The position numbers and the translations under genes are program-made. Positions 1 through 54,061 of a DNA stretch of 54,061 bases are shown piece by piece. This DNA comes from Candidatus Poseidoniales archaeon (GTDB taxonomy: Archaea; Thermoplasmatota; Poseidoniia; Poseidoniales; Poseidoniaceae). Position 1 is the stretch's first letter, and each line of letters opens with the position of its first letter. The stretch lies in assembly GCA_003602605.1 (NCBI GenBank), contig QQRW01000038.1:1-54061 (forward strand), read 5' to 3'. The notes under the pieces are model-generated. The model had not been told where the DNA came from, did no database searches, and saw nothing but the letters and a program-made list of their open reading frames with translations.

Positions 1-63
1 TGTACCACAGTGCCAGGAGGAAAAGTGAGGCGAAGCCCTAAGAAGAGCGAAGGTTGCCCATAA
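1..63 (+). CDS. Possible C-terminal end of an upstream gene (...TVPGGKVRRSPKKSEGCP*)
   Basis: Frame 1 is open from the window edge to TAA at 61-63, with a basic tail; too short to identify. Confidence 0.2.
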   Translation, partial: CTTVPGGKVRRSPKKSEGCP

Positions 64-76
64 TCTGAGGGTCACT

Positions 77-1483
77 ATGTCTCGTTCAATCTACGCTTTT
101 TCACTCATCGCCCTCATGCTCATGGCACCGTTGTCCGGTTGCTTTGGAGAAAACGAAGCTGAACCACAAGACGCAAGTGAAGTGCTGTACATCGACTTTG
201 CGCCAGCCGGAGACAAGTCGCTCCGGAGCGGTGAGTGGCACACCTTTACCCTTGAAGGCGAGGGAACACGATTGGTCGTTCCCGAGGATGTGTTGCTTTT
301 CGTCAACGACAGTGTCGTACCGCTTGGCGTGATTCAAGTTCAGAATGCAGATATGCTCAACGGCAAAATCCTCACAACACCTTATGTGACATCGACCACG
401 CTTACAGTCGTTTACTCCGATGGAACGGGATCGACAATCGACCTTGAAGTCGAGGACGGGACTCCGATCGTCAATGGGGAAGACTGGTTCCAAAAAATGG
501 ATTTCATCCTGTCCGTTTGTTCTGATTCAAGTCAGTGTGGCGGCTATGTCAACCGATGGATGGGGTCACCGAATCCAGCATTTGAGCGTGCAGCGAGCTA
601 TTTCCATGGGCATTTCGAAGGATTGGGCTACGAAGCAAACATCATGCGAGTGACCGACCATCTCAACCCCACAGAACCCGAATCTCTCAACATCATTGCG
701 TGGAAAGACGGCCGCAGCAACGACTGCGTTCAAGGCATGGGGGCACACATGGACATTGCACCACCTGGCGGACCACCCGGAGGCGGTACATACGAAGGTG
801 CTTACGACAACAACGCTGGCACCGTTTCAATGATGTTGTTCGCTCGAGCATTCATCGATATCGAATTTGAATGCGATACATTCCTTGCTCTTTGGTCTTC
901 AGAAGAAGAAGGATTGCGTGGTTCCAACGCCTTTGCGAACAACGATTGTGATTACTGCCTACCAAAGGACAAGGAGCTTCGTTTTTACATCAACATGGAC
1001 ATGATGGGAATATCATGGCCCGCAATGAAAGACACGGGCGAACCATTTCCCTACCATGCTTGGTCCGGACCTGACTTCGATCCTGAAGTCGACGATGTAG
1101 AGATTACTGCCGTGATGGACCATGTCCATCGCAACATACTCAAGGCTCCAATGAATCTAAGCATTGACGGCACCTATGGAGCAGGTTGTGACCAACATTG
1201 GGATGAACATGAGGACCGAGTATTCGATGTTCACGAAGACACCTTCGGACGCTCAGACCACGTCACCTTCCGAGATCTAGGGGCTCAAACAATATTCCAC
1301 CTTGGTGCGTACGATGAGGACTACAGCGCCTACCATTCACCCAGCGACACACTCGACAACATGGTCGAGGTGGTTGGAGGACAAGAAGAACTTGAAAAGT
1401 CGATTGAATTTGTGATGTGGGCGGCAATGCTTGAGTTCATTATTGCCGACCAAACGCCAGAAATCCGAAACGTCGATGTTTGA
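77..1483 (+). CDS. Secreted lipoprotein, M28-family (aminopeptidase-like) zinc peptidase
   Basis: N-terminal lipobox LMAPLSGCFGE; metal-site motifs GAHMD, YDNNAGT, SSEEEGLRGS, NMDMMG; upstream GAGGG. Confidence 0.85.
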   Translation: MSRSIYAFSLIALMLMAPLSGCFGENEAEPQDASEVLYIDFAPAGDKSLRSGEWHTFTLEGEGTRLVVPEDVLLFVNDSVVPLGVIQVQNADMLNGKILTTPYVTSTTLTVVYSDGTGSTIDLEVEDGTPIVNGEDWFQKMDFILSVCSDSSQCGGYVNRWMGSPNPAFERAASYFHGHFEGLGYEANIMRVTDHLNPTEPESLNIIAWKDGRSNDCVQGMGAHMDIAPPGGPPGGGTYEGAYDNNAGTVSMMLFARAFIDIEFECDTFLALWSSEEEGLRGSNAFANNDCDYCLPKDKELRFYINMDMMGISWPAMKDTGEPFPYHAWSGPDFDPEVDDVEITAVMDHVHRNILKAPMNLSIDGTYGAGCDQHWDEHEDRVFDVHEDTFGRSDHVTFRDLGAQTIFHLGAYDEDYSAYHSPSDTLDNMVEVVGGQEELEKSIEFVMWAAMLEFIIADQTPEIRNVDV

Positions 1484-1522
1484 AGGCAGTACGCTTTTAT
1501 CTACGCTCAAAGACCCTAAAGC

Positions 1523-2032
1523 ATGGAAAACGATGAGCCAGCACATACATTTCCTGCTTCGGAAAGATTTGGTGCAGGTTTCACTGGCCTATTCCTCATG
1601 TGTTTTGGGACGCCGTTCACTCTCGTACCGCTCTTCATTTTGCCCGATATTATGTCCTACAACAGTACAGGCCCAACCCTATTTGCATTGTGTTTTACAA
1701 TCCCATTTGTAATCGCCGGATTAGCAGTTCAGTATGCCGGTTTTGTTTCGCTACAACTTGCCTTGTTTCCAAACAGTGAAAAAGCACTCAAAGCCATGCG
1801 TAGGTCCAGCATACTCGGCAACGACACCCGTACAAGAAATTCGAGCAAGGACTATTTTTCTTCAAAGTCACCGGCAGAGCTGAGGAACGAGATTCGCGAA
1901 AAAGAGATGGCGCAAAAGAAATCTGTCTTCGTCACCCCACCTTCAACCGACCGAGCCGAGCCAATAATCACAAACGAAGTCGAAGAACAAAGCAACAACT
2001 TCTGGGATAATGTAGAGGTTGAAACCTCTTAG
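1523..2032 (+). CDS. Hypothetical membrane protein
   Basis: 169-aa ORF, two hydrophobic segments near the N-terminus, charged C-terminal tail. Confidence 0.6.
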   Translation: MENDEPAHTFPASERFGAGFTGLFLMCFGTPFTLVPLFILPDIMSYNSTGPTLFALCFTIPFVIAGLAVQYAGFVSLQLALFPNSEKALKAMRRSSILGNDTRTRNSSKDYFSSKSPAELRNEIREKEMAQKKSVFVTPPSTDRAEPIITNEVEEQSNNFWDNVEVETS

Positions 2033-2076
2033 GCATCATACACCCTTTCAAAAGGGAAACAAGATGACTAACCGAT

Positions 2077-2529
2077 ATGACTGAGGTTGCGGATGCTACT
2101 GTTTCACAGCAAAACCCAGTGAGGGTTTTGTGGAAGTACATCGCTGGCTCAACGATTGTTGCATCACTGTGCTGCCTACCTTCTGTGGTGTTGGTGATGT
2201 TCGGGTTAGCCACAGTTTCGACGGGCGCAGCATTGTCCGACACCCTGTATTGGGGTGGAGAAGGATTTGGCTGGTTTAGAGGAACAATGCTCCTCATCGC
2301 CTTAACATGCGTTGTTACTGGACTTGTGTTCTATTTTCGAAACCAAGGAATATGCACACTTGACCAAGCAAAACGTGAGCGCCGTAAAATAATCAATACT
2401 TCACTGATTGTTCTTTCCTCGACGTATGTGATCTACCTGCTGTTCAATTATGTATTCCTCACCGAACTGGGTATTGCAGTGGGCCTGCCTTGGGAATCGA
2501 GCCGTGATTCATACATGTTCTGGAAGTAG
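2077..2529 (+). CDS. Hypothetical multi-pass membrane protein
   Basis: 150-aa ORF with 3-4 hydrophobic stretches; ends directly next to the convergent PPTase gene. Confidence 0.6.
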   Translation: MTEVADATVSQQNPVRVLWKYIAGSTIVASLCCLPSVVLVMFGLATVSTGAALSDTLYWGGEGFGWFRGTMLLIALTCVVTGLVFYFRNQGICTLDQAKRERRKIINTSLIVLSSTYVIYLLFNYVFLTELGIAVGLPWESSRDSYMFWK

Positions 2530-3288
2530 TCAAGCACGGCCAAGCGTCGTCTTGCAACCAATGCCCCACTCCTGCTCTTGCATTGCCTTTCTGGTCGCAT
2601 CAAGTAAATCGTCCTCTGCCGTTCTCATAATGACGGATTCATGACGCCAAGCCAGCGAGATATTAACGAGATGAAAATCCCAATTTTGCAATTGGATTTT
2701 TGAATTACCAATTGAAATATTCACAATTGATTCTTCAATTGGAATTACGATTTTTCGAGGATTGAGATGCATACCAAGTTGCATTGCTTTTTGCACCGAT
2801 TCCTTCGAAGTCCAAAGGCGAATTGCGTATTCGGGATGGTTGTTCAACCATTCCAATTCCTCGCCCTTCGCCATCATATCAAATGCATTTGCAGCAATAC
2901 CGCGTACAGCAGATTCAGCGTCAATGCCAACAGACCACCCATGTTCGATGACCGCCACATACGCCCAACCTTCAGAATGCCCAATACTGATTGAAGGCAA
3001 CGCCGTGTTCAGCCAAAGGCCTGGAAGGTAAGCAAGCGTTGGAGCTCGATGTTCAGTTCGTCGAACTTCCAGCATCGACGGCTCTAAGCCCCACAAAGTG
3101 AGGGCTTTCGCCAACAGCCAACGGCCGCTTAAATGCTCGTCACGTCGCTTTTCGATTGCAAACGTCGCCACTTCATCAGCAGAAGCCAATGTGACCTCCC
3201 CGAATTCACGCGGCTCAACTGGACAACGAAAACACATTGCACGCACGGGCAATGGATGCGGAGGAACAATCTCCTCAAACGAACTCAT
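2530..3288 (-). CDS. 4'-phosphopantetheinyl transferase (Sfp/AcpT superfamily)
   Basis: Motifs VGIDAE and LWTSKESVQKAMQLG (WxxKEAxxKA-like). ATG at 3288 preceded by AGGTGA, 4 nt after the megasynthase stop. Confidence 0.85.
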   Translation of the reverse strand: MSSFEEIVPPHPLPVRAMCFRCPVEPREFGEVTLASADEVATFAIEKRRDEHLSGRWLLAKALTLWGLEPSMLEVRRTEHRAPTLAYLPGLWLNTALPSISIGHSEGWAYVAVIEHGWSVGIDAESAVRGIAANAFDMMAKGEELEWLNNHPEYAIRLWTSKESVQKAMQLGMHLNPRKIVIPIEESIVNISIGNSKIQLQNWDFHLVNISLAWRHESVIMRTAEDDLLDATRKAMQEQEWGIGCKTTLGRA

Positions 3289-3292
3289 GTCA

Positions 3293-6200
3293 TCACCTGT
3301 CGAGAGTGAACGCATCTTCCTGTGCCACTGGAGCCATGCTCTTCAAACGAAGGCCTTTGAGTGCGAGAACCGGTGCATCATCATCACCAACAATTACAAC
3401 ATCGTGAACGGTGATGCCAGCGTCTTCAACAGCGATGCGAAGACTGCGCATTCGTAGGACTTCGTCTCGCTCCGGAACACGGAGCATGGAAGACCATTCA
3501 ATTCCGACTGGAAGCGAAGAGAAGCCCTCTGACTCCATAGCAACAAGGCCTGCATTTTGGAATCCAGCTTCGATAAGCATTGGAAGTGCTTCGAGCAGAA
3601 CGGTTTCGCCCTGAGATTCGAGAGCGAATTGATCAAGCAGTGGCAGTTGATGACGCATCAGCGCAATACCGTCAGCACCAGGAGTTTGTTCATCACCGAT
3701 ACCTCGCAATACGCCGCCATGAGATTGGAAACGGGGGCCGTGGAAGTAGCGCCGATAGATGAACGACGGTAACTCCGCCAATTCACCGTGAGCGGGCGTT
3801 CCAAGTTGCGGGAGAGACTCAACTTCCTTTTGCAAAAATGGTCCAAGATCATCTCGACTTTCGACAACACGAACCACTGCCTTGTGGTGTTCTCGTTCCC
3901 CGAATACCTCTCCCTTCGAATTGCTTAAATCAGAGACTAAACGGCAAGAAATCCAACTCATTTCACCATCGCTACGTATTAAATCAGCATGGACTCGAAC
4001 AGTCAAATCACCTTTCAGTAACTTCACAGGAAGGCCAAAAGAGACTTCTTCAAAACCAGCAAGGCAGGCTGAAGGCCTCAGCAAGAGAGCATTCTCAGCA
4101 AACATTTCCATTGCCATGACGCCGGGATGATACGGCACGCCTTCGATGGAATGGTCCGATAAGAACGGATGATCGGCAACAGAAAGCGTGGATTGAGTAA
4201 CCAACGACTGGCGTTCATCGACAGAGAGAACTTTGTCAATGAATGGGAATCGATACGGATCCGCAATAATGCTCGCCATTTCTGCAGGGAGACGAAGTGG
4301 AGCTTCTCTAAAAGCATCGAAAGCATCCATAGTTCCAAGGTTGCCACATCCTAAAACACGGCGCTTTCCACCTTGGAGAGCCTCGCCAACAAAGATTTCA
4401 ACGCCCTTCTCCACAGATATTGTATCGATTCCAGCAGCGTCGAACACCGCCTGGAATGAACCACGTGTAGCCATTCCGACATCACGCCATCCAGTCCATG
4501 CCACCGCCACAGCACGGCAAGTACCGCTCGCCGTTAAGCGAGCCATTTCAGCGTCTAAAATGCTGTTTGCAGCCGAATAATCTGTCTGACCATTATTTCC
4601 AAACCGTCCAGAAACACTGGTGAAGCACGAAGCAAAGCGTAATTCGCCTCCCGATGATTCAACGGCCCCCAACAACGATTGCCAGCCGTCAACCTTGACG
4701 CGTACAACCTTGTCAAAGACATTGTAATCTTTCGCAGCTACGAGTTTCGAATCTTCCAACCCTGCTCCATGTACAATTCCAGTAATTGGACGGCCCAGAG
4801 TAGTACCCAACTCTCGAAGGCCATCGGCGTCCATAACATCAACCGAATGGTATGATGCGTTGTTGCCCGTTTCTTCAATCGTTTTGATGGTGATGTAAAC
4901 ATCACGGCTGCGAGAGAATTTTTGCCATGCAGTATTCCACTGTACCATCGTAATTTTTCCAGATTCGCTGGCATCAATCAGTTCTTGACGGAGGGAATTC
5001 TTTCGCTCGGTAAGTTGAGCATCCGACCATTCGACCCAGTCTTTGGTTTCTTCAATAAGCGAGGAGCGACCGAGCAGAGCAAAGTGCGCACCCGAATTAA
5101 GCGAATGACATGCTACGCCGATTATCGATGCTGCCGTCACTCCCGAACCGCCTCCGGATACAATCCAAGTGTCGTCCGACTGCAGTGGAGTAGTTTCTGC
5201 TTCAAGATCTTCGGCAAAGGCCACCAATGCCCAACGACGACCGTCTCTGTCAATTCCGATTTCGACTTCACCACCAATTTCAAACAAGTCTGCAGCGATG
5301 GTTTGTGCTGCTTGTTCGGCATCAAGAATCAGTTCGGGGTGCATATCCAATGCGCGCATTCGCAAGTGGGTTTGCTCAAAGAAGTAGGACTTTGTAACTC
5401 CTGAAGCTGCGCATTGTACGGAATTAAACCGCTCTCCAATGTTACCATGTCGGCCATCTAGTGCTGTCACCGATGCAACCAATCCGTCTTCTCGTCCTGC
5501 AAATTGAGCGTCGAGGCCTTGCAGCAATGAGAAATATCCGTGAGCAGACAATGCAATTTGCGAGGAAGGAAGCGTGTCGTCATTCCATGCCGCTCCTGCG
5601 AGTTTGAGCGGAGCCATGTGAACCAGTCCAGCGACGTTCAGCTGGCGAAGTTCCTTGCATACCTCAGCCATATGCTCGGGATTTGCCGGGTCTGCTCGGA
5701 AAACGGTACGGTCGTCCTCTTCATGGGACGACATATCGCGGATTTCACTTTCAAATCCAACTCGAACCGCCTTCATTCCTTTCGCTTCAACCAGTTTGCA
5801 GAATGCCTCAGCAATGCCCCAGCCGTCATCGGTAACAACCAGTGTTCCGTCGAGAGAAATTGGGGAATTACTTCCTACGCACTCTTCCACTTCGACTTGC
5901 CATCGACGGCAGTTCTCTTGCCGTTCGACAGGCACTGGAACCGGTGAAGCAACTGGTGCAGGAACAACCACAGGCGCCTCAACAACAGGCGGGGTCACAA
6001 CTGCTACGGCTCCACCTTTCATGCGTTGAATGTAAGCGGTGAAATGGTTCAGTGTAGGGTGGTCGGAAAGAACGAACTCTTCATCGATTGGTAATTCGAA
6101 GATATCTCTCACATCAGCCATAATCTCGGCTTGTTTCACCGTATCAATACCAAGTTCACCCTCAAGGTCTTGGTCCATTTCAATGAAATCATCAGGGTAT

Positions 6201-9200
6201 CCAGTATGGCGGACCACCACTTCAATCAGCCGTTCTTGTATCGAAGAATCGGTAACAGGAGGCAACGTTGGAGCGGGTGGGACGGATGCTGGTGTTGGCG
6301 CAGGAACAGCGACTGTAGGCGTCGAGGTTGGACTCGGGACCGGTAGTGAAACCATCGAACCACCTTGCATTCTTTGGATGTAACCAATCATGTGATTCAA
6401 TGTAGGATAATCTGAAAGAACGAACTCTTCATCGATTGGTAAGGAGAAACGGTCGCGAATATCAGCCATGATTTCGGCTTGCTTTACCGTATCAATGCCT
6501 AACTCACCCTCAAGGTCTTGATCCAACTCAATGAAGTCGCTTGGATAGCCAGTGTGCTGAACGACGACCTCAACAACAATCGAGGTAAGGTCTGAATCGT
6601 CCACCCGCAGTGGGGCAGAAATTGGCTTTGATGGCATTGCAGGCGCAGGAACCGGTGCAGGAGAGGCTACCGATGGTGCAGGAGTTGCTGGGGCCATGGC
6701 CACTGAGGCTCCGCCTTGCATTCTTTGGATGTAGCCAATCATGTGGTTCAATGTAGGATAGTCTGACAGAACGAACTCTTCATCAATCGGCAAGGAGAAT
6801 CTGTCTCGAATCTCCGCCATGATTTCGGCTTGCTTTACCGTATCAATGCCCAATTCCCCTTCGAGGTCTTGGTCCAACTCGACAAAATCAGCAGGGTATC
6901 CTGTGTGGCTGACGACAACGCTGACGACCGTTTCAGTAAGCGATTCATCCGTGACGATGGCCGGTGCTGGAACCGGCGCAGGTGTTGATACAGTCGGTGC
7001 TGCGACCGGCGGTGCTGGAGCGGATACTGGAACGGTCAAAGGCGCCGCTGCAATGCCCGTCGACATCTGTTGAATGTAACCAATCATGTGATTCAATGTA
7101 GGATAATCCGAGAGAACGAACTCTTCATCAATCGGCAAAGAGAATCGGTCACGAATATCAGCCATGATTTCGGCTTGCTTCACCGTATCAATACCCAACT
7201 CGCCCTCAAGGTCTTGGTCCAATTCGACGAAATCAGCCGGATAACCGGTATGGTTCACAACCACTTCGATGACAACAGCAGTCAGATCTGAAGCTGCTGG
7301 AGCAACTGGGGCAGGTACTGGCGCTGGCACAGGTGTTGGCTTTGGCGTTGGAGCAACTGGAGCTGGTGCTGGCTCTGGAGATGCAATTTGTGCTGGTGCC
7401 GGTGCTACCGAGGAAGGTTTTCCTTCCCAAGCGGCTGTAACATCCCATGCATCGCCTTGCACACCGCCGTGAAGGTTTTCTTCACCGTCGACATATGCCA
7501 CGAGTTTGTTATCGAGAATTCGGAGAACGACATCATCGGTTTCAGCAAGTCTCCGCGTCCATGCAAGGAACTTTTGTCCATCAATTCGTTCACCAACAAC
7601 TGGCCATTTACGAACCAGTGATAGAGCCATTTGTGAGCCAAATCCTGCTGCAAAACGTAAACCGTACTTGATATCAGGATAATCCCCGCCGGTTGAGAGA
7701 TTCAAATTTCCAAGTTCTGGATCGGTTTCCTTATGATTGGCTATCGGTGGTATTCGACCTGTCTTCATACCGTGGAACATGCTCGCATCTTCAATACCAA
7801 CACCCATTGGATGTCCAGTGAATCCTTTGGTGTTGGCAATAACCAGACGGTCTGTACTCACACCGAAAGTTTCGCGCAGAGCTCGGACTTCAGATTGCGC
7901 TGAACCACCGCGAGCAGGGGTGTAGGTTTCGTGAGAGAAGAACACAGTACTCGGAGCCATTGCATGCCGGTCAATACCCCACTGCGATTCCATAGAAGTG
8001 ATGAAAGAGTCAACCGTTTGTGCGACGTGTTCAACATCGAGTCTTGTACCATGGAATGCAGAGTTAGCGGTCGTGGAACCGAGCAATTCTGCAATTGGTT
8101 GGACACCACGTTGCATGGCTTCAGAGTGGCGTTCAACAACGAAAGCCGCTGCACCCATGCCGAGCACCAAACCGTTTCGGCGGCGGTCGAACGGCAAAGC
8201 AGCCTCTTCGACAACATTGCCAGTAGCCGCTGCACCGGAGGCAGCAAAGCCTCCCCCAATCCATTCCCAGAGATCTTCGCCAGTCACATCGTCAGCAGAA
8301 ATGATGACAACGCGGTCGACTCTGTCGCTGTTCAACCAGTCTTCAGCAACGCCAAACGCTGCAGTGGTTGATGCACAGGCGAGGTTGATGGTCGTGTTTG
8401 GACCACGAATCCCTGTGTACTGTGCGAATTGTGAATGACCCATATTGAGCGTTTGGAAGAGGTATCGGCGGTCAAATCGCCCTTCGCCGTCATCACCATC
8501 GCTCTTGGCGTGTTTCATTGCCATTTGGAGGCCAGGGAAACAGGAGGCAAACACAATTCCGGTTCGCTCGCGCTGATGTTGAGGAACTTGCCAATTGCGA
8601 ATCAATCGCAAACCACCTTTGCCGATTTGTTCAACCGGAGTGAGGGGTATGGCTGCATCTCGAAGTGCTAAGAGTCCAGAGGCGACTGCCAGTTGGGTTG
8701 TGATGTCCCAAGCAAGAACGACCTTGGCATCGATGCCAAACTCTTCTGCAATGTCAAACGCAGACTTAACACCTGCAAGTTGAGGTATGTCGCCAAACTC
8801 CTTGGCTTGTTCCATGTTGACAGAACCATCTCTACCTTTGATGAGGCGAACGATGTTCTTGTCCAGTAAACGTTGCTTGTATTCATCGCTCACTTCCGAA
8901 ATACATGTCTCGCCGCGCACCAAGCGTTCGAAAGTATCTTCCTCGAACACACGCTCCCCACCAGGTAGGCCAAGAGAGACGCCGGTTACCACATATGGGT
9001 CTGCCTTTCGTCGATCAGTATGTGTCGGAGAAGCCATGGTTTGAGGGCTCGATTGGGTTGTCGGGGCATGCGACATCGAAGTCTGAGGACTCCATGATGT
9101 CGGAAGGGCGGTAATCCATTTTGCAAGATCTGCAGCCGTGGTAATCGTGGAGGTATCGAGTGAAGCATCAACGGCAGCTTCCGATGAAACGGTGTGAAGA

Positions 9201-12200
9201 ACCGATGCCACTTGTGCATCGCTCATACCAAGTCCGAGGCGAAGATTGACCATACCGCTACAGAAACGAGCAGGATAACCACTCACTGCTGCAAGGCGAT
9301 CGCCAAGATAAGCATCCATTGCCTTGGCAGCAGCCACTGCCGGATCGACGTTTCGTGGAGCTGCAGTATTGACTTGAACGATGTTCTGAACCGGCGCGGA
9401 GCCGCCTGTTGAGGGCAGAGGACGGGCTCGAGTTCGCAAGTCATCGGCTTGAGCAGTACTGAAAGAAGGAACACTTGAATCACCATAGGCTTCGATTGGT
9501 CCAGCTCTAAACGCTTCAGTAAGCACATGAGAATCTGCAGCAGGCCATTGCGGTTTACGGCCTGCAAGAGCAAGTGTGCCCAACGCACTGAGGAAGGTTG
9601 CGATGCCACCTTGCTTTGGATGGTTGCACATTATTGGCAAATGCGGTTTGTCTTCGAGAATCTGTACGGCAAACATGGTGAGAGCACGCTTTGGACCGAC
9701 CTCGAGGAAGGCGCGTGCACCTGCAGCATACATGGTTTCAATTTGAGTGGTCCACTCAACGGCTGATGCCATCTGAGGGGCAAGTTTTCCAAGAACCCCT
9801 TCCTTCGAATTATCACCTTCCATTGGATAGAAGGTTCCATCGACATTGGCAGTGATTGGAATACGAGGCCAGCGAATTTCAAGACTCTCGAGGAATCTGC
9901 GCAGAGGTTCGTTTGCGGGCGCAACGATGCGGGAATGGAAAGCGTGCGAGGTTGCAAGAGGTACGGCTTGGAATCCTTTCTCCTCGAATTGAGCCATGGC
10001 CTGCTTCACAGGTTCAGTCTCTCCAGCAATGACCGTCATTTTGGGTGAATTCTTGTTGGCTGCAATAACATAGCCTTCAATCGAATCAAGTACGGACGCA
10101 ACTTCGTCGTAAGGAGCCATAATGCTCGCCATCAAACCTTTGTCTTCGATGACAACGGAGCCCATTTCAGTTCCACGTGCTGCAGATGCTCGCAGTGCTC
10201 CATCCATATCTAAGATACCTGCAGACATGAGTGCTGCGTATTCTCCAAGAGAATGTCCTGCGACCATGTCTGGGTGTTGGCCGTGATCGTTCAGTGCTCG
10301 CTCAATGGCCAAATCAGCCGTGAGCATTGCGGGTTGAGTGTATTCGGTTTGTTTCAGTTTGTGTTCAGCTTCAATCCGTTCTTCCTTGGTCAGGTTTGAG
10401 CGTAAAACGAAACTGGACAGCGTTTCGCCCTCCAAGACATCGACCATCGTCTCATCGGCTTGCTCCCAAACTTTCTGGACGGCGCTGTAGCGTTGATGCA
10501 AATCGTGTGTCATGCCAACGTATTGACTTCCCTGACCAGGATACATGTGGGCGACTTTCGCCTTTGGATGAAGAGCTGGGTCATTGGTCAACAGGACGCC
10601 TTGTGCCTGTAGGAAGCCCCACTTCTCGGGGTCACTCATGGCTTTGCTTGCAAGTGCTGTACGCTTATGGAACTCAGCCCAAGAAGTCGCAACGATACAC
10701 ATGCGGAAAGCATCCGACTCAGCATAATCAGATGATGCTGAATCCAAAGCGGACGACAGACGGAGGCCTCGAGGGTCTTCATCGAAATGCAGACCAGCAA
10801 AATCAATCGCTTCTAACTTGGCTTGAAGTGAGGATAGGTCAGAAGAAGAAAGCAGCAAAATTCCACCTTCTACGGCCTTCATCTGTTCATGTGTCATCGA
10901 AGGTTGTGCAGTTGAGTCCAACACCGATGCAGCATCTGATTGAACGGAAGATGATTTTGATTCTTGGGCGTAAGCGGACCAGCGGGAGTCCCACTTCTGA
11001 GCGAGTTCAGCGTGGTATTCAGGTTCAAAACCTTCCAATGCAACGTGATAATTGGTTCCGCCAAAACCGAAAGCAGAAACACCTGCTCGACGAGGGTGAT
11101 TCACCGGACGAGGCCAGTCTCGTGCTTCTGTAGGAACAAAGAAAGCGTTGTTATCCCAATCAACAGTCGGATTTGGCGTCTTGAATCCTGCTGAAGGCGG
11201 GATTGTACGGTGATGAAGGGACATGACGGCTTTGATTAGCCCCGCAATTCCAGCGGCTGCTTTCAAGTGTCCTACTTGAGATTTAATGGAACCAACTGCC
11301 ACGTGGTCGCCCGCTGGCGAGCCATCCCAAAGCAACGAAAGCGTGCCCAATTCGGTAGCGTCTCCGACTTTGGTGGAAGTTCCGTGGGCTTCAATCAATT
11401 CGACGGTCGTGACATCGTACTCCGCCTGTGAATATGCACGAGCAATGGCTTGAATTTGCCCGCGTTGACTTGGAGCAGTAATCCCTTTTCCTCGTCCGTC
11501 CGACGAACCGCCTACGCCACGAATAACTGCATGAACCTCGTCACCGTCTCGAATGGCATCGGAAAGACGCTTGAGGACAAAAGCACCCGCACCTTCCCCC
11601 ATTACGAATCCGTTTGCGCCTGCATCGAAAGGTGTAGAATGAGTGGGAGAAAGAGCACCGATTGCGCTGAACTTTGCAAAGGTAGGAGCATCCATACTGC
11701 GATCGGTAGCTCCAGCAATCATGACATCCACTTGACGCATTTGCAAAAGGCGACAAGCGTCCATGAGGGTTGCTAAAGACGAAGCACAGGCGGCATCCAT
11801 TGCGAAATTAGGGCCTTGTAAGTCCAAAAGGTTGGAAACTCGACCGGCAACGACATTGGCTAACTCTCCGGGCATCGTGTCTTCATTGACACGGGGTGCA
11901 CCGGTGTTGATGGCGTCGACAAAGGCATCTCCGTTAGCTGTTGGCATCCCAAACGACTTGGCTATTTCCTTGGTGTGGTTCGAATAGATTCGAATGTTAG
12001 AGAGGTTTCTGTTTTCACCGCCAAGAGCGTTGGCAAACGCCACTCCAGTACGTAGCCGGTCAATGTCTTTGTTTTCAGCATCGTATCCAGCATGCTCAAT
12101 TGCTGCTGCTGCAACGGTAACTGCCCATTGTTGAGCAAGGTCGATTTGAGTGAGCGTACCTGGAGGTTGTTTCCATCGACGCCAATCGAACTCATATCCT

Positions 12201-12463
12201 TCGACAACTGCACCGATACGTGCGTAGGTGTAGCCTTCCTCGATGTTTCCTGGACCGCCGTCTCGGAAGAAATGGTCTACAGGTCCGATCCATCGGTGTT
12301 CGGGGATTTGACGAATACTGACCTTGGAATCGAGAATATTCTGCCAAAATGAATCGATGTCTGGTGCATCCGGCATCAGTGCTGAAACCCCAATAACAGC
12401 AATCGGTTCAAACGGCCCTTGTTCAAGTCCCTGGACTTCGTTTCCTTTGGCATCTTTGACCAT
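3293..12463 (-). CDS. Multidomain fatty acid/polyketide-type megasynthase: KS-AT-degenerate carrier-KS2-carrier x4-KR-DH
   Basis: KS DAACASS / [11 protein letters not shown] / [25 protein letters not shown] / GHSLGEY / SHAFHS; second KS [10 protein letters not shown] / [11 protein letters not shown]; four [12 protein letters not shown] carrier units; KR [37 protein letters not shown]. ATG preceded by GAGGTGA. Confidence 0.95.
   Translation of the reverse strand: [3056 protein letters not shown]
3330..4330 (-). other. Domain: dehydratase-like double hotdog (approximate bounds)
   Basis: [30 protein letters not shown]; later FHGPRFQ and [10 protein letters not shown]. Confidence 0.75.
4370..5935 (-). 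other. Domain: ketoreductase KR with N-terminal structural SDR-like half (approximate bounds)
   Basis: [15 protein letters not shown] nucleotide-binding loop; [19 protein letters not shown]. Confidence 0.85.
6015..6260 (-). repeat. Carrier domain ACP4
   Basis: [66 protein letters not shown]. Confidence 0.9.
6355..6600 (-). repeat. Carrier domain ACP3
   Basis: [66 protein letters not shown]. Confidence 0.9.
6705..6955 (-). repeat. Carrier domain ACP2
   Basis: [66 protein letters not shown]. Confidence 0.9.
7060..7290 (-). repeat. Carrier domain ACP1 (first of four in protein order)
   Basis: [66 protein letters not shown]. Confidence 0.9.
7590..9005 (-). other. Domain: second ketosynthase KS2 (approximate bounds)
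   Basis: Active-site-like Cys codon 8375-8377 in [34 protein letters not shown]. Confidence 0.85.
9120..9345 (-). other. Domain: degenerate carrier-like segment
   Basis: [30 protein letters not shown] lines up by eye with [30 protein letters not shown] but lacks the GxDS/T site. Confidence 0.5.
9600..10560 (-). other. Domain: acyltransferase AT (approximate bounds)
   Basis: GHSLGEY Ser codon at 10250-10252; [15 protein letters not shown]. Confidence 0.9.
11039..12412 (-). other. Domain: ketosynthase KS1 (approximate bounds)
   Basis: Cys codon at 11786-11788 (residue about 226) in DAACASS, plus both downstream His motifs. Confidence 0.9.
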
Positions 12464-12474
12464 ATCATCTCACC

Positions 12475-13269
12475 TCAGTCGTTCATAATGCTCTGCGGCA
12501 CCATCGTAATCGAATATCCACCATCAACATAGATGCATTGCCCAGTGACGCCGCTTGAGAGGGGGCTAGCTAACCACAAGGTTGCACCTGCAACATCCTC
12601 TTGGCTGACGTTCCTTCGCAGAGGCGAGTTGGCTTCGACATGGTCGAGAATATTGTCAAATCCTGGAACGCCGCTCGCAGCGATAGTCCGTATAGGGCCT
12701 GAAGAAATTGCATTCACACGGTGTCCTTCTGGACCAAGGTGGCATGCAAGTTCACGCGTCCAACATTCCAGTGCCGCCTTAGCCATCGACATTATTCCGT
12801 AATTTGGAACGAAACGGTTTGAAGCCGCATAGGTCAACGTGACCGTTGAAGATCCTGGATTGAGATACGGCAGAGCATGCTTCAAACATCGTTGCAATGA
12901 ATTCGCTGAAATCGTCATTGCTGTATTAATATCGCTGTCCTCTACAAACAAAATTGGACGGTCAAAGCATGCACGAGGAGCAAAGCCAATCGCGTGAATC
13001 AGAATATCTGCCTTCTTGCCGGGGTGGTCTTTCTCAAACGCCTCAAAGAATTCTCGAGTTGTGGCATCTTCCGCAACATCCAACGGATAAAATCCACCAA
13101 TCTGTGGCAACTTATCCTTTAGTTGGAAAATACGGCTCATGAAACGCTTCTGATAACCGAGGTACAGCGTGACACCAGCAGCAGCAAGTTGTTGACAAAT
13201 GGCCCATGCAATCGAGTCCTCACTGGCAACACCGAAGACAAAGGCTATTTTTCCCTGTAATTGTAGCAT
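12475..13269 (-). CDS. fabI: Enoyl-[acyl-carrier-protein] reductase, FabI-like SDR
   Basis: GVASEDSIAWAICQQLAAAG; YGIMSMAKAALE (FabI-type Y-x6-K); NAISSGPIRTIAASGVPGFD; GQCIYVDGGYSI. ATG at 13269 preferred over the ORF-track GTG at 13308. Confidence 0.9.
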   Translation of the reverse strand: MLQLQGKIAFVFGVASEDSIAWAICQQLAAAGVTLYLGYQKRFMSRIFQLKDKLPQIGGFYPLDVAEDATTREFFEAFEKDHPGKKADILIHAIGFAPRACFDRPILFVEDSDINTAMTISANSLQRCLKHALPYLNPGSSTVTLTYAASNRFVPNYGIMSMAKAALECWTRELACHLGPEGHRVNAISSGPIRTIAASGVPGFDNILDHVEANSPLRRNVSQEDVAGATLWLASPLSSGVTGQCIYVDGGYSITMVPQSIMND

Positions 13270-13310
13270 AAAAGCACCTACCCAATGGGTAGGTGTTGGC
13301 CGTAACACCT
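13270..13310 (-). promoter_or_regulatory. Candidate fabI-operon leader with two overlapping inverted repeats (operator or translational switch)
   Basis: Minus strand AGGTGTT ACGGCC AACACCT ACCC ATT GGGTAGGTG CTTTT ATG: a 7-bp and a 9-bp inverted repeat sharing CACCT. The 3' arm contains TAGGTG 5 nt before the ATG. Confidence 0.6.
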
Positions 13311-13362
13311 ATCCTATGACTGTTCCCTATGTTGTGTAGGTAAAAACATGGGTTCTGTGACC

Positions 13363-13371
13363 CTAATTTTT
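13363..13371 (-). promoter_or_regulatory. Possible TATA-like element for the fabI operon
   Basis: Minus strand AAAAATTAG in the intergenic gap, about 95 nt upstream of ATG 13269. Confidence 0.3.
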
Positions 13372-13384
13372 GAGCCGAAGGGCC

Positions 13385-14497
13385 TCACAGGTCATCGAAT
13401 AAATCATCAAACTCATCATTTGATGACGAGCTTTCGTCAAGATCGTCGAAAAGGTCATCGAAATCATCTGCTGATGGTTGCTGAACTGGCTCCTCTGGTA
13501 GGATAATGGGTTGTTGAATTTGAGGCATCTTGTTTTTATTTGGCTTCTTCTTTGTCACCACTCGAATGAGAACGACCAAGAACAAGACAAGTAGGATAGC
13601 TCCACCTCCAATCGAAGCGTACAACAGCGTGCTATCGGAATTCAAGGAATCGAGCCCATCAATACCTGCATTCTTTGATGGTGCTGTGATATCGAGTTGA
13701 ATTGTAATTTCACTAAATGGAGCATCATCATCATCGCCACTTTGAGCTCGGATGATAAGAGGCATACGCAAATCTTCACTCACGGAAGACGGGGCCCGAA
13801 TAGACAGTGTTTTCACACCAGATGTGCCTTGGTAGGGAACATTCTCATTCACCTTTTTTCCACTCGGGAAAGTAAACTGCGCTGCCTCGAGGTCAGCAGC
13901 ATTCACGAACAGGACTTCCAACAAATCGTCGTCATTACCTTTATTGGTCACTTGGAATGAAAACTCAACTTCTTCACTCGTATCCATGTACCGTGTCGAA
14001 ACATCGGAAAGAAGCAATTCGACCATACCGTACGATTCGATAATCAAATCCCCAGAGTATGTCGTGTTAGCGACCCAGGGGCCGTCAGGAAGTTGACCAT
14101 AAGGAAGATTATTCCAAGACTCGACTTTAGCACCAAGTTCAAAGGAATAATCCGTAGAAGCGGGGATTTTAGTTTGTCCAGTGAAAACGACATCAAAGGT
14201 GTCTTCTTCACCTGCTGCAAGAGTGAATGAATCTTCACTAAGTGCCAATTCGACCAAAGTTCCGTCCCATTCAAGCGTTTCCACGCTGATGACTTCACTG
14301 GCAGAAGTTGGATTCGTGACTGTGCACTGGAGTTTCACCTCAGCGTCGGAGGTTGGACGAACATCAAGAACTGGATCAGATGGGCCGCAATCCAATTCAA
14401 CAGCAGGTATTGGTGAACCTTGGGCTGAGGCAGGTAGAACAAGACAAGGTGCCAAGAAAAGACCGAATACGAGACAAAGAATCAGACCCTTTCGCAT
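13385..14497 (-). CDS. Secreted/anchored protein: signal peptide, NEW3/CARDB-like beta domains, C-terminal TM and acidic repeat tail
   Basis: MRKGLILCLVFGLFLAPCLVLPASAQ; TM ILLVLFLVVLIRVV; tail DDFDDLFDDLDESSSSNDEFDDLFDDL. Start trimmed to 14497 because the longer ORF overlaps the upstream gene. Confidence 0.75.
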   Translation of the reverse strand: MRKGLILCLVFGLFLAPCLVLPASAQGSPIPAVELDCGPSDPVLDVRPTSDAEVKLQCTVTNPTSASEVISVETLEWDGTLVELALSEDSFTLAAGEEDTFDVVFTGQTKIPASTDYSFELGAKVESWNNLPYGQLPDGPWVANTTYSGDLIIESYGMVELLLSDVSTRYMDTSEEVEFSFQVTNKGNDDDLLEVLFVNAADLEAAQFTFPSGKKVNENVPYQGTSGVKTLSIRAPSSVSEDLRMPLIIRAQSGDDDDAPFSEITIQLDITAPSKNAGIDGLDSLNSDSTLLYASIGGGAILLVLFLVVLIRVVTKKKPNKNKMPQIQQPIILPEEPVQQPSADDFDDLFDDLDESSSSNDEFDDLFDDL

Positions 14498-14573
14498 GGT
14501 TGCCACCAAACATCGCTGTATGCTTTCACACATGAATGTGATGGCTTTTTGTCGAAGAAAAAGGCTTCTCGAA

Positions 14574-15461
14574 TTACCTAATGCTCGGCCCGTAGAGTTC
14601 TTCTCCAAGATCACGATGTGCTTTCCAGAGATATTCTTCATCCAACCCTGCCTCTAAGAGTTGATGCGTTCTTTTTGGCACCGTTTTGGGACCTAAAACT
14701 GCCCCGGGACGGCGAACATCATCCATATAATCCGTTTCAAGAAAGAAACCGTGTGAAGATGACTCAACTGTTTGCATCAATTCGGAGATCGCACCCTTTC
14801 CAATCAAGACGCTCGGAGTAAGCCCTTGTGTGACTTCTTTGGAAATCGTTGCAGGAGCATAATGACGAACCAAACGACGAGGGGAAAGGCCCGCTTTTTC
14901 AGCCATTGCAGAGAGGTCTCGGTATGTTGAATCGAGTTCACCTTCGACGTGTAGTTGCAGAGCAATTCCTTCTTTTTTCGCCAAGTGCATTGTTTCCAGA
15001 AGCAAGGTGTTGGAGAGTTCCCAAACAGTGTCATCGACAGGCCAGTGCGGCCTACCAACCTCACCGACAGCGTGGGCCTTGCCTTCATGCACAAATTCGA
15101 GTGCAGCATCAATGCTGTCGCGATAATTTTCCACCGCCTTTTCAGCGCCTTTTTCTCCAGATTCCTGCATCCATGCTGCGAACTGATGGGCGAATGCTGC
15201 TGGATGAGGACCGAGAACGACACGAACGCCAAGGCCGACTTTTCTTCGGACTTCTTCCGCCATCTCAATTGTATTCGAATACGTCTCAATGTGACCTTGT
15301 TTTTCAGTAGGCGGGGCAGAAAAGTCTGGGCAGTGTACCAAGACAATGTCCGTACCACCTGCGTTTTTGAAGTCTCGAGCAGCATCCAAGTAACGGCCGT
15401 TTCGATTCAAATGGAAGTGATTGTCGAGAACTGGGCCATCCCACCGTTTCGACCCCTCCAT
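14574..15461 (-). CDS. TatD-like metal-dependent hydrolase
   Basis: DNHFHLNRNGRYLDA, GPHPAAF, AVGEVGRPHW, LQLHVEG: TIM-barrel metallohydrolase-like His/Glu motifs. Confidence 0.7.
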   Translation of the reverse strand: MEGSKRWDGPVLDNHFHLNRNGRYLDAARDFKNAGGTDIVLVHCPDFSAPPTEKQGHIETYSNTIEMAEEVRRKVGLGVRVVLGPHPAAFAHQFAAWMQESGEKGAEKAVENYRDSIDAALEFVHEGKAHAVGEVGRPHWPVDDTVWELSNTLLLETMHLAKKEGIALQLHVEGELDSTYRDLSAMAEKAGLSPRRLVRHYAPATISKEVTQGLTPSVLIGKGAISELMQTVESSSHGFFLETDYMDDVRRPGAVLGPKTVPKRTHQLLEAGLDEEYLWKAHRDLGEELYGPSIR

Positions 15462-15520
15462 GAATAGCCCTCAGCATCATGCGATTTCAACGCATGGGAA
15501 AATCACAACGGTTTGGATGA

Positions 15521-16069
15521 TTAAACCTGCTCAGCAAAGTAATTCTTGTCGGTGAATTGGTCTCTCCAATAGACTGCTGCCATGGCGACCATGTTGCTGT
15601 GACGAGCGTTCGTAACAACGCATCGCCCGTTCGGCCAAACTTTGAGTGTGAGGTTGTGCCGTGAATCCTCAAGAACACTGCAACCGAGTCTTTCGTCATA
15701 GATTGCGGTGCCTGCTCCAATATCACCAACAATTTGAGTGATGTTCAAAGGAACTCCAAAATCAAACGACGCAATCACTGGGCCGAGTTCTGTTTCGAGT
15801 CCTGCGTCGCTGAGCCCAAGTCGGAGCATGAGTTCTTTTGCTGCGGCTCGCGCTGCATCAACACGCTGCGTCCCGTGAACGGTCACACGACCTTCACGAT
15901 CGATAACCAGAGTTGCGCGTGGACGGTCGAGGACTTTGATGACAACTCCACCGGTCTCCTGCCCACCGAGTTGTGAGACAACATCCTGTTGGTTGATAGG
16001 GGAGGGTGGAACGAAGCGAACAAGTTGGTTTTCAATACGAACTTCAATGGCTGCACCGGGCATAATCAT
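15521..16069 (-). CDS. TATA-binding-protein-like protein (divergent)
   Basis: Two imperfect repeats reminiscent of TBP (RATLVIDREGRVTVHGTQRVDAARAAAKEL; NLTLKVWPNGRCVVTNARHSNMVAMAAV; SFDFGVPLNITQIVGDI). Start overlaps the upstream stop by 3 nt. Confidence 0.6.
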   Translation of the reverse strand: MIMPGAAIEVRIENQLVRFVPPSPINQQDVVSQLGGQETGGVVIKVLDRPRATLVIDREGRVTVHGTQRVDAARAAAKELMLRLGLSDAGLETELGPVIASFDFGVPLNITQIVGDIGAGTAIYDERLGCSVLEDSRHNLTLKVWPNGRCVVTNARHSNMVAMAAVYWRDQFTDKNYFAEQV

Positions 16070-16902
16070 TCCTCCTCTGTTTGACCTGATGAGGTCGTGA
16101 TTAAACTAATCTCCTCTCCGTTTGGAAGAGTTTGAAGTGCTTGCAAAAGCGTATTCCGGTGAGGCAAGTACATCACCAAAAGCAGGGTAGCTTCGCCACC
16201 ATGCTCGGCTCGCAGAGATGCCAAAGCCCCACGGAGTCGGGCAGCGTATCGTCGGTCACGGTCTGCTGCAACCTCTGGCGAGACAATCCATTCACTCAAA
16301 TCCCACCATGTGGCAGAGAGAACTGCGGCTGATCCAAAATTTGAGGACACACCTTTCGGTGGTTTTTGCGCATCGAAAATATTCTTCTTGACGCGCTTGC
16401 GCCATTTACCACCAATCGAAATCATTCCGAGCAACTTACGCCAGTGCGATGCTGCTTTTGCTTCTCGAGTGAGGTGTTTGTTCCATTCTTCGTCGTCTGC
16501 TGTAGGCTCGATGAAGAAAACGGGCCGTTCGTGACGAACTGCGTTCCGATGCAATCTTCGAGGCTCTGGGTCTGGGAAACGTCCACTCGTTACGTCTTCA
16601 ACCATCGAAATTTCATCTAAGAAAATCCCGAAAGAACCTCCTGAAATCAAACCATGAGACAGATTTACTCCCGGGGATTCAGCTTCGTCTTTTTCTTCTT
16701 GGACCCATAGATCGACCACATCAGGCGATTCAAGCAAAGCCAAGCCATGCCATTCTTCACGTGTTCGCATAGAACGAGGGTAGACGACCGTCGGCAGTAC
16801 CGAATGAATGACAATCTTCCCCCCATCGGGGTCTTCCCAAGTATGGTCGCCCCATTCCAGTCGAGCGGGCACGACGTTCACACTCACTGGTTGTTGACCC
16901 AA
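16066..16902 (-). CDS. Hypothetical protein
   Basis: 278-aa ORF, translationally coupled to the TBP-like gene; ORF-track start is a TTG, true start uncertain. Confidence 0.6.
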   Translation of the reverse strand: MGQQPVSVNVVPARLEWGDHTWEDPDGGKIVIHSVLPTVVYPRSMRTREEWHGLALLESPDVVDLWVQEEKDEAESPGVNLSHGLISGGSFGIFLDEISMVEDVTSGRFPDPEPRRLHRNAVRHERPVFFIEPTADDEEWNKHLTREAKAASHWRKLLGMISIGGKWRKRVKKNIFDAQKPPKGVSSNFGSAAVLSATWWDLSEWIVSPEVAADRDRRYAARLRGALASLRAEHGGEATLLLVMYLPHRNTLLQALQTLPNGEEISLITTSSGQTEEE

Positions 16903-19900
16903 TCTTGCAGCGCCTCAATGCTCCATCCTTGGTCAAAGTAACCTTGGATTTCATCTTGAGTCCATTGCGGGAATTGTTCCATTGCTCGGGCCATCTCAGG
17001 CGAGACGTTCGCTGCGGGTGCAGGTGGACCAGAAACTGGCGTCGATTGGCCAGGTAACTCTGCATACGCTTTGTCATCCTCATCTTCGTATTCATCGTAA
17101 ATATCACCATCGCCTCCACGACGAATCAAGACGACAACAAGTGTTCCAAGGACTGCAACAGCGATACCCAAGATAGCAAGAACAAGCATAAATCCACCGG
17201 AATCACCCGAATCACTCTGAACTTTGACATTGAACGATTCACCCTGGGATGAACCGTTGTACAGCAGTTCTCCAGTCGTATTGTCGGAGATGAGATAGTA
17301 CATTCCAGTCGTTGCTAAAGTGAATTGCTGCAAGTCAACCTTCACCCACTGCGATGCACCAACCGGGATATCTCCTGTGTCGATGCTTGCTTCGAGTACA
17401 GGGACTCCGCCGTTGATGACGGAGCGAATGTTCAACACAGTTGAACCGTCAAGCGTTCCAGTGTTGAGAACTTCAATTTCAAGTTCAATGTCTTCACCGA
17501 CTTCGGGTTTAGCTGGACTAATTCGGACATTTTTAACATCGAACGAGGCTTCCTCGAAAATCAGCTCATAACTGGATTTATGAGTTGGGTTGCTTGAGAA
17601 GATTGGAGCAATACCGCCTTCATCCGTAAGACCGCCACCAAGCATGGCTTGGGTTCCAGCCGAATCGGTTGCATCAATCCAGAAAACAACTTCGACACCG
17701 TCAATTTGGTCTTCATCTGGGTCGGTCTGTCCCTCTGTAATTGGCCAAAGATCAACACATTCTGCCGAAGCGAAATACGATCCACCACTAGGGTTGAGGG
17801 TGAGTTCTTGAGTCATCGGCATATCACCGAAGGTTGCTCGGTAAACTGGCCATGTGATGTTGTTTGTTGAGTCGGAGAAGAAACTCCAGGCAACAGAAAC
17901 ATCTCCTTGGAACAGTGCTTCCTGCTCTTGGATAACGACTTCAACATCGACACAGTGGTATGTTGAGGTTGGGAGAACATTCGCCAATGGCTCTTGGTTT
18001 CCGTCTTTCAATGTCCATGTGTTCGAAACGACGAGAGGTGCAGAAGCATCGACCCTCAAATTGAAGGTTTGACATCCGTATGCTTCTGAAACACAAATTG
18101 CGGACGATGTATCAACTGCACCCATTGGTAAGCCTTCGATTCCGCCGCCACACTCTCCGTTTGCTCCACCGTCACCACCAGTTGCATCGTAAGGACACAA
18201 TCGGAACGTGTAGGTGTAATCATTAGTTACCGGTGGTGCTGTGATATTGATATCAAAGACACCTCCGGTAAACGAATGGTATGTTACTTCTCCAGGGAAG
18301 GCAATGTAACCTTTGGAACCATCCATAGCAGCAGCCTGCCGTGTCAATTCAAGCGTCAATTCAATCTCTGGAGTGATGTAGACTTGGTCGAGGATTCCGT
18401 CAAGGTAAGCGTATTGTCCTTCAAACGAAATGATATCGCCTGGGTAAACGAAGCCCTTTCGAACGTCTTGAGTAATTGGAGTCATCAAATCACTGAAGAC
18501 CGGTGAAATCATCAAATCATTCGCAGAATCTGCACGGAAATCAAGTTGAATTCCGTCGCTGTAGTACCAATCTTGAATGTGACGTCCGGAAGCTGGTAAC
18601 ATTCTGTATCGAGGGTTGTCAAGGTCCTGCATGTAGAGAACTGGGTTGTTGATCGAGGTTGTAGCACCTGGCAAACCCCAAGTCATTCGGATTGGGAGAT
18701 CAAGATAGAATTCTGTTTCGAACGGATCAATCAACACACCGCCATCCATGCGAAGGACCCGTGGGCCCTCAACATCACCGTCTTCAGCAATGATTTCGAT
18801 GTATGGACTGTTTGTCCATGCCGTGTTGTTACGGGGGTAATAGTAGACTGTCATGTCGTCTCGGTCGTCAGCCATGTCGACACGGAAGTAATCTACGTCT
18901 CTCCATCCGTTGTCGTCCTTTGCCTCCACGATGAGATGGTACACGTTACCGGCGTACATGGTGTGATTCCACTTGCCGTTGTATTGCTGTTGGTTCGATT
19001 TGAGGAAGCGATTATCTTGTGAATCATCGATAAAGAAGTTTCGAATGACTGGAGATTTCGAACTCATAGAAACATAGGTGAAATGGTCGTTCTCGAATCC
19101 AGGAGCACCACCGTCAATTGGGTTTCCTGCCTTGTCAAACCCTTCAATCCAAATGCTGACCTTACCCACTGGGTCTTGTCCAACGTTTGCATAGTCGTTA
19201 TAGGTCGCAGTATAATTCGCAAACGGAGCCTCACCATCGCTGTAAGCGGTTACTGTGATGTATTCTGATTCTTCTGCAAGTCCGTTAGAGTTCGCATCGT
19301 GATCGTACTCAACCCAAACCTTGATGTCGAGCGATTCTGGGGGGTTGGGTAGGTCACTGGCACTCATTCGAATCTGTTGTGTAGCAGAAGGAACAACCCA
19401 TGTGTCGTCAACCATCACTCGCCAGTTGCTGTCAAGCGCTGGGTCGACTTGGCCGTTCAAAATTTCGACCTCAAGCAAATTCGGATCCAGCGTGTCAATC
19501 GAAAGATTGAACGGGATTGCACACTCACTGTCAGGCCGGAATTCAGCCGCAGGACAGAGCGTCTCTCCGCCCTCGTAGCCGTCGATTCGGAATCTGTATG
19601 TGTCTTGACCAGCAGCCATACCGAGGTCAACATCCCAAGAGAAATCTCCACCTGGTAGACCGGAGCGGTTCGCAACAGAAATCCATTCAATCGAGATGTT
19701 GCCATCGGTGTTGTTGACATACTTTTGTTCGAGGACCATGAAATAGCCACTCGGGTCTGGTGAAATGGAGAGGTCTTGGAGTCGGATAGCCCCGTTGAGG
19801 GTGACCGTTTGTCCAGAAGTTCCGTCATCAAGGTCTTGGACAATTCCGATGTTGTTGAGGACTTCAAACGAAGTAACGACAGCGTCGTTTTCAACAGCGT

Positions 19901-22775
19901 TACCACCGGTAGGAGCTAGAAGGACTGCATCCGGAAGCCCATTGACGCCGTTGGACGCAATTGAACCTGAGTAGATTCGAACTTCATCGGTATCCTCCCA
20001 CTCAGAATTTACGACAAAGCGCCATGTGATTTCCTTTCCATCTGCGATTGTCGTAGCAGTCGAAGATTCAAGGGTGATCAAATCTCCAATGTCGGAAACC
20101 TCAGAGAACAGCAAAGCATCGCTGTAACCAAGAATAACATTACCAGTCTCGGATTCGAAGGTCAAACGGGCTTCAACGAGAGTGGAGCCAGTCAGAGGGC
20201 TCACAGTGTGAGTAGTCGTGATTTCGTAGATGGCTCCGTTTGGATACAATCCGACCGGATTTCCAACCAAACTAATCGAGTTATCGTAGCCACTCGAGGT
20301 TGAAACCATGAGATTTGATAATGCTGCGCCTCCACCTGTAGAGCTTGTGAAAGTCATTGGTACTTCGGCTGTAGAGCCACCGTCCCACAAGGCAACGCCC
20401 TTGTTCAACTCACGATCAAAGCCGTCCGCAGTGCCGAGTGAAACGGTGTAATTGTAAACAATATCGAGGTCGCGAACCGTCACTTGAGACGAAGTTGAAG
20501 CGTTTGGCGATTCTGCTTTCAATCGGAAGGTCTGCCATTCGGTACCGTAAGCGTCGTAATGACTGACAGGAACCAAAGCATTACCGAGCAAAGAGTTCAG
20601 TGCTGATTTGAAATCAAGGTTTGGTGCGTTAGCGAGCAACAGAAGCGTCGTGTTCTCGACACTGCCCAAAACAACTTCCTGTGTACCAGAGAGAAGAGAC
20701 AATTCGAACCCTTCGGTTGAATCAGTATTCGAGAAAATTCCCATTTGGTCAAAGACCAAATCAACTGAAGTAACTTCTGCCCCCTTTGGTAGCATGAACA
20801 TTGCACCTTCGGCAACACCAGTGCTGTCGATGATGAGGTCAGAGGATGACTTACCGTAATTAACTCCATCAACCTTAGCCTTCAAGAATTGAGTTTGGCG
20901 CCCGAAACCTCCGAACGCCTCTTCATCGAATCCCCAGTCAATGTGTCCATCATTGGCGACATCCAACTGGATATCATCGGGGTGGTGGCCAAACGTAAGG
21001 TCAAACCAAATGCCCCCAACATTACATGGGTCCTCAAAGGAAACCATAGAGTCGAAACCGAACACTGGTTCATCCAAGATATATTCGACACCGTTGGAGA
21101 GTTGGTAAAACGAGGCACCTCCTTGAGAGAAAACCTCAATCGTTGGGGCTTCAGTACAATCTTTCTCGACATACGGCTTAATGCGGGTAATCGGTCGATC
21201 GAAATCGCTTCGTTGGAGCGTTGGCGTATACGATGTATCGCTGATAATCGGTGTATACGTCAAAAACTCACCAGCCCCGGTTGTTGACCAGACACCCTGG
21301 AAAATGTTCGGTATCTCGTCGTAATAGGAGGCGTTCAATCCCGTACCAACCCGAGTACCAATACTGAATCCGTGGAACACCGGAGATGAAAGTCGGTCGG
21401 GTCCCGAATTGAATGTGAATCTAAAGTCGATCGAAGGGTGTTCGGTCGAATTGATGCCCCACAATTCGATGATTTCTCCTTGAAGGTTGGTCATTGCATC
21501 ACCTTGTCGGTCATGAACGATTGAACCGGTAGACGAGTCAAGCACATCAACTGAAATCGTTGCTGTGCTGGTTGTTTCAGTTTCAAGTGCTAGAATACCG
21601 TATCCGTTCGGCTGGTTCGGGCCACCTGAGTTTGATGGCAGGAATCCGTTAATGCTCATGTTTGCAGATGCTGGAAGAGGGTCTCCAACTCGGAAGTTAT
21701 CGACATACCAACCGGCTTTGCCACCATCGGTGCCAAGGACATCATTGTCTTCCATGACAAAGCGTATCTGAACATATTGTCCCGTGTATGGACCCAAATC
21801 TACGGCAATGTTTGCCCAACCGTTCGGGTTACCAGCAGTCGTTGAAGTGCCGCCAAGTGCCCCGTCTCCAGGGGTTACGCCATTGCATCTCGAGTCAATC
21901 TGGCCAGCCGTGTTTTGGTTGGTGGATACGGTATAGTATCCTGTGCCCCAGCTCAATGATGAATTGGAAAGACTGATTTCCAAGTAATCAAATCCGTTCG
22001 GGTCGTTGACATCGAGGTCATCGTTTTGAGAGGAGCGTATTTCGAGGTATGCACAGTCACGGAAGTAAACCGATGGGTTGGTTCCGCTGCTGGTGCCAAG
22101 GTCCAAGTCGTGCCATGAGTCAAAGTAAGCGAGGGAACTCTTGAGTGAAGAGTCGATGAAAATTGTTTCAGATGTCATCATGTATTTGCGGCCGTTTGCT
22201 CCAGCGTTCTTACTGGTGTAGTCATCGTCATAGAGCCCAGTGCCCCAGCAATATGTGCCGCTCGCACAGTCGGGAATATCGATGTTCGGCGCAAGAGTGG
22301 TTGGGTCAATAGAACCATGATCCCATCCGTGAGTATCACCGGTCAAAGCGCGATGGTCAACGAAACCGGAAGAAGTTTCTTCAAAGTCGGTAAGGAAGCC
22401 TTCAGACTTCAATTCGACTGGAACTGCATTTGAACCGTCCTCGTAAACGAAATCAGCGACGTTCGAGAACTTTGTCAGTTGATTGTTGTACATAGGATTC
22501 CATACACGAGGCATGGTGTCCAAGTCAATACGTGTGTGCGCAGAGTGTTCAAGCATCGAAGTCGAAAGATCGACCGATGCACTGGTCACTGTTTCTGAAG
22601 CTGGAAGGTGAACAAAACCCTCGTCAATAAACGGGCTCCCATCTCTCAATTCGATTTCATCGGTTGCGTTTCCGCCTCCAAACGTGGACACGTTTGCTGC
22701 TGCAGCAAACGGTGCCAAGAGCATTAAGAAAACTAGGAAAAATGCTGATTTAAGTTGTTGATTGTCGTTCGTCAA
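16884..22775 (-). CDS. Giant secreted surface protein (1963 aa), C-terminally anchored
   Basis: TTG start with upstream GGTGAG; signal SAFFLVFLMLLAPFAAAA; TM GFMLVLAILGIAVAVLGTLVVVLI; cytoplasmic tail QWTQDEIQGYFDQGWSIEALQDWVNNQ. Confidence 0.85.
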   Translation of the reverse strand: MTNDNQQLKSAFFLVFLMLLAPFAAAANVSTFGGGNATDEIELRDGSPFIDEGFVHLPASETVTSASVDLSTSMLEHSAHTRIDLDTMPRVWNPMYNNQLTKFSNVADFVYEDGSNAVPVELKSEGFLTDFEETSSGFVDHRALTGDTHGWDHGSIDPTTLAPNIDIPDCASGTYCWGTGLYDDDYTSKNAGANGRKYMMTSETIFIDSSLKSSLAYFDSWHDLDLGTSSGTNPSVYFRDCAYLEIRSSQNDDLDVNDPNGFDYLEISLSNSSLSWGTGYYTVSTNQNTAGQIDSRCNGVTPGDGALGGTSTTAGNPNGWANIAVDLGPYTGQYVQIRFVMEDNDVLGTDGGKAGWYVDNFRVGDPLPASANMSINGFLPSNSGGPNQPNGYGILALETETTSTATISVDVLDSSTGSIVHDRQGDAMTNLQGEIIELWGINSTEHPSIDFRFTFNSGPDRLSSPVFHGFSIGTRVGTGLNASYYDEIPNIFQGVWSTTGAGEFLTYTPIISDTSYTPTLQRSDFDRPITRIKPYVEKDCTEAPTIEVFSQGGASFYQLSNGVEYILDEPVFGFDSMVSFEDPCNVGGIWFDLTFGHHPDDIQLDVANDGHIDWGFDEEAFGGFGRQTQFLKAKVDGVNYGKSSSDLIIDSTGVAEGAMFMLPKGAEVTSVDLVFDQMGIFSNTDSTEGFELSLLSGTQEVVLGSVENTTLLLLANAPNLDFKSALNSLLGNALVPVSHYDAYGTEWQTFRLKAESPNASTSSQVTVRDLDIVYNYTVSLGTADGFDRELNKGVALWDGGSTAEVPMTFTSSTGGGAALSNLMVSTSSGYDNSISLVGNPVGLYPNGAIYEITTTHTVSPLTGSTLVEARLTFESETGNVILGYSDALLFSEVSDIGDLITLESSTATTIADGKEITWRFVVNSEWEDTDEVRIYSGSIASNGVNGLPDAVLLAPTGGNAVENDAVVTSFEVLNNIGIVQDLDDGTSGQTVTLNGAIRLQDLSISPDPSGYFMVLEQKYVNNTDGNISIEWISVANRSGLPGGDFSWDVDLGMAAGQDTYRFRIDGYEGGETLCPAAEFRPDSECAIPFNLSIDTLDPNLLEVEILNGQVDPALDSNWRVMVDDTWVVPSATQQIRMSASDLPNPPESLDIKVWVEYDHDANSNGLAEESEYITVTAYSDGEAPFANYTATYNDYANVGQDPVGKVSIWIEGFDKAGNPIDGGAPGFENDHFTYVSMSSKSPVIRNFFIDDSQDNRFLKSNQQQYNGKWNHTMYAGNVYHLIVEAKDDNGWRDVDYFRVDMADDRDDMTVYYYPRNNTAWTNSPYIEIIAEDGDVEGPRVLRMDGGVLIDPFETEFYLDLPIRMTWGLPGATTSINNPVLYMQDLDNPRYRMLPASGRHIQDWYYSDGIQLDFRADSANDLMISPVFSDLMTPITQDVRKGFVYPGDIISFEGQYAYLDGILDQVYITPEIELTLELTRQAAAMDGSKGYIAFPGEVTYHSFTGGVFDINITAPPVTNDYTYTFRLCPYDATGGDGGANGECGGGIEGLPMGAVDTSSAICVSEAYGCQTFNLRVDASAPLVVSNTWTLKDGNQEPLANVLPTSTYHCVDVEVVIQEQEALFQGDVSVAWSFFSDSTNNITWPVYRATFGDMPMTQELTLNPSGGSYFASAECVDLWPITEGQTDPDEDQIDGVEVVFWIDATDSAGTQAMLGGGLTDEGGIAPIFSSNPTHKSSYELIFEEASFDVKNVRISPAKPEVGEDIELEIEVLNTGTLDGSTVLNIRSVINGGVPVLEASIDTGDIPVGASQWVKVDLQQFTLATTGMYYLISDNTTGELLYNGSSQGESFNVKVQSDSGDSGGFMLVLAILGIAVAVLGTLVVVLIRRGGDGDIYDEYEDEDDKAYAELPGQSTPVSGPPAPAANVSPEMARAMEQFPQWTQDEIQGYFDQGWSIEALQDWVNNQ

Positions 22776-22840
22776 AGACTCACCTGTTCTCTTCCGAGGA
22801 TTCCTTCACCTATAATCACAACGGAACGTTGCCCCGGAAT

Positions 22841-22857
22841 CCCCTCCTACGGAGGGG
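22841..22857. terminator. GC-rich stem-loop between the ThiI-like gene and the giant surface-protein gene
   Basis: CCCCTCC-TAC-GGAGGGG, perfect 7-bp stem. Confidence 0.4.
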
Positions 22858-22875
22858 TCGAAAGCTCTGCATCGT

Positions 22876-23547
22876 TCAAAGTTCCACAAATCTACGATTT
22901 TTCCAAGCCTGCTGTGTGAGATTTTCGAGGCCGCCGAGTCTCTGTTCACTCTTTTCCAACCATTCTAAGTTGGCAATCGTGGTTGGCAAGGAAGGGCCCA
23001 ATGCATCACAAACCTCAGGACCGATGCTTAGTTCAAACGTCCCAAGCCCTTGTGACATGTGCATGATAGCGGTCTTATCAAACCCAAGTAACGGGCGAAG
23101 CATTTCCAACGCAGTAACCCGTTCAATGACCCCTAAATTACCAAGGGTTTGTGATGAAACTTGGCCCAAGTTCTCTCCGGTCAAAAGATGTGTTGCTCCT
23201 ACCTCTCTACCTGCTAAATCTGCAAGGCAGTTATACAGGCGTTTCATGTGGATAAAATACTCAGTATGACACCATTTCTTCGTGAATAAAGCCAATTGAT
23301 CTGCAACGGGAATGACCGTTAATGATGTGGATAATTGGCGCCTCGCTGCTTCGCCAATAGGGCCGTCCATTTGGAGGAAAAATCGAAGAGCTGCAATCGT
23401 TTTCTGCTCAGCCTCTGGACCGGTCACAGGCTCCTGCGTACAGTGAACGGGATAGATGTGCCAACCTTCCCTCAACATTCGCGCAACAGCGACAGGTGAA
23501 TCGATACCTCCCGAGACCAAAGCGATACACACTTTCTCCTCGACCAT
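22876..23547 (-). CDS. ThiI-like PP-loop (4-thiouridine synthase-type) domain protein without THUMP
   Basis: LVSGGIDSPVAV PP-loop; TGENLGQVSSQTLGNL; LRPLLGFDK; GTFELSIGPEVC. Starts at the PP-loop (MVEEKVCIAL). Confidence 0.8.
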   Translation of the reverse strand: MVEEKVCIALVSGGIDSPVAVARMLREGWHIYPVHCTQEPVTGPEAEQKTIAALRFFLQMDGPIGEAARRQLSTSLTVIPVADQLALFTKKWCHTEYFIHMKRLYNCLADLAGREVGATHLLTGENLGQVSSQTLGNLGVIERVTALEMLRPLLGFDKTAIMHMSQGLGTFELSIGPEVCDALGPSLPTTIANLEWLEKSEQRLGGLENLTQQAWKNRRFVEL

Positions 23548-23637
23548 AACCGAGGGCAACCGCTCAAGGTCAAGAAACCACCTCAAGAGGATTTCTTCGC
23601 CGCATGAGTTCTTGAGGGAGAACATACTGGCGATGCC

Positions 23638-24099
23638 ATGGAACCTTACTCAAAGGAGCCCGCTACGCTGATTGAACACGTTTTCCCCGGAGACACCAAC
23701 GCCTACGACACTCTGTTTGGTGGAAAATTACTCTCACTCATGGATAAAGCCGGGGGAATTGCCTGTGCTAAATTCGCACACAGAGAGTTCGTCACGATAT
23801 CGATCGATGCGTTGACGTTTATCGCTCCTGCCCGGCAAGGAGATCTGCTCGAAGTTACCGGAAAAGTAGTGTTCACAAGCAGTCATACGGCATGCACCAA
23901 AGTGACGGCAGTCGCCGTCAACAAAGCAACTTGGGAGAAAAAGAAAATTTGTGAAGGGTTCTTCTTTTTCGTTGCGATTGACTCGATGATGCGACCGATT
24001 CCAATCCCTCAATTCGTCGTAGAACAAGACGATGAGCAAGATGATTGGGAACATGCCAAAAACATTCGAGAGCAGATGTTGGCGAATCGGAACAAGTGA
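23638..24099 (+). CDS. Acyl-CoA thioesterase, hotdog fold
   Basis: VFPGDTNAYDTLFGGKLLSLMDKAGGIACAKFAHREFVTISIDALTFIAPARQGDLLEVTGKV. Confidence 0.85.
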   Translation: MEPYSKEPATLIEHVFPGDTNAYDTLFGGKLLSLMDKAGGIACAKFAHREFVTISIDALTFIAPARQGDLLEVTGKVVFTSSHTACTKVTAVAVNKATWEKKKICEGFFFFVAIDSMMRPIPIPQFVVEQDDEQDDWEHAKNIREQMLANRNK

Positions 24100-24141
24100 A
24101 ACTACCCCTACCTTCATGTGACCCACATTGGTGGGGCAAGC

Positions 24142-25161
24142 ATGCCTGTCCTCAACATTGCAATGATTGGTTCCGATGAATTGGCAAGAGAGATCGCCAA
24201 ACCAACAGACCAAAGGGATGTTCATACCTATGTTCACAAAGAATCTGGCAGCGATGGCCCTCGGATTCTATCGTTGATACGACCGGCAAAATACCCTGAG
24301 CGCCTGCGCCCTTTCCTCAATGCCCTTTCCGCTGCCAGAGTTGGAATCATTGAAGTCTCAGGAATCGATGCAACGCTTGGCGAAGCACTGGTCGCTTTTG
24401 CGAGTGCCAATATTACGAAAGGAATTGGAATCATCAACGCTCCAGACGGCGGGTGGGTCGACGAAGACCAAGTGAAAATGCTGTTCAAACAAGCAGGCTT
24501 GGGAGAATGGTCATTCGGCTCGACTGACGGTATAGATCTTCGAAATACATTGTATCAATACATGGAAGATATTGCTGATGAACTATCCGCAAATGCCAAA
24601 GCTCCTCTCGTCATTCCGGTCGACCAACACTTCAATGTCAAAGGCATAGGATTGGTCGCCATCGGTTACGTTCAATCCGGTACAGTCAACGTTCACGATG
24701 AGGTTTTCTTACTCCCCGCAAACGGCACAGGAAGCGCCAAATCATTGCAAGTAATGGACGACGATGTACCCACTGCAACTGCAGGTGATCGAGTCGGACT
24801 TGCCCTTCGAGGTGCCAAAGAGGACCACCTTGGAAGTGGTACTTTACTGGTTCACCCTGCCGTTGAAGACAAGAAAACCAACACGAGCATTCCGTTAGCC
24901 GTTGTTGCTCACGAACGCTCATCAATGAAACTCAACCGATCGCCCTTCCAAAAGCGTGTTCTTGCTGAGGGTGATGTTGTTCACGCAAGTGTCGACCTGC
25001 AGTTTGTGGTCGGCCGTATTAGTGCTGTAAACGGCGATGAGATGGATGTCAAGTGGGAATCACCTCTGTACATCCGCAGAGAAAACCCAGAAGCAACCCT
25101 CATTGCTCAGCTCGATTCGAAGCCTCGAATTATGGGGAATGCTGTGCTCACACTAATCTGA
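24142..25161 (+). CDS. EF-Tu/SelB-like protein lacking a recognisable GTPase P-loop
   Basis: MPVLNIAMIGSDELAREIAKP has no GxxxxGK[ST]; C-terminal half resembles EF-Tu domains 2/3 (VKGIGLVAIGYVQSGTVNVHDEVFLLP, AGDRVGLALRGAKEDHLGSG). Confidence 0.65.
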   Translation: MPVLNIAMIGSDELAREIAKPTDQRDVHTYVHKESGSDGPRILSLIRPAKYPERLRPFLNALSAARVGIIEVSGIDATLGEALVAFASANITKGIGIINAPDGGWVDEDQVKMLFKQAGLGEWSFGSTDGIDLRNTLYQYMEDIADELSANAKAPLVIPVDQHFNVKGIGLVAIGYVQSGTVNVHDEVFLLPANGTGSAKSLQVMDDDVPTATAGDRVGLALRGAKEDHLGSGTLLVHPAVEDKKTNTSIPLAVVAHERSSMKLNRSPFQKRVLAEGDVVHASVDLQFVVGRISAVNGDEMDVKWESPLYIRRENPEATLIAQLDSKPRIMGNAVLTLI

Positions 25162-25246
25162 ACCACTCGGCGAGAGAGCGACGGTCGAATTATCGCCGTC
25201 ACATTACGACCATCGGTCGGTGGTTTGATAACCCAGCACATGTGGT

Positions 25247-26923
25247 TTGCGCGCTGGGATGCGCACTAAAGTTCAGGAGGAAGGTCCTGCACGTGCAGAA
25301 GACTTTGAGATCATCAAAGCACTGCACTTGGCAGGCTCGGGGAGAGTCCGAGCGTCAGTGGATGAGCGCACGCTGTCTCTTGAGACAAGAAGCGGCCACG
25401 GACTGGACCTCCGTTTATCCAACATATCCCGTGTGCATCACCACCATACTCGGCTTGTTCCCTTCTCGTTCGCTCTCATCGGTGCAGGTCTCATCTATAT
25501 CGCACAACGAATACTGATTCCAAACACCCTGCAAATGGTTACTGCTGCCTTTGGAGCCGTATTGATTCTCGGATGGCTGGGTACGCGAAAGCCAACGCTC
25601 ACACTCGATACTGAGGTGGGAGATTGCCACACTATTACCGGCAACGATGCCTCATTAATGCGATTAGCAACACTTCTCAAGCGGCTCGAAAGTGGGATGA
25701 GCCTTGAAGACGCCCGAATCGGACTGGACATTCTCGACCGAGACACAGAATTTCCTCGCACAGCAATTCGAGAACTGCAAGAGGTTCCCGTTCAACCGGT
25801 CCACATACAAGCACCCACATCCATTGGCACATTCCTAACAGATGCACTTCCCGAAGACGAAATACCTGCCTCCGTGTCCTCTTTCGATCTCTTTGAGGAA
25901 GAAATAGATCTAGACTTCGGAGACAACAATCCGCTCTCAAATGGATGGATGACTGGTGAAGATATTGCTGAACCTGTGGTGCGAAATGAACACGGACTGC
26001 TCTCAAGAGGTATTGCCAACGCACATGACCGAAGAGGAGCACTGCCTCGAGTTGCACAAACACCCGGACACCACTACGCCAACCATCCAACTGCACAATT
26101 CCCTACTGCTGTAACCCACAGGCCAGTTTCCTCTTTCCAACATATTGCCCAATCAACCACTGCTGAACTACCTCGAGAACATCATGATGTTCATACCACG
26201 GATGCGCCGAAGTCTTTCATTCCGAACTTCCATGGACCAAATGGTGTTCACGTGCCCGGTTATCCAGCGCATGAACCACATATCGAAATCTCAGAAGCGA
26301 AAGGCGCGTTTCGTTCGCCCGATTCATTGCTACCCGAAGCCGAGCCATCGACTTCTTTGATCGAAAGCGCCCGAATGGTGAACGCAACGGCAACTCCCAC
26401 ACCTTCGGTATCGGAGATTGCTCCTCGCACACCAGGGAGCCGCCTAAGACCGAAAAGCGCTCAACGGCCAGGTTCTCGTCTACGGCCGAAATCTCGCTCG
26501 CGTACATCATCTGTGAATCGGTTTTCGAACATGGTGAGGCCTGCTGCTGCTCAAATGATTGGGAATGCAACCGAAATAGCGAACCGATTTTTCAACTCTC
26601 GAAACGAACAACAACCCTCTGAAGAGTCATCATCAACCAGAGAGTTGCGTCAGCGTTCTGCTGAAACACTGCAGTCTGAATCGATTGAATCGATACTTAA
26701 CCTTTCGATAAAAAGAGGTGGCCATTTACCTGACAGCGATATAGAGGTGATGCTCGCCCACATGAATCGAAGACAAACCTTCATCGAACAAGATGAACAA
26801 GCAAAGCAAGAAGTTGCTCAGTTGCCACACCTCGATGATGTCTCGTTTGGTGAACTCAAAGACAGCAAAACACACCATGCTGAGAACGCAGGCAAAGCTG
26901 GTCTACCTCGACTAGACCTGTGA
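25247..26923 (+). CDS. Hypothetical membrane protein with long low-complexity tail
   Basis: 558-aa ORF (TTG start; ATG at 25259 also possible); hydrophobic pair FSFALIGAGLIYIAQ / MVTAAFGAVLILGWLG. Confidence 0.65.
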   Translation: MRAGMRTKVQEEGPARAEDFEIIKALHLAGSGRVRASVDERTLSLETRSGHGLDLRLSNISRVHHHHTRLVPFSFALIGAGLIYIAQRILIPNTLQMVTAAFGAVLILGWLGTRKPTLTLDTEVGDCHTITGNDASLMRLATLLKRLESGMSLEDARIGLDILDRDTEFPRTAIRELQEVPVQPVHIQAPTSIGTFLTDALPEDEIPASVSSFDLFEEEIDLDFGDNNPLSNGWMTGEDIAEPVVRNEHGLLSRGIANAHDRRGALPRVAQTPGHHYANHPTAQFPTAVTHRPVSSFQHIAQSTTAELPREHHDVHTTDAPKSFIPNFHGPNGVHVPGYPAHEPHIEISEAKGAFRSPDSLLPEAEPSTSLIESARMVNATATPTPSVSEIAPRTPGSRLRPKSAQRPGSRLRPKSRSRTSSVNRFSNMVRPAAAQMIGNATEIANRFFNSRNEQQPSEESSSTRELRQRSAETLQSESIESILNLSIKRGGHLPDSDIEVMLAHMNRRQTFIEQDEQAKQEVAQLPHLDDVSFGELKDSKTHHAENAGKAGLPRLDL

Positions 26924-26924
26924 A

Positions 26925-27845
26925 TCAGTTCAACATCTGTTCAAAGTCTGAAAGACGTTGGCTGAAGGCCTCCAAACTCATCGATTGAAGCGCTTCAGTG
27001 CCAAACGATTCGAGAGTGAAGCTGGCGCTAACGGTTGCTGAGAGCAAAGCCTGCCGTAGTTCATCTCGTGAAAGTTCACCTTCGCCTGTTGCGAGGTGGG
27101 CAGCAATAGAGCCAGCAAAAGTATCCCCACATCCGGTCGGGTCAACAACATGTTCTGTCGGATAGGCCGGCAATGAAATGATGTCGCCACCATGAAAAGC
27201 GATAACACCGTGTTCACCTCGCTTGACGACCAGTGTTTTGACACCAATCATCTCCAAGACCTTTCGAGCGGCTCGAACGAGGTTTTCATCGTCGGCTAAC
27301 ATGCGAACTTCACCGTCGTTGATGATGACAAGATCGACACTTTGCATGACCTCAAGCAGAGAATCCTTTGCGATATCAATCCAAAGATTCATCGAATCAA
27401 GCATTGACAATCGGCGTGGTGATGCTTGTTGTAAAACGCTTGCTTGCAACGCTGGGTGAAGGTTAGCGCAGAATGTAATCTGTGGAGAACGGTGGGTTTC
27501 TGGAACCTTTGGCTCAAAGTGTTCGAAAACATTGAGATGTGTTTCATGAGTTTGTGCTTCTGCCATCGTTCCATGGTACGAACCTGACCAGCGGAATGTA
27601 TCCCCCTCCGCAGTCTCAATACCCTGCAAATCCAGCCCGCTGCTGGACAACAACATACGGTCTTTTTCTGAAAAATCTTGACCTACTACGCCAACCAATC
27701 CTACTTTCTCAAGGGACAGTCGCTTCGAATGAAACGAACAAGCGAGACCTGCATATGTTGCTGAGCCACCAAGTGCGTCTTTGACGTGACCAAGGGGTGA
27801 GGCGACACTGTCGTAAGCGACACTTCCAACGATGAGTACATCCAT
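26925..27845 (-). CDS. PfkB-family carbohydrate kinase
   Basis: VDPTGCGDTFAGSIAAHLA; GGSATYAGLACSF; LVVKRGEHGV. Confidence 0.9.
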   Translation of the reverse strand: MDVLIVGSVAYDSVASPLGHVKDALGGSATYAGLACSFHSKRLSLEKVGLVGVVGQDFSEKDRMLLSSSGLDLQGIETAEGDTFRWSGSYHGTMAEAQTHETHLNVFEHFEPKVPETHRSPQITFCANLHPALQASVLQQASPRRLSMLDSMNLWIDIAKDSLLEVMQSVDLVIINDGEVRMLADDENLVRAARKVLEMIGVKTLVVKRGEHGVIAFHGGDIISLPAYPTEHVVDPTGCGDTFAGSIAAHLATGEGELSRDELRQALLSATVSASFTLESFGTEALQSMSLEAFSQRLSDFEQMLN

Positions 27846-27895
27846 GTATTGCCGTAAAGCGTTGAATACTTGTCCCTTTCGCATCAATCAAGTGC

Positions 27896-29236
27896 TTATC
27901 CAAGCAACTCTTCATGCATGTCAATGTATTGAATCGTGATGTCCCGGTTGAGGAAGTCCTCTTCATCCATTATACGCCGGTGAAGCGGAATCAGGTGTTC
28001 AACACCGGAAATAACCGTTTCATCAAGAGCAGTTCGCATGCGTTTGACTGCATCATCGCGATCTCGACCCCAAACCAAAAGCTTGGCCAACAGCGAGTCA
28101 AAGCAACCTGGCATTTCGTAACCAGGGTGAGCGTGCGTATCGACACGAACTCCATATCCGGATGGGAAATGACATTCCCAAAGGCGACCTGGGCTGGGAA
28201 TAAATTTACGAGGATCTTCGGCGTTCAATCGACATTGAATCGCGTGACCGTGCCATACAATCTCCTCCTGCTGTAGAGGAAGTTCTTCGCCTTGAGCAAC
28301 GCGTATTCCTAGTTCCACAAGATTATGGCCGGTGATGAGTTCAGTAACGGTGTGTTCCACCTGTACTCGAGGATTCACTTCCAAGAAGTAAAAATCCCCG
28401 TTCGAATCACGTAGGAACTCAAAAGTGGCTAAGCCTTTGTAACCCACCGATTCAGCACCCTTGCAAACCAAAGCTCCGATTTCTTCACGCTTCGCCTCGT
28501 CCAACCAAGGTCCTTCTTCGACCAGTTTTTGATGGCGGCGTTGAATCGAACAGAAACGTTCTCCGAAATGAATTGCTTTCTTGCCGTCACCTAAGACTTG
28601 GAATTCAACGTGCTGCGCACCTTGAATGTACTTCTCTACGAAAACTCGCTCATCGCCGAAAGCAGACCGTGCACGGGATTGGCACAGTTTGAGGGCGTTT
28701 TCAAACTCGTCGGATTTCTCGACGATTTGCATACCAATGCCACCTCCGCCTGCAGCTGCCTTGATAATGACTGGATAACCGATGTCTTCAGCGAGTGCGG
28801 ATGCCACAGCTGCATCAGAAATCGGCTCGGAAGAACCCTTAGCGGTTGGAAGGCCTGCAGCCTCCATTGCTGCACGAGCCTCGATTTTATCGCCAAGAAG
28901 CGTGATGACATCAGCCGACGGACCGATGAACGTGATACCCTCTTCTTGCAATCGGCGGACAAATGTAGCGTTTTCAGCAAGGAAGCCGTATCCAGGGTGA
29001 ACAGCGTCACAGCCCATCTCTTTTGCGGCATGAATAACCGATTCGATGTCGAGATAAGTATCCAAAGGATTCGCCTTGTAATTCGCATACGCCACATCAG
29101 CGAAACGAACTGGCAGAGAAAGGCGGTCTTCTCGGCCGTGAATAATCGCAGCCTCAATGCCCATGTCACGTAGAGTTCGGAGAATTCGAAGAGCTATTTC
29201 ACCGCGGTTCGCAATGAGTACACGCTTGAATGCCAT
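27896..29236 (-). CDS. accC: Acetyl-/propionyl-CoA carboxylase biotin carboxylase subunit
   Basis: FKRVLIANRGEIALRILRT; VIIKAAAGGGGIGM; FEFLRDSNGDFYFLEVNPRVQVEHTVTE. Confidence 0.95.
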   Translation of the reverse strand: MAFKRVLIANRGEIALRILRTLRDMGIEAAIIHGREDRLSLPVRFADVAYANYKANPLDTYLDIESVIHAAKEMGCDAVHPGYGFLAENATFVRRLQEEGITFIGPSADVITLLGDKIEARAAMEAAGLPTAKGSSEPISDAAVASALAEDIGYPVIIKAAAGGGGIGMQIVEKSDEFENALKLCQSRARSAFGDERVFVEKYIQGAQHVEFQVLGDGKKAIHFGERFCSIQRRHQKLVEEGPWLDEAKREEIGALVCKGAESVGYKGLATFEFLRDSNGDFYFLEVNPRVQVEHTVTELITGHNLVELGIRVAQGEELPLQQEEIVWHGHAIQCRLNAEDPRKFIPSPGRLWECHFPSGYGVRVDTHAHPGYEMPGCFDSLLAKLLVWGRDRDDAVKRMRTALDETVISGVEHLIPLHRRIMDEEDFLNRDITIQYIDMHEELLG

Positions 29237-29353
29237 GAGTTACTCGAAGAGCAATTACTCTATGATGCCAACGGTCAAAGTCGATACAAAAGTGTCCATT
29301 TCCACAGTGTCATTTGTGTCGATAAAAGTTCCATCACATGTCGAAACTGACCG

Positions 29354-29372
29354 GATTCCAGTCATTGGAATC
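29354..29372. promoter_or_regulatory. Inverted repeat between divergent accC and DUF2493-like genes
   Basis: GATTCCA-GTCAT-TGGAATC, perfect 7-bp arms. Confidence 0.35.
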
Positions 29373-29438
29373 TATGTTTATGATATTTTCAAGAAAAAAC
29401 TCCGCAAAATTGATATCACATGACTGCGATGTGAGCAC

Positions 29439-29912
29439 ATGACGCAGAAACCCCGAACCGGAGCCGAGGCTCTCGACCAGTTAGCAGGAAAGGATTTGAA
29501 CAGAGATGGACGCATCGTAAATTTAGTCATTTGCGGCAATTCCAAGTTTTACGATTACGCATGGCTTGAAGATAAATTGGACGTTTGGGTAGAAGCAAAC
29601 GCCTATCCCGATCTCATCATCTTAGGAGGCGCCAGCGGCGTTGATTACTTAGCAGAGCGCTGGGCGAACAACAACAACATCCAGCTCGCTGTGTTTAGCG
29701 AAGCATGGACAGCTCCTCGTCCGAACTCTGCGCATGATTCTGGACGACCGGAAGCGGTGGCAACCTTGGCAAAAACCATGCTCGACAGAGCCACGCACAT
29801 GCTCTCGTTCCCAGGACCCGATTCAGTATGGACGAAAAGAATGGAGGAAAGAGCCGTTGAAAACGGTATTCCAGTGACAAGTGTACCCTTGCCAACTGAA
29901 GGACTGGAGTGA
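29439..29912 (+). CDS. DUF2493/SLOG-like protein
   Basis: LVICGNSKFYDYAWLEDKLD and LIILGGASGVDYLAERWANNN match the DUF2493 pattern. Confidence 0.75.
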   Translation: MTQKPRTGAEALDQLAGKDLNRDGRIVNLVICGNSKFYDYAWLEDKLDVWVEANAYPDLIILGGASGVDYLAERWANNNNIQLAVFSEAWTAPRPNSAHDSGRPEAVATLAKTMLDRATHMLSFPGPDSVWTKRMEERAVENGIPVTSVPLPTEGLE

Positions 29913-29915
29913 TTC

Positions 29916-31166
29916 TCAGTAAACGTCGCGCAAGTAACGCTTCTCTTCTCGCATCATGGTCGTGCCAATGAAGTGTGTTGCGTCGTCTTCCGACATTCCA
30001 CCGTGTTCCATGGCGATTTCAATGAGTGCTCGATGAACGTCTTTAGCCATGTAGGTCTTGTCGCCACAGATGTAGAAGTAAGCACCGTTTTCAAACCATT
30101 CCCAAATGTCAGCGCCATGTTCTTTGAGGCGGTGTTGAACGTAGATTTTCTCTTCTTGGTCGCGTGACCATGCAGTTGTGAATTTGTACAAATCTCCACT
30201 GTCCATCCATCCTTCAATCTGTTCCTTATAGTAAAACTCAGTTTTAGCAGATTGGTCGCCGAAGAACAACCAATTTCGGCCTTTACCACCATCAAAAACC
30301 CGTTGTTCCATGAACGCTCTAAATGGAGCGATACCGGTTCCAGGTCCAACCATGATGATGTCAACATCTTTGTCCTCTGGAAGGATGAAAGACTTGGTAG
30401 GAGACATGAATACGCCGATTGGTTTGCCGGTAGTATCAATTTCATCGGCCAGATATTGAGTGCAAAGACCACCGCGAGGGCGATTGTGGTATTCGAATCG
30501 AACAATACCTACGGTTAGTTCAACAAATCCAGGGTGTGCGTCGTGAGAGGAAGCGATCGAGTAGAGTCGAGGTTTGAGACGAGCAACCAAGTCGAGGAAC
30601 TCCTCGGGAGAGTACTTAACACCAAACTCTCGCATGATGTCAACATAGTCACGGGTCCAAAGGTAGTTTTCAATTTCTTTTTCGTCTCCGAGAAGAGCCT
30701 CTACCCTTGCAGCTGGATCGTCGGATGCTTTGCTGGTGGCAAGTCCGGGAGGAGTGGCTGAAGAATCAGAAGATTCCCAATCCTCGCTTGAACGGCTACG
30801 AGCCACAATTTTCAAAGAAATTTTCATTCCGGATGAGACGACTTTTCCGGCAAGGGATTGAACAAACTTCTTGTTCGCCATGTGGACCTCAAAATCCTTC
30901 TTGAGAGCAGTGTACAAGTCGCGCTCTCCGTTGTGAGTCTCTACAATGTAATCTCTATCCCAGCCTTGAAGTTCAAGAATCTCCTCAACGATGTGAGGGG
31001 GATTTTCAGACATGACACCGAGGGCATCACCGACCTTGTAGTCAAGGCCAGAGTCCCCGAGTGCAAAGACAATGTGACGGGTCTCTTTACGAGAACCCTC
31101 CCCGTTGAGAATATAATTCTCGGTTATTTCAGTCATGTAAGGATTCTTTGCGCTCCAATCGGACAT
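29916..31166 (-). CDS. CysJ/cytochrome P450-reductase-like FAD/NAD(P)H oxidoreductase without flavodoxin domain
   Basis: PRLYSIASS, GGLCTQYLAD, MVGPGTGIAPFRAFMEQR, YFYICGDKTYMAKDVHRAL. Confidence 0.85.
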   Translation of the reverse strand: MSDWSAKNPYMTEITENYILNGEGSRKETRHIVFALGDSGLDYKVGDALGVMSENPPHIVEEILELQGWDRDYIVETHNGERDLYTALKKDFEVHMANKKFVQSLAGKVVSSGMKISLKIVARSRSSEDWESSDSSATPPGLATSKASDDPAARVEALLGDEKEIENYLWTRDYVDIMREFGVKYSPEEFLDLVARLKPRLYSIASSHDAHPGFVELTVGIVRFEYHNRPRGGLCTQYLADEIDTTGKPIGVFMSPTKSFILPEDKDVDIIMVGPGTGIAPFRAFMEQRVFDGGKGRNWLFFGDQSAKTEFYYKEQIEGWMDSGDLYKFTTAWSRDQEEKIYVQHRLKEHGADIWEWFENGAYFYICGDKTYMAKDVHRALIEIAMEHGGMSEDDATHFIGTTMMREEKRYLRDVY

Positions 31167-31306
31167 AATATCACCCACCAACCCAAGGCTGTAGTTGGTC
31201 CACAATGGGGACACTTATCATGCTTATTGAGCGATGTTGATGCCGATTCGCACGGCGTCACAGGACCCTCAAAAACCTTCACAATTTTCAAGGATGCAAA
31301 CGGCCA

Positions 31307-31314
31307 TTTATATG
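31307..31314 (+). promoter_or_regulatory. TATA-like box of crtI-like gene
   Basis: TTTATATG centred about 26 nt upstream of ATG 31336. Confidence 0.45.
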
Positions 31315-31335
31315 GTAAACCTCTTACTTGACTGT

Positions 31336-32946
31336 ATGACTCAAATCAATAAACCAACAGCACTGATTGTAGGCTCCGGCCCCGGAGGACTCGCAAGTGC
31401 GCTACTGCTCGCCCATTCGGGAGTAGATGTAACCATCCTTGAGAAAGAAGAACAAGTCGGCGGACGTACCAAGCTCGTACACAAAGACGGCTACACCTTC
31501 GACCGCGGACCCACCTTCTTCCATTATCCTGAAGTGATCGAGGAAATTTTTCAAGCCATTGGCCGAGATGCTCACAAAGAACTCGGACTCATGCCGCTTG
31601 ACCCAATGTATCGCCTCGTTTTCGGTGCAGGCGGACACATCGATGCAACCAGTAACCTTGACGAGATGACCGAAAGAATCCGTGAACTTGCAGGTGACAA
31701 GAACGCTAAAGGATTCGAAAAGTACGTTCTTCAAAACCGAAAGAAACTCGAATTCTCCAAGCAGTGCCTCCAGACTCCATGGACCAGCCCTCTCAATATT
31801 CTCTCAAAGAGAGCAATGCGAGTTGCGACCATCCTCAAACCGTGGGCAAGTGTCGCAGGAGATTTGAGCAAACACTTCGACGATGAGCGTGTAAGACTCG
31901 CCATGTCTTTTCAGACCAAGTACCTCGGCATGAGCCCTTTCCACGCCCCATCGTTGTTCACAATCCTCGCTTTCCTCGAGTATGAACACGGAATATTCCA
32001 CGCTAAAGGCGGCCTCGGCAGCATCACCAAGCGAATGGGTGAAATTGCTGAAGAAATGGGTGTAAAAATCCGTTGCAACACTCCCGTAACATCCCTTATC
32101 TACGAAGGTAAGACCGTAGTAGGCGCCCGAATTGAAGGCGAAGAAATCATGGCCGACAAAGTTGTCGTTAACGCAGACTTCGCTCACGCCATGACAACGC
32201 TCGTTCCAAACGAAAAGCGTAAGAAATGGTCCGACAAGAAACTCGAGAAGAAGGGATATTCATGTTCAACCTTCATGCTTTATCTCGGTGTTGACAAGCA
32301 GTACGATCTCCCTCACCACCAGATCTATGCTTCGTCTGCATACGAAAAGAATCTTCATGACATAACCAACCACAAACTCACTTGGGATGACCCGTCAGTT
32401 TACGTTCAAAACGCCAGTATCACCGATGACAGCCTTGCGCCGGAGGGACATTCCACAGTTTACGTCCTGGTTCCAGTCCCGAACACCCATGAAACCATCG
32501 TGTGGGACGACATCAAGGCTGACTATCGAGACACAGTCATCAAGCAACTAAGCAAGCTGGGCTACGACGATATCGCAGACCACATCGTTTCCGAGACTGT
32601 CGTCACCCCCGACGACTGGGGCGCATCCGACATTTACCGTGGTGCGGTATTCAACCTCACGCACGACCTCAAGCAAATGCTATGGCGACGCCCGCAAAAC
32701 AGGTTTGAAGAAGCGGACAATCTCTACATCGTTGGCGGAGGAACACACCCCGGCAGCGGATTGCCGACCATCTTTGAAAGCGCACGTATCAGCAGTAAAC
32801 TTCTGCTCGCTGACTTGGGAATGCGCCCTGATTGGAACGGTGTCGACTCTTGGTTCCAAGATGTTCGCAGACCTAAGGTCGGAAATACAGCTGCTAAGCC
32901 TGCACAAGCCACACAGAGAACGACTGGTGACGGTCATGCTGCGTGA
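31336..32946 (+). CDS. crtI: Phytoene desaturase-like carotenoid oxidoreductase
   Basis: ALIVGSGPGGLASALLLAHSGVDVTILEKEEQVGGRTKLVHKDGYTFDRGPTFF; C-terminal NLYIVGGGTHPGSGLPTIFESARIS. Confidence 0.9.
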   Translation: MTQINKPTALIVGSGPGGLASALLLAHSGVDVTILEKEEQVGGRTKLVHKDGYTFDRGPTFFHYPEVIEEIFQAIGRDAHKELGLMPLDPMYRLVFGAGGHIDATSNLDEMTERIRELAGDKNAKGFEKYVLQNRKKLEFSKQCLQTPWTSPLNILSKRAMRVATILKPWASVAGDLSKHFDDERVRLAMSFQTKYLGMSPFHAPSLFTILAFLEYEHGIFHAKGGLGSITKRMGEIAEEMGVKIRCNTPVTSLIYEGKTVVGARIEGEEIMADKVVVNADFAHAMTTLVPNEKRKKWSDKKLEKKGYSCSTFMLYLGVDKQYDLPHHQIYASSAYEKNLHDITNHKLTWDDPSVYVQNASITDDSLAPEGHSTVYVLVPVPNTHETIVWDDIKADYRDTVIKQLSKLGYDDIADHIVSETVVTPDDWGASDIYRGAVFNLTHDLKQMLWRRPQNRFEEADNLYIVGGGTHPGSGLPTIFESARISSKLLLADLGMRPDWNGVDSWFQDVRRPKVGNTAAKPAQATQRTTGDGHAA

Positions 32947-33559
32947 AACTTTACTCGCTTGCCTCACGGTATTGATGTTCCTTGCTGGATGCGTCCAACC
33001 TGATTCGATGATTGAAGATGAATCCTCAAACTCAAACCAGATTCCATTTGAACTCACCTTCTCGGCTGACACACTCGACCGAGAAGAAGACGGCACCCCT
33101 GAATTCGACTTGAAAGAGCAATTGGAAGACGGACCGGTAATGCTTCTGTGGATCGGTGCTGGTTGCACCGGTTGCCATGACTGGACGGACATGATTCGTG
33201 AGAAAGTGGATGAAGGCATGTTTGAAGAATCTAACATGACCATCGTAAGTGTTCACCGATGGGGTGAATTCGAGTCGAAGTCCGATGTCGAAAAGGTATT
33301 TGGAATTGAGAACGAATCAGAACACTACACACCTTGGACAATTGTCACGCCATCAGAACTCACCCAAGCAGAAGACTTCAACACCGAACAAAGCACCGGG
33401 GCTTCGATTTACTCCGCATATGGCAATCCCGGAACACCGACCCTACAGGTTATTGCTCCAAACGGGGTACTGGCATGGCAATCGAAAACTTATTGGGCCA
33501 ATGAAACCGTCTTTGAGGACGGGTTTTCGTTCTTTGAACGACAGGTGAACGAAGAGTGA
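32936..33559 (+). CDS. Thioredoxin-like lipoprotein
   Basis: Lipobox LMFLAGCVQ; CxxC-like WIGAGCTGCHDW; GNPGTPTLQVIAPNG. ATG at 32936 inside the crtI 3' end. Confidence 0.75.
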   Translation: MLRETLLACLTVLMFLAGCVQPDSMIEDESSNSNQIPFELTFSADTLDREEDGTPEFDLKEQLEDGPVMLLWIGAGCTGCHDWTDMIREKVDEGMFEESNMTIVSVHRWGEFESKSDVEKVFGIENESEHYTPWTIVTPSELTQAEDFNTEQSTGASIYSAYGNPGTPTLQVIAPNGVLAWQSKTYWANETVFEDGFSFFERQVNEE

Positions 33560-33566
33560 ACCTCAA

Positions 33567-33581
33567 AGACCCCGAGGGTCT
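33567..33581. terminator. Small intergenic stem-loop
   Basis: AGACCC-CGA-GGGTCT, between the lipoprotein gene and sdhC-like gene. Confidence 0.3.
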
Positions 33582-33611
33582 CCAAGAGTTAAGCAGCCTG
33601 CAAGGCGGCCG

Positions 33612-34427
33612 GTGAAAACCATGGGTGAAGGCATTAAATTACCAGTCATAAATGGACTGGGTCGAACAAATCGTATCGATAACTGGCTCAACAAACCGAT
33701 TGCAATGGGGCTGGGCCTCACCGCTGCAATGCTCTACACAGCATGGCGATTGTTCCTCTTCCCAGAATCGATCTCGTATGAACTCGAGGGCTCGAAAGTC
33801 ATATCACCAATCTTCTCACCAAATGTCCTTGAATGGGAGTTGTTCGGTCTCAAAGACTGGGATCATCCGTCTTGGGTCAACGCTGCAGTTCTTGTGCTGT
33901 GGATTCCTTTTGGATTCCGAGGAACCTGCTACTACATGCGCAGAGTCTACTATCGGACGTTCTTCGCCAGTCCTGTTGCGTGCTGGGTTGACGAACCAGA
34001 AATCAATAAGAAACTCGGATACAAAGGCGAAAAGCGTCTTTTCATCTTCAACAACCTCCACCGCTACTTCCTCTACGCAGCCATGATTATTCTGGTCATC
34101 AAGTGGTGGGATGTCACCCACACCCTGCATTTCAGTGAAGGATGGGGCATGTCGCTGGGCACACTGGTGATGGCTGTCGAAGCATTCCTTCTCACGATGT
34201 ATGTCACGTCTTGCCATGCTCTGCGCCACCTTGCCGGCGGCGCATTGGACCGCTGGACAACCGGTATCAGCCGAATTCGAGGCAAATTGTTTGGACGCAT
34301 CAGCATCATCAACCGTTCGCACGGATTTTGGTTTTGGACCTCTCTTACCTTCGTTTTCTTTGGAGACCTATGGGTTTTAGCTGTCAGTAAAGGCTATTTG
34401 AGCGATGTGGCGCTGTTTGTAATTTGA
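33612..34427 (+). CDS. sdhC: Succinate dehydrogenase membrane/cytochrome b-like subunit
   Basis: Multi-pass membrane protein with conserved His (NNLHRYFLY, SCHALRHLAGG) directly upstream of sdhA and sdhB. Confidence 0.7.
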   Translation: MKTMGEGIKLPVINGLGRTNRIDNWLNKPIAMGLGLTAAMLYTAWRLFLFPESISYELEGSKVISPIFSPNVLEWELFGLKDWDHPSWVNAAVLVLWIPFGFRGTCYYMRRVYYRTFFASPVACWVDEPEINKKLGYKGEKRLFIFNNLHRYFLYAAMIILVIKWWDVTHTLHFSEGWGMSLGTLVMAVEAFLLTMYVTSCHALRHLAGGALDRWTTGISRIRGKLFGRISIINRSHGFWFWTSLTFVFFGDLWVLAVSKGYLSDVALFVI

Positions 34428-34436
34428 GGTGAAAAA

Positions 34437-36290
34437 ATGACTGAAGAATACAAGAAGTACGAATACGATGTTATTGTCATTGGGGCAGGTGGCGCTGGGC
34501 TCCGTGCAGCGATTGAAGCAGCACGAAGCGGTGCTAAGACCGCCATCATCACCAAATCTTTGCTTGGAAAGGCACACACAGTCATGGCAGAAGGTGGTTG
34601 TGCAGCAGCACTCCAAAACGCTGACCCAAGAGACGGTTGGAAGGTTCACTTCCACGACACCATGAAGGGAAGCAAATGGCTTGCCGATTGGAGAATGGCT
34701 GAATTCCATGCAAAAGAAGCACCAGACCGTGTTCGAGAGCTCGAACAATGGGGCGCAGTCTTTGACCGAACCCCACAGAACACCATCAATCAACGAAATT
34801 TCGGTGGGCATACCTTCCCTCGCCTCGCCCACGTCGGTGACGCTACGGGTCTCGAACTCATCCGCACCCTCCAGGAGCGTGGAATCCACGAAGGTATTGA
34901 TATCTTCATGGAATACACTGTTCGGCACCTTCTCAAAGAAGGAGACAGAGTTACTGGATGCGTGGCTTACACTCGCGTTGACGGTGACTTCCATGCCTTC
35001 TCTGCCAAGTCAGTCGTCCTTGCGACCGGTGGAATAACACGTTGCTGGTCAGTTTGTTCAGGCTCTTGGGAGTATACCGGTGATGGACACGCTCTTGCCC
35101 TTTGGGCTGGTGCTGAACTCCGTGATATGGAGTTCGTGCAATTCCATCCAACTGGAATGGTATGGCCTCCATCGGTCCGAGGCATCCTTGTTACCGAAGG
35201 TGTCCGAGGCGAAGGTGGTCGTTTGACCAATTCAGAAGGAGAGCGATTCATGTTCAATTATGTTCCAGAAATGTTTGCCGGCGACCACGCAGAAACCATC
35301 GAAGAATCTGACCAGTGGGTCGAAGAGGTGGTTTCTGGAAAACTCGCTACCGTCCGAAGACCTCCAGAATTGCTTACTCGTGACGTTGTCGCAAAGGCAA
35401 TCAATTCCGAAGTGAAAGCAGGTAGAGGATCTCCGCACGGCGGTGCATTCCTCAACATTTCACACCGTGGAGAAGAAGCAATTTTGAAGAAATTACCATC
35501 CATGCACCACCAATTCAAGGAATTAGCAGGTGTTGATATTTCGAAAGAACCGATGGAAGTTGGACCGACTGCACACTATGTGATGGGCGGTGTTCGAGTG
35601 AACGCTGAAACCCAAGAAAGCAATGTTCCGGGACTCTATGCCTGCGGCGAAGTTGCCTCTGGACTCCACGGAGCAAACAGACTTGGAGGAAACTCATTGT
35701 CTGACCTCATCACCTTTGGCAAGAGAGCCGGAGAACATGCTGCAAAGCGCTCAAAAGATTTGGCACAACCTACCATCGATGATGGACAGGTCCAATCGGC
35801 CATCGAAGTTATGCTCGCACCACTGCAAAGAGGCGAAGGTGAAAATCCTGGTATAATTTACGATGAAATGCGTGACATGATGCAGGCAAAAGTTGGAATC
35901 ATTCGTACCAAGGAAGAAATGGAAGAAGCAATGGACGACTTGAAAGCGTTCGATCAACGACAAGCTACATGTTTCCCTGGCTCATCTCGCAAATACAATT
36001 CGGGATGGCACCAAGCACTCGACCTCAAGAACATGGTCGATGTATCAACTGCAGCCACCCTCGCTGCTCTCACACGCGAAGAAAGCAGAGGTGGCCACAC
36101 AAGAGACGACTTCCCTGGAGAAATCGAAGAATGGGGGAAGATTCTCAATATCATCTACATGGAAAACGGGGAAATCAAGGTTCGACAAGAACCCGTTGAA
36201 GAGATGCGCAGCGACTTGAAAGACGCCCTTACTGAAGTGAAGGCGATGATTGCGGAACGAGCTGCAGAACAAGCAGGAGGCGATGAGTAA
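34437..36290 (+). CDS. sdhA: Succinate dehydrogenase/fumarate reductase flavoprotein subunit
   Basis: [73 protein letters not shown]. Confidence 0.95.
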
Positions 36291-37057
36291 TGTCACTGAA
36301 AGGAAAGAAGCAAGATTTCACAATCCTCCGAGGCGAAGGCGAAGAATCAACACTGGAAGAGTTCAGTATCGAACTCGATGAAGGAATGGTCGTTCTAGAC
36401 TGTGTCCACCGAATCCAACACGAACAGCAACCTGACTTAGCAGTTCGCTGGAACTGTAAAGCTGGAAAGTGTGGTTCCTGTTCTGCTGAAATTAACGGCC
36501 GGCCACGCTTGATGTGCATGACCAGAATGAGTGATGTGGTTGCTGAAACCCCAGCAGGTAAGCCCATTGAGATTCGTCCAATGAAGGCATTCCCCCACGT
36601 CAAAGACTTGGTTACTGATGTTTCTTGGAACTATGAGATTGCTCAAAAAATCAAACCAATCAATGGACCTGAAGAAATGAACTGGGAGTTCAACCAAATG
36701 GAAGCAGATAGAGTGCAGCAATTCCGTGAATGCATCGAATGTTTCCTTTGCGTCAACACCTGCCACGTCTTGAGAGATCACGCCCTGTTCGATGACTTCG
36801 CAGGACCTCGAAACTTGGTTCGACTTGCACAGTATGAGATGCACCCGCTTGACACTGAAGACCGTGTTCCAGAGATTAAGAAGGAATTCGGAATCGAATA
36901 CTGCAACATTACCCGCTGCTGCACTGAAGTTTGTCCAGCAGGCATACAGATCACTGATGACGCAATCATACAGCTCAAGGAACGAGTTGTCGACCGTTAT
37001 TATGATCCATTGCAACGTATTTGGCGAACGCTCACTCGGCAAAAGGTTCGCTATTGA
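36290..37057 (+). CDS. sdhB: Succinate dehydrogenase/fumarate reductase iron-sulfur subunit
   Basis: CKAGKCGSCSAEINGRPRLMC; CIECFLCVNTC; CCTEVCPAGI. Confidence 0.95.
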   Translation: MSLKGKKQDFTILRGEGEESTLEEFSIELDEGMVVLDCVHRIQHEQQPDLAVRWNCKAGKCGSCSAEINGRPRLMCMTRMSDVVAETPAGKPIEIRPMKAFPHVKDLVTDVSWNYEIAQKIKPINGPEEMNWEFNQMEADRVQQFRECIECFLCVNTCHVLRDHALFDDFAGPRNLVRLAQYEMHPLDTEDRVPEIKKEFGIEYCNITRCCTEVCPAGIQITDDAIIQLKERVVDRYYDPLQRIWRTLTRQKVRY

Positions 37058-37066
37058 GGCGATCAA

Positions 37067-37465
37067 TTGTCGAATGCAACAGAGAAAGTCCGGCAAATTT
37101 CAGCCATCGGCTTTGGCGTAGCCTTCGTATGGATTGGGATTCAACACTTCACCAATGTAGGTTTCTTTGTACCGATCGTTCCAGAAATCCTTGGCGCACC
37201 TGAGTTTTGGGTCTATGTTAGTGGAGCAGCGGAAATACTTCTCGGAATGAGCATGATCCATCCTCGAACAAGACCACGAGGGGGGATAGCAACTGCTGCA
37301 TTCTTGGTTGTCGTCTATTGGGCAAACCTGAACATGTGGGTGAACGACATTCCAATCGATGGTACTACGTTTTCAACACCTGCCCATATTGCACGCGCCA
37401 CGGCTCAAATCGGAATGATTGGGCTTGCGCTCTGGATTTCAGAGTGGAAGATAAAGAAAGAGTGA
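37067..37465 (+). CDS. DoxX-like small membrane protein
   Basis: FVWIGIQHFTNVGFFVPIVPEILGAPEFWVYVSGAAEILLGMSMIHPRTR; four hydrophobic segments. Confidence 0.6.
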   Translation: MSNATEKVRQISAIGFGVAFVWIGIQHFTNVGFFVPIVPEILGAPEFWVYVSGAAEILLGMSMIHPRTRPRGGIATAAFLVVVYWANLNMWVNDIPIDGTTFSTPAHIARATAQIGMIGLALWISEWKIKKE

Positions 37466-37477
37466 ATGGCTTCTAAT

Positions 37478-37538
37478 CCCTCCGAAGAGGGAAAAGAAGC
37501 GGCGACCCTTGCGGGAACAAACTTGCATCAGCAAGTTT
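37478..37538. terminator. Cluster of three stem-loops between convergent genes
   Basis: CCCTC-CGAA-GAGGG; CCC-TTGC-GGG; AAACTTGC-ATCA-GCAAGTTT (37519-37538). Confidence 0.4.
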
Positions 37539-37566
37539 GGAAAACATACAGAAGTTAAATCAGAAC

Positions 37567-37830
37567 TCAAAGGTGTTCGATTCCGGACTTCTTGACGTTG
37601 GCCTTCTTGATCTTGTCAGGAAGCCAAGCTGGTCCATTAGCTGGCTTGTCAACCATGCTAATACTGCCGGTGAAGACGTGGACACGCTTGGTGCCACGCT
37701 CACGTAGGCGTATGTTCGTGTGTCCGCGGGTTGCAGCTTTGAGGGCTGCACCGCGTGGTTGTTTGCTAGCAAAAACCTGGCTCGTATCTTTTCCGTTCTC
37801 CATGAGAACAAAGTATTTTTTATCAGACAT
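37567..37830 (-). CDS. MC1-type archaeal chromosomal protein
   Basis: KYFVLMENGKDTSQVFASKQPRGAALKAATRGHTNIRLRERGTKRVHVFTGSISMVDKPANGPAWLPDKIKKANVKKSGIEHL closely follows the MC1 family pattern; upstream GGAGG. Confidence 0.9.
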   Translation of the reverse strand: MSDKKYFVLMENGKDTSQVFASKQPRGAALKAATRGHTNIRLRERGTKRVHVFTGSISMVDKPANGPAWLPDKIKKANVKKSGIEHL

Positions 37831-37865
37831 TTGGATTTCCTCCGGTATTGGACAGTCAAGTAGAG

Positions 37866-37880
37866 TATATAGTATTTATC
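37866..37880 (-). promoter_or_regulatory. TATA-box region of the MC1-like gene
   Basis: Minus strand AAATACTATATACTC, about 40-50 nt upstream of ATG 37830. Confidence 0.45.
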
Positions 37881-38005
37881 CCGTTAAAACGGTATACTGC
37901 GCCATATAAGTAACGCAGTACCCCATTCCGGAACGATTTTTCGCGCCATGGAGCCTCAGTACAGCGGTTGGGGAAGCCGTAAAATGAAGTTGGGAGATTC
38001 GAAGA

Positions 38006-38239
38006 TTACAACTCAGCCCCGGCTAGAGTTTTGGTATCGATAATACCTGGGATTTGACGTATAGATTCAACAACAGATTGAGCAATGACTGCAAGACTCT
38101 CAGCAACGAGTTTGACGATAAGGTCATGATCTCCAAACAAGAGCGTGGCATCATCAACATTCGGCATATCTTTCACCGCCAAGTAAACTTCGTGCTCTTT
38201 ACCAGGTGCGACGTTAATCAGGACATATCCTACTGCCAT
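38006..38239 (-). CDS. Stand-alone Lrp/AsnC ligand-binding (RAM) domain protein
   Basis: AVGYVLINVAPGKEHEVYLAVKDMPNVDDATLLFGDHDLIVKLVAES... with no HTH domain. Confidence 0.8.
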   Translation of the reverse strand: MAVGYVLINVAPGKEHEVYLAVKDMPNVDDATLLFGDHDLIVKLVAESLAVIAQSVVESIRQIPGIIDTKTLAGAEL

Positions 38240-38287
38240 TGCAATCGTGCCTACCAGATGCTCAAAGCACATCAACTCTTCTCCGTA

Positions 38288-41200
38288 TCATTGCTGTAAG
38301 TCAAGAAGGTCCAGTTGTTCATCAGTGAATTGCATCCATTGGAGCAGCGTCCAGCCACTCGGCATTTCACCCTCAAGCCAAACTCGGTATTGTTCGTGGC
38401 TCCAACCTGCAGGCAATTGAAGAGTTGGAGAACCGTCGGATTGTTGATCTTGAGACACCTGTGTTTGTTCCTCGGTTTCAACTTGCCACAAGGGCGTAAC
38501 TTCTCCTTTCATCTTTCGTCGCCGTAGAGCGGTGATAGCTAGGACGGCCAGCGCAGCTGCCCCTCCGAACAACAACGGCGTAGACAACGAACTTACAGCT
38601 TCTGATTCGTTGGCAGCCACGGTTTGATTACAATCGAAGCAAGGTGGTTCAGGTTGGAGCGTTATGCTAAATTCAGAAGTATTCGATTGTGCCCATGAAT
38701 CGGTGCATGTTGCAGATACGAGCAGCGTAGCATTACTGAGTGCTCCAGTGGTTGGATACTGGAATTGAATTGATGCAGAAGTAGGAGACTGGGGGACCAA
38801 AGAAACCTGCAATTCTGCGAGTATAGTATTGTTTTGAGATATCTGGGCTGTGCATTCAATATCATCCGTACCATCTTGGTCAACAACTGTACCCGTAATG
38901 GAGAGGAGTTCCCCAGCAGATTTGTTTGCCAAAACCTCGACCGTCGTTTGTGGCATTGCATGATAAAACGGTACTTCAAGATTGAAGGAACGAACGAGGC
39001 CGTCGATGTCACGCGCTGTGAACAGGACCTGTCCTTCGCCATCAATGAATGTCCCATCAAGCCGTAAACGGAATTTGTAAAGAGTGTCGGATTCTTGGAA
39101 ATCGGGGAACGAAGCACAGGATGAGATTGAGGTACTGTTCGGAGAGACAGATCCGAGAGTGGGTGCATCAACCGACCATCCAAGTTGGGATAATGTCGCT
39201 TGCATTCTGTCGATTGGGCGTTCCGACTGCAAGTGAACCAGCATGTAGCCGGTCTGTCCAAATCGTAATGAATCGATGGTTCCTGACTCGTCGCATAGAT
39301 GTGCAGCGACAACGATTGGTGTTGTCAGAAGCAACGGCAAATCAAACTGTTGGGTGAACGTAGAACCATGCCGACCGGTCATGTCCAGAGTCAAGCTCAG
39401 TTCCCCAGATTCCAAAGGCACAGACACTGATGGAAGTTCAATCAAAACCGGATTACGAATATCAGAAGCACCAACTGGGATTGTTGTTCGTTCAGCCCCT
39501 GGCCAATCGATATGTAAATCCCCATTGGCGGATGAAAGCGGATCGTCGGAATCAGTAAACACAATGTGAGCATATTCTGCCCCTCCTCCACGAACACTGT
39601 CCAACGCAATGCCGTCCTTGTCGACGACTTCAACGACCGCCGAAGGGGCTCTGTCTCCGACTGAGATGACTCGCGAGTTCAACAGTAAACCGGACGAATC
39701 ACGTACTTCAAAAGTCACATCATCGAGCGCAGTGTTGACTTCTCGCTGGTATTCACCCACATAGCAATGGTGGGTGTTATCGGCTTGTTGCTCGTAACTC
39801 ATGTTGCCAAGAATACCAGCAGACACTCGAAGTGTCGGTTGCTGAGTGGTTCGATTAAAGTCTGCATCAAGTGCACAAACTTTCCAATTCGCCGTTTCTC
39901 CGCGATACATTTGACCCAACGGCTGATAGGGGAGTTGATTGATTCCCGACCAAGTAGGAGAGTCTACACCGCTGATGTGGGGGCCAAACCATTGAGCTTG
40001 TGCATCAACAATTATTGCCACCGACGCATCGAGCAAAAGCCCTTCCTGCATGCTGATATCATGGGCTGTTGCCCGCAAAACCAAAGTTCCTAGTGCGAGC
40101 GATGTTGGAAGAGTGATCGAAGCCTGCCAACGGAGTGCGTCGATACGCCCAGTTGCTTGAGAAAACCATTCAAGGTTGGAAAGATCAGATGCGTTCGAGG
40201 CTACAGACCATTCCAAGTCAACAGAAGTAACATTGACATCATCGGATGCTTCAATGGTACAGATGAAGTTATCACCACGCGCATATACTTGTGAATCACA
40301 ATAGATGCTCTCGACGACTGGAGGGGCGTTTACCCATATTCGAAGAGTGGCAAGATTGTTGCTCACATTCCGTTCATAGGAACCGCTGCTGGCATTTGAG
40401 TAGCGTATTCGCAAATCCATCCACCCCGTCTTTTCAGGTACCACAGTCAAGTTGTAAAGAATCCTTGACCCGCTCAAATCTCCTGCCGGAAGCGATATGT
40501 TTCCGTTGTAGAGTTCGATATTTCCTTGGATGTCTTGTACCAAAAGCGAACCATTGGAAGCGGACATGCCTCGATTCTCAAGAGCAAGTTGAATTTGAGA
40601 GGGTTGCATGTATGAGAAGTTCCCGATTTGTCGAACACCAAAGATGTTGATGTCATGATGGAGGTCTGCATAGGGTGCCATCTTTGGATCACCTACAGTA
40701 ACCCCCATCCAACTTGTCTGTAAGTTCGCAGCAGCATGGGCTTCTGCCAAGTTAAACCCTTGAGCATACATGCTTAGAAGTATACTTGGGGAGCCGACAG
40801 CGGTTAAGTATGGCTCGTAGACATAACCCTTCACACCAGAGACTCCATCCTCCAGCAGATCTGCGACGAGTGACTGCCCGTATGCAGTATTGGGGTTGAA
40901 GGAGCGACCTCCAGTCGAAACTGCCGTTTCAGCAATCGAACCGTTAACCCAAGAATTATGAGGAAGAATTGGATGCAAATTCATCGTATCAAGATAGACG
41001 GAACCGTCGGTCGATGTTGCTACAATGTCAAGTGGGACTCGAACCCGCAGCGAGACTGTGTCGACAGGCGGGCGGAATCGCATGGTTTGCGATTCCCATG
41101 TTGGAGCAAAAATCTTGGATTGAGACTGATTACTGGCGAGAAGTGTTCCGTTTGCATCGAACGAATCAACCTCGATTGTGAAGTCTCCATAGACATCACC

Positions 41201-43540
41201 AGTACGTTGCCCATAGACCGAGATGAGCCAGGCGTGATCCTTCAAATCATCCGGCAGCACGAATGTTTGTTCTATCGATGCAACAGATTGGCCGGTTCCT
41301 GAATACGCAGAACAGTCGCGATAAATATCGCGATGGAGCGTAGTGATTTCGTCATCTCTCAACGCCACATCCCATACCATGACGTTGTCGATCATACCTT
41401 CAAAGAAAGACGAGCCTGCTCGGTTAACACCGAGTTTGTACAGGTCTATATTGTTCAGAGCGCCTGAAGGATATGTGGTTGTACGTACCAACACGCCATC
41501 GAGGTATTGTTTAGCCGTAGCGCCCTCAAAAACAGTGACAATGTGGGTCCACTCTTGTGCTTGAACAGCACCAAAAGCTTGCGTTTGATTCGTATGCAGT
41601 TTCCATTCACCGCCTACAATGGCGTGTTGGAACGAACTGTTCGAGCCTGCAGCATTATCTACGGCAAAAACAGATGCATAGGTCGGCAGGGACGAAGTAT
41701 TGGCCCAAACCCACTGACTGACGGTGAAATTTCCAACCCAGTCATCGACATCGACATCAATGTAATCGTCGATACCGTCGTACCATAGACAGGAGCCATC
41801 GACGCACGTTTTCCAGTTACTGGAGTCCATGTTTTTGAGAGTGAAAGGGGTACTGGAGTTCACCGAATCTTGAGCGAGGCTACCACTGCCGTCTTCAAAA
41901 TCCCAATGATGGATGAGATTGGCTTCTGAAGGAATGTATGAATCTGAAAGTGAGAAGGCAGAGGATGGGATAAGTGATTTGCTTTGATTCGGGCCTTCCC
42001 ATGAGAGTTGCAATCCGTGCGGCCCGCCGCCTTGGAAGAACTCAACCCTGAAGTCATGCTTTCCTGCATCAAGTTGGATGTACTGAGACATTTCCCTCAT
42101 ACCGTGTGAACCGTAATTGGTAACCAAACTTTGTCCATCCAACCAAAGTTCCGAACCATCATCGGATGTCAAAAAGAAGGTCCAGTTTCCTGTTTCCGGC
42201 ACATCGAGAAGACCACTAAACCTGGCGCCCCAGTCGTTTTTAAACCGATTATCGAGGCCTGTATAAGCCTGCGATGAAGAGGAATATTGCAACGATGACT
42301 CGAGCCGTACATGGTCAGGTACACGGTCGATAAGCGTCGGCATAGAGGAAGTGCTGAAACTGACACCGTTGTTGTCGAACAATTCAGCGAGTATGCCTTG
42401 CGTACCGTTCCCAGATTCTTGAGTGCAAACGGCAGAGATTGATGCTTCCAAGGCATTGTTACCGTCTCTTTTGACATCCGATTGCGTGCTCCACTCAAAG
42501 GTATCACCTGATGAAAGCGTCGGAACGGTTGCATTCCAATAACGCGCTCCGCTGGAATACATCGCATCCGCAGTGTTGAACCCAGAATTTGGCAACTTGT
42601 TTTCATTCCAATTACCGTCGTTAGAGCCCCACGAAGCATAACCCATCACATTGGAAACATTTGTCAAAAACAGAGATGTGTCATCAAAAACTGTGTCCAA
42701 GCCCATGCTTCCGTTCAATAACCCATCTGCAGCATAGAGGTCATCGTTCCAGAACTTGTAACCTGAACCGTTGCGATTGGTTGCCAAGTCAAGTGCAAAT
42801 ACACCTCGTTCCCCAAGGCTGTTGTTTGCTTTTTCAATCAGGCCTAATGCTGTTTCAACGGTATATCCCGTGAGCCGGGTCATCAAGAAAAAACCGTATT
42901 GTTCACGCGAAAACGCCTCCACCGGACTTCCTGCCAGTGGACCATACCCGTGTTCGACCCAGTAATCTGAGCCAATGCTGGAGGATAGACTTCCACCTAA
43001 CAATGAAAATTCTTGATCGAAGCTTGCTTTGTTGTTCCCGCCGCTGATTCGTAAAGGTGTACCTTTGGTGGAAACAAGGTAGTTTAGTTCGGTTTCCGAA
43101 GAACGATTCGCAAGCATTTCCAAAAAAGGTGCAGCAAAATACTGGTCAAACTGGTCTCTGTTGATGGTTTCTTTCGTTGGTGCACTCGAATTATTGAAAA
43201 TGAATATGTTCTCTTCGGGAATATTGCGAGCATGAATAAAAGCCCAGCCTATCGTTCGACTAGCTTCTGAGTTGTTGTTGATGAGAACGCCCACATCAGA
43301 GTAATCATAGACGGTGAGAAAGTCAAATCCTTCTGGCTGGGCAATGTCGTTCCAGGGAGTTTGGTTCCAAACATCGTCATTTGAGTCACTAAAAAAGCCA
43401 GTAAATGCATCATTGAGTGACCGAGATGGGTTAGAATCAACCGCTGAATCACCACCTGTGGAATGCGCCAGTATAGGCGAAGAAACGCCGCCAATCATGA
43501 ACAGAAAAGTCATCAGAAGACTCGAAAACCTCCTGTCCAT
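38288..43540 (-). CDS. Giant secreted protein (1750 aa): TIGR03790-like N-terminus, PA14-like and LamG-like domains, C-terminal TM and tail
   Basis: DVGVLINNNSEASRTIGWAFIHARNIPEENIF; PA14-like TGNWTFFLTSDDGSELWLDG; LamG-like WYDGIDDYIDVDVDDWVGNFTVSQWVW; TM TPLLFGGAAALAVLAITAL; tail GWSHEQYRVWLEGEMPSGWTLLQWM. Confidence 0.85.
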   Translation of the reverse strand: MDRRFSSLLMTFLFMIGGVSSPILAHSTGGDSAVDSNPSRSLNDAFTGFFSDSNDDVWNQTPWNDIAQPEGFDFLTVYDYSDVGVLINNNSEASRTIGWAFIHARNIPEENIFIFNNSSAPTKETINRDQFDQYFAAPFLEMLANRSSETELNYLVSTKGTPLRISGGNNKASFDQEFSLLGGSLSSSIGSDYWVEHGYGPLAGSPVEAFSREQYGFFLMTRLTGYTVETALGLIEKANNSLGERGVFALDLATNRNGSGYKFWNDDLYAADGLLNGSMGLDTVFDDTSLFLTNVSNVMGYASWGSNDGNWNENKLPNSGFNTADAMYSSGARYWNATVPTLSSGDTFEWSTQSDVKRDGNNALEASISAVCTQESGNGTQGILAELFDNNGVSFSTSSMPTLIDRVPDHVRLESSLQYSSSSQAYTGLDNRFKNDWGARFSGLLDVPETGNWTFFLTSDDGSELWLDGQSLVTNYGSHGMREMSQYIQLDAGKHDFRVEFFQGGGPHGLQLSWEGPNQSKSLIPSSAFSLSDSYIPSEANLIHHWDFEDGSGSLAQDSVNSSTPFTLKNMDSSNWKTCVDGSCLWYDGIDDYIDVDVDDWVGNFTVSQWVWANTSSLPTYASVFAVDNAAGSNSSFQHAIVGGEWKLHTNQTQAFGAVQAQEWTHIVTVFEGATAKQYLDGVLVRTTTYPSGALNNIDLYKLGVNRAGSSFFEGMIDNVMVWDVALRDDEITTLHRDIYRDCSAYSGTGQSVASIEQTFVLPDDLKDHAWLISVYGQRTGDVYGDFTIEVDSFDANGTLLASNQSQSKIFAPTWESQTMRFRPPVDTVSLRVRVPLDIVATSTDGSVYLDTMNLHPILPHNSWVNGSIAETAVSTGGRSFNPNTAYGQSLVADLLEDGVSGVKGYVYEPYLTAVGSPSILLSMYAQGFNLAEAHAAANLQTSWMGVTVGDPKMAPYADLHHDINIFGVRQIGNFSYMQPSQIQLALENRGMSASNGSLLVQDIQGNIELYNGNISLPAGDLSGSRILYNLTVVPEKTGWMDLRIRYSNASSGSYERNVSNNLATLRIWVNAPPVVESIYCDSQVYARGDNFICTIEASDDVNVTSVDLEWSVASNASDLSNLEWFSQATGRIDALRWQASITLPTSLALGTLVLRATAHDISMQEGLLLDASVAIIVDAQAQWFGPHISGVDSPTWSGINQLPYQPLGQMYRGETANWKVCALDADFNRTTQQPTLRVSAGILGNMSYEQQADNTHHCYVGEYQREVNTALDDVTFEVRDSSGLLLNSRVISVGDRAPSAVVEVVDKDGIALDSVRGGGAEYAHIVFTDSDDPLSSANGDLHIDWPGAERTTIPVGASDIRNPVLIELPSVSVPLESGELSLTLDMTGRHGSTFTQQFDLPLLLTTPIVVAAHLCDESGTIDSLRFGQTGYMLVHLQSERPIDRMQATLSQLGWSVDAPTLGSVSPNSTSISSCASFPDFQESDTLYKFRLRLDGTFIDGEGQVLFTARDIDGLVRSFNLEVPFYHAMPQTTVEVLANKSAGELLSITGTVVDQDGTDDIECTAQISQNNTILAELQVSLVPQSPTSASIQFQYPTTGALSNATLLVSATCTDSWAQSNTSEFSITLQPEPPCFDCNQTVAANESEAVSSLSTPLLFGGAAALAVLAITALRRRKMKGEVTPLWQVETEEQTQVSQDQQSDGSPTLQLPAGWSHEQYRVWLEGEMPSGWTLLQWMQFTDEQLDLLDLQQ

Positions 43541-43695
43541 GCCACGGTGTACGAGTAATAGCGTTTAGAAATGCCGCCATTAAGTCACTGCGTCAAAGAA
43601 AAATGTTGAGATTCGGCAATCGTAAAAATCTCAAAATCAAAGGTTTTCATGAGAAAACTGCGAACTTGATAAGTAAGGTGGCCTCTCTTGCTTGG

Positions 43696-44325
43696 ATGAT
43701 GGCAGAACTCTACATGGCTCGGACATGCAAATGGGGAATTCTTCGCGTTGTTGGTGGAGATGTATGGAACCACAGCGGTGATGTATTGATTACACCTGCG
43801 AACAACAGACTCTCTGGCAGAGAGGGACTTGATGCCCAAATCCACGCAAAAGCAGGCGAAGAACTCACGCAAGTAACACGCAATATTTGCTTGGAAATGC
43901 GTAAAATAAACGCTCCACCGTGCGCTGTAACTCAAAACGTTGTTACCGAACCTTACGCGCTCTCATCCAACTACAAGCACATCATACATGTCGTCGGGCC
44001 GGACTGCCGAAGACCAAACCAAGACGAAGCACGGCGAACTCTTCTCCCAGAAACCTACGAAAACCTGTTTGCCACACTCGCCGAAATGGATGACGTAAAC
44101 ACAATTGTCGCACCTCCTCTTTCCATGGGTATCTTCGCATATCCACACCGAGAAGGTGCACGACTGACTTTGGAAATCCTTCTTGGCGTCCTTGACGGTG
44201 AAGAAGATCCCGGGATTTCAGAGTATACCATCGTCGTAAAAGAAAGAAATTTCATCAGCAACATGCGAACTGTCTACAGAGAAACAGAAGACCAACTCCC
44301 TGGTTACGATACGACATCTGCTTGA
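43696..44325 (+). CDS. Macro-domain (ADP-ribose-binding-like) protein
   Basis: VVGGDVWNHSGDVLITPANNRLSGREGLDAQIHAKAGEEL; HIIHVVGPDCR; IVAPPLSMGIFAYP. Confidence 0.8.
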   Translation: MMAELYMARTCKWGILRVVGGDVWNHSGDVLITPANNRLSGREGLDAQIHAKAGEELTQVTRNICLEMRKINAPPCAVTQNVVTEPYALSSNYKHIIHVVGPDCRRPNQDEARRTLLPETYENLFATLAEMDDVNTIVAPPLSMGIFAYPHREGARLTLEILLGVLDGEEDPGISEYTIVVKERNFISNMRTVYRETEDQLPGYDTTSA

Positions 44326-44335
44326 GGTGAAGGCA

Positions 44336-45184
44336 ATGGTCGACCTCGCAGCGATGGTCACCAGCACGCTCAGCAGCGAACGCCGCTCATTCCAGTCGGT
44401 TCTTATGCTCGCAAACAGTGTTCGAAAGGTGAAATTGGTTGCTGAAGTCCTGCCGAAAGAACTTGATTTGAAGGTACTTTCTAGCCAAAACCGTGTTGTT
44501 GAAGCCCTCCACGAAGCTGGTATCGAAAGTTCACTGCTTGAAGAGAGTTTGAGTTCACAAGGCCTCGGCGTTCTCAATCACATGCACGATTTAGTTCTTC
44601 AAGCGATTGGAGAAGGCAACCTCGCCAGCGGAGAGCGTTTGCTGGTGGTCTTAGCAGAACCTCTTGACGGTGTCATAGTCGTCGATACCTCGAACCTCAA
44701 CGCAAACAGATTCGCAACCATAGCCCAAGATTACAGCATTGACTTGGAGGTCCTCACCAAAATGATGCATTTAGCTCGTCATATCGGCTCAAGGGGGCGT
44801 GAAGGCCATGCAATTGGCGCCTTGTTCGCCCTTGGACCGTTACCGGCTCTACGAAAACACACAACTGCGCTGGTTCTCAATCCGTTCAAAGGCCATCCCC
44901 CTGAAAAAAGAAGTATTATCGATGAATCAAATCACGAGACCCTTGCAGAATTCGCATGGCTCGATGGAGCCATCCTGTTCAACCGCGAAGGGATTGCAAG
45001 TGACGCTGGTCGTTACATTCAGGTTCCAGCAGGCATTACGCCGAAGCCTGGAGAAGGCGGGCGCCATTTAGCCGCACGAGCGATATCACAGTTGGTTGAA
45101 GGAATCGCAGTGTGTGTCTCATCCTCTGGTTCAATCACGATGTATGCAAACGGCCGAAACCGGTACCGGGTCAAGTTGAATTGA
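44336..45184 (+). CDS. Diadenylate cyclase (DisA_N/DAC domain), archaeal type
   Basis: LAEFAWLDGAILFNREG (DGA) and PKPGEGGRHLAARAISQLVEGIAVCVSSSGSITMY (GxRHxxA); start follows GAGGTGA right after the macro-domain gene. Confidence 0.85.
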   Translation: MVDLAAMVTSTLSSERRSFQSVLMLANSVRKVKLVAEVLPKELDLKVLSSQNRVVEALHEAGIESSLLEESLSSQGLGVLNHMHDLVLQAIGEGNLASGERLLVVLAEPLDGVIVVDTSNLNANRFATIAQDYSIDLEVLTKMMHLARHIGSRGREGHAIGALFALGPLPALRKHTTALVLNPFKGHPPEKRSIIDESNHETLAEFAWLDGAILFNREGIASDAGRYIQVPAGITPKPGEGGRHLAARAISQLVEGIAVCVSSSGSITMYANGRNRYRVKLN

Positions 45185-45727
45185 TTACTCGGATTCATCG
45201 GTACGAACACGGGAATTAAGGTTACGTTCAACTGAGCCTAAACTGGCACTGGTCGCTAAGAAATCCATCCGTACAGCATCGAGATTAGAGTGGTTAAGGT
45301 TGCGCTCGATACTCATCTTTGTCCGATTTATTGAAGCAATTCGTTGAGTTCTATCTTTCGGCCGTAGTACATCTCCTCGCTGGCTCATGAGCCATTCTTC
45401 CAAAAGCGCTTGACCCCATTCTGGTGCTCGCAAACGAGCTGCCAAGTGAATTTCCAATTGGCGATGACGGAAACGAACTCGCCCATCTGCAGTCCGAAAC
45501 GCTTGTATTGAGCCTGGATTCCAACGATCAAGCGGAATCTGTAGGTGCTCCTTACATTCAAGCGAACCGTCGCTATTTACGTCAAAATCTGCAATCAAGA
45601 CACTCCGGTTGAGTCGCATGAAAACCTGGGCCATATCCTCATCCGCATGCCATTCAGAAATTGCTTGTGGCAGTTGCCCCCACTCGTGTTCACACCATCT
45701 TTCAAGTGCAGGCCTGTACGACTCCAT
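45185..45727 (-). CDS. Hypothetical protein
   Basis: ORF convergent with the DAC gene; ATG 45727 chosen over the TTG at 45778. Confidence 0.55.
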   Translation of the reverse strand: MESYRPALERWCEHEWGQLPQAISEWHADEDMAQVFMRLNRSVLIADFDVNSDGSLECKEHLQIPLDRWNPGSIQAFRTADGRVRFRHRQLEIHLAARLRAPEWGQALLEEWLMSQRGDVLRPKDRTQRIASINRTKMSIERNLNHSNLDAVRMDFLATSASLGSVERNLNSRVRTDESE

Positions 45728-45758
45728 GTGAAACGCTCTTGGCGAACCATCATCAAGT

Positions 45759-47267
45759 TTGTTGAGAAAATCTGTCAAGATTCAAGGAGAAGGAGCGTTT
45801 GGGTTGTACATGGATGGTGCATGGGGTTCAGTCGAAGCAGACTGGAAGGTCGTCGTTGCACTGATTCTCGCATGGTATATCCTGCTCCGCATATGGGAGA
45901 AAAACGGAACGCTCGACCGTTGGGATGCATCACGTGTGTTCGGAGTCGTACTTATGGTTCGTAGCAACCGCGGCTTGAATACGCTCGACAAAATTGCCAA
46001 ACCCCGCAGATTTTGGAGAATTTACGGTGAAGTGGCGCTCTGGGTCTGCCTGTTCTCTATGTTTTTCGTTGCCATTGGCATGCTCTTGGCGTTCATTACA
46101 TCAGTCCTCAATCCACCTACTGCTGCGCCTCCGACTGCGAGTGAACTCGTTGCCATTCCGGGGCTTAATCCAATGATTCCATTGGGTTGGGGTGCTATGG
46201 CGTTCATCATCGCTCTGGTCATTCATGAATTCGGCCACGGCCTCTTAGCCCGAGCACACGGCATGAGAATCCGTGCTTTCGGTCTGCTGCAACTCGGCCC
46301 GCTGCCTCTCGGTGCCTTTGCGGAACCTCAGTATCAAGAACTCCACAAAGCCCCCCGAAAGGAGAGGATGCGAATGTTTGCTGCTGGACCAGCAACCAAT
46401 TTGTTTGCTGCTTTCGTTTGTTTGATATTGCTGGGCGGTCTTGCTGGAAATCTAACTTCAGCGAACATGAATCCTCATGTTCAGGGTATTGTGAAAGATT
46501 CTGGTGCAGATCAAGCTGGTCTGCAACCATGGGACACCATTCTACGAATTGATGACGTAGAGATAAGCGGTATTGAAGGGTTCCAAACGATTATGGCCGG
46601 TTACTCAGCCAACGATACTATTCTCGTCGATGTACTGCACGAAAACGGAGATGAGGAGACCATTGAGATTCTCCTTACCGATAAATACCAATATTACATC
46701 GAACTTGGATGGAATGAAGAAATTCTCGAGGCTCAAGACATCCAGGAAGGCGACGCCTTCGTCGGCGTGGTCGGAATAAGTGAGGGAACTCAAGGTATTG
46801 ACCGCTTAGCAGGGCCACTTGGTCCACGGTTTGACGGAGGCGTTGGAATGCGTGTCCTTTACACACCGTTCCACATTCTCAACATGATGATTGTACCCTT
46901 TGAACTCCAAGGCGTATCCATGCACCCAATGGAAGAAGCCATGCTCTCTCCATCGGATAATTTCCTTGGAGATACATTGGGTATTGGCGGATTACTCTTC
47001 ATGGTCAACTTCTTCTTCTGGCTGATGTGGGTCAACATTTTGCTTGGCTTCACCAACCTTATCCCCATGGTTCCATTTGATGGAGGACACTTATTCAAAG
47101 ACTGGTTACGGGGTACGCTCAATCGCCTTCAACGGGTTGGAAAGAAAACAAAATTATGGAAAATACACCCTATGTGGGTCGACCATATTTCGAACAAAGC
47201 ATCAAGCCTTTCGTCGGTTGCCTTGTTGATGATGTTGCTTTTCGTACTCCTCGTACCGTATTTCTGA
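45759..47267 (+). CDS. Site-2 protease (M50) membrane metalloprotease with PDZ-like domain
   Basis: ALVIHEFGHGLLARAHG; PDZ-like VQGIVKDSGADQAGLQPWDTILRIDDVEISG; NLIPMVPFDGGHLFKD. Confidence 0.9.
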   Translation: MLRKSVKIQGEGAFGLYMDGAWGSVEADWKVVVALILAWYILLRIWEKNGTLDRWDASRVFGVVLMVRSNRGLNTLDKIAKPRRFWRIYGEVALWVCLFSMFFVAIGMLLAFITSVLNPPTAAPPTASELVAIPGLNPMIPLGWGAMAFIIALVIHEFGHGLLARAHGMRIRAFGLLQLGPLPLGAFAEPQYQELHKAPRKERMRMFAAGPATNLFAAFVCLILLGGLAGNLTSANMNPHVQGIVKDSGADQAGLQPWDTILRIDDVEISGIEGFQTIMAGYSANDTILVDVLHENGDEETIEILLTDKYQYYIELGWNEEILEAQDIQEGDAFVGVVGISEGTQGIDRLAGPLGPRFDGGVGMRVLYTPFHILNMMIVPFELQGVSMHPMEEAMLSPSDNFLGDTLGIGGLLFMVNFFFWLMWVNILLGFTNLIPMVPFDGGHLFKDWLRGTLNRLQRVGKKTKLWKIHPMWVDHISNKASSLSSVALLMMLLFVLLVPYF

Positions 47268-47951
47268 TCACGAACGACGACGACGAAGTTCTGCGAGAAC
47301 ATCAAGTGGTTTGTGAGGAATACTTTGGGCTGGCTTGAGTTCTTCCAGTGAAGTTGATGGCAATGTTGATTGAGAAATGTTTGCCTTTATTGCCCGTGCC
47401 TCCAAACTGTGGAGAGCGGCCATTTCTGAACCTGCAGGTGAACATACCAAGGAAATGAATTCGTTCAACGGCATACCGTCTTCCCAATTAAGATAGACTG
47501 AGCCATTGCGATTTGTTGGAAAAGGGGGAATGGATTTTTCCAAAAGACGCAACCGACCGGTGAGATTACTGGTTTCAACACGGAAAATCCGCCATGAATC
47601 TCCACGTACGCCCTTCCGTCTGTGGGCATACAGTGGCATCAATTTACATCGCTCACCCTCGTCAACCATTGCCGCATACTGATCTTTTGTTCTTCCTGAG
47701 AGATACAATTTGTCTGCGCGTGTTGACTTGACTTCAATTGGAAAGCACATGTCCCCACGCAATGCCAGTAAATCACCGGTGCCTTCCATGCCGGAGCCTG
47801 CGGCACGAACGACAAGAAACGGTCGATAGACCACTTGCCGCATCCTTTCTTTTTCCAATGGGCTGCATGAACGGATAACCGATTCAACGCCCTTTGGAAC
47901 GCCTGCAAGAACCTGTCTCAGCTCCCGCTCGTATTGGCTCGACACAGGCAT
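47268..47951 (-). CDS. Hjc-like PD-(D/E)XK nuclease
   Basis: VVRAAGSGMEGTGDLLALRGDMCFPIEVKSTRADKLYLSGRTKDQY carries a D-x(n)-ExK pattern. Confidence 0.75.
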   Translation of the reverse strand: MPVSSQYERELRQVLAGVPKGVESVIRSCSPLEKERMRQVVYRPFLVVRAAGSGMEGTGDLLALRGDMCFPIEVKSTRADKLYLSGRTKDQYAAMVDEGERCKLMPLYAHRRKGVRGDSWRIFRVETSNLTGRLRLLEKSIPPFPTNRNGSVYLNWEDGMPLNEFISLVCSPAGSEMAALHSLEARAIKANISQSTLPSTSLEELKPAQSIPHKPLDVLAELRRRRS

Positions 47952-48074
47952 CCATCTTTGTCAATCGTTCTTGATGACTTCGGTCATTCGTAGAGATTCG
48001 TTCTTGGTTTCGACAAGAGCGGTAACAACCGCAAAGCCGGAACATTAGTTAATCTCGGAAAACAACAACATATT

Positions 48075-48827
48075 GTGTCTCGTCTTGCTGTTCGCACGAT
48101 TGACTTCAAGTTGGCATACCGTTTGATGAATGAACTCAAAAGCAGGAAACTGAGATTTCTTTTGCTTGAACACGATGCGGTTTTACCAGACAGGGACATG
48201 ATTTGGTTTGGCAGTGAAGTTGAGACTGCGAGGTTCCGAGATGAAGGTCAAGCAATTGCAGTCTCAATAGAGAACGTCAAAGAAGCGGTCGATAAAGCCG
48301 TCCGACTCCTCAAAGGCATCAATCAAGTTCACCGCCTCTGTTTTGGCATCGACCCTGGCCCGAGACCCGGCATTGCATGGCTTGCCGATGGAGCTGTTCT
48401 TGGCGTGTCTCAACTGGAAAACATAGAACATGTCGCAGGGCATATCTCAGCCATTGCTGCTTCGCTTGAATTTAACCAGATGGTCGTGCGAATTGGAGAT
48501 GGGGCGCCTCTTATTCGTGACCGAATCATCAACGACTGCCTAACGCATTCAATTGAACTTGAGCAAGTCAACGAATCGAAGACTTCACGTGGGTTATTGC
48601 GCCATAACCATGTTGTTTCAGCGATTCGAATCGCCCTGCTTTCCGGTCAGCGTGTTCTTGAATTCCGTACAGTACAACCAACAGAAGGAGATTTGAGAGA
48701 GATTCAACGCCAAAGTCGAAAACACAGCAACGGTCGAAAGACGATTTCGACTGAAATGGCGTATGATGTAGCGACTGGGAAATGCAGTCTTGAACAAGCG
48801 ATTAAGGAGGACTATTCTTCCTCGTGA
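48075..48827 (+). CDS. RuvC/RNase H-fold-like protein (putative)
   Basis: HRLCFGIDPGPRPGIAWLADGAVLG resembles the RuvC first strand; RIGDGAPLIRDRIINDCL. GTG start. Confidence 0.5.
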   Translation: MSRLAVRTIDFKLAYRLMNELKSRKLRFLLLEHDAVLPDRDMIWFGSEVETARFRDEGQAIAVSIENVKEAVDKAVRLLKGINQVHRLCFGIDPGPRPGIAWLADGAVLGVSQLENIEHVAGHISAIAASLEFNQMVVRIGDGAPLIRDRIINDCLTHSIELEQVNESKTSRGLLRHNHVVSAIRIALLSGQRVLEFRTVQPTEGDLREIQRQSRKHSNGRKTISTEMAYDVATGKCSLEQAIKEDYSSS

Positions 48828-49840
48828 CCGTATTTTTGCAGTTCATTTTGAGCCAAGCGATACTCTGGAGAACGCTTCATGAGTTTTTTCGAAAGCGGAT
48901 CAAACACCATTGGAAGAACCAAAACTGCTGCAATCAATGAGAACAGCATGAAAAATGAGGAGTTTGGAACATAGGTTGTCCCCGGTGTACCTGCACCGCC
49001 AACCATGAGTTTCACGGTGCCAAGCCAAGGAATCTCTCCACCTCCAACGCCAATTAGCCAAGAGCCACGAATTGGACCGACTGTACCGGTTGCACTGTGT
49101 ACTCCTGAAGAGCCGTTTACGGCTTGAGAACCTTGGTCTACGGAACATTTGTTGTTGTCACCGAGCGTCAAAAGGCCTGCATGTCGAGGTTGCCACTCCC
49201 ATACCACAAGGTGTGATTCAACATTGGCGTGTGCAGGTCGCTTACAATCGTAATAGCCAGCTTGAACGCCGTCAAAAGAGACGGAAACGGTTTCACTGTC
49301 AATGACGCTCGTACCTGGAACATCCCATGTCAGTACACAGACTCCTTTCGTGCCGTTTCCATCCTTCCATTCTGAGTCGTATGTGCCACCGTTTGGACAC
49401 CGTTCAGCATCGGTAGCGTCATTGGAAGCGCTTCGATCAGGCGCTGAGATTTGATTCGGAACGACTTCCAAGATTGCCCGGTGAATAATGGGAGTCCCAT
49501 CTTCACCGTTTTTCTTGTAGATGATGACATCGCCTTCAAGGCCATGCTGGGTGTAGCCAAAGTGTGGATTGTTCTCATCTGTTGCCTCTGCGAATGTGAC
49601 CACAGAATCGTAATGACGGTTGTGAACCAAGACCAAATCGCCAGCGTCAATGCTTCCTACCTCACCGTTTGAATCGTGAATCATAGAAGATGATTCAACG
49701 ACAACCAAAGGAGGCATTGAACCAGTGTGGGCGTACAATCCCAAAATGAGAAGACCAATCATCCCCACTGCCAACAGCAATTCGCGAACCAGCAATTTTA
49801 GCGGGTCGCTTTGCCCTTCCTGGCCTCCCATTGAGTTCAA
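48812..49840 (-). CDS. Signal peptidase I-like (S26, archaeal Sec11 type)
   Basis: LVVVESSSMIHDSNGEVGSIDAGDLVLVHNR; GDVIIYKKNGEDGTPIIHRAI; N- and C-terminal hydrophobic segments. Confidence 0.8.
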   Translation of the reverse strand: MNSMGGQEGQSDPLKLLVRELLLAVGMIGLLILGLYAHTGSMPPLVVVESSSMIHDSNGEVGSIDAGDLVLVHNRHYDSVVTFAEATDENNPHFGYTQHGLEGDVIIYKKNGEDGTPIIHRAILEVVPNQISAPDRSASNDATDAERCPNGGTYDSEWKDGNGTKGVCVLTWDVPGTSVIDSETVSVSFDGVQAGYYDCKRPAHANVESHLVVWEWQPRHAGLLTLGDNNKCSVDQGSQAVNGSSGVHSATGTVGPIRGSWLIGVGGGEIPWLGTVKLMVGGAGTPGTTYVPNSSFFMLFSLIAAVLVLPMVFDPLSKKLMKRSPEYRLAQNELQKYGHEEE

Positions 49841-50217
49841 CGACGAAGTCCTTTGCTTTCAAGGAATGCTGTCCATGAGGCTTCATGCCCCGCACCTAGT
49901 GCTTCTGCAGCTTCGTTACCGTCGGCTTTTCGACGTCGTAATTCAGAAGTCGATTCAATGGAGCGTAATTCATCCAAGGTGTTCACATAGCCACGAAGTG
50001 TTAGAAATTCTGGCAAGACAACCAAAAGACCAATCATCGAAAAAACGGCCATTCCGATGGCTTGCCCAGTGTAATCGCCCCAAGTAACGTGATTTTGGAG
50101 AAAAAGCAATTGATACACTGCGACAAAAAGCAAGATTCCGATCGCTCCAGAGGCTGTTGCGGCAATACCAAGTTGTCGTCCGTGCTGTTTTGCCCACCAG
50201 TTCGAAATGATGCCCAT
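49837..50217 (-). CDS. Hypothetical membrane protein
   Basis: 126 aa, two TM-like segments, start-stop overlap with the signal peptidase gene. Confidence 0.65.
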   Translation of the reverse strand: MGIISNWWAKQHGRQLGIAATASGAIGILLFVAVYQLLFLQNHVTWGDYTGQAIGMAVFSMIGLLVVLPEFLTLRGYVNTLDELRSIESTSELRRRKADGNEAAEALGAGHEASWTAFLESKGLRR

Positions 50218-50351
50218 AGTATGCTCCCCTGTATAACGCAGACACGCCGGCCCTCTTTTCTCTATCGGATGAAAAATGACACGATGGGGCGAAGTTCAAA
50301 TGCTTTGCCTGCTGTGGGCCAAAGGCCCATGGTTGGGAAATGGTGATTTTG

Positions 50352-53300
50352 ATGCGCAAGGCTATTTTTTTGACACTTCTGTTCACCGTATCATTATTCA
50401 CACCTCTAGCCGCTTCTGCGACAGTGGAAACCCAGTTCAATAACGGTTCGACATCCTACACTCAGACCTTCACGGGAACGGGGAATGGAACCGCAGGCCA
50501 CCTTACAATCCCGTTTGGTGCAGAAGTGACGAGTGCGGAGTTTAGACTTCTCGGTGAAGCAAGTTCAACCTCGTACACCAACTTCACCACCAATGCCCAC
50601 TATGGGGGCTCGGGAGACGGTGCTTGGTCTGGCTCTCCTCCTTCACCGTTCACCTCCGGACAACGAAACAACGTCGATGTCTCCTCAAGCACCATGGCAC
50701 TCAAAGGAAATCCTTCCCTGCAATCAATTGACTTTTCCCGCACCGCCCAAGTTGCTTCAAAAGTCAACGCTCATCAGAATACAACCGGCCAATTTGCATC
50801 CTTCTCAGACCAAGGATACTCTGGATTGACCAAGAAGTTTACACACACATCAGTGAGCACCAGTGCAGCATGGGGGCACATTGGCATCGTAGTCAAAGTC
50901 GGAGATGAATTTCACGTCATGAAGTACTCCTCATCGAGCCTTTACAACACACCTACCATTTTGCGTATCAACGCAACTACAGGCGCCTACATTGGTGTTG
51001 CAACCCTCAATACCAACGGTTGCAGTACTTCTTCCTACTACAACATGGTTGATGCTACCGTTGATGGAAACACAGTTTACACCGCTCACTACACCAGTTA
51101 CTTCCTTACCAAGTGGTCTGTTATTACATCAGGGAATACCAAATCGTGGAGATGCGACCAGTCATGGAGCTTCAGCAATAACTACGTTACTGGCGTAGAT
51201 ATCGATGACTCGACTGGAAAGTTGTATGTCATGACCTATTCCTATTCTGCAAACGCACACTACATTAACGAGGTGAGAAAGACCTCTCCGACCAGCATCC
51301 TAGGTACATGGACCGTCGCAACAGGCTCTACTGTATCGAGATACGGTGCAGGAATGATCGTCAACATGCCGACCATCATTTACAATGAATACGACCAAAC
51401 TTACGTCAGTGGCGTTGGTTACAATTACGATTCAACCCATCATTTCTTCACGATGAGAAGCAATTTCGTCGAACACATGGGGGAAGTCCCTGTTCCAGAG
51501 GGTGGGCACTATGGCCTGGTTGAATCGGGCGAAGGTCAATTCAGTTTCTCATGCCACTACTACAGTACGATCTACTGCAGCACCTCTACTCGGCACAAAA
51601 TCAATAATTTTGGAGACGGTTCACTTTTCGATGAGCGAAGTCACACTGGAACGACAGCGACAATCATGGGGAGCACGATTACCACGTCCAAAGCCATCGA
51701 CACGCTCTACATCAGCAGCATACTCGGATACACGCCGGCCGGCACCAGCATCAGCGTCGACATTTCGAACGATGGTGGCAGTACATGGAGGCAAGTTTCC
51801 GTTGGACAAAATATTGTATTCCCTCAAACTGCAACGCAATTTGTTTGGCGTGCAACACTCAATGGAACTGCAACGAAAGCCCCAATCTTCGATGGAATAG
51901 GCATTGAGTACACTGCTTCGTTTGTCACCTCTTCGTACATGTACACCTACCAATATGTAGGTTCAGGAACGAAGAATGTCGTCGCTGCAACCATTGATTG
52001 GGACGAAACTCGACCGAGTGGAACTTCCATCCGCGTCAACTTCGGATACACCTCATCCAGCACATGCACAACCGGTAGCACAGGTGTGTCTCAATTCACA
52101 CAACCGAACCAGACCAAAACCATGACTGGAACTGGATATTACATGTGTTTGAGAGTGGAACTCACCGGACCTTCAAGCGGTGCTGTCACACCAACAATCA
52201 CCAACATATCCATCGCAAAACACTCCAATGCTCCGAGTGAACCCGGAATAGAAATCAACGGAAAAACGGTATGGTCCAGACCGGCATCTGCTGGCGCATT
52301 ACTCGGTGCCTTTACGGTGACACAGAGCACGAGTTCAAACACAATCCTGAAGGAATTTAACGATGCCATACCCGATACGGGCTCAGGTTTGAGTAACATT
52401 TCAATTGGACTCAGATCAAAATCTTCAGGGATTTTATCTCTGGTATCGTTCTCAGTCGCTTACACGATGAACACAGTTAATCTTGAAGTGAACATTCCTG
52501 AAGGTGAAATACTTCACGAACGTTTGCAACCTTACGAGGTGGTAACCCGACACATCGTTGGTGAAGATGCAACGACCATGACCGAAGCAAGTTTGACGCT
52601 GATGACCAATTCCATTGCAAAGAATCCGACAATGTATTGGCAGGATGGAGATATATTCCCAAGCCCAAATGACCCTGAAGACTACATAGAATTGGACGCG
52701 AGTTCATGGTCCTCTCAATCCAACGGGATACTTGAGGTGCATTGGATATTCCATGTGACATCGGAGTTCCCAGACCAAAGTAATGTTCGATTCAAGACCG
52801 GTTGTTTGGACAATTCTGGCTCAGCGGGATATTCTCCGCTGGACCTCATCAGCTCTACCGGTTTGGAAGTCAACAGATCGTTTGGCCTTGGATGGATGAA
52901 GGTTCGAGACAACGACGGCGCACTGGTCATGGATGATGTCCCTGACAACTCATGGGTTGCTGCCGGTGAAACACTCCACTTCCAAGGTGCAATGTGGTTC
53001 CAAAACACCGAAGATGCCCCGAAGGACAATGCCTTTGATGTTCGTGTCTCAAGAAACGGATGGGTCGAAAGCACTGCACGTGACACCACCAATAACAACG
53101 GTAGTTTCTTCATATCCGTCGATCTTCCGGAGATTGACATTGCCGATGGACTCACCTACGAAGTTCAAACCTACAACGAGAAAGAACCAACACATGTCAT
53201 GCCCACTAGTATGGACTGGAAGCGAACCTACAAGGTCGACGCAACCCCCCCTCTACGACAAGCATTCTTACCGCTCGATGATGCGTACGAAGCTTCAAGC

Positions 53301-54061
53301 AATGTACAAGAAGTCAAGATTCTGGTGAACGACGAAATCGGTCACCCGATGGCCCTTGAACTCATGTACTGGGTCGAAGCAAACCATGATTTGAACAGAA
53401 ACGGTGAAGCAGACCCTCAGGAATACGTCAGCAAGAATGTTTACAATTCCACGGTCGCCAAGAACAAATGGTTCATCACCACTATCGACCACTCTCGCAA
53501 CTCGAACATGGGCCGAGTCTCGTATTATTGGACTGGTGGAGACCAAGCAGGTAATCCACTTTATTACACTGCAATGAACAGTGACGATGAACTTCTGTCG
53601 TTCAGCTCCGGACCGGGTTTCCTCTATGACGATGCGACTTTCCGAACACGCAAGGACTCGACTGCTATCTTTACCGGCTTGGAATGGGTCGGCCATGTCG
53701 ATAATGCACCTGTATTCGCTGGAATGGATCAAAGAATTGAACTTGGATTCATTGATGCGAACACTGCAATTGACTTTGAGCACATCTCGTTGGTGTTTGA
53801 CTTTGAGGGACCGAACCCAATGCGAGATGCTCAACAAATTTCCTATTCTGGAATCAACAACACCTTTTGGTCTGAAAGTAACTTCATCACATTGCTGACA
53901 ACCAGTAAGATGGTTGAAACAATCAACGAATCTGGAGTTCCATGGATTCAACTCACCTTTGATTTCGTTATTGGTTGGGACTGGCCAGATGAAGAGATGG
54001 GCGATGTTGTACTTCGATACAAGGAACGAGGCTCGAGCGAGGATTCGCAAATACTCCTTCT
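50352..54061 (+). CDS. Giant secreted protein, 3'-truncated by window edge (at least 1236 aa)
   Basis: Signal MRKAIFLTLLFTVSLFTPLAASA; checked segments of the frame (start and end) are open; absent from the ORF track because no stop occurs in the window. Confidence 0.8.
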   Translation, partial: MRKAIFLTLLFTVSLFTPLAASATVETQFNNGSTSYTQTFTGTGNGTAGHLTIPFGAEVTSAEFRLLGEASSTSYTNFTTNAHYGGSGDGAWSGSPPSPFTSGQRNNVDVSSSTMALKGNPSLQSIDFSRTAQVASKVNAHQNTTGQFASFSDQGYSGLTKKFTHTSVSTSAAWGHIGIVVKVGDEFHVMKYSSSSLYNTPTILRINATTGAYIGVATLNTNGCSTSSYYNMVDATVDGNTVYTAHYTSYFLTKWSVITSGNTKSWRCDQSWSFSNNYVTGVDIDDSTGKLYVMTYSYSANAHYINEVRKTSPTSILGTWTVATGSTVSRYGAGMIVNMPTIIYNEYDQTYVSGVGYNYDSTHHFFTMRSNFVEHMGEVPVPEGGHYGLVESGEGQFSFSCHYYSTIYCSTSTRHKINNFGDGSLFDERSHTGTTATIMGSTITTSKAIDTLYISSILGYTPAGTSISVDISNDGGSTWRQVSVGQNIVFPQTATQFVWRATLNGTATKAPIFDGIGIEYTASFVTSSYMYTYQYVGSGTKNVVAATIDWDETRPSGTSIRVNFGYTSSSTCTTGSTGVSQFTQPNQTKTMTGTGYYMCLRVELTGPSSGAVTPTITNISIAKHSNAPSEPGIEINGKTVWSRPASAGALLGAFTVTQSTSSNTILKEFNDAIPDTGSGLSNISIGLRSKSSGILSLVSFSVAYTMNTVNLEVNIPEGEILHERLQPYEVVTRHIVGEDATTMTEASLTLMTNSIAKNPTMYWQDGDIFPSPNDPEDYIELDASSWSSQSNGILEVHWIFHVTSEFPDQSNVRFKTGCLDNSGSAGYSPLDLISSTGLEVNRSFGLGWMKVRDNDGALVMDDVPDNSWVAAGETLHFQGAMWFQNTEDAPKDNAFDVRVSRNGWVESTARDTTNNNGSFFISVDLPEIDIADGLTYEVQTYNEKEPTHVMPTSMDWKRTYKVDATPPLRQAFLPLDDAYEASSNVQEVKILVNDEIGHPMALELMYWVEANHDLNRNGEADPQEYVSKNVYNSTVAKNKWFITTIDHSRNSNMGRVSYYWTGGDQAGNPLYYTAMNSDDELLSFSSGPGFLYDDATFRTRKDSTAIFTGLEWVGHVDNAPVFAGMDQRIELGFIDANTAIDFEHISLVFDFEGPNPMRDAQQISYSGINNTFWSESNFITLLTTSKMVETINESGVPWIQLTFDFVIGWDWPDEEMGDVVLRYKERGSSEDSQILL

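Follow-up and report, generated by a model that had tools for sequence, protein, structure and literature searches.

In a Marine Group II archaeon, a megasynthase of 3056 aa is encoded on the minus strand between a FabI-type enoyl reductase and a phosphopantetheinyl transferase (PPTase); the three genes probably make up the operon of a type I fatty acid synthase that works iteratively and is predicted from its domains and residues to yield a fully reduced acyl chain. The window, meaning the whole 54,061-nt stretch of DNA that was analysed, is part of a 2.02-Mb genome of Ca. Poseidoniaceae (Marine Group IIa). An earlier interpretation made without database searches, here called the sequence-only reading, had proposed a candidate archaeal fatty acid system at this locus, and as a prediction this was upheld. 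The three tightly spaced genes that it described were recovered from the list of open reading frames (ORFs) and by Pfam (Table 1). FabI and the megasynthase are indeed 11 nt apart, as it states; the 4-nt gap in front of the PPTase depends on that gene being translated from the internal Met at nt 3288, since its longest ORF overlaps the megasynthase by 23 nt. For the FabI gene, an internal ATG near 13269 is the probable start, as this agrees with the length of 263-264 aa in most close orthologues.

Table 1. Features of the operon and a candidate supply gene, in positions of the window
Feature	Position	Strand	Basis
FabI-type (SDR) enoyl-ACP reductase, in trans	12475..13308	-	Pfam PF13561, alignment to 1ulu
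Megasynthase KS1-AT-KS2-ACPx4-KR-DH, 3056 aa	3293..12463	-	Pfam, motifs, orthologues
KS1	10994..12415 (aa 17-490)	-	Pfam and catalytic motifs
Acyltransferase (AT) domain	9539..10573 (aa 631-975)	-	Pfam and motifs
KS2	7514..8953 (aa 1171-1650)	-	Residues, fold model
Four tandem acyl carrier domains	6029..7273 (7073-7273, 6728-6931, 6377-6577, 6029-6235)	-	Pfam, LGIDTVK motif
Pre-KR region, presumably the KR structural subdomain	5174..6013 (aa 2151-2430)	-	Adjoins KR, conserved
Ketoreductase (KR) catalytic domain	4364..5173 (aa 2431-2700)	-	Pfam and motifs
Dehydratase (DH) domain, double hot dog	3296..4261 (aa 2735-3056)	-	Residues, predicted fold
Sfp-type 4'-phosphopantetheinyl transferase	2530..3315	-	Pfam ACPS and 4PPT_N, motifs
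Biotin carboxylase, outside the operon; possible malonyl-CoA supplier (candidate link)	27896..29236	-	

Pfam matches in the megasynthase comprised two KS, one AT, four PP-binding domains, KR and PKS_DH_N. KS1 carries the catalytic set Cys226 (DAACASS), His360 (EAHGTST) and His399 (GHLKAAAG), and the AT motifs GHSLGE at 736 and HAFH at 840 form a malonyl-type signature. In KS2, Cys1363, His1511, Lys1546 and His1551 were invariant in all aligned Poseidoniales as well as in a bacterial sequence and an archaeal one from a different family, and the fold match of its predicted model, which was of moderate confidence (pLDDT 73), was FabF. Judged by its residues, KS2 is a competent ketosynthase; its alternative assignment as a Cys-less chain length factor was rejected, as the Cys-His-His set is intact.

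Each of the four carriers holds the motif LGIDTVK, in which Thr follows the Asp of the phosphopantetheine site, a place commonly taken by Ser. The PP-binding domains exceeded the Pfam cut-off in spite of this GIDTVK motif, and relatives of the megasynthase have 2 to 4 of them. The Thr nevertheless counts against the proposed function, since the carriers would be inactive if the phosphopantetheine arm cannot be attached there. The KR has its Ser and YxxxN motif at 2612-2633 (YSAAN). At the C-terminus, His2771 within HxxxGxxxxP and Glu2965-x3-Gln2969 were invariant across 17 sequences, and the predicted model (pLDDT 90) matched PKS dehydratases in fold, which bears out the DH that had been assigned from the sequence; a profile search with this domain retrieved both PKS DH and FabZ. 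The Glu stands where PKS dehydratases usually have Asp and was counted against the main reading.

The upstream gene matched Pfam PF13561 (adh_short_C2) with an E-value of 3e-70 and aligned over its full length with Thermus thermophilus FabI (1ulu), including the catalytic Tyr-x9-Tyr-x6-Lys, and it missed the NCBIfam equivalog cut-offs for FabI (225 bits at best against 391). Compared with that bacterial enzyme, the archaeal FabI presumably acts on the carriers of the megasynthase. The PPTase showed the motifs GIDAE and WTSKESVQK and, at residue 109, the P1b' motif in the form ISIGH; the P0 motif, as defined in PMC3098273, had no match in it.

By genes, a complete fatty acid synthase cycle is present, with KS, malonyl AT, KR, DH and enoyl reductase (ER) all retaining their catalytic residues, which agrees with the near-complete iterative synthase that had been described, and such a full set of reductive steps is most simply read as leading to a saturated chain. 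For the scheme that follows, I infer the iterative use, the saturated product, the division between KS1 and KS2, the offloading route and the lipid destination. The PPTase would charge the four carrier domains and the malonyl-type AT would load malonyl units, after which KS1 and KS2 would carry out the condensations, probably by sharing early and late ones between them or by setting chain length. The KR and the DH, together with the FabI-type reductase acting in trans, would complete each cycle, so that a straight, fully reduced acyl chain remains attached to a carrier. From there the chain would be moved to glycerol-phosphate or another acceptor by a different protein, most likely a membrane acyltransferase of PlsC type whose gene lies elsewhere.

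The distribution of the megasynthase was assessed with a KS2 search of 390 genomes of the phylum, counting matches from the listed rows. A match was found in 71 of the 72 sampled genomes of Poseidoniaceae; four of these 71 were weak, and two of the four genomes had megasynthase fragments. The order is taken to consist of this family and Thalassarchaeaceae, the latter name being my reading of the literature, and in the sister family 16 of 55 genomes matched (G259 weakly), belonging to five of 11 genera (g2, g5, g7, g9 and g21). The KS2 search gave no match in f3, one other family of the class. The system is thus recurrent in most of one family and part of its sister, and the megasynthase also occurs in other families of the phylum. 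Roughly half of the sister-family genera in the sample lack the operon, so it is dispensable for the membranes of the order, a point against the main reading.

The order FabI-megasynthase-PPTase and the locus next to TatD and TBP were kept in both families, including several sister genera; in genus g2 the operon sits at a different locus and its second half is more divergent. A tree of the megasynthase had 11 of 13 splits in common with one of the flanking TatD and TBP genes, some of the differences between the two being supported. Between the window and its closest relative (L002), dN/dS was lowest in FabI (0.016), which thus evolves most slowly, followed by the megasynthase (0.047) and the PPTase (0.13), and GC and GC3 of the operon agreed with those of the window. 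Because of this synteny, tree agreement, dN/dS and base composition, the operon is no recent arrival but is long established in the order, constrained and for the most part vertically inherited, with presumed loss in several genera.

A Pfam survey of PP-binding domains in 60 relatives indicated that the megasynthase is the sole carrier-dependent system detected in these genomes. Such domains occurred in 38 of the 60, with all listed matches in megasynthase frames, and all four that were detected in the window's own genome belong to its megasynthase. Sister-family genomes without megasynthase had zero PP-binding domains among these 60 relatives, as had G039, a sister-family genome whose copy of the synthase is split between contigs. 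With no PP-binding domains outside the megasynthase, there is therefore no other detectable ACP-dependent synthase. In the sister family FabI was distributed likewise, being present in 8/8 genomes with megasynthase and 0/16 without.

The layout has a precedent in Type R, an uncharacterised bacterial secondary-lipid synthase of Koribacter, Solibacter, Elusimicrobium and Roseiflexus (Shulse & Allen 2011, PMC3098273). Type R likewise has a single polypeptide with KS-MAT-[CLF/second KS]-ACP(3-6)-KR followed by a PPTase gene, its PPTase has the P1b' motif (hShxH; here ISIGH, without P0), and in one case an acetyl-CoA carboxylase gene lies alongside. The archaeal operon differs in its host, the C-terminal DH and the upstream FabI gene, and it is inherited across an order while Type R is scattered; its KS2, with Cys-His-His intact, may be a further difference from the second KS of Type R, which is described as CLF/KS. 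Type R is the closest described kind, and the operon is not filed as a member, in view of the DH, the FabI and the possible difference in KS2.

This likeness in layout to an uncharacterised type would fit another reading, namely that the operon encodes a secondary-lipid or partly reduced polyketide synthase in which some cycles skip reductions to give a special lipid, pigment or signal. The KS1-AT part scored best against polyketide synthases and PfaA, and some genera do without the synthase, both of which fit such a role. On the other hand, every activity of the cycle is present, including the FabI-type reductase, itself the most constrained gene, and the operon is near-universal in one family, whereas secondary metabolite clusters are typically patchy. 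As it also contains no tailoring genes, I regard a specialised product as unlikely.

Turning to the supply and the fate of the chain expected from a fatty acid synthase, a carboxyltransferase was found in 60/60 Poseidoniales and could supply malonyl-CoA; in three more distant relatives (L156, L158 and L164) carboxylase genes directly adjoin the megasynthase. The megasynthase showed no thioesterase domain, nor does the operon include a gene dedicated to offloading; both count against the main reading. PlsC-domain acyltransferases of clades a and c occurred in nearly all Poseidoniales genomes, and clade b was found in 10 of the 16 sister-family genomes with the synthase and in none of the 39 without it, although these genomes do not count as independent. 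By genus this amounts to four of five against none of six (p about 0.015, with the kinship of the genera ignored). Clade b was missing from the synthase holders g2, g14 and g17, and was present in an incomplete Poseidoniaceae genome (G020) in which the synthase was not detected. As an acyltransferase of PlsC type that tracks the operon, though imperfectly, clade b is a lead that suggests ester lipids. PlsY was rejected as the partner, being absent in 60/60 genomes, and the common bacterial first acylation step is hence absent in its PlsY form. No wax-ester synthase was found in the window's own genome, a negative that carries no weight since the control genomes likewise gave none, and the gene order around acyltransferase b on contig G000:C27 revealed no additional lipid genes. 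MGII are described as lacking the enzyme for the G1P backbone and having G3P dehydrogenase (PMC6461757), and bacterial-like ester-forming genes are said to occur in them (PMC6461757; PMC7852524). As a tentative extension, which I hold to be somewhat doubtful, these most abundant archaea of the surface ocean would use the vertically inherited, ACP-dependent type I synthase for de novo fatty acids and join these to glycerol-3-phosphate, so that fatty acid ester chains would occur in natural archaeal membranes or storage lipids.

Fatty acid synthases need not feed lipids at all, and that of mitochondria serves lipoate. Following this precedent, the operon may make a short acyl precursor (e.g. octanoyl for lipoate) or serve protein acylation, and the lack of a lipid gene in it would be in keeping with such a role. 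However, sister genera without carriers presumably also need lipoate, and the tracking of the operon by a PlsC-family acyltransferase points towards lipids, making a short-chain role improbable.

A polyunsaturated product, as made by the Pfa systems, was judged more improbable still. The marine host and the resemblance of KS-AT and tandem carriers to TIGR02813 (PfaA) speak for it, and PfaA-PfaE (Type A/B) shares the order of KS-AT, tandem ACPs and KR as well as a PPTase partner. The PfaA score, however, was 911.9 bits (E 8e-274), below the cut-off of 1010.1, and PfaB, PfaC (KS-CLF-DH2) and PfaD were absent from the operon and from the conserved neighbours in the window or its relatives. In the archaeal protein KS2 is fused in, the ER is of FabI type, and a single PKS-type DH on the same chain replaces the FabA-like pair; the PPTase, with P1b' and without P0, corresponds to Types M-T. 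The sequence-only reading had likewise called the system PUFA-synthase-like with a non-canonical layout, and both halves of that description stand.

The proposed fatty acid synthase bears on the prevailing view of archaeal lipids, by which these are isoprenoid and any fatty acids in archaea would arise without ACP (PMC3533463). The pathway modelled by Lombard et al. uses CoA-linked steps (reviewed in PMC3533463); it shares archaeal fatty acid synthesis with the present proposal, in which the synthase would be ACP-dependent and of type I. A conserved synthase of this kind would be a concrete source of fatty acyl chains in nearly all Poseidoniaceae, with consequences for the membrane composition of the most common surface-ocean archaea. 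It would turn the question of a 'mixed membrane' in Marine Group II into three testable genes, for which the sister genera lacking them offer a natural control. The search of the open-access literature, subscription papers being outside it, found no paper describing the operon; surveys go no further than counting archaeal T1PKS clusters, which rank second behind terpenes, or noting PKS transcripts of Thermoplasmatota (PMC10304266, PMC9902471).

Bacterial contamination or a chimeric assembly, for which a bacterial relative in Nonomuraea might be cited, is refuted for practical purposes by the presence of the full operon in a closed MG-II chromosome (CM001443.1, L060) and in many independent assemblies with shared synteny, about 70 Poseidoniaceae genomes carrying the megasynthase, by archaeal flanking genes (TBP, DAC and Hjc, as had been noted from the sequence) and by a base composition like that of the window. 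The archaeal host that had been assumed was thus confirmed, and a bacterial origin of the contig was not borne out. One of these assemblies, AG-461-G23 (L105), has the full operon, and in AG-404-K16 (L113) it is cut at a contig end; both are taken to be single-cell genomes from their AG- prefix. Viral contigs contained no relatives, and a virus-borne reading was rejected. The best 80 matches listed by a scan of genome contigs came from Poseidoniales only.

Beyond the order, megasynthases with the domain order KS-AT-KS2-ACP(n)-KR occur on the chromosome of Nonomuraea gerenzanensis (L156; KS2 identity 47 percent) and in further families of the archaeal phylum (L157-L166), and in most of them a DH can be recognised. 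The family is likely of bacterial origin. These more distant relatives differ in their frequent N-terminal extensions and in adjoining acyl-CoA carboxylase genes; the PPTase is fused in L159, and the FabI of L161 has a long N-terminal extension.

All four carriers of the megasynthase bear the motif GIDTVK, an unusual phosphopantetheine site in which Thr replaces the usual Ser, and many relatives share this substitution.

The occurrence of the clade b PlsC-domain membrane acyltransferase follows that of the megasynthase; in genome G000, its gene is adjoined by a xanthine-dehydrogenase-like operon. Two further PlsC-domain clades, represented by loci L176 and L178 and their orthologues, are present across nearly all Poseidoniales, including genera with neither a detected ACP nor the synthase. 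Because these clades occur without both, imported acyl chains may be used in such genera.

Around the synthase, homologues of the 1963-aa protein, which is without any Pfam match, also lie beside the TBP-TatD-FAS locus in several relatives. The 'Choice-of-anchor T' protein sits between FabI and TatD in several Poseidoniaceae genomes and is absent from that position in the sister family. Further along the window, the 1750-aa protein is possibly a secreted adhesin. Two loci from other families of the same phylum (L159 and L161) hold variant arrangements, and at L161 the N-terminal 570 aa of the FabI-containing protein had no match in Pfam.

Coordinates of the features discussed
Feature	Location	Remarks
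Four carriers	window 6029-7273	GIDTVK
'Choice-of-anchor T' protein	window 13385-14641	NF041740; between FabI and TatD
TBP-domain gene	window 14574-16902	conserved cluster with TatD
1963-aa protein	window 16884-22775	adjoins TBP-TatD-FAS locus
1750-aa protein	window 38288-43540	PA14 and laminin-G-like domains
Macro-domain gene, then directly DAC (diadenylate cyclase) domain gene	window 43603-45184	
PlsC-domain membrane acyltransferase, clade b	L177:872-2485 (G000 contig 27)	motif HX5D-like, WHPSGLID
Archaeal megasynthase of another family, 3798 aa	L159:3706-15102	PPTase fused at C terminus
840-aa protein, FabI as C-terminal part	L161:14939-17461	megasynthase directly downstream
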